The position numbers and the translations under genes are program-made. DNA of 64,000 nt, taken from Rhodococcus sp. 14-2470-1b. Its GTDB lineage: Bacteria; Actinomycetota; Actinomycetes; Mycobacteriales; Mycobacteriaceae. Below, in pieces: positions 1 to 64,000 of the stretch; position 1 is the stretch's first letter, and every line of letters begins with the position of its first letter. Under the pieces are notes generated by a model that did not search any database, was not told the DNA's origin, and worked only from the letters and a program-made list of their open reading frames with translations. The DNA is taken from NCBI RefSeq assembly GCF_002259415.1, contig NZ_NPFY01000011.1, positions 124,001-188,000 of the forward strand, given 5' to 3'.

Positions 1-105
1 GGTCTCCTCGACCGTGCGGTTGCCCTTGCGCAGGTCACGCGCGAAGTCCGCGAGTCCCGACAACGTCGGCGAATTGTCCGACGCTCGCGCGGTGGGTTCA
101 GCCAT
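1..105 (-). CDS. N-terminal fragment of an unidentified protein
   Basis: The reading frame starts with ATG at 103-105 on the minus strand and runs off the left edge. The visible N-terminus begins MAEPTARASDNSPTLSGLAD and continues with a basic, polar stretch ending in RTVEET. A good Shine-Dalgarno sequence (GAGGTGA) lies about four bases before the ATG, which supports the start. Only about 35 residues are visible, and I do not recognise the family. The gene points away from the c-di-GMP gene on its right. Confidence 0.55.
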   Translation of the reverse strand, partial: MAEPTARASDNSPTLSGLADFARDLRKGNRTVEET

Positions 106-264
106 CGTTCACCTCAGTCCGAGCTGCATGCAATCAACGTTGATGCAGGTAGCAGCGCGGAACCATGGCGTGCACCTGCTCCGGGTGACGACGCCGCTGC
201 TCGACGGATGCCCCTCCGGTTCGACCACGAACTGCGATCGACGACGCACATCATATCCGGCGTT

Positions 265-387
265 CTAGAGATCCTCGTCTTCGTCGTCCCAGTTGCCGAT
301 CGATCCGAGTCCACGGCTGATGCGCAGAGCGAAGATGAGCGCTATCACGATCCACAGCGCCACGATGCCCAGAATCCACCACCACAT
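265..387 (-). CDS. 40-residue single-span membrane protein with acidic tail
   Basis: This small frame encodes 40 residues: it begins MWWWILGIVALW, has one hydrophobic helix of about 20 residues with a tryptophan-rich start, then a short polar part and an acidic tail ending in DDEDEDL. The layout (one membrane span, cytoplasmic acidic tail) matches small actinobacterial membrane proteins of unknown role, and resembles the 53-residue protein at 63515-63676. No clear ribosome binding site precedes the ATG, and an upstream in-frame CTG cannot be excluded. Function unknown. Confidence 0.5.
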   Translation of the reverse strand: MWWWILGIVALWIVIALIFALRISRGLGSIGNWDDEDEDL

Positions 388-561
388 TTCGCCAGTGTGC
401 AGGGAAACGAGCAGGTTTGTCGGGCGAAAGGACGAAGTGGTTCGAGTCCGCCATCGTTGGGTATTCGACGGCTCTTGTGCGCTCCCGTGGATTCAGTACT
501 TATCGACTGGACCAGGCCATACCATGTGTTGTCGACTGTCAGTTGGCCTGAAAGGACGGCT

Positions 562-2754
562 ATGCCGGATCCGACCGATGACCTGGCCGTACTGCAGGCG
601 TTACTGGACCTGTCGCCCGATCTGATCGCATTGTCGGAATTCTCGGGTGAAGTGCTGTACGTCAATCCGGCCGGACGCGCGCTCGTCGGCCTCGATTCCC
701 TGCCGGACGACGAGGGCCTGACAACCGACATGTTTTTCACCGTTCGCGGCCTCCTGGTGGCCGACGAGGTCGAGGCGAGTCTGAGGCATACCGGTCAGTG
801 GCGGGGATTGAGCGAACTTCGCCATCACCGCACGGACGTCGCCATCCCCGTCGCAGTCTCGGCTTACGTCCTCGAGAGCCACGACGGCTTCCCCGGCAAG
901 ATCGCCACGATCATTCGGGACAGGACGGCCGGGCACCACCGCGACGAAGAATTGCAGGCCGTGGCCGCGACGGCCAGACAGCACGCAGCCGAGCAACAAG
1001 CGCTCGCCGAACTCAGCCGACTAGCCGTGCACGCAGACCTCGCGCAGTTGATGTCGGCCGCAGCTCTGGCCGCTGCGACGCTTCTGGGCGTCGAATCCGC
1101 AGCCGTCGTCCATCAGACGCATGCCGGGGACAGCACCCTGAACGTTCTCGCTGCAAGCCGGACCCTCTCCCCGCGCACGTCCATTCCGGCCGGCAACCAT
1201 TCGATGGCCGGTTACGCACTGCAGCACAACATCCCGGTTATCTGCCCGGACATCGCCACCGAGGATCGCTTCGACACCTCGACAATGGCAGGACTCGAGA
1301 TGCGCAGCGGGGCAGCGGTACCGGTGCCTTTCGCCTCATCGGAGCACTGGGGTGCACTGGCGGTGTACGGACACGAGCCACGGATGTACAGTGCCGACGA
1401 GATGAGCTTCCTCGCCGCCGTCGCGAGTGTCGTGACGTCAGCGCTCAAACGCGTGGAGCTGGACCGACAGCTGTGGCTCAAGAGCATGCACGACGCCCTG
1501 ACGTCACTCCCCAATCGGACGCTGGCGTACGAGTTCGTCGACGATGCGCTCATGCGCAACCACTCGGAATGCAGTCACGTTACGCTCTTGCTCCTCGACA
1601 TCGACGACTTCAAGATCATCAACGACAGCCTCGGACACGAGAGCGGGGACCGTGCACTCGTCCGATTCAGCGAGCGCCTCACCGACGCCGTGGGAGAACG
1701 AGGCACCGTAGCCCGACTCGGGGGCGACGAGTTCCTCGTCATGTACCAGAACATCCAGGGACCTGACGAGGCAGAAGAGTTTGCCCGCCACATCATTTCG
1801 ATGCTGGGCGCGCCTCTGCGCCCGGGTGACGGCCCCATCCCGATGAGCGTCAGCATCGGCATCGCCCTGTCGGAGCCGTCGATGACCCGGCGCGATCTCA
1901 TTCACCGAGCCGACCTGGCAATGTACCGCGCCAAGGACAGCGGCGACGGCGGGTACGCACTTTTCGACCGCGACGACCTGTACGACGCGGACCGCGTCCG
2001 ATCGTTGTCGATCGACCTACGGAACGCCCTGGCCGCAGGGGATCTCAGACTGCATTATCAACCGCTGATACAGATCTCCACCGGCAGGATCGTTGCAGTC
2101 GAGGCACTGGCACGCTGGAACCATCCGGAGCGAGGACCGATCGAACCGACCGAGTTCGTCGCCGTCGCAGAAAGGACCGGCCTGGCCACCGCCCTGGGCT
2201 CGTGGGCGCTCCGCACCGCGTGCGCGCAGGCGGTCCAGTGGAGAACGTTCTCGGACATCACCATCCGTGTGAACGTAAGCGCTCTTCAACTGCGTAACAG
2301 CGCTTTTCCCGACGACGTCGCCGCCGTGCTACGCGACACCGGGTTACCTCCGGAGGCCCTCGGCCTCGAAATCACCGAAACGGTATGGGTCTCCGACACC
2401 GCCCGCGTCTCCGCGACCCTGGAAGCCCTCGGCGCGATGGGCGTTGCACTGCTGCTCGACGACCTGGGCAAAGGGTACGGCTCCATCGCCTACCTCGACC
2501 GCTACCCGACGTTCGAGTGCCTCAAGATCGACAGGTCCTACATCGCCGAACTGCCCGGGGAACGTGCCGAAGCGGTCGTCTCCGCGATCGTCATGCTCGC
2601 CACTGCATTCGACGTCACCGTCGTCGGCGAAGGCGTCGAGAACCAGGCGCAGTACGACGCCCTCGTGGCCGCCGGATGCCATCTGGCCCAGGGCTTCCAC
2701 CTGGGTCGACCCGTCGATGCGGAACGCACGACGGCGCTACTGCGACAAGCGTGA
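562..2754 (+). CDS. PAS-GAF-GGDEF-EAL cyclic di-GMP signalling protein
   Basis: A soluble 730-residue sensor built from a PAS domain (about 15-125), a GAF domain (about 155-295), a GGDEF domain with intact GGDEF at 387-391, and an EAL domain starting with EALARW at 514. The EAL part keeps residues typical of active phosphodiesterases: the ITE glutamate, DD in DDLGKGYGS, KIDRSY, GEGVEN and QGFHLGRP. The RxxD inhibitory site usually found just before GGDEF is replaced by GERG. It probably both makes and degrades c-di-GMP under sensory control. The ATG at 562 was chosen because GAAAGGACGG lies directly upstream; longer in-frame extensions lack such a signal. Confidence 0.9.
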   Translation: MPDPTDDLAVLQALLDLSPDLIALSEFSGEVLYVNPAGRALVGLDSLPDDEGLTTDMFFTVRGLLVADEVEASLRHTGQWRGLSELRHHRTDVAIPVAVSAYVLESHDGFPGKIATIIRDRTAGHHRDEELQAVAATARQHAAEQQALAELSRLAVHADLAQLMSAAALAAATLLGVESAAVVHQTHAGDSTLNVLAASRTLSPRTSIPAGNHSMAGYALQHNIPVICPDIATEDRFDTSTMAGLEMRSGAAVPVPFASSEHWGALAVYGHEPRMYSADEMSFLAAVASVVTSALKRVELDRQLWLKSMHDALTSLPNRTLAYEFVDDALMRNHSECSHVTLLLLDIDDFKIINDSLGHESGDRALVRFSERLTDAVGERGTVARLGGDEFLVMYQNIQGPDEAEEFARHIISMLGAPLRPGDGPIPMSVSIGIALSEPSMTRRDLIHRADLAMYRAKDSGDGGYALFDRDDLYDADRVRSLSIDLRNALAAGDLRLHYQPLIQISTGRIVAVEALARWNHPERGPIEPTEFVAVAERTGLATALGSWALRTACAQAVQWRTFSDITIRVNVSALQLRNSAFPDDVAAVLRDTGLPPEALGLEITETVWVSDTARVSATLEALGAMGVALLLDDLGKGYGSIAYLDRYPTFECLKIDRSYIAELPGERAEAVVSAIVMLATAFDVTVVGEGVENQAQYDALVAAGCHLAQGFHLGRPVDAERTTALLRQA

Positions 2755-2763
2755 GCACACCGC

Positions 2764-3567
2764 GTGCCCGAAGGTGACTCCGTTTACCGCCTCGCCCGAC
2801 GCCTGAGAGCGGCGCTGGACGGGCGAACACTGCGCATCGGCAGGTTGAATGTCCCGGCGCACGCGACCGTCGACCTCGCCGGGCGGGTGATCACCGGGCA
2901 CCGCACCCATGGCAAACATCTGTTCACCGACTTCGACGACGGGACCGCGCTGCACACCCACCTGAAGATGACCGGATCCTGGACCGTCACGCGTCCCGGC
3001 CGCCGACTACCCGCACGCTTGACCCCCGACGTCCGAGTTCACCTGTCCTGCACGGACGGACCCACCGCCTATGGTCTGACGCTTCCCGTCGTCGACTACG
3101 GCTCCCGATCCGACATGAACCGACTTCTCGCGCACCTCGGGCCCGACCCGCTGCACGACGATTTCGATGCCGCGTTGGCCACATCGAACGTCAGGGCGCA
3201 AGGCGGCGTGCCGATCATCTCGGCCTTGCTCGATCAACGCGTCATAGCCGGGCCCGGAAACCTCTGGGCCAACGAACTCTGCTTCTTGCGTGGACTGCAC
3301 CCGCAGCGACCAGCCGACTCGGTGGATGCACCCGCGCTCGTCGCGTTACTGCACCGCGCGATGACACATTCCGCAACAGTCGACGGAGTCCATCAGATCA
3401 CCACGGGTGACCGACGAAAAGGACGGCAGCACTGGGTCGCCGGCCGAGCAGGCAAGCCCTGCCTTCGCTGCGGGACCATCATTGCAGTCACTGCCGAAGT
3501 CCCCGGTGATCCCGCGCGACGCCGAACCTGGTGGTGCCCCTCCTGCCAGCCGGCAGCATCGGGTTAG
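2764..3567 (+). CDS. nei2: Nei2-type DNA glycosylase / AP lyase
   Basis: 267 residues, starting at a GTG 9 bases after the GGDEF-EAL gene. The N-terminus MPEGDSVYR carries the Pro2-Glu3 catalytic pair of the Fpg/Nei family after Met removal. A helix-two-turn-helix region with GPGNLWANELCF follows near the middle, and a zinc finger of two CxxC pairs (CLRC and CPSC) closes the protein. Family enzymes remove oxidised bases from DNA and cleave the abasic site. The EGDSV start fits the Nei2 branch common in mycobacteria and relatives rather than MutM (PELPEV). The small minus-strand gene ends only 4 bases beyond its stop. Confidence 0.88.
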   Translation: MPEGDSVYRLARRLRAALDGRTLRIGRLNVPAHATVDLAGRVITGHRTHGKHLFTDFDDGTALHTHLKMTGSWTVTRPGRRLPARLTPDVRVHLSCTDGPTAYGLTLPVVDYGSRSDMNRLLAHLGPDPLHDDFDAALATSNVRAQGGVPIISALLDQRVIAGPGNLWANELCFLRGLHPQRPADSVDAPALVALLHRAMTHSATVDGVHQITTGDRRKGRQHWVAGRAGKPCLRCGTIIAVTAEVPGDPARRRTWWCPSCQPAASG

Positions 3568-3571
3568 GGCA

Positions 3572-3760
3572 TCAGGACAGGCGCGCGACCGCGTCCTTCT
3601 CCACGAACAGCGGCACGAAATCACGGATCGACCCACCGTCGAACTTGCGATGCGCTTCCGCGACGGCCGCGTCGACATCTGCCTCGGGGAACCGGGCAGC
3701 AAGCCTCGAACGGATCTCGTCGAGGGCGCGCTGTTCTTCTGTGGTGATGGTCTGCTGCAT
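3572..3760 (-). CDS. Small three-helix protein
   Basis: A 62-residue soluble protein beginning MQQTITTEEQRALDEIRSRL, mostly helical and charged, with the pattern RFPEADVDAAV then a segment ending FVPLFVEKDAVARLS. This looks like the short three-helix-bundle proteins widespread in actinobacteria, whose function is unknown. An in-frame start 51 bases upstream (3811) would add MHGCPLKTERRTGIICG, which has no family look. Neither start has a strong ribosome binding site. It converges with nei2 (4 bases between stops). Confidence 0.6.
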   Translation of the reverse strand: MQQTITTEEQRALDEIRSRLAARFPEADVDAAVAEAHRKFDGGSIRDFVPLFVEKDAVARLS

Positions 3761-3917
3761 GCCACAGATGATGCCCGTGCGACGCTCGGTTTTCAAAGGA
3801 CATCCGTGCACTAACTTGATATTCGTTCAGCTCAGCGGCGCTGTGCGCTGCAGCGATGCGGTGAACGTCACGTTCGGCGCGACAGGCCAGCATCTCCCAC
3901 ATCCCATGCGAAATAGA

Positions 3918-3936
3918 GTAGCGTAGCCTAACCTCT
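3918..3936 (+). promoter_or_regulatory. DtxR/IdeR iron box
   Basis: The 19 bases GTAGCGTAGCCTAACCTCT match the DtxR/IdeR consensus TTAGGTTAGGCTAACCTAA at 13 positions, including the core TAGCCTAACCT half. The site ends 33 bases before the ATG of the iron-siderophore binding protein, a normal operator position. Regulation inferred: repression by Fe-bound IdeR when iron is plentiful. Confidence 0.7.
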
Positions 3937-3969
3937 CGTCCGAATTGTCTACTTCGAAGGGGCCTGTCC

Positions 3970-5022
3970 ATGCACTCCACCACTGCGAAGCGTCGCTGGT
4001 CGCGCCTGATACCCGTAGTCGCCGCGACGGCCGCGCTGGCGCTCGTCGGATGCTCGTCGTCCGAGAACCCGGAGGAAGGCGGTACCGATTCCCCGACTGC
4101 CGGCCTCCTGCCCGACGCCGAGGGCACCACGCAGTACCCCCTCACCGTGGACACATGGGCGGGCGATTTCGTCATCGAAGAGCGCCCCGAACGCGTTGCC
4201 GTGATCGGCTTCAACACCGGCCTGGACGCCCTCCAAGCACTCGACGTCACGCCGGTGTACGCGCTGACAGAGGATCCGGTCTGGGAATGGCGAGACACCG
4301 ACTACTTCTCGCAGATCGAATTCGTCGACGGAGCGACCCGCAGCGACCCGGTGAACTTCGAGAACATCGCCAACACCAACCCCGACGTCATCATCTCGCT
4401 GAACTACGGACTCGAACAGACGGACGTGGATCGCCTCACCGACATCGCACCCTACGTCGACCTGTCCACCGTCCCGGGTGACAAAGCGGACTGGCGCGAG
4501 GGCCAGCGCGTCGTCGGCGAGGTTCTCGATCTTCAGACTGCTGCGGAAGCCGTCATCGACGAGGCCGACCGCAGAATCGCCGACGTCGCCGCCGCACATC
4601 CCGAGTACGAGGGCAAAACCGTCACGATCGCAACGGATTACGCCGGCAGCGGCATCGACTACTACTCCGTCGCAGGCGGCACCGCCGAATCCTTCATGAC
4701 TGATCTGGGATTCACTCCCAATCCCATCGCCGCCGAATTCACCGACGATCCCGCCGTCGCCGACGAAGCACTCGAGAAACTGGACGGCGACATCCTGATC
4801 GTCTCGTACTTCGACGACGCCACCCAGCAGGCCAGGGAGTCCTCCGGGCTCTTCCAGCGCCTCCCGCCCGTCGTCGACGGCCGCTACCACGCCGTCAACG
4901 ACGCCCAGCCGAACTCGGGATCACAGGCCACCTGGGTCCTCCGCCGCGGCGCCAGCGCCCTCAGCCTCCCCTGGGCCGCGGACACCATCTCCGACATCTG
5001 GCTCGCCGATGTCGTGAAGTAA
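3970..5022 (+). CDS. Iron-siderophore ABC transporter substrate-binding lipoprotein
   Basis: 350 residues with a lipoprotein signal: basic start, hydrophobic stretch and a lipobox ending in VGC at about residue 28, followed by a Ser/acidic linker. The mature part has the FepB/FecB-like type III binding fold pattern, with ERPERVAVIGFNTGLDAL near the start and NPDVIISLNYG further on. It would capture ferric siderophores outside the membrane. An iron box lies just upstream and GAAGGGG precedes the ATG. No permease or ATPase for iron lies beside it: the next genes are a dipeptide-type transporter on the opposite strand. It must borrow a transporter encoded elsewhere. Confidence 0.85.
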   Translation: MHSTTAKRRWSRLIPVVAATAALALVGCSSSENPEEGGTDSPTAGLLPDAEGTTQYPLTVDTWAGDFVIEERPERVAVIGFNTGLDALQALDVTPVYALTEDPVWEWRDTDYFSQIEFVDGATRSDPVNFENIANTNPDVIISLNYGLEQTDVDRLTDIAPYVDLSTVPGDKADWREGQRVVGEVLDLQTAAEAVIDEADRRIADVAAAHPEYEGKTVTIATDYAGSGIDYYSVAGGTAESFMTDLGFTPNPIAAEFTDDPAVADEALEKLDGDILIVSYFDDATQQARESSGLFQRLPPVVDGRYHAVNDAQPNSGSQATWVLRRGASALSLPWAADTISDIWLADVVK

Positions 5023-5030
5023 CCCTCCGT

Positions 5031-5072
5031 CACCCGTGCGCGCCGAACCGCCTCATCCGGCCCGCACGGGTG
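5031..5072. terminator. Convergent hairpin terminator
   Basis: The perfect 10-base inverted repeat CACCCGTGCG / CGCACGGGTG (5031-5040 and 5063-5072) lies between the convergent iron-binding gene and the ABC ATPase gene. The right arm falls inside the last codons of the ATPase gene. No U-tract is obvious, so bidirectional termination is inferred from position. Confidence 0.5.
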
Positions 5073-6639
5073 CAGTGGGTGCACTCTCGATCAGATGTCG
5101 GGTGTACTCGTGTTGTGGGTTCCGGAACACCTCAGCGGCGAGCCCCTCCTCCACCACTGTCCCGCGCCGAAGTACGACGACCCGATCGGCGACGCTGTCC
5201 ACCACAGCCAGGTCATGGCTGACGAAGAGGCAGGCGAAGCCGAATTCTTCCCGCAACTCGGCGAACAACTCCAGTACGTGAGCTTGCACCGACACATCGA
5301 GCGCGCTCGTCGGCTCGTCCGCTACCAGCAGCTTCGGCGACAGCGCGAGAGCCCGAGCCAGTGCGACGCGCTGACGCTGCCCACCCGAGAGCTCCGACGG
5401 TCTGCGGTCCACGAAGTCCGCTGGTAAACGGACCGATTCGAGCAGTTGCTTCGTCCTCGACCGCACCTCGGCGCCGGTGGCCACTTTGTGCACCACCAGA
5501 GGCTCACCGATGCTCTGCCCGACGCTTCGGCGCGGGTCCAGCGAGGCCGCAGGATCCTGATGCACCAGGGCGACGCCTCGCCGAAGCGCCCGCAATTCCG
5601 ACGCACGCAAGTGTCCGACCGTCGCCCCGAGTAGCTCGACTCGGCCGGTGGTCGCAGGCACCAACCCCAGGGCCAGTCGACCGAGAGTCGTTTTGCCCGA
5701 ACCGGATTCACCGACCAACCCGAGAACTTCGCCGGCCGAGAGCGTCAGGTCGACGCCCTCGATCGCGGTGAAGGACGCCGCACCGAAGCGACCCGGATAC
5801 ACGACGGAAACGTCGCTCAGACGGAGGACCTCGGCGGATCTTTTCTCGTGCACCCGATCACGGACCTCGTGCAGTCGTGGAACCGCGTCGAGTAGATCGC
5901 GGGTGTAAGGGTGCGACGGATCGGAGAACAACCGGTCCACCGGCTGCCTCTCGAGCACTCGGCCCTCGCGCATCACCACGACCGAATCGGCGATCTCCGC
6001 GACGACCCCCATGTTGTGGGTGATCAACAGAATGGCTGTGCCACGAGTCTTACGCAGCCGCTGCAACAGGTCGAGTATCTCGGCCTGCACGGTGACGTCC
6101 AGCGCTGTGGTCGGCTCGTCGGCGATCAGAAGGTCAGGTTCACCGGACAGTGCGAGGGCGATGACGACACGCTGCTTCTGACCCCCGGACAGCTGATGCG
6201 GATACCAATCGACCCGGGATGCGGCGTCGGGAATCTCCACCAGTTCCAGCAGTTCGATTGCCCGGCAGCGAGCCTCGGACTTGGATATCCTGCCGTGTGC
6301 CTGCAGAGCTTGCGTGATCTGCCACCCGATCTTCTGGACCGGGTTGAGAGCGGTCTGCGGCTCCTGGAAGATCATCGCTGCCCGGACGCCTCGGACGGAC
6401 CCGAGCAGAGCCTCGTTCGCGCCGATCAACTGTGTGTCTCCGAGAGTCACCGAGCCGGTCGCGTCGGCACCGTCGGGTAGCAACCCGAGAATCGTTCGGG
6501 CCGTGAGCGACTTACCGGAACCGGACTCACCCACCAGTGCGACTATCTCACCGTCGTCGACGCCGATGCTCACTCCGTCGACGACCGGTGCAGCCGTCCC
6601 GAACGCGATGGTGAGATCTTCGATCTTCAGTAAGGTCAT
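5053..6639 (-). CDS. Dipeptide-type ABC transporter, double ATPase (DppD-DppF fusion)
   Basis: 528 residues holding two complete ATP-binding cassettes. The first has Walker A GESGSGKS (38-45), LSGGQKQRV and LLIADEPTTALDV; the second has GESGSGKTT, LSGGQRQRV and LLVADEPTSALDV. Single-chain double ATPases are common for peptide/nickel/opine-family importers of actinobacteria. The start ATG (6637-6639) overlaps the stop of the upstream permease by four bases (ATGA). An open frame continues far upstream but only antisense to the permease, so it was excluded. The cargo is probably sulfate or sulfonate esters, judged from the neighbouring sulfatases (inference). Confidence 0.9.
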   Translation of the reverse strand: MTLLKIEDLTIAFGTAAPVVDGVSIGVDDGEIVALVGESGSGKSLTARTILGLLPDGADATGSVTLGDTQLIGANEALLGSVRGVRAAMIFQEPQTALNPVQKIGWQITQALQAHGRISKSEARCRAIELLELVEIPDAASRVDWYPHQLSGGQKQRVVIALALSGEPDLLIADEPTTALDVTVQAEILDLLQRLRKTRGTAILLITHNMGVVAEIADSVVVMREGRVLERQPVDRLFSDPSHPYTRDLLDAVPRLHEVRDRVHEKRSAEVLRLSDVSVVYPGRFGAASFTAIEGVDLTLSAGEVLGLVGESGSGKTTLGRLALGLVPATTGRVELLGATVGHLRASELRALRRGVALVHQDPAASLDPRRSVGQSIGEPLVVHKVATGAEVRSRTKQLLESVRLPADFVDRRPSELSGGQRQRVALARALALSPKLLVADEPTSALDVSVQAHVLELFAELREEFGFACLFVSHDLAVVDSVADRVVVLRRGTVVEEGLAAEVFRNPQHEYTRHLIESAPTAPVRAG

Positions 6640-7475
6640 GACCGGCGCTCCCGTCCGATGCCCTGGGCGATGAGGAGAAAGCCGAGGACGAGCAGTGCGA
6701 CGACGACGAGCGGTCCGACAGCGAACGCCGCGTTGATGTCCAGATTCGGGATGGAGTCGGAGATGATCGACCCGAGCGACGGTTCCGGCGGCCGGACGCC
6801 GATACCGATGAAACTCATCGCACTCTCGACGAACACGGCGAGGGAGAGCGACAGCGCTACCTGAACTCCGATGGGCTCCAGCGAGTTCGGCAGCACGTGC
6901 GTGCGCAGGACGAACAGTTTGCCCGCTCCGATGACCTCGGCCGCTTCGACGTACGGTTGTTCCCGCACCTTCAGCACCGATGTTCTGATCAACCGACCGA
7001 AAATCGGCAGCTCGGCCAGGACGATCACCACGCCGACGGTGAACGCACCAGGACCGATGATGGCGGCGAGCGTGATGGCGAGGATCAAGGCGGGGAAGGC
7101 CAGCACGACGTCGAAGATTCGTTGTGCGGCAGTGTCGGCCGCCGGATGCAGCGTCGACACCAACCCGACGAGACCACCGATGATCGCACCGATCGGCACC
7201 GCGACAAATGCGATCTCGAGATCGATTCTGATGCCGTACAGCACTCGCGAGAGCACGTCGCGGTTGACCTGGTCGGTTCCCAGCCAATGATCCGCGTTGG
7301 GCGCCAGCAAGTTTGCGCCGGAGATCTGTTCCAGCGGATCGTACGGAGCCAACAGCGGAGCGAAGATACCGGCCAGCGCAATGACACCGACGATGATCAC
7401 TCCCACCAGCCCCTGACCACTCGTCAGGCCACTCCACCTGGTCCGCGTCCCTACTGGTTCGTCGAGGACGGTCAT
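6636..7475 (-). CDS. ABC transporter permease, DppC-like
   Basis: 279 residues, about six membrane helices. It opens with a soluble N-terminal tail and the DppC-type sequence APYDPLEQ, followed by HWLGTDQVNRDVLSRVLYG. The inner-membrane coupling motif typical of this family is visible as EAAEVIGAGKLFVLRTHVLPN. It overlaps the upstream DppB-like gene and the downstream ATPase gene by four bases on each side, so the three subunits are translationally coupled. Confidence 0.9.
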   Translation of the reverse strand: MTVLDEPVGTRTRWSGLTSGQGLVGVIIVGVIALAGIFAPLLAPYDPLEQISGANLLAPNADHWLGTDQVNRDVLSRVLYGIRIDLEIAFVAVPIGAIIGGLVGLVSTLHPAADTAAQRIFDVVLAFPALILAITLAAIIGPGAFTVGVVIVLAELPIFGRLIRTSVLKVREQPYVEAAEVIGAGKLFVLRTHVLPNSLEPIGVQVALSLSLAVFVESAMSFIGIGVRPPEPSLGSIISDSIPNLDINAAFAVGPLVVVALLVLGFLLIAQGIGRERRS

Positions 7476-8431
7476 GACGGTGCTCCGATGCGAATCCGGG
7501 GGTCGAGGTAGGCGTGCACCACATCGGTCAGGAGCTGGACTGCGACGAACACCGTCACGGACAACAGCAGCAAGACCTGCACGACGGGGTAATCACGCCG
7601 GCTGATGCCCTGCTCGATCAACTGACCGATACCTGGCCACGCGAAGATCGCCTCGACCAGAACAGCACCCCCGAGCAACTGCCCGGTCTGCAGACCCAAC
7701 GCGGTGACCATCGTGGGCAGTGCGTTTCGCAGCGCCGAGCGCGACACCAGATTCCACTGCGACACTCCCAGGGACCGAGCTGTGGTGATGTAAGGCTGTT
7801 TCAGTTCGGTGCGCAGGGACTCCGTCAGAAACCGCGTCAGAGCGGCCGCCACCGGTAATGCCAGGCACACGGCGGGGAGAAGCAGATACTGCACGGTGAT
7901 GTCGGGACGAGCGAGGAACCCGTCGGGCGGTACCCCGCCCGCCGGCAGTACCGGCAGCAACACAGCGAAAAACAGAACGAGCAGCACACCGGACACGAAC
8001 GGCGGCAACGCCACGGCAACGGTGTTGGCACCGTTGACCAGCGCGGTGAGCCAGCGTCTCGGCCACGCCACGGACGCAACCGAAAGCCCGACCGACACCA
8101 CGACCGCCAGCAGCAGCGCCGTCACCGACAGCACGACGGTGTTGAGCAGGCCGTCGAACACCAGGTCCGCAATGGTTCCGCCGATGACGTACGAGCGCCC
8201 GAGGTCGAACGTGACCACGCCCCAGAGCCAGGTCGAGTACTGCACCGGGATCGATTTGTCCAGTCCCAGTTGCGCTCTGATCGCGGCGATGGATTCCTCG
8301 GACGCGTCGGGCCCGGCCAACGTCGTCGCGGCGTCACCCGGTACCAGGCGAAGCACCAGGAAGATGACGACGGACGCGAGGAACAGTACGAGCAGTGCCG
8401 ACGGAATCTTGTGCAGCAGGTAGCGCGTCAT
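7472..8431 (-). CDS. ABC transporter permease, DppB-like
   Basis: 319 residues with about six membrane helices. The N-terminus MTRYLLHKIPSALLVLFLAS and the following periplasmic-side segment (RLVPGDAAT, IRAQLGLDKSIPVQYSTWL) are standard for DppB/OppB. The coupling motif is TTARSLGVSQWNLVSRSALRNA. The ATG at 8429-8431 overlaps the stop of the binding-protein gene (8428) by four bases, placing it second in a four-gene operon that reads binding protein, DppB, DppC, ATPase. Confidence 0.9.
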   Translation of the reverse strand: MTRYLLHKIPSALLVLFLASVVIFLVLRLVPGDAATTLAGPDASEESIAAIRAQLGLDKSIPVQYSTWLWGVVTFDLGRSYVIGGTIADLVFDGLLNTVVLSVTALLLAVVVSVGLSVASVAWPRRWLTALVNGANTVAVALPPFVSGVLLVLFFAVLLPVLPAGGVPPDGFLARPDITVQYLLLPAVCLALPVAAALTRFLTESLRTELKQPYITTARSLGVSQWNLVSRSALRNALPTMVTALGLQTGQLLGGAVLVEAIFAWPGIGQLIEQGISRRDYPVVQVLLLLSVTVFVAVQLLTDVVHAYLDPRIRIGAPS

Positions 8432-9993
8432 GACAGAAAGACATCCGTCAGCAGGACTTCCGATCGCTTCGTCCAATCGAGACCGTGCACGCTGTTGGCG
8501 GTGACAACCTGGTTGAACGTCACGCCGATCTCGATCAGGAACAGGCTTTCGAGCAACTCCAGGCTGACCGCCGAGTACTTCTCCTTCGCCTCGTCGCCGG
8601 TGCCGTCGGCCACTTGCCACGCCGCGTCGGCAGCAGCCTGATACGAGGGCGACTCGTACCGTGACGCGTTCTTCAGTGCATTGAACGGATACGCGCTGAC
8701 CGTCAGCGTCGACGGCGTGTACTGCGCCCAGGAATGGAACGTCACCCACAGCGCGGGGAACTGTTGCCCGATCAGCTGTTTCACGAACGCGGCACTCTCG
8801 ACCGGATCGAGTTCGACCGTGACGCCGATCTCGGCCAGGTTCGCCTGCACGATCTGCGCGGTCGCCTCGTAGTACGGGTTTCCCGCCTGATAGGTCAGCG
8901 GCAGGGCGGGAATGTTTCCGACCTCGGCGACCAACGCTTTCGCGCGGTCCGTATCGAGAGTGAAGGTCGCGTTGAGGTCCTCGTCGTACGCGGGTGACGT
9001 CTTCGGCCACGGAACATTGATCGGGTATCCGGCACCCCGGAATACCTCGGTGATGATCCGGTCACGGTCCAGCGCGAACGCGATCGCCCGACGCAGCCGG
9101 ACGTCGGACAGTGCCGGGTTCTGCACGTTGGTGCCGACGTAGATCTGCAGCTCGGCACCTTCGAGGTTGTTGCTCGTGTGTGCTCCGCCGTTCGCGAGCG
9201 TCTCCGCGTCGCGGTAGTTGATGTTGGTGACCGCCTGCACCTGACCCGACCTGATGGCGTTCGTCAACGCCTGGGCGTCGGGGATGATCGACACTTCCAC
9301 GCGGTCCAGATACGGGCGCTCCGGCACCCGGTAACTGTCGTTGCGGACGAAGGTGAGCGACTGGTTCGGCGTGCGTTCGGTGAGAACGAAAGGACCGGTA
9401 CCGACGAACTTCTCACCCGTCCTCAGCTGGTCGATCGATTCGCTGTCCAGGATCGGGACGGTGTCGAGGAGATCGAAGATGTTGCCCAGGGGGTGCGCGA
9501 AAGTCAGTACGAGCCGGTGCGGATCGGTGGTGTCGAAGGCCGTGATCGCCGCCGCGGTACTGCGCAACTGCGCCGTCCACGTGGGGTCCGCATAGGTGCG
9601 AATCGAGAACTCGGCATCCGTCGAGGTGAACGGCCTCCCGGAATGGAACGTGACATCGTCTCGCAGTTCGAGCGTGAGCGACAGGCCGTCGTCGGCGAGT
9701 GTCCACGACTCTGCAAGCAAAGGCGTCGGCGATACCTCGTCGTGCGGATACCGGATCAAGCTTTCGTAGACGAGGCCGATGACCGTTGTCGCACCCGCAG
9801 TGTTGGTCAGGAAGTTCGCCGGCACTACGTCCTGCGTCACCGCAGTTTTCAGCGTCCCGCCGCGCACCGGGGTCGCGTCGGACGAGCCTGCGTCCTGCTG
9901 CTCACCCACCGCGGACGAGCATGCGGCCGCACCGAAGATGGCCAGCGCGCTCAGGCCCGCACCGCGCAGCAGAGTGCGCCGGTCGAAAGACAT
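8428..9993 (-). CDS. Substrate-binding lipoprotein, family 5 (transporter-linked copy)
   Basis: 521 residues. The signal has a twin arginine (DRRTLL) before a hydrophobic run and a lipobox ending AAAC, so export as a Tat-type lipoprotein is likely. The mature protein shows family 5 features: GGTLKTAV near the start, YESLIRYP, and WTLADDGLSLTLELRDDVTFHSGRPF. It heads the operon with its own DppBC and ATPase. ATG 9993 was preferred; a TTG four codons upstream (10005) is possible. It is similar in domain order to the second binding protein at 13450, suggesting two binding proteins sharing one translocator. Confidence 0.88.
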   Translation of the reverse strand: MSFDRRTLLRGAGLSALAIFGAAACSSAVGEQQDAGSSDATPVRGGTLKTAVTQDVVPANFLTNTAGATTVIGLVYESLIRYPHDEVSPTPLLAESWTLADDGLSLTLELRDDVTFHSGRPFTSTDAEFSIRTYADPTWTAQLRSTAAAITAFDTTDPHRLVLTFAHPLGNIFDLLDTVPILDSESIDQLRTGEKFVGTGPFVLTERTPNQSLTFVRNDSYRVPERPYLDRVEVSIIPDAQALTNAIRSGQVQAVTNINYRDAETLANGGAHTSNNLEGAELQIYVGTNVQNPALSDVRLRRAIAFALDRDRIITEVFRGAGYPINVPWPKTSPAYDEDLNATFTLDTDRAKALVAEVGNIPALPLTYQAGNPYYEATAQIVQANLAEIGVTVELDPVESAAFVKQLIGQQFPALWVTFHSWAQYTPSTLTVSAYPFNALKNASRYESPSYQAAADAAWQVADGTGDEAKEKYSAVSLELLESLFLIEIGVTFNQVVTANSVHGLDWTKRSEVLLTDVFLS

Positions 9994-10203
9994 GTTTGTA
10001 CTCAAGAGGATTCGCTTTCAAGGAGAGACGCAAGTGTGCAGCGAAGCTAGCACCGGCACCTCCGGAACCACAACGTTTCGAGGCACTTGCAATCTTCGTG
10101 ATCCAAACTGTGGATTGCTCGACGGTTCTATGGTGCGGTGATTCAATCCCGCACTGCGCCTCAGTTTTTCGCGCAGTGCACCTCCGACGGAAAGGCTCGC
10201 TCC
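9994..10203. promoter_or_regulatory. Divergent control region of the sulfur island
   Basis: About 210 bases separate the oppositely directed binding-protein operon and the dioxygenase operon, so both promoters and any sulfur-responsive operator should lie here. I see no convincing sigma-70 pair or palindrome. AAGG-type ribosome binding sites occur at the right end (GGAAAGG before 10204). Confidence 0.4.
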
Positions 10204-11139
10204 ATGTCAGTAGACACCGTTCCCGCGACAACCCTTCGGGCAGTGAAGGTCGGCGGCAAGATCGGCGCGCGTATCGAGGGTGTCCGCCTGGGCGGTGACC
10301 TGGACACGGAGACCGTCGACTTCATCCGGCGCGCACTGCTCGAACACAAGGTCATCTTCTTCAGCGGACAGGACCACCTCGACGACGAAAGTCAGTACGC
10401 GTTCGCCGAGCTTCTCGGTTCTCCGACGACGCCGCACCCCACCGTGACGTCGCGGGGCACGAAGACCCTTGCCATCGACTCCGAGTACGGCAAGGCCAAC
10501 AGCTGGCACTCGGACGTCACGTTCGTCGACCGCATCCCCAAGGCTTCGATTCTTCGCGCCGTGCAGCTCCCGGAATACGGCGGAAACACCACCTGGGCAT
10601 CGCAGGTCGCAGCCTACGAGAGCCTCCCGGACTCGCTGAAGGCTCTCGTCGACAATCTGTGGGCGACGCACTCGAACGCCTACGACTATTCCGCGACGTC
10701 CGCAGAGAGGATCCAGAACGAGAAGTCGGCGGAGTATCGAAAGGAATTCCAGTCCACGTACTTCGAGACCGAGCACCCTGTGGTGCGCGTCCACCCCGAA
10801 ACCGGTGAGAAGACCCTCGTTCTCGGCCACTTCATCAAGGGATTCATCGGCCTGCCGACCAAGGAATCACAGGTGCTGTTCAACCTTCTCCAGGACCGGG
10901 TGACCAAACTGGAGAACACCGTTCGGTGGACGTGGTCACTCGGCGACGTCGCGATCTGGGACAACCGCGCCACCCAGCACTACGCCGTGGCCGACTGGGA
11001 CGACCAGTACCGACGACTCGAGCGCATCACCCTCGCCGGTGATGTCCCGGTCCACCCGAACGGGCAGAAGAGCCGCGTCGTCGCCGGCGACGCGGAGCAC
11101 TACTCGGTCATCGACGAGCCAGTCCTCATCTCTCTCTGA
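10204..11139 (+). CDS. atsK: Alpha-ketoglutarate-dependent dioxygenase, alkylsulfatase (AtsK/TauD) type
   Basis: 311 residues of the TauD fold. The iron ligands are visible: His102 and Asp104 in SWHSDVTF and the distal His259 in NRATQHYAV, with the co-substrate arginine in YRRLERITL. Family members use Fe(II), O2 and alpha-ketoglutarate to oxidise the carbon next to a sulfonate or sulfate ester, releasing sulfite or sulfate. AtsK-like alkylsulfatase is favoured over taurine dioxygenase because an arylsulfatase is translationally coupled next (TGATG overlap). Start chosen at ATG 10204 behind GGAAAGG; the frame is open further upstream without a better signal. Confidence 0.78.
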
Positions 11140-13418
11140 TGTCGATCCCGCCCTACGCGCGGGGGTACGACGGATTCGAGGGTCGAGTCGGCAGAACGGC
11201 TGCCGACTCGACCCCGGCCTGGGCCTATCCTCCGTCCGCACCCCCTGGTGCCCCCAACATCGTCGTCATTCTGATCGACGACATGGGCTTCAGTGACACC
11301 GGTCCTTACGGCTCGGAGATCGACACTCCACACCTCGACCGGCTGGCCGCGTCGGGTGTGCGTTTCACCAATTATCATACGACTCCGCTGTGTTCACCGT
11401 CCCGCGCGTCACTTCTGACCGGCATCAACGCTCACCGCGCGGGCTACGGTTACGTATCCAACGCCGACCCCGGTTTTCCGGGTTTACGTCTCGAGCTCGC
11501 GGACGACGCGCTGACACTACCGGAGATGTTGCGTGACAACGGGTATGCCACCTATGCCGTCGGAAAATGGCACCTCGTCCGCGATGCGAACATGGGCCCT
11601 GGCCGAACAAAGGATTCGTGGCCGACGCAGCGCGGATTCGACCGCTACTACGGGTCGCTCGAAGGGCTGAACTCGTTCTTCCACCCCAATCAGTTGACCT
11701 CCGACAACGGCGCGGTCGAAACCGAGGAATACCCCGAGAACTATTACCTCACGGACGATCTGACCGATCACGCCGTCGGCTACATCAAGGATCTACGAGC
11801 ACACTCGCCGAAGCCGTTCTTTCTGTACTTCGCGCACGTGGCGATGCACGGCCCACTACAGGCCAAGCAAGCAGATCGTGCGAAGTACCGGGGCAAGTAC
11901 GCCGCCGGGTGGGACAGGCTGCGCGAAAGTCGATTTGCCCGGCAACTCGCGGACGGACTCTTCCCCGAGGGAACACGGCAAGCACCGCGGAACAGCGAAC
12001 CCGGATACGACGTCGAACCATGGGACTCGCTCACCGAGGATCAGCAACGACGCTTCGCGCGCTACATGGAAGTCTATGCAGGCATGGTCGACAGCATCGA
12101 CCAGAGCATCGGACGTGTACTGCAGGTCATCGAGGACCTCGGTGAACTCGACAACACCATCGTGGTGTTCACCTCGGACAACGGAGGGACAGCGGAAGGC
12201 GGGCCGGAAGGGACACGGAGTTACTTCGCGGAGTTCGCAGGCGTGAAGGATCCGGACTGGGTCGGCGACGTGCCCCACGACGAAGATCTCATCGGGACAG
12301 CACGGTTGGGAGTGCACTATCCGCGTGGGTGGGGCCAGACATCCAATACGCCGTTCCGGTTCTACAAGGGTCAGACATTCGCCGGCGGTGTGCGCGTGCC
12401 CTTCGTGCTGTCGTGGCCGGCAGGGCTACCCGCGCGCGGAGAAATCCGCCATCAGTACGCGTACGTAACCGACCTGGCGCCGACACTACTCGACCTCGCA
12501 GGACTGAACGTGCCCGCCGAACGGCAAGGTCGTCCTGCCCTGACGTTCGACGGTGTGTCGTTCGCCGAAGTACTACGTTCCAACGACCCGTCGCGACACC
12601 TCGAACAGTATTCCGAGATCACCGGACATCGCGGCTTCTACCGAGACGGCTGGAAGCTACTCGCCCTCGCGGGAGAGGACGTCGGCGCCCCGCAGTGGCA
12701 ACTGTTCGACGTGCATACCGACCCGACCGAACTACACGACGTATCCACGGACTTTCCGGACAAGGTCGCCGAACTCGCAACTGCTTGGGAGCGCGCTGCG
12801 TGGGAGAACACGGTATTCCCGTTGGTCACGCGCGCCGACCTCGCACGGCGCAGGCCCGAAGAAGCGCAGCTGTCCCACCCTGTCACGCTCCTTCCTGGAA
12901 CGCCCACCCTGGAGCGCTACCGGTCGTCGAAGCTGATCGCCTACCGAGACTTCTCGATCGACGTTGCTCTCGGAAGTGTCGCCGACGGGGTACTCGTGGC
13001 GCACGGCGATCCGCAGGGCGGGTACATCCTCTACGTGGAGGACGGACAGATCGTGTTCGGCTTGAACAGTTTTGGACACTACAGATCGGTGAGCGCGTCA
13101 CTGCCACCGGATGCCTCCCTCGTCACCCTCGACGCCGTGGTGGCACCGGGATTGCGATGGGACTTCGCCGTATCGGTCGACGCTGTGCACGTAGCAGCAC
13201 TCCCGAACCAAGTCCAACTGGTCGCGATGGCACCGTGGACCGGCATCTCCGTCGGAGTCGACTCGAGAGGACCGGTGTCCTGGGACCTGCGCGAACGCCG
13301 AGGAGTCTTCCGATACACCGGTGCACTGCAGTCGGTCACCTACCGCCCAGGACCGGTACGGGTTCCCCCGGTGACAGTCGACCGCATCGAGACCGAGGCA
13401 GAGATTCTCGCGGACTAG
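11139..13418 (+). CDS. Arylsulfatase (type I, formylglycine-dependent)
   Basis: 759 residues. The sulfatase signature CSPSRASLLTG starts at Cys85, the residue converted to formylglycine. Metal-binding residues are in LIDDMGFSD (45-53) and VFTSDNGG further on. The C-terminal 150 residues form an extra beta-rich region typical of the large actinobacterial arylsulfatases. No signal peptide is visible, so it probably acts in the cytoplasm on imported sulfate esters. The ATG shares a base with the stop of the dioxygenase gene, giving tight coupling; the two enzymes cover alkyl and aryl sulfate esters. Confidence 0.92.
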   Translation: MSIPPYARGYDGFEGRVGRTAADSTPAWAYPPSAPPGAPNIVVILIDDMGFSDTGPYGSEIDTPHLDRLAASGVRFTNYHTTPLCSPSRASLLTGINAHRAGYGYVSNADPGFPGLRLELADDALTLPEMLRDNGYATYAVGKWHLVRDANMGPGRTKDSWPTQRGFDRYYGSLEGLNSFFHPNQLTSDNGAVETEEYPENYYLTDDLTDHAVGYIKDLRAHSPKPFFLYFAHVAMHGPLQAKQADRAKYRGKYAAGWDRLRESRFARQLADGLFPEGTRQAPRNSEPGYDVEPWDSLTEDQQRRFARYMEVYAGMVDSIDQSIGRVLQVIEDLGELDNTIVVFTSDNGGTAEGGPEGTRSYFAEFAGVKDPDWVGDVPHDEDLIGTARLGVHYPRGWGQTSNTPFRFYKGQTFAGGVRVPFVLSWPAGLPARGEIRHQYAYVTDLAPTLLDLAGLNVPAERQGRPALTFDGVSFAEVLRSNDPSRHLEQYSEITGHRGFYRDGWKLLALAGEDVGAPQWQLFDVHTDPTELHDVSTDFPDKVAELATAWERAAWENTVFPLVTRADLARRRPEEAQLSHPVTLLPGTPTLERYRSSKLIAYRDFSIDVALGSVADGVLVAHGDPQGGYILYVEDGQIVFGLNSFGHYRSVSASLPPDASLVTLDAVVAPGLRWDFAVSVDAVHVAALPNQVQLVAMAPWTGISVGVDSRGPVSWDLRERRGVFRYTGALQSVTYRPGPVRVPPVTVDRIETEAEILAD

Positions 13419-13449
13419 GACATTCACGGCTCCGAACAGAAAGGCTCAC

Positions 13450-14988
13450 ATGATTTCCCGCAGAGGATTCCTGACCGGCACAGCGGGAGGAGCAACGGCA
13501 TTGCTCCTCGCCGCGTGCTCGTCGGCGGTCGAGGAAGCGAAGAGCGGATCGGGAGAGACAGGCGGCACACTGGTGATCGGAACACTCAGCGACCTCAACC
13601 CCGCGACCATCTTCTCCCAGTCACTGACCTCCATGACCATCGGCGGACTCGTCTTCGACACACTCGTCCGCCTCGACCCCGATACGCTCGAACCGACTCC
13701 GCGCGTCGCCACCTCATGGGAGGTTTCCGACGACGGCCTCACCGTGACCCTGCAGCTCCGCGAGGACGTCACATTCCATTCGGGTCGACCCTTCACGTCC
13801 AAGGACGTCGAGTACGCGTTCACGAACCTCGCGAAGGACACTGCCGGTTCGCAATTGCAGGCAGCCGCGCGCACGATCGAGGCGGTGGACACCTCCGACG
13901 ACCACGTCGCCGTACTGACCTTGACGCATCCCCTGGTCAACCTCCACGACCTCCTCGAGTTCACCCTCCTCACCGACTCCGACACCGAAGCCGCACTGCT
14001 CGCAGGCGAACAGTTCGTGGGCACCGGCCCCTTCGTCTTCGATTCCTGGCAGCGCGGCCGGCAGTCGGATTGGAGTCGCAACGGGAGCTACTGGGACACC
14101 CCCGCATTGCTGGACAAGGTCACCATCCGAGTGGTACCCGACAACTCCGCACTCCTGTCCTCGGTGCGCTCCGGTCAGACCAACGCCGTCATCGGTGTAT
14201 CCGCCCAGGACGCCAGGCCCTTCTCGGGCGACGGATACCAGGTCGAGAACGAAGACGTGTTCGACGTGGCGTACTACGTCGGGGCGAACGTCGTGGACCC
14301 GGCGTTGGCCGACAAACGAATCCGACAAGCAATCTCCTACGCAGTCGACCGCGAGCGAATCCTCGACGAGGTACTCGGCGGCGTCGGTATCGCCTCCAGC
14401 GCCCCCTGGCCGGAGTCCTCGCCTGCCTACGACGAGGCCACCCGCGACTTCTACTCCCGCGACCTCGACAAGGCACGCCAGCTACTCGCCGACGCAGGAG
14501 GCCCACCGTCACAACCCGTATTGCTCTCCTACGGAACCGGTCTCGCACCGGCACGGAACATCGCCGCGATCATCGAGAACAATCTCGCCGACATCGGATT
14601 CACCGTCACCCTCGACCCACGCGAACAAGCGACACTGTCACCGTTCCTGAACAGCGGCCAACACCAACTGTGGATCAACCCACACGGCTTCGCCCAACTC
14701 AACCCGTCGACCCTCGCCACCGGCGCTGCACCGTTCAAGCCTGCAAAGAACCTGTCGGGCTACACCTCACCCGAATACACTGCCATCGTCGACCGCCTCT
14801 GGACGCAAGCCGACCCGGAAAGCGACACGGCCACAGCGTCGTACACGGAGTTCTCGAATCTTCTGCTCGACGAGCAGTTCGTCATCGACCTCGCCATCAC
14901 CACGAACACCAACGTCTACTCCGCCGGCGTCTCGGGCATCGAATGGAATCGATACAAAAATTTGATTCTGAACCGCGCAACGGTCTAG
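13450..14988 (+). CDS. Second substrate-binding lipoprotein, family 5
   Basis: 512 residues. A twin-arginine start (MISRRGFLTGTAGG) leads to a lipobox ending LLAAC near residue 24. The body matches the binding protein at 8428 in order and motifs, e.g. VTFHSGRPFTS, EQFVGTGPFVF and a C-terminal tail that ends without extra domains. It is the third gene of the sulfatase operon, 31 bases after the arylsulfatase stop, with AGAAAGG before the ATG. It has no permease of its own, so I infer that it shares the transporter at 5053-8431 and widens its ester range. Confidence 0.85.
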   Translation: MISRRGFLTGTAGGATALLLAACSSAVEEAKSGSGETGGTLVIGTLSDLNPATIFSQSLTSMTIGGLVFDTLVRLDPDTLEPTPRVATSWEVSDDGLTVTLQLREDVTFHSGRPFTSKDVEYAFTNLAKDTAGSQLQAAARTIEAVDTSDDHVAVLTLTHPLVNLHDLLEFTLLTDSDTEAALLAGEQFVGTGPFVFDSWQRGRQSDWSRNGSYWDTPALLDKVTIRVVPDNSALLSSVRSGQTNAVIGVSAQDARPFSGDGYQVENEDVFDVAYYVGANVVDPALADKRIRQAISYAVDRERILDEVLGGVGIASSAPWPESSPAYDEATRDFYSRDLDKARQLLADAGGPPSQPVLLSYGTGLAPARNIAAIIENNLADIGFTVTLDPREQATLSPFLNSGQHQLWINPHGFAQLNPSTLATGAAPFKPAKNLSGYTSPEYTAIVDRLWTQADPESDTATASYTEFSNLLLDEQFVIDLAITTNTNVYSAGVSGIEWNRYKNLILNRATV

Positions 14989-14991
14989 GAA

Positions 14992-15022
14992 CTCGGCGCC
15001 GATGGTTGACATCGGCGCCGAG
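14992..15022 (+). terminator. Strong hairpin after the sulfur operon
   Basis: A perfect 13-base inverted repeat (CTCGGCGCCGATG at 14992-15004, CATCGGCGCCGAG at 15010-15022) with a five-base loop lies three bases after the stop of the second binding-protein gene. No T-tract follows on the plus strand. It fits an actinobacterial L-shaped terminator. Its loop and right arm contain the TTGACA of the next promoter. Confidence 0.7.
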
Positions 15023-15035
15023 GTCTGTCACTAAT
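15006..15035 (+). promoter_or_regulatory. Sigma-70-like promoter of the ytr-type operon
   Basis: TTGACA (15006-15011) and ACTAAT (15030-15035, four of six bases of TATAAT) are 18 bases apart and lie about 30 bases before the regulator start. The -10 lies inside the operator palindrome, so bound repressor would block RNA polymerase. Confidence 0.55.
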
Positions 15036-15052
15036 TAACTACAACATTAGTG
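15029..15052. promoter_or_regulatory. Inverted-repeat operator of the GntR regulator
   Basis: CACTAAT (15029-15035) and ATTAGTG (15046-15052) form a perfect 7-base inverted repeat with a 10-base spacer. It overlaps the -10 and the probable transcription start and ends 11 bases before the GntR start codon. The spacing matches operators of the YtrA subfamily; autoregulation is inferred. Confidence 0.65.
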
Positions 15053-15063
15053 AAAGGGTGTTG

Positions 15064-15465
15064 GTGATCGAGTTCAGGATTGATCGGAAGTCGGGAATCC
15101 CGACGTACGTGCAGCTCGCCCTGCAGGTCAGACACGCTCTACGACGCGGCGACCTCGCCCTCGGCGACAAACTGCCCACAGCCAAGGACGTCGTGTCCAC
15201 CCTCGCGATCAATCCCAACACGGTGCTCAAGGCGTACAAGGAGCTCGAACACGACGGTCTCGTCGAGGGCAGGCCAGGCCTGGGTACGTTCGTCGTCGGA
15301 TCGCTGGCGAAAGCCGGGATGGCCGAAAAGAACGCCCTCGCAGGTGAACTCGACACCTGGGTGAGCCACGGCGCGAGCGCCGGACTCGACCGCTCCGATC
15401 TCCAAGCGCTCTTCGAGGCTGCACTCGACCGCGAATTCCCCGAACCGGAAGGACGACCGACGTGA
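15064..15465 (+). CDS. GntR-family regulator, YtrA subfamily
   Basis: About 133 residues: a winged helix-turn-helix (FRIDRKSGIPTYVQLALQVR, then INPNTVLKAYKELEHDGLVE and GLGTFV) and only a short helical C-terminus of about 50 residues, diagnostic of the YtrA branch, which lacks a large effector domain. Three starts are possible within six bases (GTG 15058, TTG 15061, GTG 15064); the last has GAAAGG at the best distance. The gene overlaps the ABC ATPase start by four bases. It probably represses its own operon through the palindrome at 15029-15052. Confidence 0.85.
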   Translation: MIEFRIDRKSGIPTYVQLALQVRHALRRGDLALGDKLPTAKDVVSTLAINPNTVLKAYKELEHDGLVEGRPGLGTFVVGSLAKAGMAEKNALAGELDTWVSHGASAGLDRSDLQALFEAALDREFPEPEGRPT

Positions 15466-16292
15466 CCGAATCAGTGCTCGAGGTGTCGGAGGTGAGCAAA
15501 TCCTTCCGCGGCACCACCGTCCTGGACTCGTGCTCCTTCGAACTGCAACGAGGATCGATCACCGCCCTCGTCGGATCCAACGGTGCAGGCAAGACAACCC
15601 TGATGTCGGTCATTGTCGGACTTCTGAGCCCCGACTCCGGGTCGGTCACCGTCCTCGGCAACACCGTCGGAGATCGAGGAATTGCACCCGGATTGTCCTA
15701 CCTCGCACAACACAAACCTCTGTTCGCCCGGTTCACTGTCGCCGAAATACTGCGATTCGGCCGCGCCACCAACGACATGTGGGACGACGCCTACGCATCG
15801 AGGATCGTCGACGAGGCGGGCATCGCAACCACCAGCAGAATCAGGACATTGTCGCCGGGCCAGAGGACTCGCGTCGCCGTCGCCCTAGTCCTGGGCAGGC
15901 TTCCGGAGATCGTCCTGCTCGACGAACCACTCGCCGATCTGGACCCGGCTGCCCGACGCGCAGTTGCGCAAACCCTGATGCGCGACGCCGCGGAACGAGG
16001 AACCACCATCGTGCTGTCCTCGCATGTGCTGGCCGAACTGGTCGACGTGGCCGACCGACTGCTGTTGCTGCGCGGAGGTTCGATGCAGCTGGACGGAGAG
16101 ACCGAGAACATCGTGAACGAACACTATGTGCACATCGATCCGGACCAGCCTCCGACCGGCGACATCGTCGGCTCGACAATCGGATCGACGTCGACCACCC
16201 ATGTAGTGCGAGGTCCGCGTCCGACCGATGTGCGTACCTCCCCCGCCACGCTCGACGATGTCGTGCTTGCGTACCTCGGCGAGGTGAGCTGA
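15462..16292 (+). CDS. ABC exporter ATPase
   Basis: 276 residues with one nucleotide-binding domain: Walker A GSNGAGKTT near residue 43, a variant signature LSPGQRTRVAVA, and Walker B IVLLDEPLADLD. A C-terminal extension of about 60 residues follows. The GTG start overlaps the regulator stop. With the following membrane protein it forms an exporter of the type controlled by YtrA regulators, often induced by cell-envelope antibiotics (family knowledge; the substrate here is unknown). Confidence 0.88.
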   Translation: MTESVLEVSEVSKSFRGTTVLDSCSFELQRGSITALVGSNGAGKTTLMSVIVGLLSPDSGSVTVLGNTVGDRGIAPGLSYLAQHKPLFARFTVAEILRFGRATNDMWDDAYASRIVDEAGIATTSRIRTLSPGQRTRVAVALVLGRLPEIVLLDEPLADLDPAARRAVAQTLMRDAAERGTTIVLSSHVLAELVDVADRLLLLRGGSMQLDGETENIVNEHYVHIDPDQPPTGDIVGSTIGSTSTTHVVRGPRPTDVRTSPATLDDVVLAYLGEVS

Positions 16293-17341
16293 TGTTCTGG
16301 GTCACGTATCGCCAGTTTCGCGCTACTCTGCTCGGCACGCTCGGCGTCATCGCACTCGTGGGCGCCCTGTCACTTCTGGCGTCGCTCAGCCTTCGAAACT
16401 ATGCCTTCGGCAGTTCGTTCGGTCAGCTCGACCTCTGCTACGGCACCGGATCTACCGCGTGTGTTGCCCAGACAACTCTGACTGCAACCACGTTGCTCAC
16501 TGCCGCGCTACCGTTCCTCATCGGACTCTTCGTCGGAGGGGCAACGTTCTCCCGTGACATCGAGCGCGGCACTCACGTACTGTCGCTGTCTCAGTCAGTC
16601 GGCCGGCTCCGCTGGTACTTCTGCCGAGTACTGATCGTGTTCGTTCCCGTCGTTCTCGCGATGTTGGTGCTGGGAATCCTGTTCCTCAGGGTGCGCGCCA
16701 CGAACAACGTGTGGTCGAGTTTCTCGGGGTTCGAGCACTCACGCTTCGTGTTTCCGATCTTCGAGACGTCAGCCCTTGCACCCGCCGCCTACACCCTGGC
16801 AGCTCTCCTGATCGGCAGTGCGTTCGCACTTCTCCTGCGGCACAGCGTCGGAGCGATGGTGCTCACGTTGATCACCACCGTCGGGCTGCTGGTGTTGTTG
16901 ACGGCAGGCTTGCGCCCGCACTACGCCACCCCGCTCGTCGAGGCCAGGCCACTGGTCGATGTTGTCACCACCGGTGAATACCTCGGCTACGGCTCCTCGT
17001 CGCGGTGGACAGTGGACTCCAACTATGTGGACGCACAGGGCAACAAGCTGACCATCGACTACAACGCGTGCAACGAAGACCAATCGTTCTACGAACAATT
17101 CGACCAAGATCCCGACGAAACGTACGCCGCGTACGAGGCTCGGACGGACGAACTGAACCGGCAACAGATCGCTCGCCGCGCCGACTGCCTGGCCGCCCAG
17201 GGCGCTGACCGATTCGAGGTCGAATACCACGTCGACAGCCAGTTCTGGAGATTCCAGGCGACGGAAGCTGCCTTGTTGCTGACGCTTTCCGCGCTTGTCC
17301 TCGGCGTGTCGACCCTGCTCGTCCGTCGCCTGAGGCCGTGA
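16292..17341 (+). CDS. ABC exporter membrane subunit
   Basis: 349 residues with about six predicted membrane helices. Two long helices near the N-terminus flank a short outer loop with two cysteines (LDLCYGTGSTACVAQ). A 90-residue hydrophilic stretch rich in Asp, Tyr and Gln separates helix 5 from the last helix and would face outside. The motif FSRDIERGTHVLSLSQSVGR is typical of ABC-2-like permeases. Its ATG overlaps the ATPase stop by one base and its end overlaps the kinase-like gene by four. Confidence 0.8.
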   Translation: MFWVTYRQFRATLLGTLGVIALVGALSLLASLSLRNYAFGSSFGQLDLCYGTGSTACVAQTTLTATTLLTAALPFLIGLFVGGATFSRDIERGTHVLSLSQSVGRLRWYFCRVLIVFVPVVLAMLVLGILFLRVRATNNVWSSFSGFEHSRFVFPIFETSALAPAAYTLAALLIGSAFALLLRHSVGAMVLTLITTVGLLVLLTAGLRPHYATPLVEARPLVDVVTTGEYLGYGSSSRWTVDSNYVDAQGNKLTIDYNACNEDQSFYEQFDQDPDETYAAYEARTDELNRQQIARRADCLAAQGADRFEVEYHVDSQFWRFQATEAALLLTLSALVLGVSTLLVRRLRP

Positions 17342-18036
17342 CGTCCCTCGATACCAGCTGGCCGGGAATCACTCTCGATTCCCGCCTCGCAGGCGGATCA
17401 CGAACCGAGGCGTGGACCGGTTTCTACGCCGGGTCCCGCGTGGTCGTACGGAAGTCGACACGATCGCCGGAATCTCGCCTCTGGGAATGGACGTTGCTGA
17501 ACCATCTCGTGCAGCAAGGCATCGGCGTCCCGCACCTCGTTCGCACGGCCGACGGCCGGCTCGATCACGACGGTTGGCATGTCTACCCCTTCGTCACCGG
17601 AGAACACCCCGACCAGGATGACCCCCGACAGGCGGCTGCCCTGGCAGCGGTACACGCCGCCACCACCTCATGGCCGCAACGACCTGGGTCTGCATCAAGC
17701 GTGGACCTGCACCTCGGCGATCGAGGCGGCGACATCGACTTCGGTTCGATGCCAACGGAACTGGTGGCGACAATTCGCAATGCGTGGTCGCAGGCGGGGT
17801 CCGGGGTCACCAGTGTCGTCCACGGTGATGCCGGACCCTCCAACGCCATCATCGATGCTCGCGGCCGATGCGTACTGATCGATTGGGACGAAGCGCGTGT
17901 GGACCACACATTCTTCGACCTACCCTCAGGCCCGTTCGAAAAGCGGGCAGCGCTGGCGTGGGAGGTCGCTACGTGCTGGGGTACCGAGCCCGACTACGCT
18001 CGTCGACTTGCCTCCAGGCTTCGGACGCGGGAGTGA
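17338..18036 (+). CDS. Aminoglycoside phosphotransferase-like kinase
   Basis: 232 residues with the APH/choline-kinase pattern: ATP-binding lysine region RVVVRKSTR, Brenner motif VVHGDAGPSN (catalytic Asp in HGD and metal Asn) and the DFG equivalent VLIDWDEA. It is shorter than typical APH enzymes (about 260-300) because the C-terminal lobe is reduced. Its GTG start overlaps the permease stop (GTGA), so it is expressed with the exporter. It may phosphorylate a drug or a small alcohol; the substrate cannot be told from sequence. Confidence 0.78.
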   Translation: MTSLDTSWPGITLDSRLAGGSRTEAWTGFYAGSRVVVRKSTRSPESRLWEWTLLNHLVQQGIGVPHLVRTADGRLDHDGWHVYPFVTGEHPDQDDPRQAAALAAVHAATTSWPQRPGSASSVDLHLGDRGGDIDFGSMPTELVATIRNAWSQAGSGVTSVVHGDAGPSNAIIDARGRCVLIDWDEARVDHTFFDLPSGPFEKRAALAWEVATCWGTEPDYARRLASRLRTRE

Positions 18037-18044
18037 TGTAACAA

Positions 18045-18086
18045 TTGCGTCGATTACAGACGGTTTCCCGGCTGAGATCGACGCAA
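18045..18086. terminator. Bidirectional hairpin between convergent genes
   Basis: A perfect 10-base inverted repeat, TTGCGTCGAT (18045-18054) and ATCGACGCAA (18077-18086), fills the gap between the kinase-like gene and the convergent gene at 18090. The loop is 22 bases. Bidirectional termination is inferred. Confidence 0.55.
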
Positions 18087-18089
18087 CTG

Positions 18090-18818
18090 TCACACAACGC
18101 CCGACCACAGCAGTTCAGGGTCCAGCGCCAGGTACCGCAACTCGTCGAGAGACAACGGAATACCGTCACTGCCCGACGACGACGCCACGACGTTCGTTCC
18201 GTCCGGTGCGTAGACACGCACGATGTTGCTGTAGGACCGCACCCCGTCCCACTGCATCCACGTGTTCTGGGTATCGACAACGGTTCCACCGATCAGGGTC
18301 TCGCGAGCATCGAGCCACCCCGCTCGGCACGGTTCCGGTCCGTCGAACGAGCGGGTGATGTTCACGTGCACCTCACCCTCGACGTCGCCGCGGAGCACCG
18401 TCGCCTCCGCCGATGTACCCGCGTCGTACTCGTCCGTCACCCCCGGCACGGGCTGGAACACGAACTGTTTGCCGTAGAACGGCCCGCGCGAACCGGACAC
18501 GATCACCACGTCGTCGGGTACCGCCTCCTGAGCAGCACGTGACATGGCATTGGCCTTCTCCGACGTCAACCACGGGTAGTCCGGGTGGTCGTAACCCAAC
18601 GGTCCCGAGAAGCCGATGCCATACGACACCCCTTCTTCAGGCGGTTCGACCGAGTCGCACCCCGGAATGTCGACGGGATACTCCACCGGCTCGGCAACGT
18701 AACCGGATGCGGGGTCCACTGGATCGTTCGTCACCCAGCCCGCCACAATCCCCACCACCACTATGGCCACGATCACGGCAGCATCGGACAACCCGAATTT
18801 GTTCTTCATCGACTTCAT
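18090..18818 (-). CDS. Membrane-anchored extracytoplasmic protein of unknown function
   Basis: 242 residues: a short basic start (MKSMKNKFGL), one hydrophobic helix (AAVIVAIVVVGIVAGWV), then a soluble outer domain. The outer part has two cysteines (PGCDSVEP and EPCRAGW) that could pair, and motifs GFSGPLGYDHPDYPWL and ITRSFDGPEPCRAGW. No family is recognised. GGGGA precedes the ATG. It stands alone, between the exporter operon and the polysaccharide locus, with its own upstream gap of 104 bases. Confidence 0.7.
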   Translation of the reverse strand: MKSMKNKFGLSDAAVIVAIVVVGIVAGWVTNDPVDPASGYVAEPVEYPVDIPGCDSVEPPEEGVSYGIGFSGPLGYDHPDYPWLTSEKANAMSRAAQEAVPDDVVIVSGSRGPFYGKQFVFQPVPGVTDEYDAGTSAEATVLRGDVEGEVHVNITRSFDGPEPCRAGWLDARETLIGGTVVDTQNTWMQWDGVRSYSNIVRVYAPDGTNVVASSSGSDGIPLSLDELRYLALDPELLWSGVV

Positions 18819-18922
18819 CGTCGGTCCCCGCTGGCCTCTCGTTACTGGCCGGGAATAATCGCTCGAAAGTTACATTTTCTCCGACCAAACAGCTTCGATG
18901 GTCCATTCGAGCGACACCGGGT

Positions 18923-19741
18923 TCAGATGGAGCTGAATGCCGCCCACATGCGTGAGCCCAGGTCACGCTGCCCCGCGGCGTTGTAGTGGATTTTCTCGGT
19001 TTCGCTGTTGTAGAGGCCCTCCGGGCCGGGGACGAAGGCGACGCGGGGCCGACGGTGGGGGGTGTCTCGGTGCACGGCATCGATGACGGGATAGTCCTGG
19101 TGTCCCGACGCTATTTCGTCGGGAACCATTTGGCCGATGACGAAGGGTATGTCGCCGAATTCCTCTCGGACGGTGTCGATCACGCTGTCCAGTTTCTGTG
19201 CGTACACGGGCCCGGGTGTCAGCGGCACGTCGGATTCGCCTTGGTGCCACAGCACTGCGGCCAGTTCGTTGCCGGGGTGCAGGGCGAGGGCGGATCGGAT
19301 GCGCTCCATGCCGTTCCAGAACAGGTTGAGTCGGGCGGCGCGGTCGGCGGGGTCCCAGGTCACTCCGTTGACGCGCGCGAATGCCGAGTCGCCCCGTGCG
19401 TACGGGACCAACAGCACGGGCCGGCCCGTCGAGTCCGCGAGTTCCCTGGCGAAGACGGGTGCGAATCCGACTGCTTTGGAGGGCACTTCGTGGAACAGGG
19501 GGTCACATCCTGCGACGATGGTGTTCTTCGACTTCCCCGACGCAGCCCACTGGTGGACTCTCGGATGCGGCGCGTCGAGTCCGCTCATGTCCAATCCCAC
19601 CCCGGCGCCATGCGCGTTGGACTGCCCCAGGACGGCGACGACCAGGTACGGCTCGTCGAACACCGTGACGGGCAGACCGGTTCCCAGTCGCCGCTTGATC
19701 ACGTCTTTGGCACGCACTTCGAGGTTCTTCAGACGTCCCAC
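18923..19741 (-). CDS. SGNH-type carbohydrate esterase (sialate O-acetylesterase-like)
   Basis: 272 residues starting at GTG 19741, behind GAAGGTGGAG and 10 bases after the lipase stop; a longer frame overlaps that lipase and was rejected. Visible catalytic elements are GQSNAHG (Ser41), WHQGESD in the middle and KIHYNAAGQ near the end (His). This block set is that of DUF303/sialate O-acetylesterase-like enzymes, which remove acetyl groups from sugars. No signal peptide is visible, so it may be cytoplasmic or exported otherwise. It is the last gene of the minus-arm polysaccharide operon. Confidence 0.82.
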   Translation of the reverse strand: MGRLKNLEVRAKDVIKRRLGTGLPVTVFDEPYLVVAVLGQSNAHGAGVGLDMSGLDAPHPRVHQWAASGKSKNTIVAGCDPLFHEVPSKAVGFAPVFARELADSTGRPVLLVPYARGDSAFARVNGVTWDPADRAARLNLFWNGMERIRSALALHPGNELAAVLWHQGESDVPLTPGPVYAQKLDSVIDTVREEFGDIPFVIGQMVPDEIASGHQDYPVIDAVHRDTPHRRPRVAFVPGPEGLYNSETEKIHYNAAGQRDLGSRMWAAFSSI

Positions 19742-19751
19742 GGCTCCACCT

Positions 19752-20975
19752 TCAGTTGCAGTCGTCGACGGCGGGAGTGCCGGCGAACCGTTCACCTATC
19801 CAGTCGTTCACTGCGCCGCCGTCGACGTCGCCGTGTCCTTTGCCTGGTTGACGGTCGATGGTGATCACGTCCCCCAGGGAACATGCCTTGGCGAGCGCCG
19901 CATCCGTCCATTCGGCGTCGATGTAGGTGTCCGCGTCTCCGTACACCACCAGCATGGGCGCCGACGCCTTCTGCTGCGGCACAGCCATCTGTTCGAGGTA
20001 GTACCGCAACAAGGATTCCGCGTCAGGCGTCTTCGGCGCGAAGTCACGAGCACCGATCCGTTCCGCCGCGTCCGCACGTGCCGACGCCTGCGCCGGGGTG
20101 CAGCCGCTCAACGCAGCCCAGTCCTCGGCCGCCGATCCGCTACGGTACTGATCACGATCGAAGCCGGGGAACCTCCTGGCCAGAGATTCGATCACCCACT
20201 GCATCAACGGCGCTTGGTCGTCGGTCAGAGTGCCCTGTATCGCCTTGTCCACCAGGCCCACCATGTTCGCAGCCGGCGCCAGGCTGACCGATCCCAACAG
20301 TTCGAGTTCCGGTGCGTATCCGGATTGTTCGTTCGCTGCCCACGCTGCACCGCCGCCCTGGGATCCGCCGAACGCGACCCACCGGTTGGACACGTCGGGG
20401 AACGTATGCCGCAGTGCCCGAACGGCATCGATCATGTTGTAACCGGCAGTCGGGTTGTCCAGATAGTGGTGGACACCCTCATGGCCGAGACCTTGATAGT
20501 CGGTGATGGCCACGGCGAACCCCGCCGAGGTGAATCCAGCTGCCAATGCGGCACTTCCGAGCAGATCCCGTGACAGCGACGGCCCGCACGCATTCTCGAT
20601 TCCCGTGGTGCCGTGACCGAACGAGATGACGGGCCAACCGCCCTCGGGTGCATCTCCGTCGGGCACGAATACGCTCGCCGAGACCTCGGTGGCGCCGCCG
20701 TCACCGGATTGGATGGACCGATACACCACGCGGGCTGCCTCGGAACCACGCTGCACCGCCGACGGAAGATTGGGCATGGTCTCCGCACTGATCACCGACC
20801 CGGCTCCGGTACCGGGGTCGGCAACAGCGATCGGCTCTGCGGGCCGAAGCTTCTGCGATTCCGCGAAGATCGCGGGCATGCTCGTCACCAGCGGTACCGC
20901 CGACGAACAACCCGTCAGCAGGACGATCCCGAGTACCCCCGCTGTCCACGCCGCGTGAAAACGTGCAAGCCTCAT
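19752..20975 (-). CDS. Secretory lipase-family lipoprotein (copy 1)
   Basis: 407 residues with a lipoprotein signal (LLTGC, Cys23). The alpha/beta-hydrolase triad can be placed: Ser205 in FGGSQGGGAAWA, Asp in VVYGDADTYID, His in GKGHGDVDGG. FGHGTTGIENACG is the oxyanion region. This is the secretory lipase family (Candida LIP/CalA type), whose members hydrolyse and transfer fatty acyl groups. Its ATG overlaps the glycosidase stop (ATGA). It is one of three paralogues in this operon. Proposed role: adding or trimming fatty acyl esters on the exported polysaccharide (inference). Confidence 0.86.
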   Translation of the reverse strand: MRLARFHAAWTAGVLGIVLLTGCSSAVPLVTSMPAIFAESQKLRPAEPIAVADPGTGAGSVISAETMPNLPSAVQRGSEAARVVYRSIQSGDGGATEVSASVFVPDGDAPEGGWPVISFGHGTTGIENACGPSLSRDLLGSAALAAGFTSAGFAVAITDYQGLGHEGVHHYLDNPTAGYNMIDAVRALRHTFPDVSNRWVAFGGSQGGGAAWAANEQSGYAPELELLGSVSLAPAANMVGLVDKAIQGTLTDDQAPLMQWVIESLARRFPGFDRDQYRSGSAAEDWAALSGCTPAQASARADAAERIGARDFAPKTPDAESLLRYYLEQMAVPQQKASAPMLVVYGDADTYIDAEWTDAALAKACSLGDVITIDRQPGKGHGDVDGGAVNDWIGERFAGTPAVDDCN

Positions 20976-22531
20976 CGCGACTCCACCGTCGCACCGGATT
21001 CGGGAGACCAACGGATGGTGCCGAATTCGAAATCCGACACGAGCATGTCGCCGTCCTGGTACTCATCGCTCACCGGGAAACCGAACTCGGGAGTCCACGC
21101 TTCCAGAATCGCTCCGCGTACGACGAACGTTCCGGCTCGGTCGCTGTGGAACACTCGTGCCCCACCGTCGACGTCCAGTTGCTGCATCCCTTGCACGTAC
21201 GGGCCCGCAGGAAGATACCCGGATGCGAGTACCGCAGTGGACACGGCCGACGGCGATGCCACGTAACCCTGTTCGGTGCCGAAGAGAACGCCACCGGCGA
21301 ACTGCTGCGCGAGGTACTTTCGTCCGATGCCGTCGTGTGCCGGATACACCGGCGTCAGTGCTTCACCGAGGTAGTCGAACTCCTTCGACACTTCAAGCAT
21401 CGCCAGATGTTCCGGGTCCGAGCTGAACCCCACCTCGATGGCTGCCACCAACGCCTCGTACGCAGGCTTCGCAGTGAAATCACGGTGCAGCACACCGAAA
21501 TTGTCCTCGGGATTTGTCGATCCCGCCAGCCGATCACGAATTTCGTGCACGTACATCGGTCCGGCGAACGGCAACTGACTCCACTCGTGCACGAACGCCG
21601 TCATCAACTCACCCTGGCGAGCTTCGTCGATTCCGGCACCCTCGTCGGTCGGCGAGCCGAATTCCGTTGCCCACAGCTCCTTGTCGTCGTCGCCCCGCGC
21701 GATCATCTCCCGCCGCATGTCCGCGATCATGTGCAGAGCGCCGTCCGGAAACTGCTCGGTCCCGACGAGCGTCCCCGGGTACGAGTACGGATGCACCGAC
21801 AGGGCGTCGAAATACCCATGGGCCCCTGCGCCGTACATGCGCCTGAGAAACGTGAGACCGTTCATGGTGTTGTGGTTGTCGCCCACGGCACCGATCGCAC
21901 CCCCGATCACCAACGCATCGGGATCGGCGGCACGAATAGCGCCGAACGCCTCACGAAGCATCTCCGCGTACAGCTCCGGATCGGCCCACGGAGCGAAGAA
22001 CACCGATCCGTTCGGCTCGTTCCAGATCTCGTACGCCGTGACCCGGCCAGCGAAGTGCGCTGCAACACTGCCTGCGTATCGGCCGTATTCCTCCGCCGAC
22101 GCCGGCTTGCTCGTCAACCCGAGGGCCGGGTCCGCCGCGGCCCAGTCCGGTGAGTAATCGAGAATGGCCAGGACGTCGATACCCCGGTCGAGTGCAGCGT
22201 TCACCACCCGATCCGTCGGCTCCCAGACTTCGAGTCCCCGTTCGGGTTCCAGGAGTGGCCACGCCACATCGAGCCGTAGGCGCGTCGAACCGGAGGCCGC
22301 AACGGCGTCCAGACTACGAGCGAGGTCCTCGTCGCTCGCCCACAGCAGTGGCGCACCTCCGGTGAAACCAATGGGACGCAGCGGAAGTGGATCGAGGGAC
22401 GCAGGATCCGGGCCCTGCACGAAACCGCCGACGAGGGAGATGTCCACCGGCCGCGACCCTGCCACGTCCGGTGCACCGCAGCCGGTGAGCAGTAGCACCG
22501 CAGCGGACAGCGCCGCCCACGATCTCGGCAC
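20972..22531 (-). CDS. Lipoprotein glycosidase, clan GH-A (GH39/GH5-like), with LGFP-like tail (paralogue 1)
   Basis: 519 residues, lipobox LLTGC (Cys18). A TIM-barrel glycosidase with acid/base Glu172 in AYEIWNEPNG and nucleophile Glu290 in ELWATEFGSPT. The C-terminal 130 residues resemble LGFP repeats (GAILEAWTPEFGFPVSDE, then FEFGTIRWSPESGA), which tether proteins to the mycolate wall. GTG start at 22531 shares a base with the acyltransferase stop (TAGTG). Two paralogues lie at 30094 and 39397. It probably cuts the polymer made by this locus, for release or length control. Confidence 0.84.
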   Translation of the reverse strand: MPRSWAALSAAVLLLTGCGAPDVAGSRPVDISLVGGFVQGPDPASLDPLPLRPIGFTGGAPLLWASDEDLARSLDAVAASGSTRLRLDVAWPLLEPERGLEVWEPTDRVVNAALDRGIDVLAILDYSPDWAAADPALGLTSKPASAEEYGRYAGSVAAHFAGRVTAYEIWNEPNGSVFFAPWADPELYAEMLREAFGAIRAADPDALVIGGAIGAVGDNHNTMNGLTFLRRMYGAGAHGYFDALSVHPYSYPGTLVGTEQFPDGALHMIADMRREMIARGDDDKELWATEFGSPTDEGAGIDEARQGELMTAFVHEWSQLPFAGPMYVHEIRDRLAGSTNPEDNFGVLHRDFTAKPAYEALVAAIEVGFSSDPEHLAMLEVSKEFDYLGEALTPVYPAHDGIGRKYLAQQFAGGVLFGTEQGYVASPSAVSTAVLASGYLPAGPYVQGMQQLDVDGGARVFHSDRAGTFVVRGAILEAWTPEFGFPVSDEYQDGDMLVSDFEFGTIRWSPESGATVESR

Positions 22532-23826
22532 TACTTACCGGACTTGTACTTACGCGCCAACATCAACGCAGGCTTCTCGACGAGCCGGTACGTGATGGTG
22601 CCGAACAGGACGCTCACCGCCGTCACGACGACGAAGTTCCACAGCATCCCCACCGGACTGTCCCCGGCCATCCAGCCGAAGCGTCCCACCATGATCAGGA
22701 CCGGAAAGTGCCACAGATAGACACTCAGCGAAATGGTGCCGACGTATTCGAGCGGCTTCCAGTCCGCACGTTCGGCGAGCTTCGACCTCTCGCCTCGCGC
22801 AAGGGGAGCGATGATGAACAGGATCAACAGTGCGGATCCGAGCGAGACGAACGTGGTCTGCCAGCGCGAGTTGTCGTCGATGAGCTTCAGCGAGATGGCC
22901 GCAACGGGCAGCATCGCCAGGCCCGTCCACCACCGCATGTTCTTCGCGGTCCAGCCTTTCAACACCCCGGTGTCGACGGCGACGAAAATGACAGCAGCTG
23001 CCATGCCGAAGGTGAAGTTGTCCGCAAGGGAGAAGAAGCTACGGCTGAGGACTGCAACCTCGTTCGGTCCCCAGTCCAACAGCAGAGGATCGGTGATTCC
23101 CGACGGCTCGACCCGGCTCGCGGTGTAGAGCTTGCCCGCGACTCCGATAGCGAACATCACCACGACGGGGATCAGCACGAGTACGGAGGCACTGATGCTG
23201 GTCCGGCGTGCGAGATAGAACGCGATGCCGGTCAACAGCGGCAATGCGATGTAGAACATCAGCTCCAGCGTCAGCGACCACGATGGATTGATACCGGTCT
23301 GCAGCATCGACGGCACATAGGAGTGAACCAACGTGAGGTTGCCGAGCAACGTCACCGGGTCCGTGATCATGCCGAGCCCGGCATCGGTGAAGTGTTCCTC
23401 GGCCACCGCCGCGTTCTCGGTGAACACCGCCCGCATCACGAAGTTCGCGAACAGGAAGATCACGATGTACGCCGGAAACACCCGCAGAATGCGGTGTACT
23501 GCATAGCTTTTGTTGTCCGGCATGGGTTTACCGGCGAAGAGCCGTCGGACCATCGGCAGAAAGATGAGGAAGCCGGACAGCGCGAAGAAGAAGATCAGAC
23601 CTTGCCCGAGCAGGCCGAGTTTGTAGTTGGCCACCGTCACGGGGCTGTTGTGACCTCCCACGTGCACGGCGAGGACGCACAGGCAGGCGAAGCCCCGCGG
23701 GCCGTCCAAACCGAGGATCCTGGCCGGTCTCTTCGTTCCGGACGTCGAACTCGGTGCAGTCGAACTCGGTGCAGTCGAACTCGGTGCCGTCGCTGCGGCA
23801 GCGGTGCTGTCCGGGGTTGCTGTCAT
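22531..23826 (-). CDS. Acyltransferase-3 family membrane protein
   Basis: 431 residues with about ten to eleven membrane helices. The family core is visible: RGFACLCVLAVHVGGH with the conserved His, GQGLIFFFALSGFLIFLPM, and NPSWSLTLELMFYIALPLL. Members move acyl (often acetyl or succinyl) groups onto extracytoplasmic sugars. The first 33 residues are a low-complexity Ala/Ser/Thr/Pro tail encoded by 15-base repeats. The gene lies 15 bases after lipase copy 2 and leads into the glycosidase. It probably O-acylates the polysaccharide. Confidence 0.88.
   Translation of the reverse strand: MTATPDSTAAAATAPSSTAPSSTAPSSTSGTKRPARILGLDGPRGFACLCVLAVHVGGHNSPVTVANYKLGLLGQGLIFFFALSGFLIFLPMVRRLFAGKPMPDNKSYAVHRILRVFPAYIVIFLFANFVMRAVFTENAAVAEEHFTDAGLGMITDPVTLLGNLTLVHSYVPSMLQTGINPSWSLTLELMFYIALPLLTGIAFYLARRTSISASVLVLIPVVVMFAIGVAGKLYTASRVEPSGITDPLLLDWGPNEVAVLSRSFFSLADNFTFGMAAAVIFVAVDTGVLKGWTAKNMRWWTGLAMLPVAAISLKLIDDNSRWQTTFVSLGSALLILFIIAPLARGERSKLAERADWKPLEYVGTISLSVYLWHFPVLIMVGRFGWMAGDSPVGMLWNFVVVTAVSVLFGTITYRLVEKPALMLARKYKSGK
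23744..23788. repeat. 15-base tandem repeat, three copies
   Basis: GTCGAACTCGGTGCA is present at 23744, 23759 and 23774 (last copy differs in one base). On the minus strand it encodes the APSST repeats in the N-terminal tail of the acyltransferase. The unit is a multiple of three, so copy number can change without breaking the frame. Confidence 0.85.
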
Positions 23827-23841
23827 GGTTGGGCCTTCACA

Positions 23842-25053
23842 TCAGGGTGCGGCGGGCGGAGGGCAGTAGCTGACGGCAGGTTGCCCCGCGAATCTGTCGT
23901 TCAGCCACGGAAACGCAGCAGCACCGTCGATGTCTGCGTGGCCGGCCTCCGGCTGGAGTACCGACTGGATGGAGTCACCGCTCGCGCAGCCGGCTGCGAC
24001 AGCGCCGTCCGTCCACGCCTGCGATACGAGTGTGTCCTTGCCACCGTAGAGCACCAGCATCGGTGCGGCAGCGCGTGTCTGCGGAAGACTCATCTCCCGT
24101 AGGTAGCCTTCCAGTGCGCGTTCGGCTTCCGGGGTCGACGGCTCGAGATCCTCGTCGTCGATCTGCGCGGCCAGCTCCGTGCGGTCGGCCGCCAGGGGTC
24201 CGCCACAGGCGGACAGTTCGTCCCATCGTTCCTCGACGATGCCACGCCGGTAGTCGGCCAGGTCGATCTCGGGATGGGACTGCGCGAGCCCGACGAGCAC
24301 CCATTGCAGCAGCGGCTTCTGATCGGCGGTCAGCGTTCCCGCCGCCGCCGCGCGGGCGAGACCCGAGATGTCGGCGGCAGGAACGAGACTCACCGATCCG
24401 ACCATGTCGAGTCCCGAACCGTACGTGTTCGCGAGTTCGTTCGCTGCCCAGGCCGCCTGGCCACCCTGCGAACCCCCGAACGAGGCCCATCGATCGGACG
24501 TGTCCGGCACCAACTTCTGTGCAGCACGCACCGAGTCGATCAGGTTGTTGCCTGCTGTCCGCGCATCGAGGTACGGGTGGTAGTTCCCTTCGATCCCCAG
24601 GCCCTGGTAGTCCGATACCGCAACCACGTACCCGGACCTCACCAGCGCCGTGACGATGGGGGAGCTGCCCAACAGTTCGGGATCGGTCGACGGCCCGCAG
24701 TCCGGCAACACTCCCGTGGTTCCGTGTCCGTAGGCGATGATCGGCCATCCGCCGTCCGGCGCGGAGCCCTGCGGTGCGAAGACGGTCCCGGACACCTCCG
24801 TCGGGGATCCGTCGACGCCGGACGTCGAGGTGTAGACGACCCTGGCTGCCAGCGAGGAGATCGCGCTGACTCGCCTGTCGATGGTGAGCAGTTCCTCTGC
24901 ACTCTTCAGACTGCCAGGACCTGCGTCGGTGAAGTCCGCCTCGATCGTTCCCCCGAAGGCCACCGAATTCGCTTCCGGCGACGTGTCCTGACCCCCGCAC
25001 CCGGAGGCCAAGAGAATCGACACCACTGCAACAGTCCCCACTGTCTTCCTCAT
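23842..25053 (-). CDS. Secretory lipase-family lipoprotein (copy 2)
   Basis: 403 residues; lipoprotein signal ending LASGC (Cys19). The nucleophile lies in FGGSQGGQAAWA, the acid in VLYGGKDTLVS and the histidine in EAGHADIDGA; the oxyanion region is YGHGTTGVLPDCG. It aligns along its whole length with copies 1 and 3, including DYQGLGIEGNYHPYLD. The ATG overlaps the stop of the Wzz-like gene by four bases, so its synthesis is coupled to that of a chain-length regulator. Probable extracytoplasmic lipase or acyltransferase acting on the polymer. Confidence 0.86.
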   Translation of the reverse strand: MRKTVGTVAVVSILLASGCGGQDTSPEANSVAFGGTIEADFTDAGPGSLKSAEELLTIDRRVSAISSLAARVVYTSTSGVDGSPTEVSGTVFAPQGSAPDGGWPIIAYGHGTTGVLPDCGPSTDPELLGSSPIVTALVRSGYVVAVSDYQGLGIEGNYHPYLDARTAGNNLIDSVRAAQKLVPDTSDRWASFGGSQGGQAAWAANELANTYGSGLDMVGSVSLVPAADISGLARAAAAGTLTADQKPLLQWVLVGLAQSHPEIDLADYRRGIVEERWDELSACGGPLAADRTELAAQIDDEDLEPSTPEAERALEGYLREMSLPQTRAAAPMLVLYGGKDTLVSQAWTDGAVAAGCASGDSIQSVLQPEAGHADIDGAAAFPWLNDRFAGQPAVSYCPPPAAP

Positions 25054-25748
25054 CGACTAGCTCCCCCTGTGTAATCGAGCTTTTCGGCCACACGTTCCTC
25101 GGCTAGAAGGTCGGTGACCTGTCGCCGCGAGGTGATCGAATCGCGTCGCACCCCCGCCCCGACGACCAGCACTGCGGCAACAGTAGCGCCCATAGCCCCA
25201 CCGAGCATCAGAGCAGACATCAACGTCGACGGCGGCGACGGCACGCCCGCGGCGTCGATGAGCGTCACCTCGGACACGGGCCCGTTCGCTCCGAGGTCGA
25301 TCTCCTCGGCGAGCTGGATCAAGTTCAGCGCAACGGAATTGGCCACGTCACGCGCACGCGTCGGATCGTCCTGCGTTGCACTGATGTCGATCAATGCGGA
25401 CCCGGGGGTCGACACGACGAGCAGATCGGCTTTCAAGTCGTCGGGAGAGACCGGCAGACCCACGTCGACGATGGTGCGCCTCAGGACTTGCTCGGACGTG
25501 GCCAGCCCCACGTAGCTCTCCACCCGTACCAGCGAACTGCGGTTTCCCTCCATCGCCGCACGAGGTGACGACGGACCGGGCGCAGTCAGGAACACGCGCG
25601 ACGTCGCCGTGTACTTCTCTGCGACAAAGGAATCAGCGATCCACGCGGCAGCGACCGAGAGTACGGTGGCCGCGAGAATCAAGGCCCACCCGCGGACCAG
25701 CATCCTGCCGTAGTCGCGCAACGTGGGAACACCGACAGGAGTGATCAT
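25050..25748 (-). CDS. Wzz/YveK-like chain-length determinant
   Basis: 232 residues: N-terminal membrane helix (WALILAATVLSVAAAW), an outer domain of about 130 residues with TATSRVFLTAP and SYVGLATSEQVL, a Pro-rich segment AAGVPSPPSTLMSA and a second helix, followed by a short basic tail. It has no kinase domain. Such co-polymerases set polysaccharide chain length together with Wzy and a Wzc/CpsD-type partner. It overlaps lipase copy 3 upstream and lipase copy 2 downstream, both as ATGA. Confidence 0.85.
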   Translation of the reverse strand: MITPVGVPTLRDYGRMLVRGWALILAATVLSVAAAWIADSFVAEKYTATSRVFLTAPGPSSPRAAMEGNRSSLVRVESYVGLATSEQVLRRTIVDVGLPVSPDDLKADLLVVSTPGSALIDISATQDDPTRARDVANSVALNLIQLAEEIDLGANGPVSEVTLIDAAGVPSPPSTLMSALMLGGAMGATVAAVLVVGAGVRRDSITSRRQVTDLLAEERVAEKLDYTGGASR

Positions 25749-27049
25749 TCGACCTGCTCACACGTGTTCACCGCGCGCTGCCCGGCGAACCGAGCCTTCA
25801 CCCACGGCACCGACCGAGAACTGTCGAGATCTCCGTGGCCCTCGCCGCTGTGCAGCTCGTACTCCACCACATCTCCCGCGTCGCATGCCCGGGAGAGTGC
25901 CTTCTCCGTCCACGACTCGAGAATCAGGTCGTCCTCCGACCCGTACATGACGAGAAGCGGTGACGTTGACTTCTGCGTCGGAAGAGCCATGTCCGCCAAC
26001 CACCCTCGCAGCCGATCGGTGGCCTGCTGATCGACCGGACGCAGATCCGACGCCTGCAGCCGAGCCACGAGCTCGGGAACCTGATCCGACCCAGGAGGAA
26101 CGCACTGCATGAAATCGTCCCAGCGTTCCCGCGCCAGACCGGAACGATAGTCGTCCAAGTTCATCTCCGGGTGCGTGATCGCCAGTCCGTGCAGCGCGTA
26201 CATCAGCAACGGATACTGGGCGCGCGTCAGGGTTCCCGACGCCGCCGCGTCGGCCAGCCCGGCCATGTCCGACACCGGCACGATGGCTGCCGTCCCCACC
26301 AGTTCGAGGCCACCGCCGTACTCGGCGTTGCGATCGCTGGCTGCCCACGCGGCCATCCCACCGAGCGAGACGCCGTACGCAGCCCACCGGGTGCTCAGCG
26401 TGGGAAGGAAGTTACGGGCAGCGCGTACGGCATCGATCATGTTGTAGCCGAACGTCTTCGAATCCAGATACGGGTGGTAGTTGCCGTCCAGGCCGAGACC
26501 CTGATAGTCCGTCATCGTCACGGCGTAACCGTTCAACACCAGAGCCGCGACGATAGGAGCACTCCCGAGCAGGTTGACGTACTCCGACGGACCGCAGTTG
26601 TTCAGAACCCCCGTCGTACCGTGACCGAAGGACACGACCGGCCATCCACCCTCCGGGGCAACACCGCCCGGAATCACGACGGTGCCCGACACATCCGTCG
26701 GCTCACCCGTGACACCCGACGTCGACCGATACACCACACGGGTTGCTGCAGCGCCTAATTCGGTGATGTCCACCGCGATGTCCTCGATCGGTTCGGCCGA
26801 GATCAACGAGCCGGGCGCCGTCCCACCGAGAATCGGAGCCGGGCTCGGCTCCGGAGGCGTCACCGACGCCGTCACAGGCGTCGTCGGAGCATCAGGAGGG
26901 AGCACCAGTTCCTGCCCCTGGGCGCAGCCGACGAGCATCACTGCAGCCGCGCATACTGCACCCACCCGCACCGACCACGTCCGAAGCCCCGAACCCGGTC
27001 GTTCCGCAGGCTCCACTCCCGCCCCACCCGGTCGTTCCGCAGGCTCCAC
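25745..27049 (-). CDS. Secretory lipase-family lipoprotein (copy 3)
   Basis: Up to 434 residues. Lipobox VMLVGC (Cys42 if the first start is used). The nucleophile elbow is GVSLGGMAAWA, differing from GGSQGG in copies 1 and 2; acid in VMYGSEDDLIL, His in GEGHGDLDSS. A Pro-rich linker (TPPEPSPAP) follows the lipid anchor. A perfect 33-base duplication repeats the start region, so GTG 27049 and GTG 27016 have the same upstream GGGCGGGA and either could be used. It sits between the Wzc-like and Wzz-like genes. Confidence 0.84.
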   Translation of the reverse strand: MEPAERPGGAGVEPAERPGSGLRTWSVRVGAVCAAAVMLVGCAQGQELVLPPDAPTTPVTASVTPPEPSPAPILGGTAPGSLISAEPIEDIAVDITELGAAATRVVYRSTSGVTGEPTDVSGTVVIPGGVAPEGGWPVVSFGHGTTGVLNNCGPSEYVNLLGSAPIVAALVLNGYAVTMTDYQGLGLDGNYHPYLDSKTFGYNMIDAVRAARNFLPTLSTRWAAYGVSLGGMAAWAASDRNAEYGGGLELVGTAAIVPVSDMAGLADAAASGTLTRAQYPLLMYALHGLAITHPEMNLDDYRSGLARERWDDFMQCVPPGSDQVPELVARLQASDLRPVDQQATDRLRGWLADMALPTQKSTSPLLVMYGSEDDLILESWTEKALSRACDAGDVVEYELHSGEGHGDLDSSRSVPWVKARFAGQRAVNTCEQVE

Positions 27050-27058
27050 TCCCGCCCC
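26993..27058. repeat. Perfect 33-base tandem duplication at a gene start
   Basis: The 33-base unit occupies 26993-27025 and 27026-27058 without mismatch. On the minus strand each copy holds a GGGCGGGA ribosome binding site, a GTG and the codons for VEPAERPG. The right end reaches the stop codon of the Wzc-like gene. Eleven codons long, it keeps the lipase frame. Confidence 0.92.
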
Positions 27059-28452
27059 TAGCCTCTACCGACGGTGGCCGCCGAGGACTCTCGCCCCTCG
27101 ACCTCGATCTTCGGCTTCGCCACCGGCCCAGCAGAACCCGGGTTGGTCCGTCGACGACGATGTGGCTCGAATGTCGTGACGACACCCAGAACCTTCCCGC
27201 CGACTCCGCCCAGCGTCTTGATCGCCTTGCGCAGTTGATCCCGCGTCGTGCTGCCGACACGGGCGAGCACAAGACTTCCGTCCGCAAGAGCTGTGAGAAT
27301 TGCCCCGTCGGAGACCGACAGGAGCGGCGGAGTGTCGACGACGACGTAGCGGTAGTCCCCGCGGACTGCTTCCAGCAGGATCTGAGCGCGATCGGAACCG
27401 AGGAGCTCGCTCGGGTTCGGCGGCACGGGACCGGCGGGGAGAACGTCGACCCCGTCGACGACGTCGCGCTGAACGGCGTCGTCCAGTCGGTGTTCACCGG
27501 ACAGAACCGTGCTGAGGCCGCGCTCCTGCGTGATGTCCAAACGCTCGGCCAAGGCGGCCGTTCTGATGTCACCGTCGACGAGCAGAACCTTGTGACCGGC
27601 CTCGGCGAGGACGGCTGCCAGGTCGATGGCCGTGGAGGTGCGGCCTTCACCCGACTCGGCGCTGGTGACGGTGAGCACCCGCGGCGGAGATCCGCCGCCG
27701 AGGAAACGAATGTTGGTCCGCAAGGTGCGGAGCGGCTCACCCATCTTGGAGAACGACGCCACCGGAGTCTTCGGGCGCTCGGCGTCGATCGGGAGTCCGC
27801 CGAGGACTGCGTTGCCGGAGATCTCCTCCGCCTTGGGGCGGTCACGAATCGAACGGTCGACGAGCCCGCGAGCGAGAGCGATCACGACACCGAGAGCAAG
27901 ACCTGCCACTGCGCCCAGCCCGAGAAGCGTCACCAGGCCCGCGCCGAGCGGCGACGTCGGCACGTCGGCCTGATCGACGATGGTGGCTCCGGCAGCCGGG
28001 CTACCGCCGCGCTGCGACGTCTCGAGTTCCTGAACCAACTGCGTCAGCTGACCGGCGACCGCATTGGTCAACGCACGTGCGACGTCGGGGTCGGAATCGG
28101 TGCCGCACAGGTCGAGCAGAACTGTGCTCTCGATCGGTGTTGCGGTGATCATGGCACGCAAATCGTTCGCGGACAACGGCAATTGAAGCTGATCGACAGC
28201 ACGCTGTGCCACCTGGGTACTGGTGGCCAGTCCCGCGTAGGACGTGACACGTTCCTGAGAGAAGAGGTTGTTCTGATAGGCCTCGCCCACGGAACTGCCA
28301 CCCTCGGTGGTCACGAACAACCGGGCGCACGCCTGATACTGAGGCGTCGAGAAGAACGAGTAGGCCCACCCCCCGACGATGCCGAGCACCGTCACCACCG
28401 CGACGATCCACCAACCCGCACGGAGAATCCGTCCGTACTCTCGAATCTCCAC
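27058..28452 (-). CDS. Wzc/CapB-like polysaccharide co-polymerase with ATPase domain
   Basis: 464 residues: a Wzz domain between two helices (13-33 and 171-195) fused to a cytoplasmic P-loop domain. Walker A is SGEGRTST (267-274), with Arg271 where tyrosine kinases have Lys; Walker A' is LLVDGDIR (290-297) and Walker B YVVVDTPPLL. The C-terminus is basic and has no tyrosine cluster. It would set chain length with Wzy. Kinase activity is doubtful because of the Lys-to-Arg change and the missing tyrosines. GTG start behind TTGGAG. First gene of the minus-arm operon. Confidence 0.87.
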   Translation of the reverse strand: MEIREYGRILRAGWWIVAVVTVLGIVGGWAYSFFSTPQYQACARLFVTTEGGSSVGEAYQNNLFSQERVTSYAGLATSTQVAQRAVDQLQLPLSANDLRAMITATPIESTVLLDLCGTDSDPDVARALTNAVAGQLTQLVQELETSQRGGSPAAGATIVDQADVPTSPLGAGLVTLLGLGAVAGLALGVVIALARGLVDRSIRDRPKAEEISGNAVLGGLPIDAERPKTPVASFSKMGEPLRTLRTNIRFLGGGSPPRVLTVTSAESGEGRTSTAIDLAAVLAEAGHKVLLVDGDIRTAALAERLDITQERGLSTVLSGEHRLDDAVQRDVVDGVDVLPAGPVPPNPSELLGSDRAQILLEAVRGDYRYVVVDTPPLLSVSDGAILTALADGSLVLARVGSTTRDQLRKAIKTLGGVGGKVLGVVTTFEPHRRRRTNPGSAGPVAKPKIEVEGRESSAATVGRG

Positions 28453-28544
28453 GAATGCTCCAATCGAAAAATCCTGGTTCGCCGATGAGAATAAAGTGCC
28501 GTCATCGATTCGGCATCACTTAGCAGTTGCAGAGGTGTGAAAGC

Positions 28545-29966
28545 GTGACAACATCAGTGCCCATGAGCATCTCGAAACGAGTCGACGCGGCGGTCATCGT
28601 CGTCGTCCCGGTGATCGTTACATTCTTGATGATTCTCGGCGGAACACCCGGAAAACTGGGCGCGTTCGCACTCGTCGGACTGACCGTTGGAGCGTACATC
28701 GGCCTGCGCCACCCACTCTATTTGACTCGTGCTCTTGCATTTTCGTTGGGCGCATTGCCATTCGGTTACGTTCCGGGGGTGCACGCTCCCCTGGTGTTCA
28801 CCTTGGGCGCGGCAGTCATCCTCGCATCGGTGATTCACCGCACAGCCGTGACTCGCATCACAGTCGGTGAAATGGCCGTCATCGCACTGATCGTCACTTC
28901 GGCGATTTCCGTCTTCGCTACGGCCGGCACGACAGTGGATTATGCAGAATTCGGTAAATGGCTCGTTTCCACACTTGTTGCAGTGTCACTTCTCCGACTC
29001 CCCCGCGAAGAATTGGAACTGTTCGGGCGGATCTACGTCTATTCCGCGTCGGCAGCAGCCGCGTTCGCACTCGTCATCCTCGTCGCCGACCCGTCGGGCA
29101 GATTGATTCGGTATCTGTCGCCGTTCGGATACGGCACCGAGGAGGAAAGCACCCGCTTCGTCTACACCGACGGTGCCGCGACGGTTCGACTCGCCGGTAC
29201 CTATATCGACCCGAACGCCGCAGGCGTCGGCCTGTTCGTGGCCCTCATGCTGTGCGTTCTGCTGATCCGCGGGCGTCTGCGGATCGCGTTGGCGCTGCTG
29301 CTCTTCGGGTCCATCGTGCTGACGCTGTCCCGTGCGGCGCTCTTCTCCGTGGTCTTCGGCGTGCTTCTGATGCTGCTCTTCCAGAACCTGCGCACCCGGG
29401 AACGCGTGGCCATCATCGGTGGTTTCGCCCTCGCGTTCGTCGGCGCACTTGCCGTCCCCACCGTCCGCAACCGCGTGTTCTCGTCCTTCGGCAGCGGCGA
29501 CGCCGGATCCTCGGCCCGTGGCGATGCGCTCGTCGATTTCCCAGGTCACATGGCAGGGCATTGGCTCTTCGGGCTGGGCTGGGGGCGCGAGGAATTCAAG
29601 GATCCCGGCACCGCGTTCGACGTCAACTACGTCGCGAATGCTCCCCTGCTGTCGGTCTACCGCGGCGGAATCTTCACCGGACTCGCATTCCTGGCCATCA
29701 TCGTCGTCGGGGCCTATCTGGGTTATCGCTGTCTGCGCTCGCGCAACTGGGAACACGGATTCATCGGCGGCGGATTCATCGGATTCTCCGTCGTCGCGCT
29801 GCAGTTGGATTTCCCCGTCGTCACCATTCCGGCCACGACGATGGCCTTTTCCGTACTGATCGTTTTTCTCATCCTGGCGCGCGAAAAAGCAACGGATAAC
29901 CTGCCCGACGACGGGGAAATGCCCGCATTCTCATCCCGAAGACCGGATACAGCAAAGACAGCTTGA
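28545..29966 (+). CDS. Wzy-like polysaccharide polymerase / O-antigen ligase family
   Basis: 473 residues with about eleven to twelve membrane helices and a large outer loop (about 330-375) containing SGDAGSSARGDALVDF and a WLFGLGWG motif, as in the Wzy_C/O-antigen ligase family. It would polymerise lipid-linked repeat units outside the membrane. Start GTG 28545 follows GAGG; a later ATG at 28563 is possible. Base composition is lower in GC than the neighbours, common for this gene class. It diverges from the Wzc-like gene across 92 bases. Confidence 0.85.
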   Translation: MTTSVPMSISKRVDAAVIVVVPVIVTFLMILGGTPGKLGAFALVGLTVGAYIGLRHPLYLTRALAFSLGALPFGYVPGVHAPLVFTLGAAVILASVIHRTAVTRITVGEMAVIALIVTSAISVFATAGTTVDYAEFGKWLVSTLVAVSLLRLPREELELFGRIYVYSASAAAAFALVILVADPSGRLIRYLSPFGYGTEEESTRFVYTDGAATVRLAGTYIDPNAAGVGLFVALMLCVLLIRGRLRIALALLLFGSIVLTLSRAALFSVVFGVLLMLLFQNLRTRERVAIIGGFALAFVGALAVPTVRNRVFSSFGSGDAGSSARGDALVDFPGHMAGHWLFGLGWGREEFKDPGTAFDVNYVANAPLLSVYRGGIFTGLAFLAIIVVGAYLGYRCLRSRNWEHGFIGGGFIGFSVVALQLDFPVVTIPATTMAFSVLIVFLILAREKATDNLPDDGEMPAFSSRRPDTAKTA

Positions 29967-30093
29967 CCAGCAGTTTCGTCCCGTCAACCGTGATTGTTTT
30001 CGTTTGTACAAAACTCCCTGTCGGGTGCAATGATTTCCCACAATCGGCTCGCGACTCCCCTCCGACGAGCCCCTTGCGGAGAGATTCACCATC

Positions 30094-31611
30094 ATGAGAA
30101 GGACTCGAATCGGCGCGCTGATTTCTGCCGCGACCGTCGTTCTGGTCACTGCCACTCTGACGTGGAGTGGACCGTCGCTGCTCGCATCGCCCGAGGCATC
30201 CGTCGGACCTGGGGTCGCGCACGCGCAGACAACGCAGCCTCCACTCGGAGTCTCCGACAGCGGCGCACTTCTCTGGTCGTCCGACGCCGAACTGAACACC
30301 ACCCTGTCCATGCTCTCCGCAGCAGGGATCAGCTCCATTCGACTGTCCATCCCCTGGTTCAACGTCGAATACACCCGGAACCAGCTCGACTGGTCCTCCG
30401 TCGACCGCGTCGTGAACGCCGTCCACGCACGCGGGATCTCGATCCTCGGAATCATCGCCTACACACCCCCGTGGGCAACCTCACCCGCCGGTCAGCCGCT
30501 CAACACCCGACCGGCGTCACCAGCGACGTTCGGGCAGTTCGCCGGCAAGGTCGCCGCGCGATACGCCGGTAAGATCAGTGCCTACGAGATCTGGAACGAG
30601 CCCAACGGGGCCATGTTCTACGGACCGTCACCCGACGCCGCGGGCTACACCCAACTCCTGAAGGCCGCCTACCCGGCGATCAAGGCAGCCGACGCGTCGG
30701 CGACAGTCATCGGCGGTGTTCTGGGGGCGGTCGAGGACGGACCGGGGATGGTCAACCCCGTCACATTCGTGAACCAGATGTACTCGGCGGGCGCGGCCGG
30801 CTACTTCGACGCCTTCTCCTACCACCCGTATCAGTACTCGTTGAAATTCGGCGACGGTGTGTACGTCGACCACTCACCTGCCCGTCAGGCCATGGACATC
30901 CACGCGGCCATGGTCGCGAACGGCGACGGCAACAAGAAGATCTGGGCCACCGAGTACGGCGTCCCGACGGCGTACGCGTCGGAGACCGCCCAGAGCGACA
31001 TGATCACGAACTTCATCACGAAGTGGCGAGAACTGCCCTACGCCGGGCCGATTCACCTGTACCAGCTCCGCGACCAGCAGACCGGCAGCAGTGACCCGGA
31101 AATGACGTTCGGCCTCCTGCGTACCGACTGGAGCGGCAAGCCGGCACTGTGGGCCGTCATGTCGCAGATCATGAACGGATTCCCGACGTCGGCCGAGCAC
31201 ACCCGCTTCCAGAGCGTTCCCGCCTCGTCGGGCGCCGCCCTCTCACCGGTGTTCCTCGTCCGCGACACCTGGGCACAGATTCGCCAGAACGCCGTGGTCT
31301 TCGAGATGCCCGGCGGATTCGTCACCTCCCCGAGAGCCGTCGCCGACGCCGTGCGCTACAGCGGATTCCTCCCCACCACCAGCTTCAACGGCACCTACCA
31401 GGACTTCGACAGCCCCTTCGGGCTTCGCGTCTTCTCGACGCAGCTCGGTGGAACCCGGCTCATCGGCGGCGGCATCGTCGCTGCCTGGGACCCCACCCTC
31501 GGCCCCGCCACCTCCGACGAAACACCACTCCCAGGCGGCGGCGTTCGCGTGAACTTCCAGTACGGCAACATCACCTGGATTCCCGGCGCAGGCACAACAG
31601 TCACTCGCTGA
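30094..31611 (+). CDS. Secreted glycosidase, clan GH-A (GH39/GH5-like), with LGFP-like tail (paralogue 2)
   Basis: 505 residues. A Sec signal with a probable cleavage after AHA (about 44). The catalytic glutamates are Glu169 in AYEIWNEPNG and Glu287 in KIWATEYGVPT. The C-terminal domain (about 370-505) ends in FQYGNITWIPGAGTTV, similar to paralogue 1 and to LGFP wall-binding repeats. It follows the polymerase by 127 bases with GGAGAG before the ATG. Likely an extracellular hydrolase tuned to the polymer made here, attached to the cell wall. Confidence 0.85.
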   Translation: MRRTRIGALISAATVVLVTATLTWSGPSLLASPEASVGPGVAHAQTTQPPLGVSDSGALLWSSDAELNTTLSMLSAAGISSIRLSIPWFNVEYTRNQLDWSSVDRVVNAVHARGISILGIIAYTPPWATSPAGQPLNTRPASPATFGQFAGKVAARYAGKISAYEIWNEPNGAMFYGPSPDAAGYTQLLKAAYPAIKAADASATVIGGVLGAVEDGPGMVNPVTFVNQMYSAGAAGYFDAFSYHPYQYSLKFGDGVYVDHSPARQAMDIHAAMVANGDGNKKIWATEYGVPTAYASETAQSDMITNFITKWRELPYAGPIHLYQLRDQQTGSSDPEMTFGLLRTDWSGKPALWAVMSQIMNGFPTSAEHTRFQSVPASSGAALSPVFLVRDTWAQIRQNAVVFEMPGGFVTSPRAVADAVRYSGFLPTTSFNGTYQDFDSPFGLRVFSTQLGGTRLIGGGIVAAWDPTLGPATSDETPLPGGGVRVNFQYGNITWIPGAGTTVTR

Positions 31612-31642
31612 TTTCCACCGCTGGAATTTCGAGCGCGAAGAA

Positions 31643-31663
31643 AAACATTCCCAACGAATGTTT
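31643..31663 (+). terminator. Hairpin terminator after the glycosidase
   Basis: AAACATTC (31643-31650) and GAATGTTT (31656-31663) form a perfect 8-base stem with a 5-base loop, 31 bases after the glycosidase stop. The A-rich left flank and T-rich right end suit termination in both directions. Confidence 0.6.
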
Positions 31664-32206
31664 CACCGTCTGAATACTCGACCGAGAGCCTGATACTCGG
31701 TACGCTTTCCTCGAACTGCCCACCCATTCGTCATTGGACATGAAAATCGAACAATGCCGGTCGGTTTCCCTTCGCATCACCCGTGCCGAGCATCATGAAC
31801 CGGCCCGCTCGGAGCAAATATTTCGCCGATGTTAAATCTGGACGAATGACGAGTATCCATACATGCGTTGTCCCGAATTCGCACTGTGAACCACCTCACT
31901 TAGCGCTACCAATTACGGCACTTAACGGATACTTATAGAGCGAACGAATGACACGGAATTTCTTCCGTCGACTACTGTTCCATCCCAGTCGGGGGATGCA
32001 CGAAGGATCGCCGCACCAATGTTGGTGTGGCGTTTCTGGATTAACCAGCACTGCAAAGTTCAAGCACCGCTGACTGATTCACGTTCTTCTGGGGGCTCGA
32101 CCACTGTTTTGTGCACGGCTCGACACGACGGGTTGAAGATGCAATTAGCAACAATCGCTCCACGGCATTGCTCCGCCCATTTCGCGGATACCGGGAAGGA
32201 ACGCGA
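31664..32206. other. Long AT-richer leader upstream of the glycosyltransferase operon
   Basis: About 540 bases without a convincing gene. The composition is clearly more AT-rich than the surroundings. A 10-base stem with a G-T pair lies at 32010-32031 (CACCAA/TTGGTG core) and is followed by GTTTCT. A TACTTATAG sequence near 31934-31942 could hold a -10. A frame starting at 32019 is short and codes for nothing recognisable. A promoter and a structured leader for the 32207-40425 operon are likely here. Confidence 0.45.
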
Positions 32207-33349
32207 ATGACCGAGGCAGAGACCACGATTCGCGTCGCGATCGCCCATGACTACCTGACACAGCGAGGCGGCGCCGAGAAAGTAGTACTGGCCATGGCTC
32301 GCGCTTTTCCGGACAGCCCCATCTACACCACACTGTTCGAGCCGTCGACGACGTTCCCCGAGTTCGCCGACCTGGATGTGCGGCCGTCACGGCTCAACAA
32401 CATCGGATTCCTGCGCAAGAACCACCGCGCTGCCCTTCCGCTCCTACCGTTCGCGTCGGAGTCCATCACCATCGACGCCGACGTCGTGCTCACCAGCACC
32501 AGCGGGTGGGCACACGGCTTCAGGACGCCCGGTCGCAAACTCGTCTACTGCTATTCACCTGCACGTTGGCTCTACGAAGCCGAGATGTACCTGGGCGAGT
32601 CGAGCAGCCTTGCGAAGCGAATCATGTTGAAAGTTCTCACATCTCCGCTGCGACGCTGGGACAGACGGGCAGCGAAGTCCGCGGACCGATATCTGGCCAT
32701 CTCCACCGTCGTGCAGAAGCGGATCACCGATGCATACGGGTTCTCCTCCACGGTCCTGCCTGCGCCGTTCACCGTCGACAGTGCACCCGAGGAACCGATC
32801 GCCGACGCGCAAGCCTGGCTCGGCGAGGATTCCTTCTACCTGTGCATCTCGCGTCTGCTTCCGTACAAGAACGTGGACAAGGTGATCGGTGCATTCGCCG
32901 ACGGATCTCGTAAGCTCGTCGTCGTCGGCCGAGGACCGGAGGCCGATCGCCTGCGAAAGATCAAGTCCGACAACGTCCTCATGCTCAGCGACCTGTCCGC
33001 CGGCCAGATGACCTGGTTGTACCGCCGCTGTAACGCCGTCGTCGCCGCGAGCTATGAAGATTACGGACTCACCCCCATCGAAGCCGGCTACCACGGCAAA
33101 CCGTCCGTCGTTCTTCGCTGGGGCGGATTCCTCGACACCGTCGAGGAAGGTGTCACCGGAGTCTATTTCGACCAGCCCGATCCCGAATCGATTCGAGCCG
33201 CAGTAGACGCACTCGAAGCAACGACCTGGGTGCCACCCAAGATCCAGGCTCACGTGGAGCAGTTCAGCGAGGAACGCTTCGCGGCAGAACTGATTTCGGC
33301 AGTCACCGACATACACGAACACACAATCGAGAGGACTTTGTCGCGATGA
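32207..33349 (+). CDS. GT4-family glycosyltransferase
   Basis: 380 residues with a GT-B fold. N-terminal donor-side loop HDYLTQRGGAEKV, then PARWLYEAEMYLG in the middle; the C-terminal half has ISRLLPYKNVDKVI, VVGRGPEADRLR and the donor-binding EDYGLTPIEAGYHGKP motif. Enzymes of this type add mannose, rhamnose or related sugars to lipid-linked intermediates at the cytoplasmic face. Start at ATG 32207, eight bases after GGGAAGGA. First gene of an eight-gene operon with mostly 4-base overlaps; the next is GDP-mannose dehydratase. Confidence 0.88.
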   Translation: MTEAETTIRVAIAHDYLTQRGGAEKVVLAMARAFPDSPIYTTLFEPSTTFPEFADLDVRPSRLNNIGFLRKNHRAALPLLPFASESITIDADVVLTSTSGWAHGFRTPGRKLVYCYSPARWLYEAEMYLGESSSLAKRIMLKVLTSPLRRWDRRAAKSADRYLAISTVVQKRITDAYGFSSTVLPAPFTVDSAPEEPIADAQAWLGEDSFYLCISRLLPYKNVDKVIGAFADGSRKLVVVGRGPEADRLRKIKSDNVLMLSDLSAGQMTWLYRRCNAVVAASYEDYGLTPIEAGYHGKPSVVLRWGGFLDTVEEGVTGVYFDQPDPESIRAAVDALEATTWVPPKIQAHVEQFSEERFAAELISAVTDIHEHTIERTLSR

Positions 33350-34341
33350 CGAAGCGGGCATTGATCACAGGAATCACCGGACAAGACGGCCTCTACCTTG
33401 CCGAACTGCTACTGAGCAAGGGATACAAAGTTTTCGGATTGCTTCGCGGACAGAACAATCCGAAGGCAGCAATGCTGGACCGAGTCCTCCCTCAGGTAGA
33501 GGTCCTCACCGGTGACCTGCTCGACCTCTCCAGCCTGATGCGTGCCTTCGCAGTCGCCGACCCGGACGAGGTCTACAACCTCGGCGCAGTCTCCTTCGTC
33601 GCGTACTCGTGGGAGAACGCACGCCTGACCACCGATGTCACCGGCGGCGGAGTGCTGAACATGCTCGAATCCACCCGCCTCTACCAGGATGTCGCAGGCA
33701 AGCAGGTCCGCTTCTACCAGGCCTCGAGCTCGGAGATGTTCGGCAAGGTCCAGGAGGTTCCGCAGCGCGAGGAGACCCTGCTGTGGCCCCGGTCGCCGTA
33801 CGGTGTCGCCAAGGTCTACGGCCACTACATGACCATCAACTACCGTGAGTCCTACGGTATGCACGCGAGCTCCGGCATCCTGTTCAACCACGAATCCCCG
33901 CGTCGCGGCATCGAATTCGTCACCCGCAAGGTCACCCAGTCCGTCGCCAGGATCGCCCTGGGCTTGCAGAGCGAGATCGCACTCGGCAACCTCGACGCCA
34001 AGCGAGACTGGGGATTCGCCGGCGACTACGTCGAAGCGATGTACGCGATGCTCCAGCAGGACGAAGCCGACGACTACGTCATCTCCACCGGCGAGACCCA
34101 CTCGATCCGCGAACTGCTCGATCACGCGTTCGCGGCCGTGGACATCAAGGACTGGTCACAGTACGTGCGCATCGACCCGCGGTTCTTCCGCCCCGCCGAG
34201 GTCGACCTCCTCGTCGGCGATTCCACCAAGGCGCACGCACAGCTCGGCTGGAAGCCCAAGGTCACGTTCGAAGAGCTCGTGAAGATGATGGTGCAGAACG
34301 ACCTGGCGGAGCAGTCGCCTCACGCCATCAAGATCGCGTGA
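33346..34341 (+). CDS. gmd: GDP-mannose 4,6-dehydratase
   Basis: 331 residues of the extended SDR family. NAD(P)-binding GITGQDG (9-15), catalytic SSSEMFG and YGVAKVYGH (YxxxK), plus the GMD-specific NHESPRRG and [13 protein letters not shown]. It converts GDP-D-mannose to GDP-4-keto-6-deoxymannose, precursor of GDP-D-rhamnose, GDP-L-fucose and similar. No matching reductase or fucose synthase is recognised in the operon apart from the second dehydratase-like gene. ATG overlaps the GT4 stop. Confidence 0.93.
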
Positions 34342-35339
34342 CCGAAGGGCAGGAGAGAAGCCTGCAGGGAGGATCCAGGGCAGGGGCACCGACGGCTCTG
34401 GTTACTGGGGTCGCGGGACAGGACGGTAGTTACCTGTCGGAGGCTCTCGTCGAGATGGGCTGGGCCGTACACGGTGTGGCCAAGCCAGGGTCGACGGAGG
34501 TCGTCGACGATGTCACGATGCACGCGACCGACCTCGGTGAGCCGGGGGCGGCCTCGACGCTCGTACGCGCGGTGGACCCGGACTACGTCTTCCACCTGGC
34601 GGGCATCTCCTCGGTCTGGAGGTCGTGGAACGATCCTGTGCTGACCACCCGTGTCAACGGTGTCTCGGCAGCGTCGCTCCTGGATGCCTGCTTCTCGCAT
34701 CAGGAGGCGTCGGGCAAGCGTGTGATGGTGATCAACGCGTCCAGCGCAGAGATCTTCGCAGGCTCGGGAATCGCGATGCAGAACGAGGAAACACCGATCG
34801 CTCCCACCTCACCGTACGGCGCATCGAAAGCACTCAGTCACAACATGGTCCAGGTCTATCGCGCGCGCGGGCTGGAAGCCACCAACGCAATTCTGTACAA
34901 CCACGAGTCGCCGCGTCGGCCGGAGACGTTCGTCACCCGCAAGATCACCAAAGCAGCGGCAGCGATCGCACGAGGAACGCAGAGCGTCATCGAACTCGGC
35001 AGCACGTCCGCACAGCGCGACTGGGGTTGGGCGCCGGATTACGTGGCAGCCCTGGTCAAGATGGCGGAATACGCCAAGGGAGACGACTTCGTCGTGGCGA
35101 CGGGACGAGCTCACTCCGTCGCGGACTTCGTCGCCGCTGCACTGTCGACCGTCGGAATCACGGACTGGCAGAGCTACGTACGCGGAGATCCCGACATGCT
35201 GAGGCCGGCCGATTCGGCGAGAATGGTCGGCGACGCGTCCAAGGCACGCGAGATTCTGGGGTGGGGGCCGACCATGAACTTCGAGCAAATCGTCGAAGCC
35301 ATGGTCCAATTCGACATGAGCGAGGAGTTGGCAGCATGA
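34338..35339 (+). CDS. Second GMD-like SDR (dehydratase paralogue or 4-keto reductase)
   Basis: 333 residues, GTG start overlapping the gmd stop (GTGA). It keeps GVAGQDG, ASSAEIF, YGASKALSH and the GMD marks NHESPRR and RDWGWAPDYVAAL, so by motif it is closer to GMD than to fucose synthase. Two GMDs in a row are unexpected; one may have changed to a reductase giving GDP-rhamnose or GDP-6-deoxytalose, or the pair may form a heteromer. N-terminal 15 residues ([15 protein letters not shown]) are an unstructured extension. Confidence 0.8.
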   Translation: MTEGQERSLQGGSRAGAPTALVTGVAGQDGSYLSEALVEMGWAVHGVAKPGSTEVVDDVTMHATDLGEPGAASTLVRAVDPDYVFHLAGISSVWRSWNDPVLTTRVNGVSAASLLDACFSHQEASGKRVMVINASSAEIFAGSGIAMQNEETPIAPTSPYGASKALSHNMVQVYRARGLEATNAILYNHESPRRPETFVTRKITKAAAAIARGTQSVIELGSTSAQRDWGWAPDYVAALVKMAEYAKGDDFVVATGRAHSVADFVAAALSTVGITDWQSYVRGDPDMLRPADSARMVGDASKAREILGWGPTMNFEQIVEAMVQFDMSEELAA

Positions 35340-35959
35340 CAGCGGTAGAAAAGCCCCAGGTCCAGGGTGAGGTGCAGGGTGAGGTTCACCATGTCTCGGA
35401 CTACAAGATGCAGGACATCTCGCTGACGCGCAAGATCCGAAATCGGATCGGCACGTTGGGTTTCAACATGATCGTGACCTACATTCCGTCGCACTTCGTT
35501 CGCCAGAACTTCCTTCGGGCCTTCGGCGCGACGATCGGCAAGGACACCTCGATCTTCCGTGGAACGACGATCCTCGACATCGAGAACCTCGTCATCGGTG
35601 AGGCGTGCTCCATCGGCTTCCGGTGCATGTTCGACGCTCGCGGCGGAATCACCATCGGCGACAACGTCGTCATCGCCAGCGACACCCACATCATCGGCGG
35701 CTACCACGATCACAACGATCCCACGTTCAAGCCGATTCTCGAACCGTGTGTGATCGGCGATTACGTGTGGATCGCCAGCCGCAGCACGGTGCTCAGCGGG
35801 GTGACCATCGGACGTGGCGCCGTCGTCGGTGGCTGCTCGATGGTGCGCAAGGACGTCGGCGAGCTCGAAGTCGTGGCCGGGGTTCCCGCGCAGGTCCGCG
35901 GCACCCGCGATCCCGACGCTCTGCAGTACCGCCCGAAATATCGTCCACTGTTCTACTGA
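35336..35959 (+). CDS. Left-handed beta-helix O-acetyltransferase (WcaF/LacA type)
   Basis: 207 residues. After a 60-residue N-terminal region with a hydrophobic stretch (FNMIVTYIPSHFV) come hexapeptide repeats: TILDIENLVIGEACSIGFRC, GGITIGDNVVIASDTHIIGG, CVIGDYVWIASRSTVLSGVT and IGRGAVVGG. The catalytic His is probably in GYHDHND. Likely acetyl-CoA-dependent O-acetylation of a sugar intermediate. The N-terminus has a short QGEVQGEV repeat. ATG overlaps the previous stop. Confidence 0.85.
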   Translation: MTAVEKPQVQGEVQGEVHHVSDYKMQDISLTRKIRNRIGTLGFNMIVTYIPSHFVRQNFLRAFGATIGKDTSIFRGTTILDIENLVIGEACSIGFRCMFDARGGITIGDNVVIASDTHIIGGYHDHNDPTFKPILEPCVIGDYVWIASRSTVLSGVTIGRGAVVGGCSMVRKDVGELEVVAGVPAQVRGTRDPDALQYRPKYRPLFY

Positions 35960-35962
35960 CCC

Positions 35963-36010
35963 CCTTGTGAGTGGAAACGTAGGCCACAGACCACATTTCC
36001 ACGCACAAGG
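35963..36010. repeat. Inverted-repeat element, copy A
   Basis: Two 18-base arms (35963-35980 and 35993-36010) pair with 16 of 18 matches around a 12-base loop; the arm core is GTGAGTGGAAACGTAGG. It starts three bases after the acetyltransferase stop and ends 23 bases before the next start codon. A related element lies at 41720-41775, also directly after a stop codon. Confidence 0.8.
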
Positions 36011-36033
36011 CTCCGAAGGAGCACCCGCCGTTG

Positions 36034-37131
36034 ATGCTGAGCGACTACCGCCTCGTCTACGTCGCCCCCCGATCCGGGGTGGGCGGCGTGGGCGACTACG
36101 CCGACGACTTCGTCGACGCCGTGCGTCCTCACTTCCGGGATGTCGTGGAGCATCGCCACGACGGCCCAGGACACGACTCGGTACGCGATATCCTCCGTCA
36201 CCGCAGGGCAATCGAAGGACTAGTCGACGACCCGGAACGCACCATCGTGCACTGCGAACTGAGCGGTGGATCCGTGGTGCCCTTCTGGGCGACGTGGAAG
36301 CTCGACGGTGATCCGGTCGCGACGGCGACTGTGCACGATCCTCCCGGTTTGGTCTGGTGGCCTGCACGCACCAAGTTCCTCGCCGGACAGAAGGTGCTCA
36401 ACCACGGGTTGCACTACCCGCTGCGTGCGTTGTGGCGAAGGCTCGAGACAGCGGTGGCGGGCGAGCGTACGTTCTTCGCTCTCACCGCGGCAGGCGCGGA
36501 TTCACTGGCACGCGAATATCCCAGGGCCACTGCCGCAGCGAGCACGCTGTTCGTCCCCGAACGCGCCGATCTCACCCCCGCCGAAGACCGTCCCCTCGCC
36601 GTGGGGTTGTTCGGTCTCGTGTACCGCGGCAAAGGCTTCGATCAGATCCAACATCTGCGCGATCGACTTCCTCGCGAGATCGCCATCCGCGTCGCCGGTC
36701 GAGGCACCGAGCAGCTTCCCCCTGTCGACGGTGTCGAGATCGTCGGCGAAGTGAACGGTCCCGACGAGGATGCCTTCTTCGCCTCCATCCGCGCGCTCGT
36801 GGTTCCATACGGCCGACGGACCATCTACGGCGACGCCTTCCCCGCCTCGTCCGTCGTGACCAGGGCGATCGCCTACCAGACACCGATCGTGTGCATGAAG
36901 TACGGGGCACTGGCCGAATCCGACGGCGGCGCAGTGGTCGTCGACGGTGACATCACCGACGTCGCCGACGCCACCGCGGCAGTCGTCACCGACAAGATCG
37001 CGCTCGGCAAGCTCCGACGCGAGGTCGAGGCACTGCGCCGGACGAACACCCCGGAGTTCGTCGTCCAGGACTTCCTGTCCGAGTGGAACAAGGCCGTCGG
37101 CGCCGGCGCCAGCAGGTCGGGTGCGCAGTGA
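36034..37131 (+). CDS. Glycosyltransferase, GT-B fold (GT4-like)
   Basis: 365 residues. N-terminal GVGGVGDYADDFVDAV loop, then HDPPGLVWWPARTKFLAG; C-terminal half with GLFGLVYRGKGFDQI, IRVAGRGTEQLP and a divergent donor motif YGDAFPASSVVTRAIAYQTP. The missing EX7E pattern makes the family less certain than for the first enzyme. The start ATG 36034 follows AAGGAGCAC; a TTG directly before it is possible. It is the only gene in this operon preceded by a gap, which holds repeat copy A. Confidence 0.8.
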   Translation: MLSDYRLVYVAPRSGVGGVGDYADDFVDAVRPHFRDVVEHRHDGPGHDSVRDILRHRRAIEGLVDDPERTIVHCELSGGSVVPFWATWKLDGDPVATATVHDPPGLVWWPARTKFLAGQKVLNHGLHYPLRALWRRLETAVAGERTFFALTAAGADSLAREYPRATAAASTLFVPERADLTPAEDRPLAVGLFGLVYRGKGFDQIQHLRDRLPREIAIRVAGRGTEQLPPVDGVEIVGEVNGPDEDAFFASIRALVVPYGRRTIYGDAFPASSVVTRAIAYQTPIVCMKYGALAESDGGAVVVDGDITDVADATAAVVTDKIALGKLRREVEALRRTNTPEFVVQDFLSEWNKAVGAGASRSGAQ

Positions 37132-38273
37132 ACAGCAATCTGATCAAAGCAGGTGTCGCGGCACTGTGGACGTACGGCGGGCGCGGGATCGGTCTGCTGT
37201 GGACGGTGGCGCTCATCGCCCAGCTCGGAATCGCCGACTACGGCCACTACGCCATGGCGTTCGCACTCGCCGCGATCGTCGCCGCACCCCTCGATCACCC
37301 GTTCGGTGTCCGCTCCATCCGAGTCACCGAGGACGATTATCTGGGTGAGCGCACCACTCGATCCTTGATCGGCGTCGGGCTGATCGTCGTCGGTCTGTGC
37401 ATGATCGAGGTCAACTACATCGCGTGGTTCGCGCTGGTTGTCGCCGGCGGCGAGATGACGTTCAATGCGTTCAAGAGCCGGGCGCTGCGTGACGGGCACC
37501 CGAACATCACCCAGCGGATGGACACCGCGCGTCAAGCTGCGAGTATCGCACTCGCGACCGCGTACCTGTTCCTCGTCGCCGAGCCGACCCTGTTCGTCGC
37601 CAGCCTGCTCTATGTCAGCCCGTACCTTCTCATCGCCGTTCTTGCACTCGCACAGTCCAGGACCTCGCGGCCACGAGCTCCCGGGTCACGGCGTGAGATG
37701 TCGCTGCTGTTCTCGGAGAATCTGGCCAACGCCGTCTACATCCAAGGCGATGTACTGCTGCTCGGATACCTCACCGACAGCACCATCGCCGGGTACTACT
37801 CGGTCGCGTCGGTGACGGCGTGGGCCGTGGCCTTCGTCGGCCAGTCGTTCGGCCACACGTTCCACGAAAAACTCCGTGAAGCAGGTGGACTCGTCTCCGC
37901 GGGACCCGCCCTGAAACACACGGTCCTGCTCGCGTCGGCGGCAGGTTCGCTGCTCCTCGTCGCGGGCGTCGTATTGTTCTTCACCCCCGCGCCGTCCGAG
38001 GTCGCCGGCGCCCTGGCCGTCATGAGCGTCTTCGTCGTCATGCGCGTCGTGAACTACGTGTTCACGACGGTTCTCTATCTGCAACACCGCGATCGGACTC
38101 GCGTCCTCGCCGCCGCCACGCTCGCACCGCTGAAGATGGTGCTGATCCTGTGTCTGTTCCCGCTCGGCGCTGTCGGTGCGGCGATCGCGTCGGTGATCAC
38201 CGACGCAGTGCTGCTTCTGTGGTTCACCCGAGCGCTCTACCGCGTCCCCGTCGAAGAAGAGGTGCTGTCGTGA
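37128..38273 (+). CDS. Wzx-like flippase (MOP superfamily)
   Basis: 381 residues with about ten to twelve membrane helices and no soluble domain. N-terminal pattern NLIKAGVAALWTYGGRGIGLLWTVALIAQ followed by GIADYGHYAMAFALAAI is typical of polysaccharide export proteins that flip lipid-linked repeat units. GTG start overlaps the glycosyltransferase stop. With the Wzy-like polymerase and Wzz/Wzc-like proteins it completes a Wzx/Wzy-type pathway; a priming sugar-phosphate transferase is not in the window. Confidence 0.86.
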   Translation: MNSNLIKAGVAALWTYGGRGIGLLWTVALIAQLGIADYGHYAMAFALAAIVAAPLDHPFGVRSIRVTEDDYLGERTTRSLIGVGLIVVGLCMIEVNYIAWFALVVAGGEMTFNAFKSRALRDGHPNITQRMDTARQAASIALATAYLFLVAEPTLFVASLLYVSPYLLIAVLALAQSRTSRPRAPGSRREMSLLFSENLANAVYIQGDVLLLGYLTDSTIAGYYSVASVTAWAVAFVGQSFGHTFHEKLREAGGLVSAGPALKHTVLLASAAGSLLLVAGVVLFFTPAPSEVAGALAVMSVFVVMRVVNYVFTTVLYLQHRDRTRVLAAATLAPLKMVLILCLFPLGAVGAAIASVITDAVLLLWFTRALYRVPVEEEVLS

Positions 38274-39400
38274 GACGAGCGACATTCCTGCTGTCCAAGG
38301 ACCCCCTGACCGAACACGGTGGCGATATCGCATTGTCGCGCTTGATGATGCAACTGGCTCGCGAAGCCTTCGAGGTCAGGTCGCTGTGCCTGTCCCAGGA
38401 GACCGAGCCGTCACCGGACCCGGATGTCACGCGTGTCGCGAAGCCCACCGTCGATGCCAGGCTCCTGCTGAAATCGCTGCGGCTCGATCGAAGTGTGGTG
38501 CACGGGCGCTACGACGTCGACGCGTTCGTCGACGCAATCGACGCGTCCGAATCCGACGTCTATGTAGCAGAACACAGTTACATGGCCGAACCGTTCATTC
38601 GGTCGGCGAAGTTCGGATCACCGTTCGTCATCAACACCGTCAACACCGAGTCGCAGGTGTGGAAGGTGACGCGCGGACTCACCGGACGAATCGAAGCGCC
38701 ACGCATCCTGCGCGACGAGATCAGGGTGGCCAGGAAGGCCGACGCCGTCGGCACCTACGACGCCGAGGAAGCCGAGATGTACCGCGCCAACGGCGTCGGT
38801 GACGCTCGCTGGATCGATCTGACCCTCGAACCCGCACCGAGGCTCGATCTGAGCGAGACCGCAAAGCGACTGGTGTTCATGGGCACTCGCGGATGGCCGC
38901 CCAACCAGGAGGCCTTCAAGATCGCGCTGCAGTACTGGCCGCAGATCTCCGACGGTATCGACGGCGCCGAACTGTGCATCATCGGCGCCAAAGCAGACGG
39001 CGCCACCGACCCCGACTATCCCGACGGTGTCCGCGACCTGGGGTTCGTCGACGACCTCCAGGAGTTTCTGGGCACCTGCCGCGCACTCATCGCGCCGGTC
39101 GCCACCGGTGGCGGCGTGCGCGTGAAAATTCTCGACGCAGCCAGCAAGGGCCTGCCCGTCGTCGGAACATCGGCCGCCGTCGGATCTCTCGGCTCGATCT
39201 TCGAACTGCCCACCTTCGACGACCCGGAACAGTTCATCGCGGAATGCAGGCGGTACCTGCTGGACCGCAACACGGCCGTCAAAGCCGGGGAGCGACTGTA
39301 CGACCTCAACGCCGAACGGTGGGAACAACGCGCTCCGCACACCTCGGTCGCATCACTGGTGGGCGCGTCCCTCCCCGGCACCTTAGGATCATCGTCATGA
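38270..39400 (+). CDS. Glycosyltransferase, GT4-like
   Basis: 376 residues, GT-B pattern. Visible parts: KDPLTEHGGDIALSRLM at the N-terminus, FVINTVNTESQVWKVTRG in the middle, then FMGTRGWPPNQEAFKIA, GVRDLGFVDDLQEFLGTCRALIAPVATGGGVRVKILDAASKGLPVV. The last block is the donor-binding end of TuaH/GT4-type enzymes. Starts at GTG 38270 within the flippase stop and overlaps the glycosidase start by four bases. Confidence 0.85.
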   Translation: MRRATFLLSKDPLTEHGGDIALSRLMMQLAREAFEVRSLCLSQETEPSPDPDVTRVAKPTVDARLLLKSLRLDRSVVHGRYDVDAFVDAIDASESDVYVAEHSYMAEPFIRSAKFGSPFVINTVNTESQVWKVTRGLTGRIEAPRILRDEIRVARKADAVGTYDAEEAEMYRANGVGDARWIDLTLEPAPRLDLSETAKRLVFMGTRGWPPNQEAFKIALQYWPQISDGIDGAELCIIGAKADGATDPDYPDGVRDLGFVDDLQEFLGTCRALIAPVATGGGVRVKILDAASKGLPVVGTSAAVGSLGSIFELPTFDDPEQFIAECRRYLLDRNTAVKAGERLYDLNAERWEQRAPHTSVASLVGASLPGTLGSSS

Positions 39401-40425
39401 CGCTCAGAGCCCGCCTGATCACCGTCGCCGCCGCCGTGGCGCTCGCACTGGGTGTGACGGCACCGGCCGCGCAGGCCGCCCCGCCGTCGGGACTCGGATT
39501 CTCCAGCGGTGCACCGTTCCTGCGCCTCGACAACGCGACCCTGAACAACGAGCTCGTGGCCGGACGGGAAGTCGGCGCATCCTGGGTGCGCGTCGTGGTC
39601 AACTGGGCTCAGATCGAGACGGCGCCAGGCGTGTTCGACTGGGGCAACACCGATCGCGTCGTCGATGCTGCACGCGCGCAGGGGTACTCGGTGCTCGCGG
39701 TTCTGGCCGGAACTCCCGCATGGGCACAGGGACCCATTCCCAGCCTTCTTCCCGGAGCAGTTCCGGTCGACCCCAACACCTACGGCGCCTTCGCCGGTGC
39801 CGCGGCGGCGCACCTGGGCAACCGCGTCGACTCCTACGAGGTCTGGAACGAACCCAACATCCCGTCGTTCTTCGCACCCGTCGACGCCGCACGCTACGTC
39901 GGGCTGTTGCGTGCCGCCTACCCCGCCATTCACACCGCGGACCCCGGTGCGACGGTGCTGAGTGCGGGCCTCGCGACGACGATCGACATCGGAGCGTGGA
40001 CCGTCGCGCCCGTGACGTTCCTTCAGCAGATGTACGCTGCCGGAGCCGGCGGCTTCATGGATGCCGTTGCGCTGCACCCCTACACGTTCCCCTTCACCGT
40101 GGAGAACGACCCCAACGGACAGTGGGCACAGGTCGACCAGGCGTACGGAACGATGGCAGCCAACGGTGACGGTGGCAAGAAGATCTGGATCACCGAACTG
40201 GGCGCTCCCACCGGCAACGGCCCGATGGCCGTCACCGAGGAAGCCCAAGCCGCGATCATCGGCAGCAGCCTGGCGCAGGCGTCACGGCTCCCCTACGTCG
40301 GACCGGTGTTCGTACATGCGTTGCGCGACGCCGGAACCGACGCCTTCGACTCCGAGCAGAACTACGGACTGCTGCGAGCCGACTTCAGCCGGAAACCGTC
40401 GTTCGCCGTCGTGCAGGGGTCCTGA
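39397..40425 (+). CDS. Secreted glycosidase, clan GH-A (paralogue 3, no tail)
   Basis: 342 residues: Sec signal ending AAQAA (about 28), then the barrel with Glu152 in SYEVWNEPNIPSF and Glu267 in KIWITELGAPT. It lacks the LGFP-like C-terminal domain of the other two paralogues, so it should be freely secreted. Last gene of the plus-arm operon; ATG overlaps the glycosyltransferase stop. Its final 41 bases overlap the end of the convergent TspO-like gene. Confidence 0.85.
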   Translation: MTLRARLITVAAAVALALGVTAPAAQAAPPSGLGFSSGAPFLRLDNATLNNELVAGREVGASWVRVVVNWAQIETAPGVFDWGNTDRVVDAARAQGYSVLAVLAGTPAWAQGPIPSLLPGAVPVDPNTYGAFAGAAAAHLGNRVDSYEVWNEPNIPSFFAPVDAARYVGLLRAAYPAIHTADPGATVLSAGLATTIDIGAWTVAPVTFLQQMYAAGAGGFMDAVALHPYTFPFTVENDPNGQWAQVDQAYGTMAANGDGGKKIWITELGAPTGNGPMAVTEEAQAAIIGSSLAQASRLPYVGPVFVHALRDAGTDAFDSEQNYGLLRADFSRKPSFAVVQGS

Positions 40426-41137
40426 CGACTGCGGTGTACACCCCGACCACCAACGCAGCGGCGACAGCCGTCCACCCCACCGTCGCGTTGTCCAGGTCGC
40501 CCGCCAGCCTGCCCTGCGCGATCCACATAAGGCCCCACACGATGCCGAGCGCCGGGCCGATCGCGCCCCGGGAGTAGGTCGCCAGCCCGACGCCCACGAC
40601 GGCGGCGACGACGAGAACCACCACGGCCCACATCGTCGCCCAGCCCTCGATGCCGAGGTCGACGAGAAAGGCGGTCACATTCGCGATCGTCGCGACGCAC
40701 ACCCACCCGAGATACAAACCCATCGTGCCGTCGGTGACGACCGCGTCGAGCCTGCTCTCCGGCCTGATCGCCTGCGTCGAGACGAACACACGAACGAGCA
40801 CCACGAGCAGTAGCACGATGATCGGCACACTCAGCCACAGCTGATCGAGCTGGATCGACAGAATCCACACCGCGTTCAGAATCATCGACAGGGCGATCGG
40901 CCCGCGAAGCGTCTCCTGCCTCGGTCCCGCGAAGAATTGCCAGATCGCATACGCCGCGAACCCCACGTAGATGACCGACCAGATCGAAAACGCTGGTCCC
41001 GACGGCGCCACCAGCGTCGACGTCGCACTGAGCGCACCGCCCGCAGCCTCCGCGATGGGCGTGCCCACCCACGCCCCCGAACCGATGAACGAGCCCACCA
41101 CGGCCACGATCGCACTGACGAGTATCCCGACTTTCAT
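40385..41137 (-). CDS. TspO/MBR-like membrane protein
   Basis: About 250 residues, seven or so membrane helices, tryptophan-rich: PSGPAFSIWSVIYVGFAAYAIWQ matches the TspO helix-2 region, with LGWVCVATIANVTAFL later. TspO proteins bind tetrapyrroles; this longer form is a poorly described actinobacterial branch. ATG 41137 was chosen at the start of the first helix; a longer N-terminus (to 41236) reads as antisense-like, basic sequence. Its 3' end overlaps the convergent glycosidase by 41 bases. Confidence 0.75.
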   Translation of the reverse strand: MKVGILVSAIVAVVGSFIGSGAWVGTPIAEAAGGALSATSTLVAPSGPAFSIWSVIYVGFAAYAIWQFFAGPRQETLRGPIALSMILNAVWILSIQLDQLWLSVPIIVLLLVVLVRVFVSTQAIRPESRLDAVVTDGTMGLYLGWVCVATIANVTAFLVDLGIEGWATMWAVVVLVVAAVVGVGLATYSRGAIGPALGIVWGLMWIAQGRLAGDLDNATVGWTAVAAALVVGVYTAVVRTPARRRTTVSG

Positions 41138-41156
41138 GGGCCGGAGAATGCCCCGT

Positions 41157-41683
41157 TCAGGACGTCGACAAACGGGTGGGGTGTGGTTCTCCCGACCCTC
41201 GAACGAGCAAGCGCCCGGAAAACTCGTTTCTCGCACGCCTCGTCATGGGCAGGAGCACCACAAATCCCGCGGCGGCAAAGGCCAGCGTCAGGTAGTAGAC
41301 CGAGTGCACCGAACCGGAGGCATCGATGATTACACCACCCAGTGATCCGCCGAGAAAGATGCCGAAGCAGATGATCGATGTATGCACGGTGTTGACCACG
41401 AACGACACCCCGCCGACGCGCATCACCCGCACAGCGAAGGCAGGGTTGAGGCTCACCCCGGCGAGTCCCAGGGCAAGCTCTGATCGAAGCCCGCACGGTC
41501 GGTCAGAATCGGTGAGAAGTAGCTGAAGATCGCGAACACCGCGCCGATGAGCAGCCCACTGGTCGCGTAGGCCAGCCACAATCCCCCGTTCCTCAACTCG
41601 GACAACTGCGCCCGGATCTTCGGTGGCGCAACCGCATCCACGGTAGGCACGAACTTCACAACGACGGGCACGCTAGCAATAGC
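41157..41683 (-). pseudogene. Decayed MFS transporter
   Basis: Two pieces of a major facilitator protein lie in different frames. The upstream piece has AIASVPVVVKFVPTVD then GGLWLAYATSGLLIGAVFAI and ends GFDQ; after a frame change and a lost stretch, the second piece continues NPAFAVRVMRVGG and FVVNTVHTSIICFGIFLGGS to the C-terminus. The first six helices and part of the second half are missing. The upstream break lies close to repeat copy B. Confidence 0.78.
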
Positions 41684-41719
41684 GTATCGATCTGTCCATA
41701 CAAAACGACTCCCCCTATT

Positions 41720-41775
41720 GTGAGTGGAAATGTAGGACCATCGGGTCGCTCCGCAGGGCCTACATTTCCACTTAC
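41720..41775. repeat. Inverted-repeat element, copy B
   Basis: Arms 41720-41736 (GTGAGTGGAAATGTAGG) and 41759-41775 pair at 16 of 17 positions around a 22-base loop. The right end lies three bases from the stop codon of the minus-strand hadAB gene; the left end faces the truncated MFS remnant. The arm is nearly the same as in the element at 35963-36010. Confidence 0.82.
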
Positions 41776-41778
41776 GTG

Positions 41779-42855
41779 TCAGGCGAGCCGGACCGTCGCC
41801 GTAGCGCGGTGGCCGAAGATTCGCTTGCCCTCGAAGGTGGCGTTGAGTGCCACGACCGCGGTACGCGTCTCCGGGTCGAGGGACTTGATCTTTCCACCGA
41901 ACTGAATCTCGGCGGCGCGGTGACTGTCCACGGGAATCGGCGCGGTGAAACGAACGGTGTAGTCCTTCACCGCACCCGGGTCACCGATCCACTCGGTGAG
42001 GTAGCCACCGCCGAGGCCCATGGTGAGCATGCCGTGGGCCAGCACGTTCTCGAGGTCGATGAGCTTGGCGAAACCCTCGCTCCAGTGAATCGGGTTGGCG
42101 TCGCCCGCAACTCCGGCATAGTTGACCAGATCGCCCCGAGTGAGACGAAACGACTTGCCGGGCAACTCGTCTCCGACAGAGACGTCGTCGAAGTTCACCG
42201 ACGCCGACGACGGCACGTCGACGGCGGTCAGCGGCGGGTGCTCCACCTGATCCTCGTCCTCGTCGTGATCAGCTGCACCCGCGCGCGCCGCGAGAGTCGT
42301 CGCGCCCTGCATGACGAGATTCTCCGCAGCCTCGACGATCCCCTTGTCCACGTCACCGTCGCGCCCGATGAGCAGCGTCGTGTACGTGGTCTGCACCAGC
42401 TCACCCCGCTGATTGGAGACGATGTTCTTGGTGACCATCATGTCCTTGCCCATGACCTCCTTGTAGGAGTCGAGCGAGACGTCGCAGTACAGGTGATCGC
42501 CGGCAACGATCGGCTGATGGAACTGGAGGACCTGATCGGTCTGAAGCATCTGACTCAAGTCGAACCCGACGGCGATCTTCTGCAGCAGGCGCTTCTGGGC
42601 CAGCGTGCCGACCAGCGACATGAACGTCAACGGCGCGACGACACTCGAATAACCGAGAGCCTCGGCCGCGTCACCCTCCCAGTGGACGGGGTTGAAGTCC
42701 TGGACTGCACGTGAGTATTCGCGAACCTTCTCGCGTCCGACGTCGTAGTAGTCGGCAGTGCGGTAATGCCGCCCTACCATCGCTCGCACATGTTCGGCAG
42801 GGTCGAAGGTCTCGGCAGGGTCGAAGGTCTCGGCGACTGTCGCATTCTCACTCAT
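41779..42855 (-). CDS. hadAB: Fused (3R)-hydroxyacyl-ACP dehydratase HadA-HadB
   Basis: 358 residues with two hot-dog domains. The first (about 20-180) matches HadA: VGRHYRTADYYDVGREKVREY, PLTFMSLVG, QVLQFHQPIVAGDHLYCDV. The second (about 215-358) matches HadB: DELPGKSFRLTRGDLVNYAG, AHGMLTMGLGGGY, GDPGAVKDYTVRFTAP. Both carry the hydratase motif (DFNPVHW and GDANPIHW). It dehydrates 3-hydroxyacyl-ACP in FAS-II during mycolate or long-chain lipid synthesis. Starts at 42855 or 12 bases upstream; neither has a clear ribosome site. An 18-base repeat duplicates ETFDPA at the N-terminus. Confidence 0.9.
   Translation of the reverse strand: MSENATVAETFDPAETFDPAEHVRAMVGRHYRTADYYDVGREKVREYSRAVQDFNPVHWEGDAAEALGYSSVVAPLTFMSLVGTLAQKRLLQKIAVGFDLSQMLQTDQVLQFHQPIVAGDHLYCDVSLDSYKEVMGKDMMVTKNIVSNQRGELVQTTYTTLLIGRDGDVDKGIVEAAENLVMQGATTLAARAGAADHDEDEDQVEHPPLTAVDVPSSASVNFDDVSVGDELPGKSFRLTRGDLVNYAGVAGDANPIHWSEGFAKLIDLENVLAHGMLTMGLGGGYLTEWIGDPGAVKDYTVRFTAPIPVDSHRAAEIQFGGKIKSLDPETRTAVVALNATFEGKRIFGHRATATVRLA
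42795..42830. repeat. 18-base tandem duplication
   Basis: CGGCAGGGTCGAAGGTCT occurs twice in tandem (42795-42812, 42813-42830), perfect. It encodes the repeated ETFDPA segment near the N-terminus of HadAB and keeps the frame. Confidence 0.9.
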
Positions 42856-42959
42856 TGGACGCAACATACCGGCAAGAGCGCCGCCAGTACACGCGCGGCG
42901 CGCAGCTTGTGGCACGTCATAGGCCCATCGGGCTTACGCCGTTCACCACACGAACATCC

Positions 42960-43916
42960 TCACGCCGACCGATGCCTCGGCATCGCCTGGTACGCCGTGG
43001 CACCGAATGCCTCATGTGCCCTGATGGTCGTGACCGCCGCCAGCGGACGACTGGTGCGCTGCCGAACCTCGTCGGCAGCGAGAAGAGCGGCACCATGAGC
43101 GGTCAACGATTCCGGCGCCGACGGCACGAACACCGGCAGGCGGAGATCCCGCCTGAAGACCCGACGGAGCAGCGGTAGGTGCGCGCAACCTCCGACCATG
43201 ACGAGTGCGTTCACTGCCCGCGGGGACTCGACGATCACACTGGCGGTCCAGTCCTCGATGGAATACACGGCCCGCTCGACGATCTCGTCGAAAGAGCTGC
43301 GCCACAGCCGGATCGGGCCAGCGACGAACGGACCTGGCACCTCCGCGACGCGGAGGCTGGACAGCTGCTCACGCGCGTACGCAATGGCCACCATCAGACT
43401 GTCGATTCCAGAACTGGTGATCAGCTCGTCCGCACCGTAGGTGGCGAGCAGGTAATCCCGCACTGCCTCGTCGCACACGGTTCCACCGAACGCACTGGTT
43501 CGCTCCGCGCAGTACACGCGGCCACTCGCCGGATCGACGACGGACACCGTCGTGCCGGATGCACCGACGTCGCACACCGCGACGGTGCGCAGCCCGTCCA
43601 GCTGGCCGGATCCGCGGAGAAACCGCAGCTGCGCGCCGAGTTCCGACACGAGGTTGTACCTGTCCGACCGGTGCACCGAGTACGCGGAATTGCGGGTGCG
43701 CGACGCCGGGTCGTCCGGAACAGCGAGAACGGCGTCCTCGCGGTCGACCTGCTGCGCCTCAGCCATGGACTCGAGCAGCTCCAGCGCTGCGGCAACGTGC
43801 CCCTTCGCCTCGAACGACCGGACAACGTTGGCGGACCGCACCGAGTCGTCGGCGGAATCCAGCGCCGTCGCGCGAGCAGTGGCAGAGCCCACCGACACTC
43901 CGAGCACCGTTCTCAT
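42960..43916 (-). CDS. Hsp70-like actin-fold protein (soluble)
   Basis: 318 residues of the Hsp70/actin ATPase fold without a substrate-binding domain. Phosphate-1 region LGVSVGSATARATA, phosphate-2 VAVCDVGASGTTVSVVD (113-127) and adenosine region ALVMVGGCAHLPLLRRVF (238-255) are recognisable but degenerate relative to DnaK (DLGGGT is DVGASGT here). Function unknown. It is one of three related proteins in six kilobases (see 44609 and 47205), and the only one without a membrane helix. Confidence 0.75.
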   Translation of the reverse strand: MRTVLGVSVGSATARATALDSADDSVRSANVVRSFEAKGHVAAALELLESMAEAQQVDREDAVLAVPDDPASRTRNSAYSVHRSDRYNLVSELGAQLRFLRGSGQLDGLRTVAVCDVGASGTTVSVVDPASGRVYCAERTSAFGGTVCDEAVRDYLLATYGADELITSSGIDSLMVAIAYAREQLSSLRVAEVPGPFVAGPIRLWRSSFDEIVERAVYSIEDWTASVIVESPRAVNALVMVGGCAHLPLLRRVFRRDLRLPVFVPSAPESLTAHGAALLAADEVRQRTSRPLAAVTTIRAHEAFGATAYQAMPRHRSA

Positions 43917-44057
43917 GGTTCCCTCGACTTCTGCCCCGTCACGTCCGACTCCTGCACGGATGGTAGCCAGGAAATCCTTCGCTGGGTAGGCCTAGGGCGC
44001 TCTTTTCAATCTTTCAGTTTGTTTTCACTCCCGAGCAGTGACCACGCACAACGCCGC

Positions 44058-44300
44058 TCATGCGACCCGCCGACGCTGCGCCAACAGATCTCCCCACTCC
44101 TGCGTGGCAGCACCGACAGGCGCTGCATTCGTCGCTGTCTCGCGTGCAGCCGCGACGAGCGAACGAGCCGATTGCAACAAGCTGACATCGAACGTGAAAC
44201 TGTGTGTCACCAATTCTTCGAATGCCTGCTCCGGGGAATATCCCCGCAACGCAATGAGAACTCCGACAGCCCAATCGATACTGGTCCGAGAATCGTCCAT
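44058..44300 (-). CDS. Small ANTAR-domain protein
   Basis: 80 residues. Residues 5-55 follow the ANTAR pattern: IDWAVGVLIALRGYSPEQAFEELVTHS then LLQSARSLVAAA. ANTAR domains bind RNA hairpins and act in antitermination, normally attached to a GAF or receiver domain; here the domain is alone with a short polar tail. It lies between two Hsp70-like genes on the same strand. Whether it controls them is unknown. I saw no clear pair of ANTAR target hairpins nearby. Confidence 0.65.
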   Translation of the reverse strand: MDDSRTSIDWAVGVLIALRGYSPEQAFEELVTHSFTFDVSLLQSARSLVAAARETATNAAPVGAATQEWGDLLAQRRRVA

Positions 44301-44608
44301 CGAGCCAACCTACAATCCGTGAGATGTGAATATGCGTCGGTAACAACAACTTCGAGAATGCGCCAGACAACGATGCACGAGTTACGGACAGCGCATACAA
44401 CACACACGCGGCGTCGAGCCGGCTCGTAGCCGAGGCGAGAGGCCGCTGAAAATCATGGACCGATGGTAGCCCGGAATTCCCGCCGACTGCCACCGATGTT
44501 CGATGACAATTCACTACTCCGCGGATAATTCACACGCGGTTCACACGACCGAATCGTCATGTACTCATGAGGCTTCGGGAGCGGTACCGAACGCAGACGA
44601 CGATGGAG
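44301..44608. other. Gap without gene
   Basis: About 308 bases between the ANTAR gene and the membrane Hsp70-like gene. I see no plausible gene, tRNA or strong hairpin. The region is less GC-rich than its flanks, and the minus-strand promoter of the ANTAR gene should be in its left part. Confidence 0.5.
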
Positions 44609-45574
44609 CTACGAGTCTCCACTCCCGCCGGTCTGGTCATCGGAAGTGTCGGTCGGCTCCGGGGTGGTCTCAGAAGACGTGGGCTCGGAGGCAGACGACG
44701 TCGTAGTCTCAGGCTCGGGGCTCTGCACGTCCGTCGTCGTCGCCCCACCGTTGCTCGGCTTGGTCGAACCCGGCCGCGGCGGGCCTGGTTCTGTCGGGAC
44801 CGGTCGGACCGGCGGGGCTGCTGCGCCCGGACCGGCGGACTCGGGTTGCCGGTCTTCCGGCTGCGGCGCATCCTCACCGACGGGCGCGAGGGGTACGACG
44901 ACGACGACAGCACCGGGATCGACCGGAAGCGCGTCGGCGCCTGGCACGCCGTCGATCGGCGCCTCCGGAACAGCGGTCGTCGTCGCACCGACCGGGATGG
45001 ATGCAGGCCGCGTCGGCGACGCATCCGAGGCTGGGACATCCGACGGATAGACCATCTCCGACGGGACCGAACCGCCGGCCTGCGACGGCCCGGCCGTCAT
45101 AGCCCACGCGGTGACGCCTCCCAGAGCGGCGAGAACGCAGGCGCCGACGGCGGCAATCGGCCAGACTCCGCGGTGTGGCTCCCGCGCCGAGTCGGGAGCT
45201 GCGGTCGCCGGCGCGAGCGAGCCGACGAGAAGTGCGGCGCCGACGTCCGGGGTGTAGGCGTCGGACAAGCGATCGTCGAAGATGTCGACGACGGGAGTCG
45301 GCTCGGATTCGGTGGCCGCCAGGGCATCGGCAACGATTTCCCGTTGAAGCGCGTTCTCGCACACCACCGCTGCACCGGCGACGTTCAGGTCGTGTTGCAT
45401 GGCCTGGACGCGCATGAAGCCGAGCGCGGTGGACACGGCCCCGGCGATTCCGCCGGGAGTTGCGGCGACGGTGACCGTGCGGGTCGCGACTGGGCCGAGC
45501 TCAGGGAGGGTTGTGTCCACCAGCGACGCCGTGACCTCGTACGTGCTGACGTGCACGCCAAGCGCGATGTGCAT
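44609..45574 (-). CDS. Membrane protein with Hsp70-like stub and Pro/Thr-rich outer tail
   Basis: 321 residues in three parts: a 130-residue N-terminal cytoplasmic region starting MHIALGVHVSTYEVTASLVD, reminiscent of the first lobe of the neighbouring Hsp70-like proteins but lacking the later ATP motifs; a single helix (137-159); and a 160-residue outer tail rich in Pro, Thr, Ser and acid residues, without repeats long enough to name. The ATG at 45574 is preceded by a run of G. The fold of the N-terminus is an inference from its likeness to the neighbours. Confidence 0.65.
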   Translation of the reverse strand: MHIALGVHVSTYEVTASLVDTTLPELGPVATRTVTVAATPGGIAGAVSTALGFMRVQAMQHDLNVAGAAVVCENALQREIVADALAATESEPTPVVDIFDDRLSDAYTPDVGAALLVGSLAPATAAPDSAREPHRGVWPIAAVGACVLAALGGVTAWAMTAGPSQAGGSVPSEMVYPSDVPASDASPTRPASIPVGATTTAVPEAPIDGVPGADALPVDPGAVVVVVPLAPVGEDAPQPEDRQPESAGPGAAAPPVRPVPTEPGPPRPGSTKPSNGGATTTDVQSPEPETTTSSASEPTSSETTPEPTDTSDDQTGGSGDS

Positions 45575-45684
45575 GCCGCTCGTACCCCCCGTGTAGTGCC
45601 GTGACCGATTACCCGACGTCAATCCGGGCGATCGGTTGGTTTGATCGGCAATCAGACTACCCGGGTACCGGACAATCGTCGCAT

Positions 45685-47133
45685 TCAGATTCCGGGCTCT
45701 GTTATCTCCGCTCGGGACGCCGCCGCCGCGGCGAGTTCCTGCGCGTACAGCAACCCGAACGTGAACCCGTTCTCACCCGGCGTCACACCCGCCTTCCGGC
45801 CCAACTCGAGCAGAGTAGCCGCGGCAACCACGGCGTCCTGGTGCTCCCCGAGGATCTCCTGGACGTTCTTGTAGCGGGCGATCCTCGCCTTCGACTCCTT
45901 CTTCCCGACGATCGGCTTGACCAACTCGGCGGCGTAACGCGCCCGCTTTCCTGCCTTTCGTGCTCGATGCAGCGCCTCGTCGTCGCCGGCCTCGGCCGCA
46001 GCAGCCACACGCTTGGATGCTTTCTTGCCCGCCTTACGCGCGAGGACGTCGAGATCGTCGTCGTCGATCTTGTGCGCGCTCTTCGCCAGCGGTAAGCCGC
46101 GCGTCCACTGCGCCAGTTCGGTCAGCAGGGCGAGGTACCGCTCGCCATCCAGTTCGGCGGTCACCACGGCACGGAAGCGAAGCTGCTCGGCAAGCAGATC
46201 GTTCTCGATTCGTGCGGCAACGGGCCCGAGCACCAGGTGATCCGGGAGCTCGCCCAGGGATTCCGCAAAGCGGGCGCGCTGCACCTGACGATCCCGCACC
46301 TCACCCAGAAGCCCGGCGTACCAAGACAATTCCGCTTCCAAGAACGCTGCCCTGTCGTCGTCGAACACGTCGGCGAAGACGCGGAGCGTGCTGCGGTAGC
46401 GGCGAATCGCCACCCTCGTCGAATGAATCGGATCCATACCGCGGCGCAAGTACACGTCGCCCGCGAAGATCGCCTGGGCCTGCTGATCGAGGTAGTCCGC
46501 GACGACGCCGACGGTTCCCGTGTGGACCGGCTCGGCCGAAGAACGCACCGCGCGATGGAATTTGGACGGATGCGCGCCAGGACGCGCACCTGCCGCCTTC
46601 AGCTTCTTGCCCACCTGCTTCAGATCCGACTCCGAGCCGTCGGGTCCGAGCTCGACCTCCACCTCCCGCCAACCGTGCCCGTCGGCGCCGGACAGATCGA
46701 CCGTGACGGTGTCGTCGGCGAGTTCGGCAACCACACGACCTTTGCGATCGGACAGAACGTGAAGTCTGCGCAGCGACGTCAACGTAGCCACAGAGGACAA
46801 CGGCTTGCCGAGCGTGGCACCGATCAGAAGCTCCGCGAGTTCACCAGGGACGGTCGCATCCTCACCACTACCCAGCGGCAACCTGATCTCGGTCCGCGCC
46901 TTGTCGGCCGGAACCTTTGCGTGCCACCCTGTGTCGGCGTCACCGCGGCGGCGACGCACCGTGATGCCGCGCTGCAGCAAATCCAGATCCTCGGTGTCGA
47001 AGTACGTGCTGACGAGCGAGACCTCCGACTCCGTCGCGGAACCGCCCGCGGGAATCAGCTGGTCCACATCGGGAAGAACGAAGTCCGGGTCGACGTCGAA
47101 CTTGTCCTCACGTTCGGTGTGTATCGAAGCCAT
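45685..47133 (-). CDS. CYTH-CHAD domain protein
   Basis: 482 residues. The N-terminal CYTH domain (about 1-200) begins with the EREDKFDV (ExExK-like) signature and has the tunnel residues TVRRRRGD, WHAKVP and TEIRLPL. The C-terminal CHAD domain (about 215-482) is helical with conserved basic/His motifs HSTRVAIRRYRSTLRVF and HRARKAGKRARYAAEL. CYTH enzymes act on triphosphates; CHAD domains bind polyphosphate granules. Likely a polyphosphate- or triphosphate-handling protein. ATG 47133 chosen at the signature start. Confidence 0.87.
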   Translation of the reverse strand: MASIHTEREDKFDVDPDFVLPDVDQLIPAGGSATESEVSLVSTYFDTEDLDLLQRGITVRRRRGDADTGWHAKVPADKARTEIRLPLGSGEDATVPGELAELLIGATLGKPLSSVATLTSLRRLHVLSDRKGRVVAELADDTVTVDLSGADGHGWREVEVELGPDGSESDLKQVGKKLKAAGARPGAHPSKFHRAVRSSAEPVHTGTVGVVADYLDQQAQAIFAGDVYLRRGMDPIHSTRVAIRRYRSTLRVFADVFDDDRAAFLEAELSWYAGLLGEVRDRQVQRARFAESLGELPDHLVLGPVAARIENDLLAEQLRFRAVVTAELDGERYLALLTELAQWTRGLPLAKSAHKIDDDDLDVLARKAGKKASKRVAAAAEAGDDEALHRARKAGKRARYAAELVKPIVGKKESKARIARYKNVQEILGEHQDAVVAAATLLELGRKAGVTPGENGFTFGLLYAQELAAAAASRAEITEPGI

Positions 47134-47189
47134 GGAACGAGTCTGCCGTAAACAGGTGAACAAACGGAGGCAATCGATCGCGTGGCAGG

Positions 47190-47231
47190 TCTACCGGCTG
47201 GGTTCTACCGGCTCGGTTCTACCGGCTCGGG
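47190..47231. repeat. 14-base tandem repeat, three copies
   Basis: Units TCTACCGGCTSGGT begin at 47190, 47204 and 47218. The stop codon of the 47205 Hsp70-like gene (CTA on the plus strand, 47205-47207) is part of the second unit. Because 14 is not a multiple of three, each unit shifts frame, so copy changes move the stop and alter the last residues. Confidence 0.85.
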
Positions 47232-48359
47232 GACGTTCGCGGAGGCATCGACGACGGTCGCACGGTCGATTGGGGCGATTGGGGCGATGACCGCGTCGTC
47301 GTGGTCGGACGAGTGGCCCGCGGTGGGTCGTCCCGGTGGCTCTGCACCGCGATCGCTCGACGCCGCCGCAGTCGACACGACCACACCGCCTGCGATCAAC
47401 GCAACGACGCCCAGGTACCGCGATGCGCGTAGGCGCGTCAGACGCCGCGACGACGTGTCGCTGTGGCGGGGACGTGCGGCACTCCCGGTCGCGCGGGTCC
47501 GGGCTTCTCCCTGGGAATGCTGGGCTGCCGCGACGGCGAGTCCCCGAGCCATTCCTATCGCACCTCGCGCAGCCAGAGCTTCCGGCTCGCGCGGGACGAA
47601 GACGGGCACCGACCAACCGTCGATCAAGCTCTGTCGCACTATCTGCATGTTCGCGCCTCCGCCGACCGCGAACAGGGCGTCGACATGAGGCGCGTCGGTG
47701 ATCATCGACGACGTGAGGGTGACTGCGTCGTACACGCTGTCCCGAACCAGATCCTCCATGGTGGATCGATGGAGAGTGGCGACGCCGGCCGGGGTCGCCA
47801 CCTCCACGGCCGTGACGGACGACAGTCTCTCCTTGGCCTCGCAGACGGTCTCGACGAACAGCTCGCGAGCTTCCGGGTCCAGGACGTGCGACCCGAGAAG
47901 ATGCCGGGACAACCTGGCGTCGCACCCGTCTCCGGACAGCACGGTGCTGCGCCGCGAACCGAGGACGTGGCCGGAGTGGCATTCCACGATCGACACGGTG
48001 ACCCCGCCCGCCCCGACATCGAACAGCGCGACAGTCTGATCTGCCGTGAGATCGCCGGACTCCTGCAGCGCGCCGATCTGCGCACCGATGTCCGACACGA
48101 GTGCAAGGCCGTCCACATGCTCCACCCCGTAGACCTCGCTGGGGTTCTTGTCACGAAGAGCCAGTACGGGGACAGTGCCCGACGCGCCGTTCTCGCGCGC
48201 GAACTTGTGGACGGCCCAGGTCACCGCGCCCCACGGATCCTGCGAACGCTCGGGTACGGCAATGATGGTCTCGGTGCTGAGCTGGGGATCTCCGCGCACG
48301 TCGCTACATGCTGCGCGTATTCCGCTCACACCGAGCGATGCGCCGAGTACGGCTGTCAT
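47205..48359 (-). CDS. Hsp70-like actin-fold protein with C-terminal membrane anchor
   Basis: 384 residues. Residues 1-290 have Hsp70-like motifs: VLGASLGVSGIRAA, VALFDVGAGGVTVSIVE (110-126) and DALFAVGGGANMQIVRQSL. A basic linker rich in Arg and Ser leads to one membrane helix (about 313-333) and a 50-residue outer tail ending EPVEPSR. No substrate-binding domain. Topology: ATPase-like domain inside, tail outside. ATG 48359 was chosen over a start nine codons upstream because it begins the conserved strand. Confidence 0.74.
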   Translation of the reverse strand: MTAVLGASLGVSGIRAACSDVRGDPQLSTETIIAVPERSQDPWGAVTWAVHKFARENGASGTVPVLALRDKNPSEVYGVEHVDGLALVSDIGAQIGALQESGDLTADQTVALFDVGAGGVTVSIVECHSGHVLGSRRSTVLSGDGCDARLSRHLLGSHVLDPEARELFVETVCEAKERLSSVTAVEVATPAGVATLHRSTMEDLVRDSVYDAVTLTSSMITDAPHVDALFAVGGGANMQIVRQSLIDGWSVPVFVPREPEALAARGAIGMARGLAVAAAQHSQGEARTRATGSAARPRHSDTSSRRLTRLRASRYLGVVALIAGGVVVSTAAASSDRGAEPPGRPTAGHSSDHDDAVIAPIAPIDRATVVDASANVPEPVEPSR

Positions 48360-48463
48360 CGAAAACCTCGCTCCGGTAAGCCCCAACCCACTTCGGCAAG
48401 GGTCGAGACTACCGGAGAAACCGTATGCGCGTATTGAAAATCAGCCTCAAACAGACCAGCGGT

Positions 48464-49042
48464 TCAGTCGACAGGCGATTGAACGAAGTTGAGGTACGCC
48501 TTCGACGGGGTCGGCCCCCGCTGGCCCTGATACTTCGATCCGACCGCCGCACTGCCGTACGGATTCTCCGACGGGCTCGACAACCGGAACAGACACAGCT
48601 GCCCGATCTTCATCCCCGGCCACAACGTGATCGGAAGATTCGCCACGTTGGACAGTTCCAACGTGATGTGCCCGCTGAAACCCGGATCGATGAAGCCTGC
48701 GGTCGAATGCGTCAGCAAACCCAACCTGCCCAGGGAACTCTTGCCCTCGAGGCGACCCGCCAGGTAATCCGGCAGTGTCGTCAGCTCGAGCGTCGACCCG
48801 AGCACGAACTCGCCCGGATGGAGCACGAACGGCTCGCCGTCCGCAGGCTCGACGAGCGTCGTCAACTCGTCCTGCTGCTTCGACGGATCGATGTGCGTGT
48901 AGCGAGTGTTGTTGAACACCCGGAACAGCTTGTCCAACCGAACGTCGACGCTCGACGGCTGCACCATCGCAGAATCGAAAGGCTCGATACCGAGGTTGCC
49001 GGTGGACACTTCAGCGCGGATGTCGCGATCGGAAAGCAGCAC
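48464..49042 (-). CDS. dcd: dCTP deaminase (bifunctional dUTP-forming type)
   Basis: 192 residues, starting at GTG 49042 with the family start (M)[17 protein letters not shown]. Conserved blocks: [63 protein letters not shown] and the C-terminal [12 protein letters not shown]. This subgroup deaminates dCTP and hydrolyses the product to dUMP for thymidylate synthesis. Length agrees with family members (about 190). A longer frame upstream overlaps tRNA-Gly and was rejected. Placement beside tRNA-Gly resembles mycobacteria. Confidence 0.95.
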
Positions 49043-49143
49043 AGTGCAGGCTATCGCTCCGGCGGCACACCGTTCCCGCTGACCACCCACACGACACCCG
49101 ACTGCTAGAGTTGCTCGGCGCGGACAGCCTCGACGTCCGCCGT

Positions 49144-49214
49144 GCCGGTGTAGTTCATTGGTAGAACGCGACCTTCCCAAGGTTGAGAGGCGGGTTCGAT
49201 TCCCGTCACCGGCT
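49144..49214 (+). tRNA. tRNA-Gly(CCC)
   Basis: 71 bases folding as a cloverleaf: acceptor stem GCCGGTG/CACCGGC, D stem GTTC/GAAC, anticodon stem CGACC/GGTTG with loop TTCCCAA (anticodon CCC at 49176-49178), T arm GCGGG TTCGATT CCCGT, discriminator T. The 3' CCA is not encoded. A Gly identity fits the anticodon and discriminator. Confidence 0.95.
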
Positions 49215-49430
49215 CCCTTCGTCCTTCCGAGTTCTTCCGATCGACAAACAGACCGAAACACGGTCCTCGAGGATGGAATTCGAGAATCCGACCGTTAATT
49301 CGGCGGAATCGACCCTTGCATCGAGAACAAATATTCATATTTCGCTTTCCAGTGCAGCAAGCAGGCTGCATTGTGTTAGACATCCCTCGTGCTTTTGTTA
49401 CCCCTCGACAATTGATACGAAGGACCCGAA

Positions 49431-50351
49431 ATGAAGTGGTTCGCTCTCGTAATGGCCCCGATCCTGATTGCGGCGCCTTATACATATCCGTTTCCCACCT
49501 ACCCGCGACCGACGGTGTTTCCGAAACCTCCGACCACCACGGCGCCACCGCCCACGACGACGGCCCCTCCTCCGGTAACCACGGCTACTCCACCACCGAG
49601 CGGCGGGCAGACGACGGTGCTCTGGGAGGACCAGTTCAACGGGTCCGGCGCCGTCGATCCTGGAAAGTGGGGTTTCCAAACCGGCAGGTGGGGAGCAACT
49701 TCGGGTGAACAGCAGTACTACACCAACTCGACCAGCAATGCGTCGGTCGCGGGCGGCTCGCTGAACATCACGGCCAGGAGGGAGACGACTCCGGACCGCA
49801 AACCCGCGCCGAACAACTTCACCAGCGCTCGTGTCGTGAGCTTCGGAAAACAATCCGTAACCCCGCCAGTTCGCCTGGAAGCGTCCATAAAGATGCCTCG
49901 CGCGGCCGGATTACTACCTGCTTTCTGGTTACTCGGCCTCGAACCGGGTAATGAATACAATTGGCCGCGGCAGGGAGAAATAGACGTCGTAGAAATTCCC
50001 GGCACAAACGGCCCCTCTTTCAACCTGCACGGCCCGGCGCGAAACAACTCCAACACGGACATCAAGACCGGCAGCGGAATGAGCCCGATTTCCGACGGCT
50101 TCCACACCTATCGGGTCGACTGGTTCCCTGACCGAATCACCTGGTTCGTGGACGGTGTCCAGAAATTCACCGTGACGAAGGGCGACTACGAAGCCAAAGG
50201 GGGCAACTGGAAGCCGTTCTCCGGTGCATGGCCCCACTACGTCCTCTTCAACGTGGCAGTCGGCAACGACTGGGTAGGCAAAGCCCCCGCCTCGACTCCG
50301 TTTCCGCAAACCATGAGCATCGACTGGGTCAAGGCAAGTCGGATCAATTGA
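49431..50351 (+). CDS. Secreted GH16 endo-glucanase
   Basis: 306 residues: a signal-like N-terminus (KWFALVMAPILIAA), a Pro/Thr-rich linker to about residue 60 and a GH16 domain. The catalytic motif is EIDVVE (Glu183, Asp185, Glu188). GH16 enzymes cut beta-1,3, beta-1,3-1,4 or related galactans and glucans. It could act on plant or fungal glucans or on the strain's own polymer. Its sequence has more A and T in the third positions than the surrounding genes. GGACCC precedes the ATG. Confidence 0.87.
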   Translation: MKWFALVMAPILIAAPYTYPFPTYPRPTVFPKPPTTTAPPPTTTAPPPVTTATPPPSGGQTTVLWEDQFNGSGAVDPGKWGFQTGRWGATSGEQQYYTNSTSNASVAGGSLNITARRETTPDRKPAPNNFTSARVVSFGKQSVTPPVRLEASIKMPRAAGLLPAFWLLGLEPGNEYNWPRQGEIDVVEIPGTNGPSFNLHGPARNNSNTDIKTGSGMSPISDGFHTYRVDWFPDRITWFVDGVQKFTVTKGDYEAKGGNWKPFSGAWPHYVLFNVAVGNDWVGKAPASTPFPQTMSIDWVKASRIN

Positions 50352-50449
50352 TTCGACTGTGATACGTCAACAAAACAAACACGTTTCATTGGTACATCGC
50401 ACAGCACATCGGCATAGGGTCGAGGGGAACCCACAACCCGAGGTGCTGT

Positions 50450-51421
50450 GTGAGCTACCGATTCTCGACTACGTCGACCGCCACCGTTCTGCTCCTGTTC
50501 GCCGCGTTCGGCGTCGCTCATGCGGCGCCGCCGAACGCGCCGGACGTACCGGGGCCGGCCCAGAGCACTCATGCCGCCGCGATCGCGTACGCCGCCAACC
50601 ACCCAGATTCGGTGCCTCCCGGCATGAACCCGGTGGACTGCGTCCCGTCCGCAGAGCATCCGAATCCGGTCATCCTGGTCCATGGCACCGACGCGTCGGT
50701 GTACGCGGATTGGGCCGCACTGTCGCCCGCGCTGGCATCGGTCGGCTACTGCGTCTACGGACTGAACTACGGCGCCTCCCCGGACGGAACCAGCTTCGGC
50801 TACACCGACATTCGCGGTAGCGCCGCGCAGCTGAAGGACTTCACCGACGGAGTTCTGTCCACAACCGGCGCCGAGCAGGTCGATCTGGTCGGATACTCGC
50901 AGGGCGCGGCAGTCACCCGATACTTCACCAACCGCCTCGGCGGCGCGGACGTCGTCGACAAGTGGATCGGCATCGCGTCCCCCGCCTACGGTGGAACCGT
51001 CTACGGAGTGTCACCGGCGATCCAGGCCGTGCCGAGCGCCACGCGACTGGTGTCCAGCGAGTTCGGGCCCGCCTTGGTCCAACTGATGGAAGGCTCGACA
51101 TTCCTCCAGGACCTCAACGAAGGCGGTGACACCGCCCCTGGCGTCGAATACACCAGCATCGCCACCGACGTCGACGAGGTCATCCAGCCGTACACCAATG
51201 CGCTGCTTCGTGATCCGGACGCCCGCAACATCGTCGTCCAGGACGTGTGCCCACAGAACAACGTCGCACACTTCACGTTCACTTACGACCCGACGACCAT
51301 CGCCCTCGTTCTCGGCGCCCTCGACCCCGGGGCCGGAATCGTCCCGCCGTGCGCACCGGTTCCGATCGGTGCCGGTGTTCTGGACGTGGTGATCGCCAGC
51401 AACGCGCCGCCCGCCGGATGA
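50450..51421 (+). CDS. Secreted alpha/beta-hydrolase lipase (EstA/class 2-like)
   Basis: 323 residues with a Sec signal ending AHAAP. Catalytic elements: oxyanion HGTDASVYADWAAL, nucleophile Ser in VDLVGYSQGAAVTRYF, acid in the EVIQPYTNALLRD region, and His in NNVAHFTF. Cysteines near both ends (PVDCVPS, VPPCAP) may form a disulfide. It resembles actinobacterial lipases of the EstA type that hydrolyse extracellular esters. GTG start behind GAGGTG. Confidence 0.84.
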   Translation: MSYRFSTTSTATVLLLFAAFGVAHAAPPNAPDVPGPAQSTHAAAIAYAANHPDSVPPGMNPVDCVPSAEHPNPVILVHGTDASVYADWAALSPALASVGYCVYGLNYGASPDGTSFGYTDIRGSAAQLKDFTDGVLSTTGAEQVDLVGYSQGAAVTRYFTNRLGGADVVDKWIGIASPAYGGTVYGVSPAIQAVPSATRLVSSEFGPALVQLMEGSTFLQDLNEGGDTAPGVEYTSIATDVDEVIQPYTNALLRDPDARNIVVQDVCPQNNVAHFTFTYDPTTIALVLGALDPGAGIVPPCAPVPIGAGVLDVVIASNAPPAG

Positions 51422-51456
51422 TCGCCGGATGATCGGCGGCGACACCGATCCCGCAC

Positions 51457-52254
51457 TCACCGCGCCGCGTGACGTTCCAGCCACTCGATCCCGAACGCCG
51501 TGATGGGTCCGGCGTCGACGACCACGCTCTCCGCGAGCCCCACCAGCCCACGAGCTCCGGCTCCGGTCGCAAGAAACTCCCGGACCACCGTCGCGAAGTA
51601 ATCGTCGTCCAGGCCCGCAATCACGGGATCGGACGTGTCGAACTCCTCGGACCATCGCCAGACGGTCTCGCCGTCCGGACCCAGAAACGGGTACTCACGC
51701 CTGACCCGGCGCTTGGCCGGGACATCCGCCAACGCCTCCGCGTGATGCAGCAACGTCATCGTGTCCAGCGGCGCACCCACCATCAACACCCTGCCACCGG
51801 CCCGGACCAGACGGGCGAACGGCGTGCCCTCGCCGTATCCGTCGTCCAACGGGTGATCACGCGTGAACTCGTCGGCCCTCGCACCCAGCGCGGCGACCGA
51901 GGCACCCGGGTTCGCGCTCCGGAGGACTCCCGGCCTGGTACCGATCGTCGACGCGAGTATCCCGTGGTCTCGCGCCGCCCGCGCGGTCGAAGGATCGAAC
52001 GGCGGGACATGCGGCCGAATGTCGGCCGCAACCGTGCCGTCGGCGCCCCAGATGTCGAGACCCAACTCCCAGTCCTGATACGAGAGAACGGTTCCCGACG
52101 GTCCCACGATGTCCAGAACCGCATCGACCAGTGCGTCGGGGCCACCGAGGATCGTCCCGACGCGTCCACACGCGGCATGCACCATCACGGCGTCGCCGTC
52201 ACGGATCCCCAGGGCGCGGACGTCCGTGCCGAGGCTCGCTCGCGTAGCGATCAT
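51457..52254 (-). CDS. AAC(3)-type aminoglycoside N-acetyltransferase
   Basis: 265 residues with the family order: VMVHAACGRVGTILGGPDALVDAVLDIVG at the N-terminus (LxxHxSxxxxG type), FDPSTARAARDHGILA, HPLDDGYGEGTPFARL, LMVGAPLDTMTLLHHAE with the catalytic His and RREYPFL. Such enzymes use acetyl-CoA and many environmental copies modify small amines other than drugs. Clinical-level resistance is not implied. The gene is alone, convergent with the lipase. Confidence 0.83.
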   Translation of the reverse strand: MIATRASLGTDVRALGIRDGDAVMVHAACGRVGTILGGPDALVDAVLDIVGPSGTVLSYQDWELGLDIWGADGTVAADIRPHVPPFDPSTARAARDHGILASTIGTRPGVLRSANPGASVAALGARADEFTRDHPLDDGYGEGTPFARLVRAGGRVLMVGAPLDTMTLLHHAEALADVPAKRRVRREYPFLGPDGETVWRWSEEFDTSDPVIAGLDDDYFATVVREFLATGAGARGLVGLAESVVVDAGPITAFGIEWLERHAAR

Positions 52255-52265
52255 GGACGACGACC

Positions 52266-52478
52266 CTAGGGTGTGTCGACCTCACTGTCGAGCTTGAGCA
52301 CACGCTGCCCGTCGGACTGTTCGATCAGGTAGGCGGGCGTCTTCTCGGTCCCGTTCCTGGTGATCTCGCTACCCGAGATCTTTCTGGTCACCTTGTCGGT
52401 GTGCACTTCGACGATCTTGCCCTCGGCAGTGCCCTGTCCCCAGTTCCACTGCACGGTCGTGCCTTTTCGGTGCGTCAT
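52266..52478 (-). CDS. Small TUDOR-like (HVA1/DUF2945) protein
   Basis: 70 residues: GTTVQWNWGQGTAEGKIVEV then SGSEITRNGTEKTPAYLIEQ and VLKLDSEVD, the SH3-like beta-barrel pattern of the hypervirulence-associated TUDOR family. Function in bacteria is unknown. It lies 11 bases upstream of the AAC(3)-like gene on the same strand. Confidence 0.75.
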   Translation of the reverse strand: MTHRKGTTVQWNWGQGTAEGKIVEVHTDKVTRKISGSEITRNGTEKTPAYLIEQSDGQRVLKLDSEVDTP

Positions 52479-52609
52479 GCCGCCGGACTACCCCATCCGG
52501 GGGAATTCGACGCATCACCCGCCCGGACGCCCCCACCCGACCGAAAAGCGGTCGCAGCGGGCGTCGCGACTGCTACCTTTCCCTCGGGCGCTGCGAAGAG
52601 GGGAAACGA

Positions 52610-54175
52610 ATGTCACTGGTTGCAGATTACGTCGTGGTCGGCGCAGGTTCCTCGGGCGCGGTGCTCGCGAACCGGCTCAGCGCAGACCCGCGGAACACTG
52701 TCGTCCTGCTCGAAGCAGGGCCGGAGGACAAGAACAAGTTCGCGCACATCCCCGCAGCCTTCTCCAAGCTGTTCCGCAGCGAGGTCGATTGGGACTACGA
52801 CTCCGAGCCGCAACCGGAGCTCAAGGGCCGCAGCATCTTCTGGCCACGAGGCAAGATGCTCGGTGGATCCTCGTCGATGAACGCCATGATGTGGGTTCGC
52901 GGTTTCGCCGCCGACTACGACGAGTGGGCATCGCTGTCGGACTCGTCGTGGTCCTTCGAGAAGATCGTCCCGTACTTCCGCAAGATCGAGTCCATCGAAG
53001 GAACGACGGCACTCGACGCCGGCACGACCGGGCCGTTGATCGTCTCGCACCAGCGAAGCCCGCGCGCGCTCACCGCCAAGTTCCTCGAGGCCGTCGAACA
53101 GGCAGGTTATCCGGTGGAACCGCCGAATCTGCCCGAGCCCAAGGGTTTCTCGCAGACCATGGTCAACCAGAAGCGCGGAGCCCGCTGGAGCACAGCGGAC
53201 GCCTACCTGGCGCCGATTCGCACACGGAAGAATCTCACCGTCCTGACCGAGGCGCAGGCCACCAGGATCGTGTTCGACGGTTCGGCTGCGGTCGGCGTCG
53301 AGTACGTGTCCAGTGGCCACACCAAGACGGTCCGAGCAGCGCGGGAGGTGGTACTCGCCGGTGGCGCGATCAACAGCCCGCACCTGCTGATGCTCTCCGG
53401 AATCGGCGACCGTACGGTTCTGCAGAACCTGGGCATCACCGTCCAACATCACGCCCCCGAGGTGGGCCGTAACCTCACCGACCACCTCGCAGCGCTCATC
53501 GGCTGGAGCGTCGACAGCGATTCCTTGTTCTTCGCCGAGAAGATCCCCGAACTTCTCAACTACCTGATTCGCAGGCGCGGAATGCTGACGTCGAACGTCG
53601 CCGAGGCCTACGGTTTCATCAAGAGCAGAGACGACCTCGCTCTGCCCGACGTCGAGCTGATCTACGCCCCCGCCCCGTTCTTCGACGAAGGCCTGATCGC
53701 ACCCGACGCCCACGCCGCCGTCATCGGCTCCGTCCTGCTCCGTCCGCGCAGCCGCGGAGAGATCACGCTGCGCACTGCCGACCCGTTCGCGAAGCCGATC
53801 ATCGATCCGCGGTACCTCAGCGACGGTGACGGCGCCGACCGCGCAGCCATGCTGGAGGGACTGCGCGTATGCAACGAGATCGCGTCCCAACCGGCCCTGA
53901 AAGGTCAGCTCGGTGACGTGGTACGACCACGCAACGCAGGCGACCTCCTGTCCGAGGCGCTCGAGCAGAATGCGCACACGCTCTACCACCCCACCAGCAC
54001 CTGCCGGATGGGTAACGATGCCTCCAGCGTCGTCGCGCCCGACCTCCGAGTGCGCGGCGTGGACAACCTCCGCGTGGCGGACGCGTCGATCATGCCCACC
54101 ATCATCCGCGGCCACACGCACGCACCCAGCGTCGTGATCGGCGAAAAAGCGTCGGACATGATTCTGCGCGGCTGA
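52610..54175 (+). CDS. GMC-family FAD oxidoreductase (choline dehydrogenase-like)
   Basis: 521 residues. FAD-binding VGAGSSGAVLANRL near the start and EAGPEDKN, GMC signature 1 GGSSSMNAMMWVRG, signature 2 GGAINSPHLLMLSGIG, and the C-terminal catalytic pair in HPTSTCRMG and IRGHTHAPSVVIGEKAS. It oxidises an alcohol to an aldehyde; the substrate cannot be assigned and there is no betaine-aldehyde dehydrogenase beside it. GGGGAAACG precedes the ATG. Confidence 0.9.
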   Translation: MSLVADYVVVGAGSSGAVLANRLSADPRNTVVLLEAGPEDKNKFAHIPAAFSKLFRSEVDWDYDSEPQPELKGRSIFWPRGKMLGGSSSMNAMMWVRGFAADYDEWASLSDSSWSFEKIVPYFRKIESIEGTTALDAGTTGPLIVSHQRSPRALTAKFLEAVEQAGYPVEPPNLPEPKGFSQTMVNQKRGARWSTADAYLAPIRTRKNLTVLTEAQATRIVFDGSAAVGVEYVSSGHTKTVRAAREVVLAGGAINSPHLLMLSGIGDRTVLQNLGITVQHHAPEVGRNLTDHLAALIGWSVDSDSLFFAEKIPELLNYLIRRRGMLTSNVAEAYGFIKSRDDLALPDVELIYAPAPFFDEGLIAPDAHAAVIGSVLLRPRSRGEITLRTADPFAKPIIDPRYLSDGDGADRAAMLEGLRVCNEIASQPALKGQLGDVVRPRNAGDLLSEALEQNAHTLYHPTSTCRMGNDASSVVAPDLRVRGVDNLRVADASIMPTIIRGHTHAPSVVIGEKASDMILRG

Positions 54176-54531
54176 ACACCCCTGATCGTGTAGGTCGGAA
54201 AAAACCGGACCGTCGGATAACCTCCTGTTTCGGGCCTTTGGATAACAGATCGGTAACAGAGGGGTGTCGAACAGGACACGGCCCCACTACGAGTGATCGA
54301 TTCGGACATTCTGGTCACACAAGACGTCTTGGACGTGAGAGCCTTTGTGTACCAAAGCCATAGGAACGGTTCGGCAGCGGCGGACAGAGTCGTGACGCAC
54401 AGGATTCGCAGATCTCCCGTGCCCAAATCGCCTCTGTTTCGCAAATGGTCGAAGACCTCACCCATCCGGTACCGACCCGGTGGCGAATTACAGACAACGC
54501 TCAAGACATGAGCACGAAAGGTAGACACACA
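54176..54531. other. Non-coding region with direct repeats upstream of the lipoprotein
   Basis: About 356 bases. A GGTCGG...CCGGACC near-hairpin around 54196-54215 may end the oxidoreductase transcript. GGATAAC occurs twice (about 54218 and 54240) followed by GGTAACA, possibly operator repeats. No gene is convincing. Confidence 0.45.
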
Positions 54532-55218
54532 ATGACCTCCATCCGTAAAGTCATGGCCGCCACTGCAATTGGCGCACTCACTCTCGTACCTCTCGCCGCA
54601 TGCTCGTCCGACGATTCCTCGTCCACCGCGGAAACCACGTCGTCGGCCGCCGCCGAGACCACCGAGTCGACACCAGAGCCCGTGGCAGAGGTCGACGACC
54701 TCTCGAACGGCGTCAGCACCGCAGTCCTCCTGGACCCAGGCTTCACCGGCGCCCTCACCACCCTCGGCCTCACCCCCGGTGTCATCGGAACCGCAACTCT
54801 CGCAGACGGTTCCATCAGCTTCCCGATCACCGGCGGAGACGTGAAGTACTGGGAGCCCGGCACGGTCGACCCCTACGTTCAGGGTGAAATCATGCACGAC
54901 GGAAGCGGCCTGTCGCTCACCGCAGGCGACACCGTCGTCGAACTGACCGACTTCGACATCGACCCAGGCACCTCGCTGCTCACCGGCAACGTGTCCGTCA
55001 ATGGTGAGGTCGCTGCAGAAGATGCAGTCATCTTCGACCTCGACGGCCGCACTCTGAACCCGTTGGCAACCGGTCCCGACAACACCGCGATCCTGCAGGG
55101 CACGCAGGTCAAGATCTCGGAGACGGCTGCCGGCCTGCTCAACGACACCTTCCAGACCGATGCTGTCACCCCCGGCCTGCTCGTGGGCGTTGCCACCATC
55201 ACCATCGCCACTGCGTAA
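54532..55218 (+). CDS. Lipoprotein of unknown function
   Basis: 228 residues: signal with lipobox LVPLAAC (about residue 24), a Ser/Thr/Glu linker of 35 residues, and a beta-rich domain with FTGALTTLGLTPGVIG, ISFPITGGDVKYWEPG, YVQGEIMHDGSGLSL and ITIATA. The repeated GxITFPITGG-type pattern resembles HtaA-like or other cell-surface beta domains, but not closely enough to name. AAAGG precedes ATG 54532. It ends in TAATG, shared with the Moco fusion, so it may be a partner of that enzyme. Confidence 0.72.
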   Translation: MTSIRKVMAATAIGALTLVPLAACSSDDSSSTAETTSSAAAETTESTPEPVAEVDDLSNGVSTAVLLDPGFTGALTTLGLTPGVIGTATLADGSISFPITGGDVKYWEPGTVDPYVQGEIMHDGSGLSLTAGDTVVELTDFDIDPGTSLLTGNVSVNGEVAAEDAVIFDLDGRTLNPLATGPDNTAILQGTQVKISETAAGLLNDTFQTDAVTPGLLVGVATITIATA

Positions 55219-56513
55219 TGACCGAACCCGAACGCGCGAGATCACCGCTCCAGGTGGCCTCGCGCGTTCGGCGTCGTCGCCCCACCCCTCCGACGTTCCG
55301 TAGCCCACTGCGGGGGCCGTGGCTGACGTCCGTCTTCGGCGCAGTACTGCTGCTCGGCCTGCCCATCGTCATTGTCACAGGACTGCTGTCCTACATGGCC
55401 TACGGCCCGCAGTTCGGTCAGGCGATCCCCGCCGACGTCGGCTTTCTTCGTCTCCCCCAGTTCGACTGGCCTACCGACCCGTCCTGGCTCTACCGACTCA
55501 CGCAGGGGCTGCACGTCGGCCTCGGGTTGGTGCTCGTACCCGTCGTCCTCGCCAAACTGTGGTCCGTCATACCGAAATTGTTCACGGTCCCTCCGGTTCG
55601 CTCGATCGCCTCTGCGCTGGAGCGCCTTTCGCTGATCGCTCTCGTCGGCGGCATCATCTTCGAAACCGTCACGGGCGTCCTCAACATCCAGTACGACTAC
55701 ATCTTCGGCTTCAGCTTCTACACTGCGCATTACTGGGGCGCATGGGTGTTCATCGCCGGATTCGTCAGCCACGCCATCATCAAGATCCCCACGATGGTGA
55801 CGGCGCTGCGCTCCCGATCCCTGATGCAGGTGCTCGAAGACAAACAGACACAACAAGAGACCGGCGAGTCCGAACTGATCGCCGAGGACCCCCACGAACC
55901 GACGATCAGCCGCCGCGGGGCACTTGCACTCGTCGGAGGAGGCGCAGTGTTCGTCGCCGCGCTCACCGTAGGTCAGACGACCGGCGGATTTCTCCGGAAC
56001 GCAGCAATTCTCCTGCCTCGCGGCCGATCCTACGGAGACGGACCCAATGACTTCCAGATCAACCGCACAGCCGTCGCCGCGGGAATCGGCACCGACAACA
56101 CCGGTACGGACTGGCGGCTCGAGGTCTCCGGCGGCAGCACGCCACTGACATTGAGCAGGGATCAACTGCTGAGCATGGAGCAGCACACCGCCGAACTTCC
56201 GATTGCCTGCGTCGAAGGATGGTCGACGGTGCAGACCTGGACCGGAGTTCGACTCCGTGACCTCGCCGCCGCAGCAGGTGCCGACAACATCGCCTCGACT
56301 CAGGTCGTCTCACTGGAGACGAACGGGCCGTTCAGTCGGGCGACCCTGCAATCCAATCAGTCGCTTCACCCCGACTCGCTCCTGGCGCTGAAGGTCAACG
56401 GTGCCGACCTCTCGCTGGATCACGGCTATCCGGCACGCATCATCGTCCCCGCCATGCCTGGCGTCCACAACACCAAATGGGTGGCGAGCATCGAGTTCCG
56501 GGCCGGCACATGA
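55218..56513 (+). CDS. Cytochrome b-like membrane domain fused to a SUOX-fold molybdopterin domain
   Basis: 431 residues. Part 1 (30-200) has four or five helices with His99, His171 and His185 in positions suited to haem b. Part 2 (230-431) starts with an SRRGALALVGGG helix and has the sulfite-oxidase/YedY pattern with the likely Mo-ligand Cys331 in LPIACVEGWSTVQTW, GVRLRDLAAAAG and DHGYPARIIVPAMPGVHNTKWV. The arrangement suggests electron flow between quinone, haem and Moco outside the membrane. ATG shares TAATG with the lipoprotein gene. Confidence 0.83.
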   Translation: MTEPERARSPLQVASRVRRRRPTPPTFRSPLRGPWLTSVFGAVLLLGLPIVIVTGLLSYMAYGPQFGQAIPADVGFLRLPQFDWPTDPSWLYRLTQGLHVGLGLVLVPVVLAKLWSVIPKLFTVPPVRSIASALERLSLIALVGGIIFETVTGVLNIQYDYIFGFSFYTAHYWGAWVFIAGFVSHAIIKIPTMVTALRSRSLMQVLEDKQTQQETGESELIAEDPHEPTISRRGALALVGGGAVFVAALTVGQTTGGFLRNAAILLPRGRSYGDGPNDFQINRTAVAAGIGTDNTGTDWRLEVSGGSTPLTLSRDQLLSMEQHTAELPIACVEGWSTVQTWTGVRLRDLAAAAGADNIASTQVVSLETNGPFSRATLQSNQSLHPDSLLALKVNGADLSLDHGYPARIIVPAMPGVHNTKWVASIEFRAGT

Positions 56514-56989
56514 AACGTCTGTACGGCGCAGGACCAACGCACCTGCTGCTCATGGGTTTCGTGTTCGCCCTCATCGGTTATGTCGTCCACGTGGCCGGCA
56601 TCGCAACCTTCTGGAACCGCGATGTGTGGTGGCAATCCATCGCCGTGTGGTTCGCGGGCGCCGTCGTGCTCCACGACCTCGTTCTGGTGCCGCTCTATTC
56701 GGCTGTCGACCGCGCACTGCGGACATTGTCACGTCTGATCGGACCGAGTGTGCCGGTCCTGAACCACATTCGAATACCCGCGCTCGGTGCGGCCCTCAGC
56801 TTCGCACTGTTCTTCCCCGGAATCATCGAACAAGGCGCTGACACCTACCGGACCGCGACGGGCCTGACCCAGGAGCCGTACCTCGTCCGATGGCTGCTGC
56901 TGACCGCCGCACTGTTCGGGGTCAGCGCGGTCCTCTACACCGTCCGGATCGCAACATCACGTAGTGCACGAAACAGGAGAAAACCATGA
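56510..56989 (+). CDS. Four-helix membrane protein
   Basis: 159 residues with four predicted helices: LLLMGFVFALIGYVVHVAG, SIAVWFAGAVVLHDLVLVPL, IRIPALGAALSFALFFPGII, and WLLLTAALFGVSAVLYTV. A conserved-looking acid/His pair sits in HDLVLVP. No family is assigned. ATG overlaps the Moco fusion stop and its end overlaps the methyltransferase, so it is probably part of the same functional unit. Confidence 0.72.
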   Translation: MKRLYGAGPTHLLLMGFVFALIGYVVHVAGIATFWNRDVWWQSIAVWFAGAVVLHDLVLVPLYSAVDRALRTLSRLIGPSVPVLNHIRIPALGAALSFALFFPGIIEQGADTYRTATGLTQEPYLVRWLLLTAALFGVSAVLYTVRIATSRSARNRRKP

Positions 56990-57660
56990 CAGTCACTGCG
57001 GACGAGATGTTCGGCCGCGCCGCATCAGGGCTCCCCTGTTGGATGGGGTACTCCGATGGTTCACGCACAGCACTACCGACCGCACGATGGATGGGCGGCG
57101 CTGCGGCGAGCCAGGAGGACGTCGCAGCCGATCACGAAATGTTGCGGCACTGCATCGGACCGACACTCGATCTCGGGTGCGGGCCCGGCCGCCTCACCGA
57201 AAGCCTCGTACGTCGCGGCGTCTCCTCCCTCGGAGTGGACACCTCGAAAAAGGCCGTCGACCTCACCGTCGGCCGCGGTGGCCGCGCCGTTCTACGCGAC
57301 CTGTTCGACGCACTACCCGACGCAGGACGATGGGCGTCCGTGCTTCTCGCCGACGGGAACATCGGCATCGGCGGAGACCCGGTGCGCCTGCTGCGCCGCG
57401 CCGCCGAATTGATCCGACCCGACGGCACGGTCATAGCCGAAGTCGATGCGCCTGGATCGAATCACGTGATCGAGCAATCCGTTCGGTGGGAAACCGACAC
57501 GACAGTCGGCGAGTGGTTCGCGTGGGCCCGGGTCAGCGTCGACGCGACGGCCGACCTCGCGCACGCAGCGGGCCTCACCGTCGTCGACGTCGCACCCGTG
57601 CACGGACGGTACTTCGCGCGTATGAGCCTGGCCGATCACCAATTCGTGAACAGCAGATGA
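56986..57660 (+). CDS. Class I SAM-dependent methyltransferase
   Basis: 224 residues. SAM-binding motif I is TLDLGCGPGRLTESLV (about 60-75), followed by GVDTSKKAVDL and a motif III-like LLADGNIGIGGDPVRLLRRAAEL with ELIRPDGTVIAEVD. The N-terminus contains CWMGYSDGSR. The substrate is unknown. It lies between the Moco fusion and the methylthio-sugar set. Convergent 25-base overlap with the membrane glycosyltransferase. Confidence 0.82.
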   Translation: MTVTADEMFGRAASGLPCWMGYSDGSRTALPTARWMGGAAASQEDVAADHEMLRHCIGPTLDLGCGPGRLTESLVRRGVSSLGVDTSKKAVDLTVGRGGRAVLRDLFDALPDAGRWASVLLADGNIGIGGDPVRLLRRAAELIRPDGTVIAEVDAPGSNHVIEQSVRWETDTTVGEWFAWARVSVDATADLAHAAGLTVVDVAPVHGRYFARMSLADHQFVNSR

Positions 57661-59006
57661 TTGATCGCGAGTGCGGCGATCACTTGCAGTGCCAACCAGA
57701 ACTTGTGCGAACGCTGCGGCAGAACAGCGGGGGCCAGCAGCATCCACATCGCGAACGGAAGCCAGATGCGTTCGGTCTCGGCTTTGCTCAGCTGACTCAA
57801 GTCGGCCATCACCACCGCCGCGAGGCCGGCGAGGACAAGCAGGTTGATCGGCTGCAGCCGTGTGAAGATGCGGGGCAACGCAGCCGGAACAGCCAGGCCC
57901 AGTGCACAGAACAACGCCGCGAAGTTCGCCCAACCCCAGTACGCGAACGGACGATCCGTCGCGATGCCCTGGTAGTAGCGCTCCTGGACCAGCTCGTAAC
58001 CGTCGAACCACCAGAATCCGTAGACCGTGAACACAGCCGTGACGACGAGTGCACCCGCCACCGCTCCGAGGAGCGGCCAGGCCGTGCGCGCCGCAATCAG
58101 AACAGCCACCGCGGGCAGGCCCATCAAGACCAATCCGTAGTTGAGGTAGATGCCGAAGCCGAGCAGTACACCAGCGGCCACGGATGCGGGCCAGAGGTAG
58201 TTCGAGTTCTTCCGTGTCGATATCGCCAACAACGCGATACCCCAGGCAACGACGCCCATGTAGAAGGCGTCCGCGGACACCGCGACCCAGATTGCAGCGG
58301 GCGCGAGCACCACGAAGGGCGCTGCCCGACGGGCCATGTTCTCGTCACCCACGGCACGGACGGTCACCAGAACCGCTACTGCAGCGCTGGTTCCGACCAG
58401 GACACACAGCGACGCCGCCCACGCTCCACCGCTCAGCCCGAGGCGGTCGAGCCACACGAACGTCAGCAGAGCGCCCGGTGGGTGACCGGAGACGTGGGTC
58501 GTCCAGGAATCGACCTGGTAGTCCAGAATGCGATCGGAGAAGCCTCTCAGCGTCTCCGGGATGTCGGTGATGCCGGGTACCTCGTGCAGATACTCGTCGG
58601 TGGACGCGAGCCGGTCGACAAATCCCCTACGCCATCCGTCGATCATCGCCAGCGACATCGTCCACGCCGCCAACGATCCCCACACCACCAACAGCAGCCG
58701 ACGCCACGGCAGACGTCGCGCGATCTCCGGTCCCCACAGAACACCGGCGATCGCCAGCAGAATCGCGACCGGGGTGCCCCACCCGTAGTGAGGTTCACGG
58801 AAGCCGAAAAGTGGTGCCGCGTCGGCAAAATCACGAACCTGCTGAGGGGTGCGATTGATGATCGGGGTGATCAGTTCGTTTCCCAGGTACGGTACGACGA
58901 ACGCCACCGCGACCAGCACGGCGGCAAGTCCGCCTGCCAGAGCTTCTCTCCAGTATCGGATAACGTCCACCCATTTCTCGTGCGATACAGCGTCGCCCTG
59001 AAGCAT
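57636..59006 (-). CDS. Multi-span membrane glycosyltransferase (MtxT-like candidate)
   Basis: 456 residues with about eleven to twelve helices. Outer loop 1 has FGFREPHYGWGTPV and the region HVSGHPPGALLTFVWLDRLG. This is a GT-C topology, as used for polyprenyl-phosphate-sugar donors. Neighbours and topology match, from memory, mycobacterial Rv0541c, reported as the methylthioxylose transferase MtxT. ATG 59006 avoids overlapping the divergent mtnP start; 59024 is an alternative. Assignment is tentative. Confidence 0.62.
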   Translation of the reverse strand: MLQGDAVSHEKWVDVIRYWREALAGGLAAVLVAVAFVVPYLGNELITPIINRTPQQVRDFADAAPLFGFREPHYGWGTPVAILLAIAGVLWGPEIARRLPWRRLLLVVWGSLAAWTMSLAMIDGWRRGFVDRLASTDEYLHEVPGITDIPETLRGFSDRILDYQVDSWTTHVSGHPPGALLTFVWLDRLGLSGGAWAASLCVLVGTSAAVAVLVTVRAVGDENMARRAAPFVVLAPAAIWVAVSADAFYMGVVAWGIALLAISTRKNSNYLWPASVAAGVLLGFGIYLNYGLVLMGLPAVAVLIAARTAWPLLGAVAGALVVTAVFTVYGFWWFDGYELVQERYYQGIATDRPFAYWGWANFAALFCALGLAVPAALPRIFTRLQPINLLVLAGLAAVVMADLSQLSKAETERIWLPFAMWMLLAPAVLPQRSHKFWLALQVIAALAINHLLFTNW

Positions 59007-59022
59007 AGAAGAGAATGACACC

Positions 59023-59814
59023 ATGAGTTCACGACAACGAGCGGACATCGCCGTCATCGGCGGCAGCGGCTTCTACTCGTTCTTCGGTCCCGACGCCGAG
59101 AGCATCGAGATGGAGACCCCGTACGGAGCGCCCAGCGGCCCCATCACCGTCGGCGACGTCGACGGTCGACCGGTCGCATTTCTGCCTCGTCACGGAGCGA
59201 ACCACGAGTATTCGCCCCACACACTGCCGTATCGGGCGAACATGTGGGCACTGCGAATGCTCGGCGTCAGTCGGATTTTCGCACCGTGCGCCGTCGGCAG
59301 CCTCGTTCCCGAGTTCGGGCCGGGAACCGTGGTGGTGCCGGACCAGCTGGTGGACCGCACGAGCGGGCGAGCGCAGACCTACTTCGACCGCGGCGGAGTA
59401 CACGTGGAGTTCGCCGATCCCTACTGCGGTGACCTCCGCGCCGCAGCACTGCAGGACGGTGTGGTCGACGGCGGCACCATGGTGGTCGTCGAAGGCCCTC
59501 GCTTCTCCACCCGCGCCGAAAGCCAGTGGTTCGCTCGGCAGGGGTGGACCCTGGTCAACATGACCGGCCATCCCGAAGCCGTGCTCGCCCGGGAGTTGGA
59601 GCTCTGCTACACCCCGATCGCCCTCGTCACCGACCTCGATGCAGGAATCGAAACCGGGCAGGGTGTCAGAGCCGTCGATGTCTTCGCGGAATTTCAGAAG
59701 AACATCGAGCCGTTGAAAGCCCTGGTGCGCAGCGCTATCGGTGCCGCGCTGATGGGGCCGTGCGAGTCCTGCCGGGTGCACGACGGCGTTACCCTCCCGA
59801 TCGAGCTGCCATGA
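59023..59814 (+). CDS. mtnP: S-methyl-5'-thioadenosine phosphorylase
   Basis: 263 residues of the PNP/MTAP family: IGGSGFYSFFG start, FLPRHGANHEYSPHTLPYRANMWAL, PDQLVDRTSGRAQTYF, and VVEGPRFSTRAESQWF with NMTGHPEAVLARELELCY. It splits MTA to adenine and methylthioribose-1-phosphate. It lies just before a sugar epimerase with a four-base overlap, so its product may feed synthesis of a methylthio sugar rather than, or besides, methionine salvage. Corresponds by order to mycobacterial Rv0535 (memory). Confidence 0.93.
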   Translation: MSSRQRADIAVIGGSGFYSFFGPDAESIEMETPYGAPSGPITVGDVDGRPVAFLPRHGANHEYSPHTLPYRANMWALRMLGVSRIFAPCAVGSLVPEFGPGTVVVPDQLVDRTSGRAQTYFDRGGVHVEFADPYCGDLRAAALQDGVVDGGTMVVVEGPRFSTRAESQWFARQGWTLVNMTGHPEAVLARELELCYTPIALVTDLDAGIETGQGVRAVDVFAEFQKNIEPLKALVRSAIGAALMGPCESCRVHDGVTLPIELP

Positions 59815-60908
59815 CGCGCGTACTTCTCACCGGCGCAGCCGGATTCATCGGCGGACACATCCGATCGGCACTCGAGCCGAATCACGACGTCGTCGCCATC
59901 GACGCGATGCTCGCCTCGGCTCACGGCCACAGCGGTGAACACGGGAGCGGTGAATACGGCAGCGGTGACACCAGCAGCGGCGAATCCGGGAGAGACATCA
60001 CCCGAGTCGACGTACGCGATCATGCTGCACTGGTCGAGCTTCTGACGGGCGTCGACGTCGTGTGTCACCAGGCTGCCGTCGTCGGCGCAGGCGTGAACTC
60101 CGCCGACGCGCCTGCCTACGCCAGCCACAACGATTTCGGGACCGCTGTTCTGCTTGCAGCCATGGCGGAAACCGGCTGCACCCGGCTGGTGTTGGCATCG
60201 TCGATGGTCGTGTACGGCGAAGGAAAATATCGCAACGCCGCCGGCGACCTCGTGATGCCGGGCCCCCGTACGAGGTTGGCCGACGGCATCTTCGAGAACA
60301 CCGACCCCGCCACCGGCGAGGTTCTGGACTGGACTCTGGTGGAGGAAGACGCGGAGCTGCGGCCGAGGAGTACCTACGCAGCGAGCAAGGTAGCCCAGGA
60401 GAACTACGCCCTTGCCTGGTCGCTCGCCACCGGGGGCTCGGTGACCGCACTGCGGTACCACAACGTGTACGGGCCTCACATGCCGAGAAACACCCCGTAC
60501 TCCGGTGTCGCCGCCATGTTCAGGTCCTCGCTCGAAGCCGGCAAGGCTCCCCAGGTCTACGAGGACGGGCACCAGGCGCGAGACTTCGTACACGTCAGCG
60601 ACATCGCCGCCGCGAACACCGCAGCCATCGACGCCGCATTACCGGGATTCACTGCCCTGAACGTCTCGTCCGGTCACCCGATCACCATCGGGGAAGTAGC
60701 CTCGACGCTGTCCGACGCCTGTCACGGCCCTGCTCCCGAGATCACCGGCCAGTACCGCCCCGGCGACGTACGACACATCGTCGCCAGCCCTGAAAAAGCG
60801 AGGCGGACGCTCGGATTCGTCGCGGCGATATCCCCGGAACAGGGTCTCCGAGAGTTCGCGACGGCACCCCTTCGCGACGCGGAAGGCACCGGTGCACCCC
60901 GTGTCTGA
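59811..60908 (+). CDS. NAD-dependent nucleotide-sugar epimerase/dehydratase
   Basis: 365 residues of the extended SDR family. GAAGFIGGH cofactor motif, catalytic SSMVVYGE and YAASKVAQE, then ALRYHNVYGPHMPR and DFVHVSDIAAAN. An unusual insertion of about 25 residues after the second strand (HGHSGEHGSGEYGSGDTSSG) is made by four 15-base repeats. By position it equals mycobacterial galE3 (Rv0536, memory) and may convert the methylthioribose-derived sugar toward xylose. ATG overlaps mtnP. Confidence 0.84.
   Translation: MTRVLLTGAAGFIGGHIRSALEPNHDVVAIDAMLASAHGHSGEHGSGEYGSGDTSSGESGRDITRVDVRDHAALVELLTGVDVVCHQAAVVGAGVNSADAPAYASHNDFGTAVLLAAMAETGCTRLVLASSMVVYGEGKYRNAAGDLVMPGPRTRLADGIFENTDPATGEVLDWTLVEEDAELRPRSTYAASKVAQENYALAWSLATGGSVTALRYHNVYGPHMPRNTPYSGVAAMFRSSLEAGKAPQVYEDGHQARDFVHVSDIAAANTAAIDAALPGFTALNVSSGHPITIGEVASTLSDACHGPAPEITGQYRPGDVRHIVASPEKARRTLGFVAAISPEQGLREFATAPLRDAEGTGAPRV
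59931..59990. repeat. 15-base tandem repeat, four copies
   Basis: Units start at 59931, 59946, 59961 and 59976, consensus AGCGGTGAAYACGGS with drift in the last two. They encode (S-G-E/D-x-x)4, an insertion in the epimerase. In-frame unit length allows expansion or loss. Confidence 0.85.
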
Positions 60909-61539
60909 CGTGACGGTCGTCCTTCCGTGCATGAACGAAGCAGGATCACTCCCTGGCGTGCTGGCACGGATTCCCGACGGATACACCGCGCTCGTCGTCG
61001 ACAACAACTCCACCGACGGCACCGCGGACGTCGCGAAAGCACACGGCGCCACCGTGGTACACGAATCGGTTCCCGGATACGGATCTGCTGTGCACGCAGG
61101 AGTACTCGCAGCAACGACCGACATCGTCTGCGTGATGGACGGAGACGGGTCGATGGATCCGCAGGACCTCCCTCCGCTGGTGCGCGCACTGGACACCGTC
61201 GACCTGGTCGTCGGGCGCCGACAGTCCGGTCACTCCCCGCTGCACGCACGGCTAGGGAATGCCGTTCTCTCCCTCCGACTGCGAACCAAGTACTCGCTAC
61301 CTGTGCACGACCTGGGCGCGGTGCGGGCGATACGCCGACGGACACTGCTGGACCTGAACGTGACGGACCGACGATCGGGATACCCCCTGCAACTGCTGGT
61401 GCTCGCATCCAAGGCCGGGCTGACCGTCCGCGAACTGGACGTCTCCTACAATCCGCGAACCGCCGGTAAATCCAAGGTATCCGGCTCGATCAAGGGGACG
61501 ATCGTTGCCACACTGGACTTCTGGAAGGTGTTGTCATGA
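60892..61539 (+). CDS. GT2 glycosyltransferase (polyprenyl-phosphate sugar synthase, MtxS-like candidate)
   Basis: 215 residues, GT-A fold: VVLPCMNEAGSLPGVLARI, VVDNNSTDGTADVAKAHGA, metal-binding MDGDGSMDP (DxD), DLVVGRRQSG, and YPLQLLVLASKAGLTVRELDVSYNPR. It matches dolichyl/polyprenyl-phosphate sugar synthases without a membrane domain. By order it equals Rv0539, reported as MtxS (memory). GTG 60892 has GAAGG behind it; GTG 60901 is an alternative. It overlaps the epimerase by 17 bases and the DUF2064 gene by four. Confidence 0.8.
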   Translation: MHPVSDVTVVLPCMNEAGSLPGVLARIPDGYTALVVDNNSTDGTADVAKAHGATVVHESVPGYGSAVHAGVLAATTDIVCVMDGDGSMDPQDLPPLVRALDTVDLVVGRRQSGHSPLHARLGNAVLSLRLRTKYSLPVHDLGAVRAIRRRTLLDLNVTDRRSGYPLQLLVLASKAGLTVRELDVSYNPRTAGKSKVSGSIKGTIVATLDFWKVLS

Positions 61540-62198
61540 AGGTCACCGCCCTGGTCGTCGCTAAATCCCCCGTCCCCGGATTGGCCAAGACAAGGCTCGC
61601 CGCAACCCTCGGCAACGCCGCCGCCGCCGACATCGCCGCCGCCGCACTGCTCGACACCCTCGACGCCGTGTCCGCCGCCGACTTCGATCACCGCGTCGTC
61701 GCCATCACCGGCGACCTCGACAAAGCAAGCCGCCGAGACGAATTGGAGGCAGCACTGGCGTCGTACACCGTGGTGAGGCAGCGCGGCGACGGGTTCGCCG
61801 AGCGCCTGATCCATGCACACGAGGACGCGTCGGGCACCCCTGTCTTCCAGATCGGGATGGACACCCCGCAGGTCACCGCAGAACTGCTCGACGCGTCGGC
61901 GATACACCTGACGGAACCGGAACAGTCGGTGCTCGGACTCGCCGAGGACGGCGGATGGTGGGCACTGGGACTGCCGAATGCTGCTCTTGCACAGTCACTG
62001 CGAGACGTCCCGATGTCCACACCCACCACCGGAGCCGCGACTCGCACCGCCCTGGAGAAGCTGGGAGCCCGCGTGCGACCGCTGACTGTCCTGCGGGACG
62101 TCGATCACGAGAGCGACGTGCAGTACGTGGCCGCGGAATGCGCGTCGGGCAGTCGTTTTCGGGCCGCGGCCGAGCGGTACGTACCGCGTCTGCAATGA
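61536..62198 (+). CDS. DUF2064 nucleotidyltransferase-like protein
   Basis: 220 residues. N-terminal VVAKSPVPGLAKTRLAATLG is the nucleotide-binding start of the family (TIGR04282-like, GT-A fold), with IGMDTPQVTAELLDAS (a variant of the IGSDxP motif) and LGLAEDGGWWALGLP later. Members may transfer nucleotides or sugars. Coupled to the GT2 gene by ATGA; equals mycobacterial Rv0540 by order (memory), fitting a role in making the activated methylthio sugar. Confidence 0.82.
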   Translation: MKVTALVVAKSPVPGLAKTRLAATLGNAAAADIAAAALLDTLDAVSAADFDHRVVAITGDLDKASRRDELEAALASYTVVRQRGDGFAERLIHAHEDASGTPVFQIGMDTPQVTAELLDASAIHLTEPEQSVLGLAEDGGWWALGLPNAALAQSLRDVPMSTPTTGAATRTALEKLGARVRPLTVLRDVDHESDVQYVAAECASGSRFRAAAERYVPRLQ

Positions 62199-62224
62199 TC
62201 GATGGATGCTCTCGGAGAACACCA

Positions 62225-62680
62225 GTGTCTGACAAGAAACCCGCTCGGATCCGGTTTCCCCGTCGGCTGAGACAAATCGATCCCGCGCGCCGCGGAATTG
62301 TCCTCGCGTGGTTGGCCTTCACCATCACCTTCGGCGGGGCCAGGCTGGTCACGTGGTTGATCCAGATCGACACCCGCGGCGTCGGCGATCTCAGTGCCGG
62401 CGGGGTTCACCTGCACCACTATCTGTGGGGAATTCTCCTGCTGGCGGCGGTCGCGATCTTCGGGTTGGTCGACCGCAGCCCGAGAACTCGCTCCTGGATG
62501 GGCATCGCACTCGGCGTTGCGTTGGGGCTGATCGTCGACGAAGCAGCTCTTCTCATCACACTCGAGGACGTGTACTGGCAGAACGAAGGGTGGTCGTCGA
62601 TTGCCATCGCGGTGACTCTGATCGGCGTCGTCGGAAGTGCTCTGGTGCTCACACGGAGCGGTGCGACTACCGAAGACTAA
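62225..62680 (+). CDS. Integral membrane protein of unknown function
   Basis: 151 residues: a basic N-terminus (SDKKPARIRFPRRLRQID), then about four helices with HLHHYLWGILLLAAVAIFGLV and GIALGVALGLIVDEAALLI. The acid residues in helix 3 and LEDVYWQ are notable. GTG 62225 has a strong GGAG at the best distance; an ATG overlapping the DUF2064 stop (62195) is possible but has no ribosome site. No family is assigned. Confidence 0.72.
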   Translation: MSDKKPARIRFPRRLRQIDPARRGIVLAWLAFTITFGGARLVTWLIQIDTRGVGDLSAGGVHLHHYLWGILLLAAVAIFGLVDRSPRTRSWMGIALGVALGLIVDEAALLITLEDVYWQNEGWSSIAIAVTLIGVVGSALVLTRSGATTED

Positions 62681-62700
62681 CCTGAAATGCCCTCATAGGG

Positions 62701-62706
62701 TAGTTT
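62701..62706 (+). promoter_or_regulatory. Possible -10 of a leaderless transcript
   Basis: TAGTTT lies eight bases before the GTG of the HTH gene, so transcription would start at or near the first codon. There is no good -35 and no strong ribosome binding site, as is common for leaderless actinobacterial mRNAs. Confidence 0.4.
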
Positions 62707-62714
62707 AGGGAATT

Positions 62715-63131
62715 GTGGCGAACGACTTCTACACCGCCGAACAGGTCGCCGAACTGCTGGGCCTTCACGTTCGAACGGTGCGCAACTACATCCAGGACGG
62801 ACGTTTGCCTGCCGTCAGAATCGGCAAGCAGTACCGCATCACCCCCGCCGGGTTGGCTGCCCTGACCGGAGGCGACACCCCCTCGCCGGACGTCGACGTC
62901 AGCGTGACCAGCATCGTCGACGCCACCGCGATCGACGAGCAGACAGCGTCGCGCCTCGCACTGTTTCTCTCGACCGCTGCTACCGGCCGTGGGCCGAGCG
63001 CTCGGCGGCTTCGGATCGACACTGCATACGACACCTCGACGTCGACGCTGAAGATCGTCGCCTTCGGCGGTGCAGGCGACGTCGCCGAGGTCCTGCGCTT
63101 GATCGACACGTTCATCGAGGGAACCAAGTGA
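62715..63131 (+). CDS. Excisionase/MerR-type HTH protein with unknown C-terminal domain
   Basis: 138 residues. Residues 1-50 (NDFYTAEQVAELLGLHVRTV, then RNYIQDGRLPAVRIGKQYRI) form a winged HTH of the excisionase family. The C-terminal half, after an Asp/Pro linker, has beta-alpha pattern with RLRIDTAYDTSTSTLKIVAFGG and is not recognised. GTG start, probably leaderless. It overlaps the DUF4180 gene by four bases, so the two probably act together, perhaps as sensor and regulator. Confidence 0.82.
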   Translation: MANDFYTAEQVAELLGLHVRTVRNYIQDGRLPAVRIGKQYRITPAGLAALTGGDTPSPDVDVSVTSIVDATAIDEQTASRLALFLSTAATGRGPSARRLRIDTAYDTSTSTLKIVAFGGAGDVAEVLRLIDTFIEGTK

Positions 63132-63469
63132 ACGTTCTCTACGTACCAGCTGCAGGTGACCCGATCGGAACGGAACAGGACGCACTGGACATCGTCGGCG
63201 ATGCGTTCGGCATCGAGGCGCGCGTCGCCGTAGTGCCGGTGCAGCGGTTGATGCCGGAATTCTTCGATCTCAGCACCCGCCTCGCCGGTGAATTCGTACA
63301 GAAACTAGTGAACTACCGGATTCAGCTGGTGATCGAAGGCGATATCCAGCCATACACCCAGGTCAGCGAGCCGCTACGCGCATTCGTGGCCGAATCCAAT
63401 CGGGGCCGACACATATGGTTCGTTCCCAATCGGTTATCGCTCCAGGACCGGATTGCAACAATCCGATAG
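63128..63469 (+). CDS. DUF4180 family protein
   Basis: 113 residues. The segment EFFDLSTRLAGEFVQKLVNYRIQLVIEGD followed by SEPLRAFVAESNRGRHIWFV is the DUF4180 pattern, a STAS-like small domain of unknown role. GTG start within the stop of the HTH gene (GTGA). The FFDLSTRLAG block is probably a ligand or partner surface. Found next to regulators in several phyla (memory), so a co-regulator role is plausible. Confidence 0.8.
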   Translation: MNVLYVPAAGDPIGTEQDALDIVGDAFGIEARVAVVPVQRLMPEFFDLSTRLAGEFVQKLVNYRIQLVIEGDIQPYTQVSEPLRAFVAESNRGRHIWFVPNRLSLQDRIATIR

Positions 63470-63514
63470 CCGCTTTCGCAGTCATTTCTCAGGACCAGGT
63501 GCTACAAACGATGT

Positions 63515-63676
63515 GTGACCGGGGTACTCATAGGCGTGGCGATCTGGATGGCGATGGCTCTCATCGTCGCCGTCGTGCTGGGTCGGGTCTCTCAGCGCGC
63601 GGACAGCGAGGAGCTCGGATCGACTCTGAGCTGGGACACCGAAGAGATCGACGAGGCCGTTCAGCACGATCGATAG
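63515..63676 (+). CDS. 53-residue single-span membrane protein with acidic tail
   Basis: GTG start, stop at 63674-63676. One hydrophobic helix (VLIGVAIWMAMALIVAVVLG), then a soluble acidic tail ADSEELGSTLSWDTEEIDEA. The plan resembles the 40-residue protein at 265-387, whose tail also has LGS, W and a run of acids. No ribosome site is clear. Coding potential is supported by codon-position GC bias; function unknown. Confidence 0.5.
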   Translation: MTGVLIGVAIWMAMALIVAVVLGRVSQRADSEELGSTLSWDTEEIDEAVQHDR

Positions 63677-63692
63677 CCGCCACTTCCACTAC

Positions 63693-64000
63693 CTACTCGT
63701 TCTTCTCCACGATTTCGGTCAGTATCCGTGCCGCCTCCGCCAGTGTGGTGCGCTCGTCGTCGCTGAGCTCACCCAGTCTCTCGGCGAGTACCCGCTCGCG
63801 CTCGGCGACGTCACTGTCCGCCACGGCCCGACCCGAGTCGGTGAGAGTCAGAACCACCTGTCTCCGATCGGTCGCGTGCGGCACTCTCTCGAGCAAACCC
63901 ATCTCCACCAGGGCATGCGACGACCTCGACACCGACGGCGGTTTGATCCGCTCACGCACGGCCAGCTCACCCGTCGTCATCGGACCCTCCCGAAAGATGG
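63693..64000 (-). CDS. MarR-family regulator, N-terminus beyond the window
   Basis: About 100 residues are visible. The winged helix is clear: MTTGELAVRERIKPPSVSRS, HALVEMGLLERVPHATDRRQ and VVLTLTDSGRAV, followed by a dimerisation helix ending IVEKNE. The reading frame stays open upstream to the right edge (IFREGP before MTTGEL), as expected for a MarR protein whose first helices lie outside, so the ATG at 63980 is not the true start. Target genes are unknown. Confidence 0.85.
   Translation of the reverse strand, partial: IFREGPMTTGELAVRERIKPPSVSRSSHALVEMGLLERVPHATDRRQVVLTLTDSGRAVADSDVAERERVLAERLGELSDDERTTLAEAARILTEIVEKNE

Follow-up and report, generated by a model that had tools for sequence, protein, structure and literature searches.

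Three genes for predicted lipases are interleaved with genes for polysaccharide chain-length regulators in Rhodococcus sp. 14-2470-1b, raising the question of what such proteins might contribute to polysaccharide assembly. To address this, we analysed a stretch of 64,000 nucleotides from contig NZ_NPFY01000011.1, hereafter the window, and compared its genes with those of relatives.

Organization of the locus

Eight minus-strand open reading frames occupy positions 18923-28452, in the order Wzc, LIPA, Wzz, LIPB, acyltransferase-3, PslG-like glycosidase, LIPC and SASA esterase, and all were present where an earlier note on this DNA had placed them (Table 1). The Wzc and LIPA genes are separated by 8 nt, the LIPA/Wzz and Wzz/LIPB junctions are ATGA overlaps of 4 nt each, LIPB and acyltransferase-3 are separated by 15 nt, acyltransferase-3 and the glycosidase overlap by 1 nt, and the glycosidase and LIPC overlap by 4 nt, provided that LIPC starts at ATG 20975. 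A promoter scan, which is uninformative for this host, found none.

Table 1. Features of the polysaccharide locus, in window coordinates.
Feature	Position	Strand	Basis
SASA-family carbohydrate esterase (start provisional)	18923..19795	-	PF03629 84.4 bits
LIPC, predicted lipoprotein (start set at ATG 20975)	19752..20975	-	Pfam, clade C
PslG-like glycosidase (GH5/39 type), C-terminal LGFP repeat, lipobox LTGC	20972..22531	-	
Acyltransferase-3, membrane O-acyltransferase	22531..23826	-	PF01757 88.1 bits
LIPB, predicted lipoprotein	23842..25053	-	Pfam, clade B, AlphaFold2 model
Short chain-length protein of the Wzz type, without ATPase, two hydrophobic segments	25050..25748	-	Profiles, orthologues, hydropathy
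LIPA, predicted lipoprotein, CAL-A/LipA-type alpha/beta hydrolase	25745..27049	-	Pfam, clade A of tree
Wzc-like co-polymerase with a Wzz domain, an ATPase domain and two hydrophobic segments	27058..28452	-	Pfam, hydropathy
P-loop of Wzc (GEGRTS), with R271 at the canonical Lys position	27634..27651	-	Sequence, alignment
Wzy-like polymerase, divergent from Wzc	28527..29966	+	Wzy_C 28.8 bits, just under cut-off 31.7
Second glycosidase, same type as the PslG-like one, LGFP repeat	30094..31611	+	
Glycosyltransferase	32111..33349	+	PF00534 76 bits
GDP-mannose 4,6-dehydratase	33346..34341	+	PF16363 415 bits
GMD/RMD-like GDP-sugar enzyme	34338..35339	+	PF16363 292 bits
Hexapeptide-repeat acyltransferase, probably cytoplasmic	35336..35959	+	PF00132 49.6 bits
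Glycosyltransferase	36031..37131	+	PF13692 30.7 bits
Weak Wzx-like flippase candidate	37083..38273	+	PF01943 only, 9.1 bits, E 1.1
Glycosyltransferase	38150..39400	+	PF13692 51 bits

The Wzc protein matched the Pfam families Wzz (43.6 bits) and AAA_31 (54.6 bits). The short Wzz scored below the cut-offs of both Pfam Wzz (22.1 bits against 25.5) and TIGR01006 (6e-10), and its assignment is supported nonetheless, since its orthologues are conserved. The glycosidase matched Cellulase (GH5), GH39 weakly, and LGFP; PslG itself belongs to the Psl exopolysaccharide locus. Acyltransferase-3 showed weak local similarity to SucT. The last gene, previously called an SGNH esterase, is better named a SASA-family carbohydrate esterase, with GQSN, WHQGESD and HYNAAG motifs all present and with NanS and an acetylxylan-esterase-related enzyme as its relatives in the PDB.

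The co-occurrence at the locus of a Wzy-like polymerase, the Wzz domain of Wzc and three glycosyltransferases is as expected of a Wzx/Wzy-dependent exopolysaccharide locus, and the divergent placing of the Wzy-like gene recurs in relatives. No initiating phosphoglycosyltransferase was found among the open reading frames scanned at the locus. The best PDB matches of the second GDP-sugar enzyme were GMD, followed by RMD (2pk3).

Three conserved lipase groups

The window proteins LIPA, LIPB and LIPC belong to PF03583 (LIP), the CAL-A-type lipases, by profile (69.6, 59.4 and 61.4 bits, respectively, against a cut-off of 23), triad and fold, and lipase activity is predicted. The CAL-A/LipA fold was seen in two predicted lipase models, with a mean pLDDT of 91.3 in the AlphaFold2 model of LIPB, and among proteins of known structure Xanthomonas LipA (3h2g) is the closest in sequence. 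Triads were located at S228-D373-H405 in LIPA, where it is intact, S195-D340-H372 in LIPB and S217-D361-H393 in LIPC (numbering of the 419-aa ORF). Lipoboxes (LVGC, ASGC and LTGC, respectively) predict that all three are lipoproteins, as had been proposed. We confine this statement to the window proteins, and set aside the family-wide counts from a strict lipobox pattern (37/44 A, 38/46 B and 7/75 C), whose misses, viewed for up to eight per group, included lipoprotein-like sequences, stretches that had been cut wrongly and N-terminal membrane anchors.

In a FastTree phylogeny of 202 of the 218 lipase ORFs (16 were left out for length or score), LIPA, LIPB and LIPC formed three old orthologue groups, each a supported clade covering Rhodococcoides, Mycobacterium, Williamsia and Gordonia. 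A recent tandem duplication is ruled out by these cross-genus orthologues. LIPA lay directly between Wzc and Wzz in 43/43 other loci, a count biased by the fact that most of these loci were found through lipases. The cleaner test of the association came from searches led by Wzz and by Wzc, which met lipases in 19/19 and 23/23 cases, respectively. Thus, the adjacency which the earlier note had proposed to look for in other genomes is conserved, and the linkage of the lipases to the polysaccharide system was found from the lipase side as well as from the Wzz/Wzc side; in the window, acyltransferase and carbohydrate esterase genes adjoin them. Since three of the 18 LIP-family matches in this 5.9 Mb genome fall within 7 kb, and LIPA holds its place in every one of these loci, the interleaving is more than chance; conservation in other loci and genera also rules out a strain-specific accident, and these counts, which come with 35-60% identity, disfavour spread as one recently transferred block.

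Genome-level conservation counts refer to about 7-8 candidates scored per genome; for some, coordinates were paired by reading match lists, and one covers the matches listed only. For 38 of the 106 loci (L001-L038), neighbors were visible within about 1.5 kb only. Two clade-C lipases (L077 and L082) had no Wzc or Wzz within reach.

The catalytic serine was present in 46/46 LIPB and 75/75 LIPC proteins (one row of the LIPC alignment is gapped at Asp and His), and in 36/44 LIPA proteins. Both serine and histidine were lost in the remaining 8/44, yet these proteins retained their place in the locus and dN/dS values indicated purifying selection, a measure meaningful for six close pairs only (22 other pairs gave 0.27-0.52 at high dS). 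Because these members were kept in place under selection after losing catalytic residues, LIPA likely has a non-catalytic role, and by analogy the intact window LIPA may share it.

Loss of the Wzc P-loop lysine

The window Wzc retains Walker A' (LLVDGDIRT) and Walker B (VVVDTPPLL) motifs, has no tyrosine within its last 40 residues, and carries arginine in place of the P-loop lysine employed by kinases of this family. The protein therefore probably lacks kinase activity. The arginine does not in itself prove that ATP binding is lost, given that Walker A' and B are kept. Neither the lysine loss nor the catalytically dead LIPA orthologues had figured in the earlier note.

Of 47 Wzc proteins whose genes have a strong lipase match no more than 2 kb away, most of them found through lipases and to that extent a biased set, 46 lack the lysine, whereas 34/37 Wzc proteins without a lipase retained it, many of these resting on short flanks (∼1.5 kb). 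In relatives, the position holds R, A or T, or the loop is degenerate. The genome that contains the window also encodes, at locus L115, a lipase-free Wzc that keeps the lysine. Only 4 lysine-less Wzc proteins came from the Wzc-led order sample. The single exception among the 47 (L038) keeps lysine beside two lipases from outside the clade, and three Wzc proteins (L030-L032) lack it though no lipase is nearby, so the association between lysine loss and lipases is not absolute. A truncated Gordonia module Wzc (L060), not full length and outside the set of 87, has alanine at the P-loop.

The lysine was also absent from 9/9 lipase-adjacent Wzc proteins fetched later, in a set of 14 chosen rather than random places, at nine of which a lipase gene immediately adjoins that of a full-length Wzc. 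At L201 and L202 the P-loop is so degenerate that it is uncertain which residue aligns, but neither showed a canonical loop. At L203, where the lipase is 9 kb away, Wzc keeps lysine. No Wzc was seen at L205 and L206, and at L209 and L210 the lipase is near partial Wzc/Wzz-like ORFs that are not scorable; a full-length Wzc encoded several kb from the lipase at L209 has serine at the P-loop position.

Possible roles of the lipases and comparison with known systems

We tentatively favor a lipase-containing co-polymerase, in which acyl esters on the polymer would be edited and chain length set without tyrosine phosphorylation. Wzc, Wzz and the three lipase-like proteins would likely form the co-polymerase of a predicted Wzx/Wzy-type polysaccharide, with the lipoproteins presumably contacting Wzc/Wzz. 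Acyl esters of the locus polymer, the probable lipase substrate, could be put on by acyltransferase-3 and the hexapeptide acyltransferase; LIPB and LIPC may then trim or move them as the polymer emerges. LIPA, for its part, likely serves to dock the acylated chain onto the Wzc/Wzz assembly, and such docking would allow length to be set independently of phosphorylation. A bolder form of this idea, which we regard as somewhat unlikely, is a new co-polymerase class in which lipase-fold subunits that both read and edit acyl groups replace the Wzc tyrosine-phosphorylation cycle, acylation serves as the length ruler, and LIPA can become a purely acyl-binding pseudolipase.

It is rather unlikely that the lipases are plain polymer deacetylases, short-chain esterases which, like SASA, remove O-acetyl groups and have no part in length control. 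Xanthomonas LipA, the closest in sequence among proteins of known structure, is reported to act on small-chain esters only (PMC5700972), and both acyltransferases of the locus are consistent with this role. However, it would make three separate lipase groups plus SASA redundant, and it does not account for the retention of LIPA without its serine.

A role of the lipases in anchoring or releasing the polymer, by transferring the finished chain to mycolate or another envelope lipid or freeing it from such a lipid instead of editing esters along the chain, is unlikely, although clade members with named records all come from genera of mycolic-acid bacteria, and the strong lipase matches in the order-level sample all fall in one family. 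The LGFP repeat, a cell-wall binding module of these bacteria, is carried by two of the glycosidases, also as anchoring would suggest. The fixed place of LIPA between Wzc and Wzz, and the dead LIPA proteins kept there, would remain unexplained.

Serine hydrolases of the CAL-A-type fold can transfer acyl groups, as would be needed if, in line with the link drawn by the earlier note to fatty-acid-containing extracellular polysaccharide (FACEPS), the polymer received long fatty acyl chains from the lipases. Rhodococcus exopolysaccharide with ester-linked palmitic and stearic acid has been reported, with fucose in some, not all, such polymers (PMC12786566). The proposal is nonetheless improbable and unsupported. 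The sugar genes fit poorly: the second GDP-sugar enzyme is GMD- or RMD-like, and no GDP-fucose synthase was so named among the best 60 of its 74 matches. In the genus taken to be classical Rhodococcus, the matches listed included no three-lipase cluster (about four candidates scored per genome). The restriction to small-chain esters reported for LipA (PMC5700972) also argues against it. Finally, that nutrient-scavenging lipases merely happen to be located here is hardly credible, numerous as LIP genes are in this genome, given three orthologue groups and invariant conservation in all three counts.

Among the titles and opening abstract lines listed in searches of open-access papers, none concerned lipase genes inside a Wzc/Wzz operon, and a 2025 Rhodococcus genome study reports that antiSMASH mining gave no exopolysaccharide-specific gene clusters (PMC12298843). 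The module is a concrete, widely conserved gene set, the correlation between a strong lipase neighbor and loss of the kinase lysine is sharp, and the LIPA pseudoenzyme lineage separates catalysis from scaffolding. If the co-polymerase reading is correct, lipases would count among the components of Wzy-type machines, and there would be a second route to kinase-independent co-polymerases, besides EcpK-type scaffolds.

Among known systems, the fatty-acid-containing polymers described for Rhodococcus (PMC12786566) are heteropolysaccharides that relatives make and that carry fatty acids in ester linkage, reported without a link to genes. Like PslG (4zn2), the window glycosidase is a GH39-type enzyme encoded alongside an exopolysaccharide pathway; unlike PslG, it is a predicted lipoprotein with an LGFP repeat, and there are two such genes, perhaps a third. 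The window Wzc resembles PCP-2 co-polymerases with a BY-kinase in its Wzz domain, two hydrophobic segments and ATPase with Walker A' and B, and differs from them in its replaced P-loop lysine, missing tyrosine tail and interleaved lipase genes. The lack of a tyrosine tail is shared with EcpK-EpsV of Myxococcus xanthus, reported as a proposed phosphorylation-independent co-polymerase, in which EcpK is described as a separate protein with none of the three Walker motifs (PMC12004946), whereas the window domain is fused to Wzz, has lost only the P-loop lysine and is accompanied by lipases. Those lipases, at 17-22% identity to CAL-A and LipA (3h2g), differ from other PF03583 enzymes in that they are predicted membrane lipoproteins whose genes lie in a Wzc/Wzz operon, and in that one orthologue group has catalytically dead members.

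Gene content of the locus

The earlier note had described an operon of eight genes in a set order, and open reading frames, profile matches and the sequence itself recovered all eight in that order. Of the seven operon junctions, five show either an overlap of 1-4 nt or an 8-nt gap, one has a 15-nt gap, and the seventh leads into SASA, whose start is tentative. Near their N-termini, the three lipases and the operon's PslG-like glycosidase carry a lipobox. The whole genome (G000) holds 18 matches to the LIP family (PF03583). A separate row of consecutive genes, also tabulated, possibly serves uptake and use of sulfate esters.

Features of the window, with positions and strands where recorded
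Feature	Position	Strand	Content
Operon, in order from 28452 downwards	18923-28452	-	Wzc-like, LIPA, Wzz, LIPB, acyltransferase-3, PslG-like glycosidase with LGFP repeat, LIPC, SASA esterase
Glycosidase of the operon	20972-22531	-	PslG-like with LGFP repeat
Divergent genes		+	Wzy-like polymerase, three glycosyltransferases, two GDP-sugar enzymes, hexapeptide acyltransferase
Second glycosidase, among divergent genes	30094-31611	+	PslG-like with LGFP repeat
Third protein, among divergent genes	about 39390-40425	+	Secreted, weakly glycosidase-like
Wzx candidate, among divergent genes		+	Weak candidate
Consecutive genes	8428-16292		Two family 5 solute-binding proteins, TauD dioxygenase, sulfatase, ABC ATPase

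Conserved position of three lipase clades

Scanning named genomes with the lipase alignment returned 68 loci, from records labelled Rhodococcoides or Rhodococcus, from Mycobacterium/Mycolicibacterium, Williamsia and Gordonia, and from outsiders. LIPC of the window is 97% identical to that of a locus in Rhodococcoides fascians A44A (L039), of the same genus. A phylogeny of 202 lipases placed the three proteins of the window in three separate clades, A (44 sequences from 44 loci, support.998), B (46 from 40, support.993) and C (75 from 50, support.981), which lie together inside a clade of 177 lipases (support.869). The adjacency of lipase and Wzc/Wzz genes extends beyond the strain in which it was first noticed, since in 43 of 43 other loci Wzc is followed directly by LIPA and then by Wzz. 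Among members outside the window, Wzc or Wzz lies at most 12 kb away for all of clade A (43/43) and clade B (45/45), and for 71 of 74 in clade C; of the three exceptions, L057 is close to a contig end, and L077 and L082 have neither gene in 10 kb on each side.

Searches led by the co-polymerase genes gave the same association. A strong short-Wzz orthologue (>240 bits; next match 118) was present in 19 of 61 genomes, these 19 all belonging to the window's genus and including its own genome, and LIPA and LIPB flanked it on either side at all 19 loci. The genus comprises 37 genomes here; all of those 19 had three lipase matches at 524-616 bits adjoining Wzz on the same contig, and three more (G015, G026, G032) also had three lipases, in a differently arranged locus. 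In 198 Mycobacterium genomes (group g23), with about 7-8 candidates scored per genome, 23 Wzc matches exceeded 630 bits, the remainder reaching at most 472; a lipase immediately followed all 23, and among the matches listed none was seen within 15 kb of a lower-scoring Wzc. No lipase match exceeded 389 bits in 118 Nocardia genomes (g24). In an order sample of 150 genomes, four genomes accounted for the 14 strong lipase matches (>440 bits), none of which lay farther than about 14 kb from Wzc/Wzz. A family sample of 401 genomes yielded, among the matches listed, 64 genomes with lipase matches of E 1e-128 or better, spread over 7 of the 31 genera. Of 14 places then fetched, nine had a lipase directly adjoining full-length Wzc, two single-lipase loci of genus group g69 included.

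Several loci depart from the window's arrangement. In Gordonia sputi (L060) the module is split, with LIPC and SASA after glycosyltransferase genes, apart from the Wzc-LIPA-Wzz-LIPB-acyltransferase-3 block. The two g69 loci L199 and L200 (genomes G711 and G662) are reduced forms in which one LIPB-like lipase adjoins a Wzc carrying Arg in its P-loop, and L200 retains Wzy, a glycosidase, glycosyltransferases and a Wzx-like gene. In L116, L117, L118, L201 and L204, three lipases come after Wzc, and genes for GMD or glycosyltransferases lie nearby; Ala or Thr replaces the P-loop lysine (the loop of L201 is degenerate), and no separate Wzz was seen in these five loci. The species label of L075 (NZ_JAPWIJ010000002.1, Rhodococcus ruber IEGM 1391) is probably wrong, as its contig agrees in length with G014:C21 from a genome of the window's genus.

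Loss of the P-loop lysine in lipase-adjacent Wzc

In the window's Wzc, R271 occupies the position of the BY-kinase P-loop lysine, the final 40 residues contain no tyrosine, and Walker A' and B are retained. We surveyed 87 distinct full-length Wzc proteins, scoring as lipase-adjacent those for which a lipase scoring 350 bits or more lies no farther than 2 kb away. The lysine was missing from 46 of 47 lipase-adjacent proteins (43 Arg, 3 Ala); the one that keeps it, L038 (the same place as L119), has lipases that the tree puts outside the main lipase clade. A further three, whose lipase is cut by the locus end (L028, L029, L034; complete as L116-L118), all lack it. Of 37 Wzc proteins without a lipase, 34 have the lysine and three have Ser (L030-L032). 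A second, HMM-based alignment of the 87 gave an identical P-loop table. In a Wzc-led order sample (loci for 30 of 99 genomes with matches), four lysine-less proteins with a lipase compared with 26 lysine-bearing ones without a lipase within about 1.5 kb, and among loci fetched afterwards the lysine was missing from nine of nine lipase-adjacent proteins; L203, with its lipase 9 kb off, has the lysine.

The Ser-type loci showed no lipase in their available flanks, over 20 kb for L030 (as L122). Another lipase-Wzc pairing is found in L119 (G016, 8527-12968), where a Wzc that keeps the lysine adjoins two lipases not belonging to the main clade.

Proposed role and relation to known systems

As modelled, LIPB is a CAL-A/LipA-type hydrolase. 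An acyltransferase-3, a hexapeptide acyltransferase and the SASA esterase share the locus, which is most simply read as a sign that the polymer bears O-acyl groups; the lipoproteins would process these on the external side of the membrane, the site of Wzy and Wzz action. The position of the LIPA gene, and its survival in some loci without the triad, suggest a structural role for LIPA as a chain-binding partner of Wzc/Wzz, and we infer that this role would replace the missing kinase cycle of Wzc.

The earlier note had connected the lipases to fatty-acid-containing extracellular polysaccharides (FACEPS), and Rhodococcus exopolysaccharide with ester-linked palmitic and stearic acid is reported (PMC12786566). 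Such polymers are only weakly tied to this locus, because the acyl groups could be of any length, the second GDP-sugar enzyme is GMD/RMD-like, and no three-lipase cluster occurs among the listed genomes of g69, presumably classical Rhodococcus, which with four candidates scored per genome have one strong lipase match each, or two separate ones in G711 and G662.

Open-access literature searches did not find a kinase-independent co-polymerase linked to lipases. Kinase independence itself has precedent, since the E. coli Wzc structure is of a non-phosphorylated form with the Walker A lysine changed to Met, and EcpK of Myxococcus is a proposed scaffold pseudokinase (PMC12004946).
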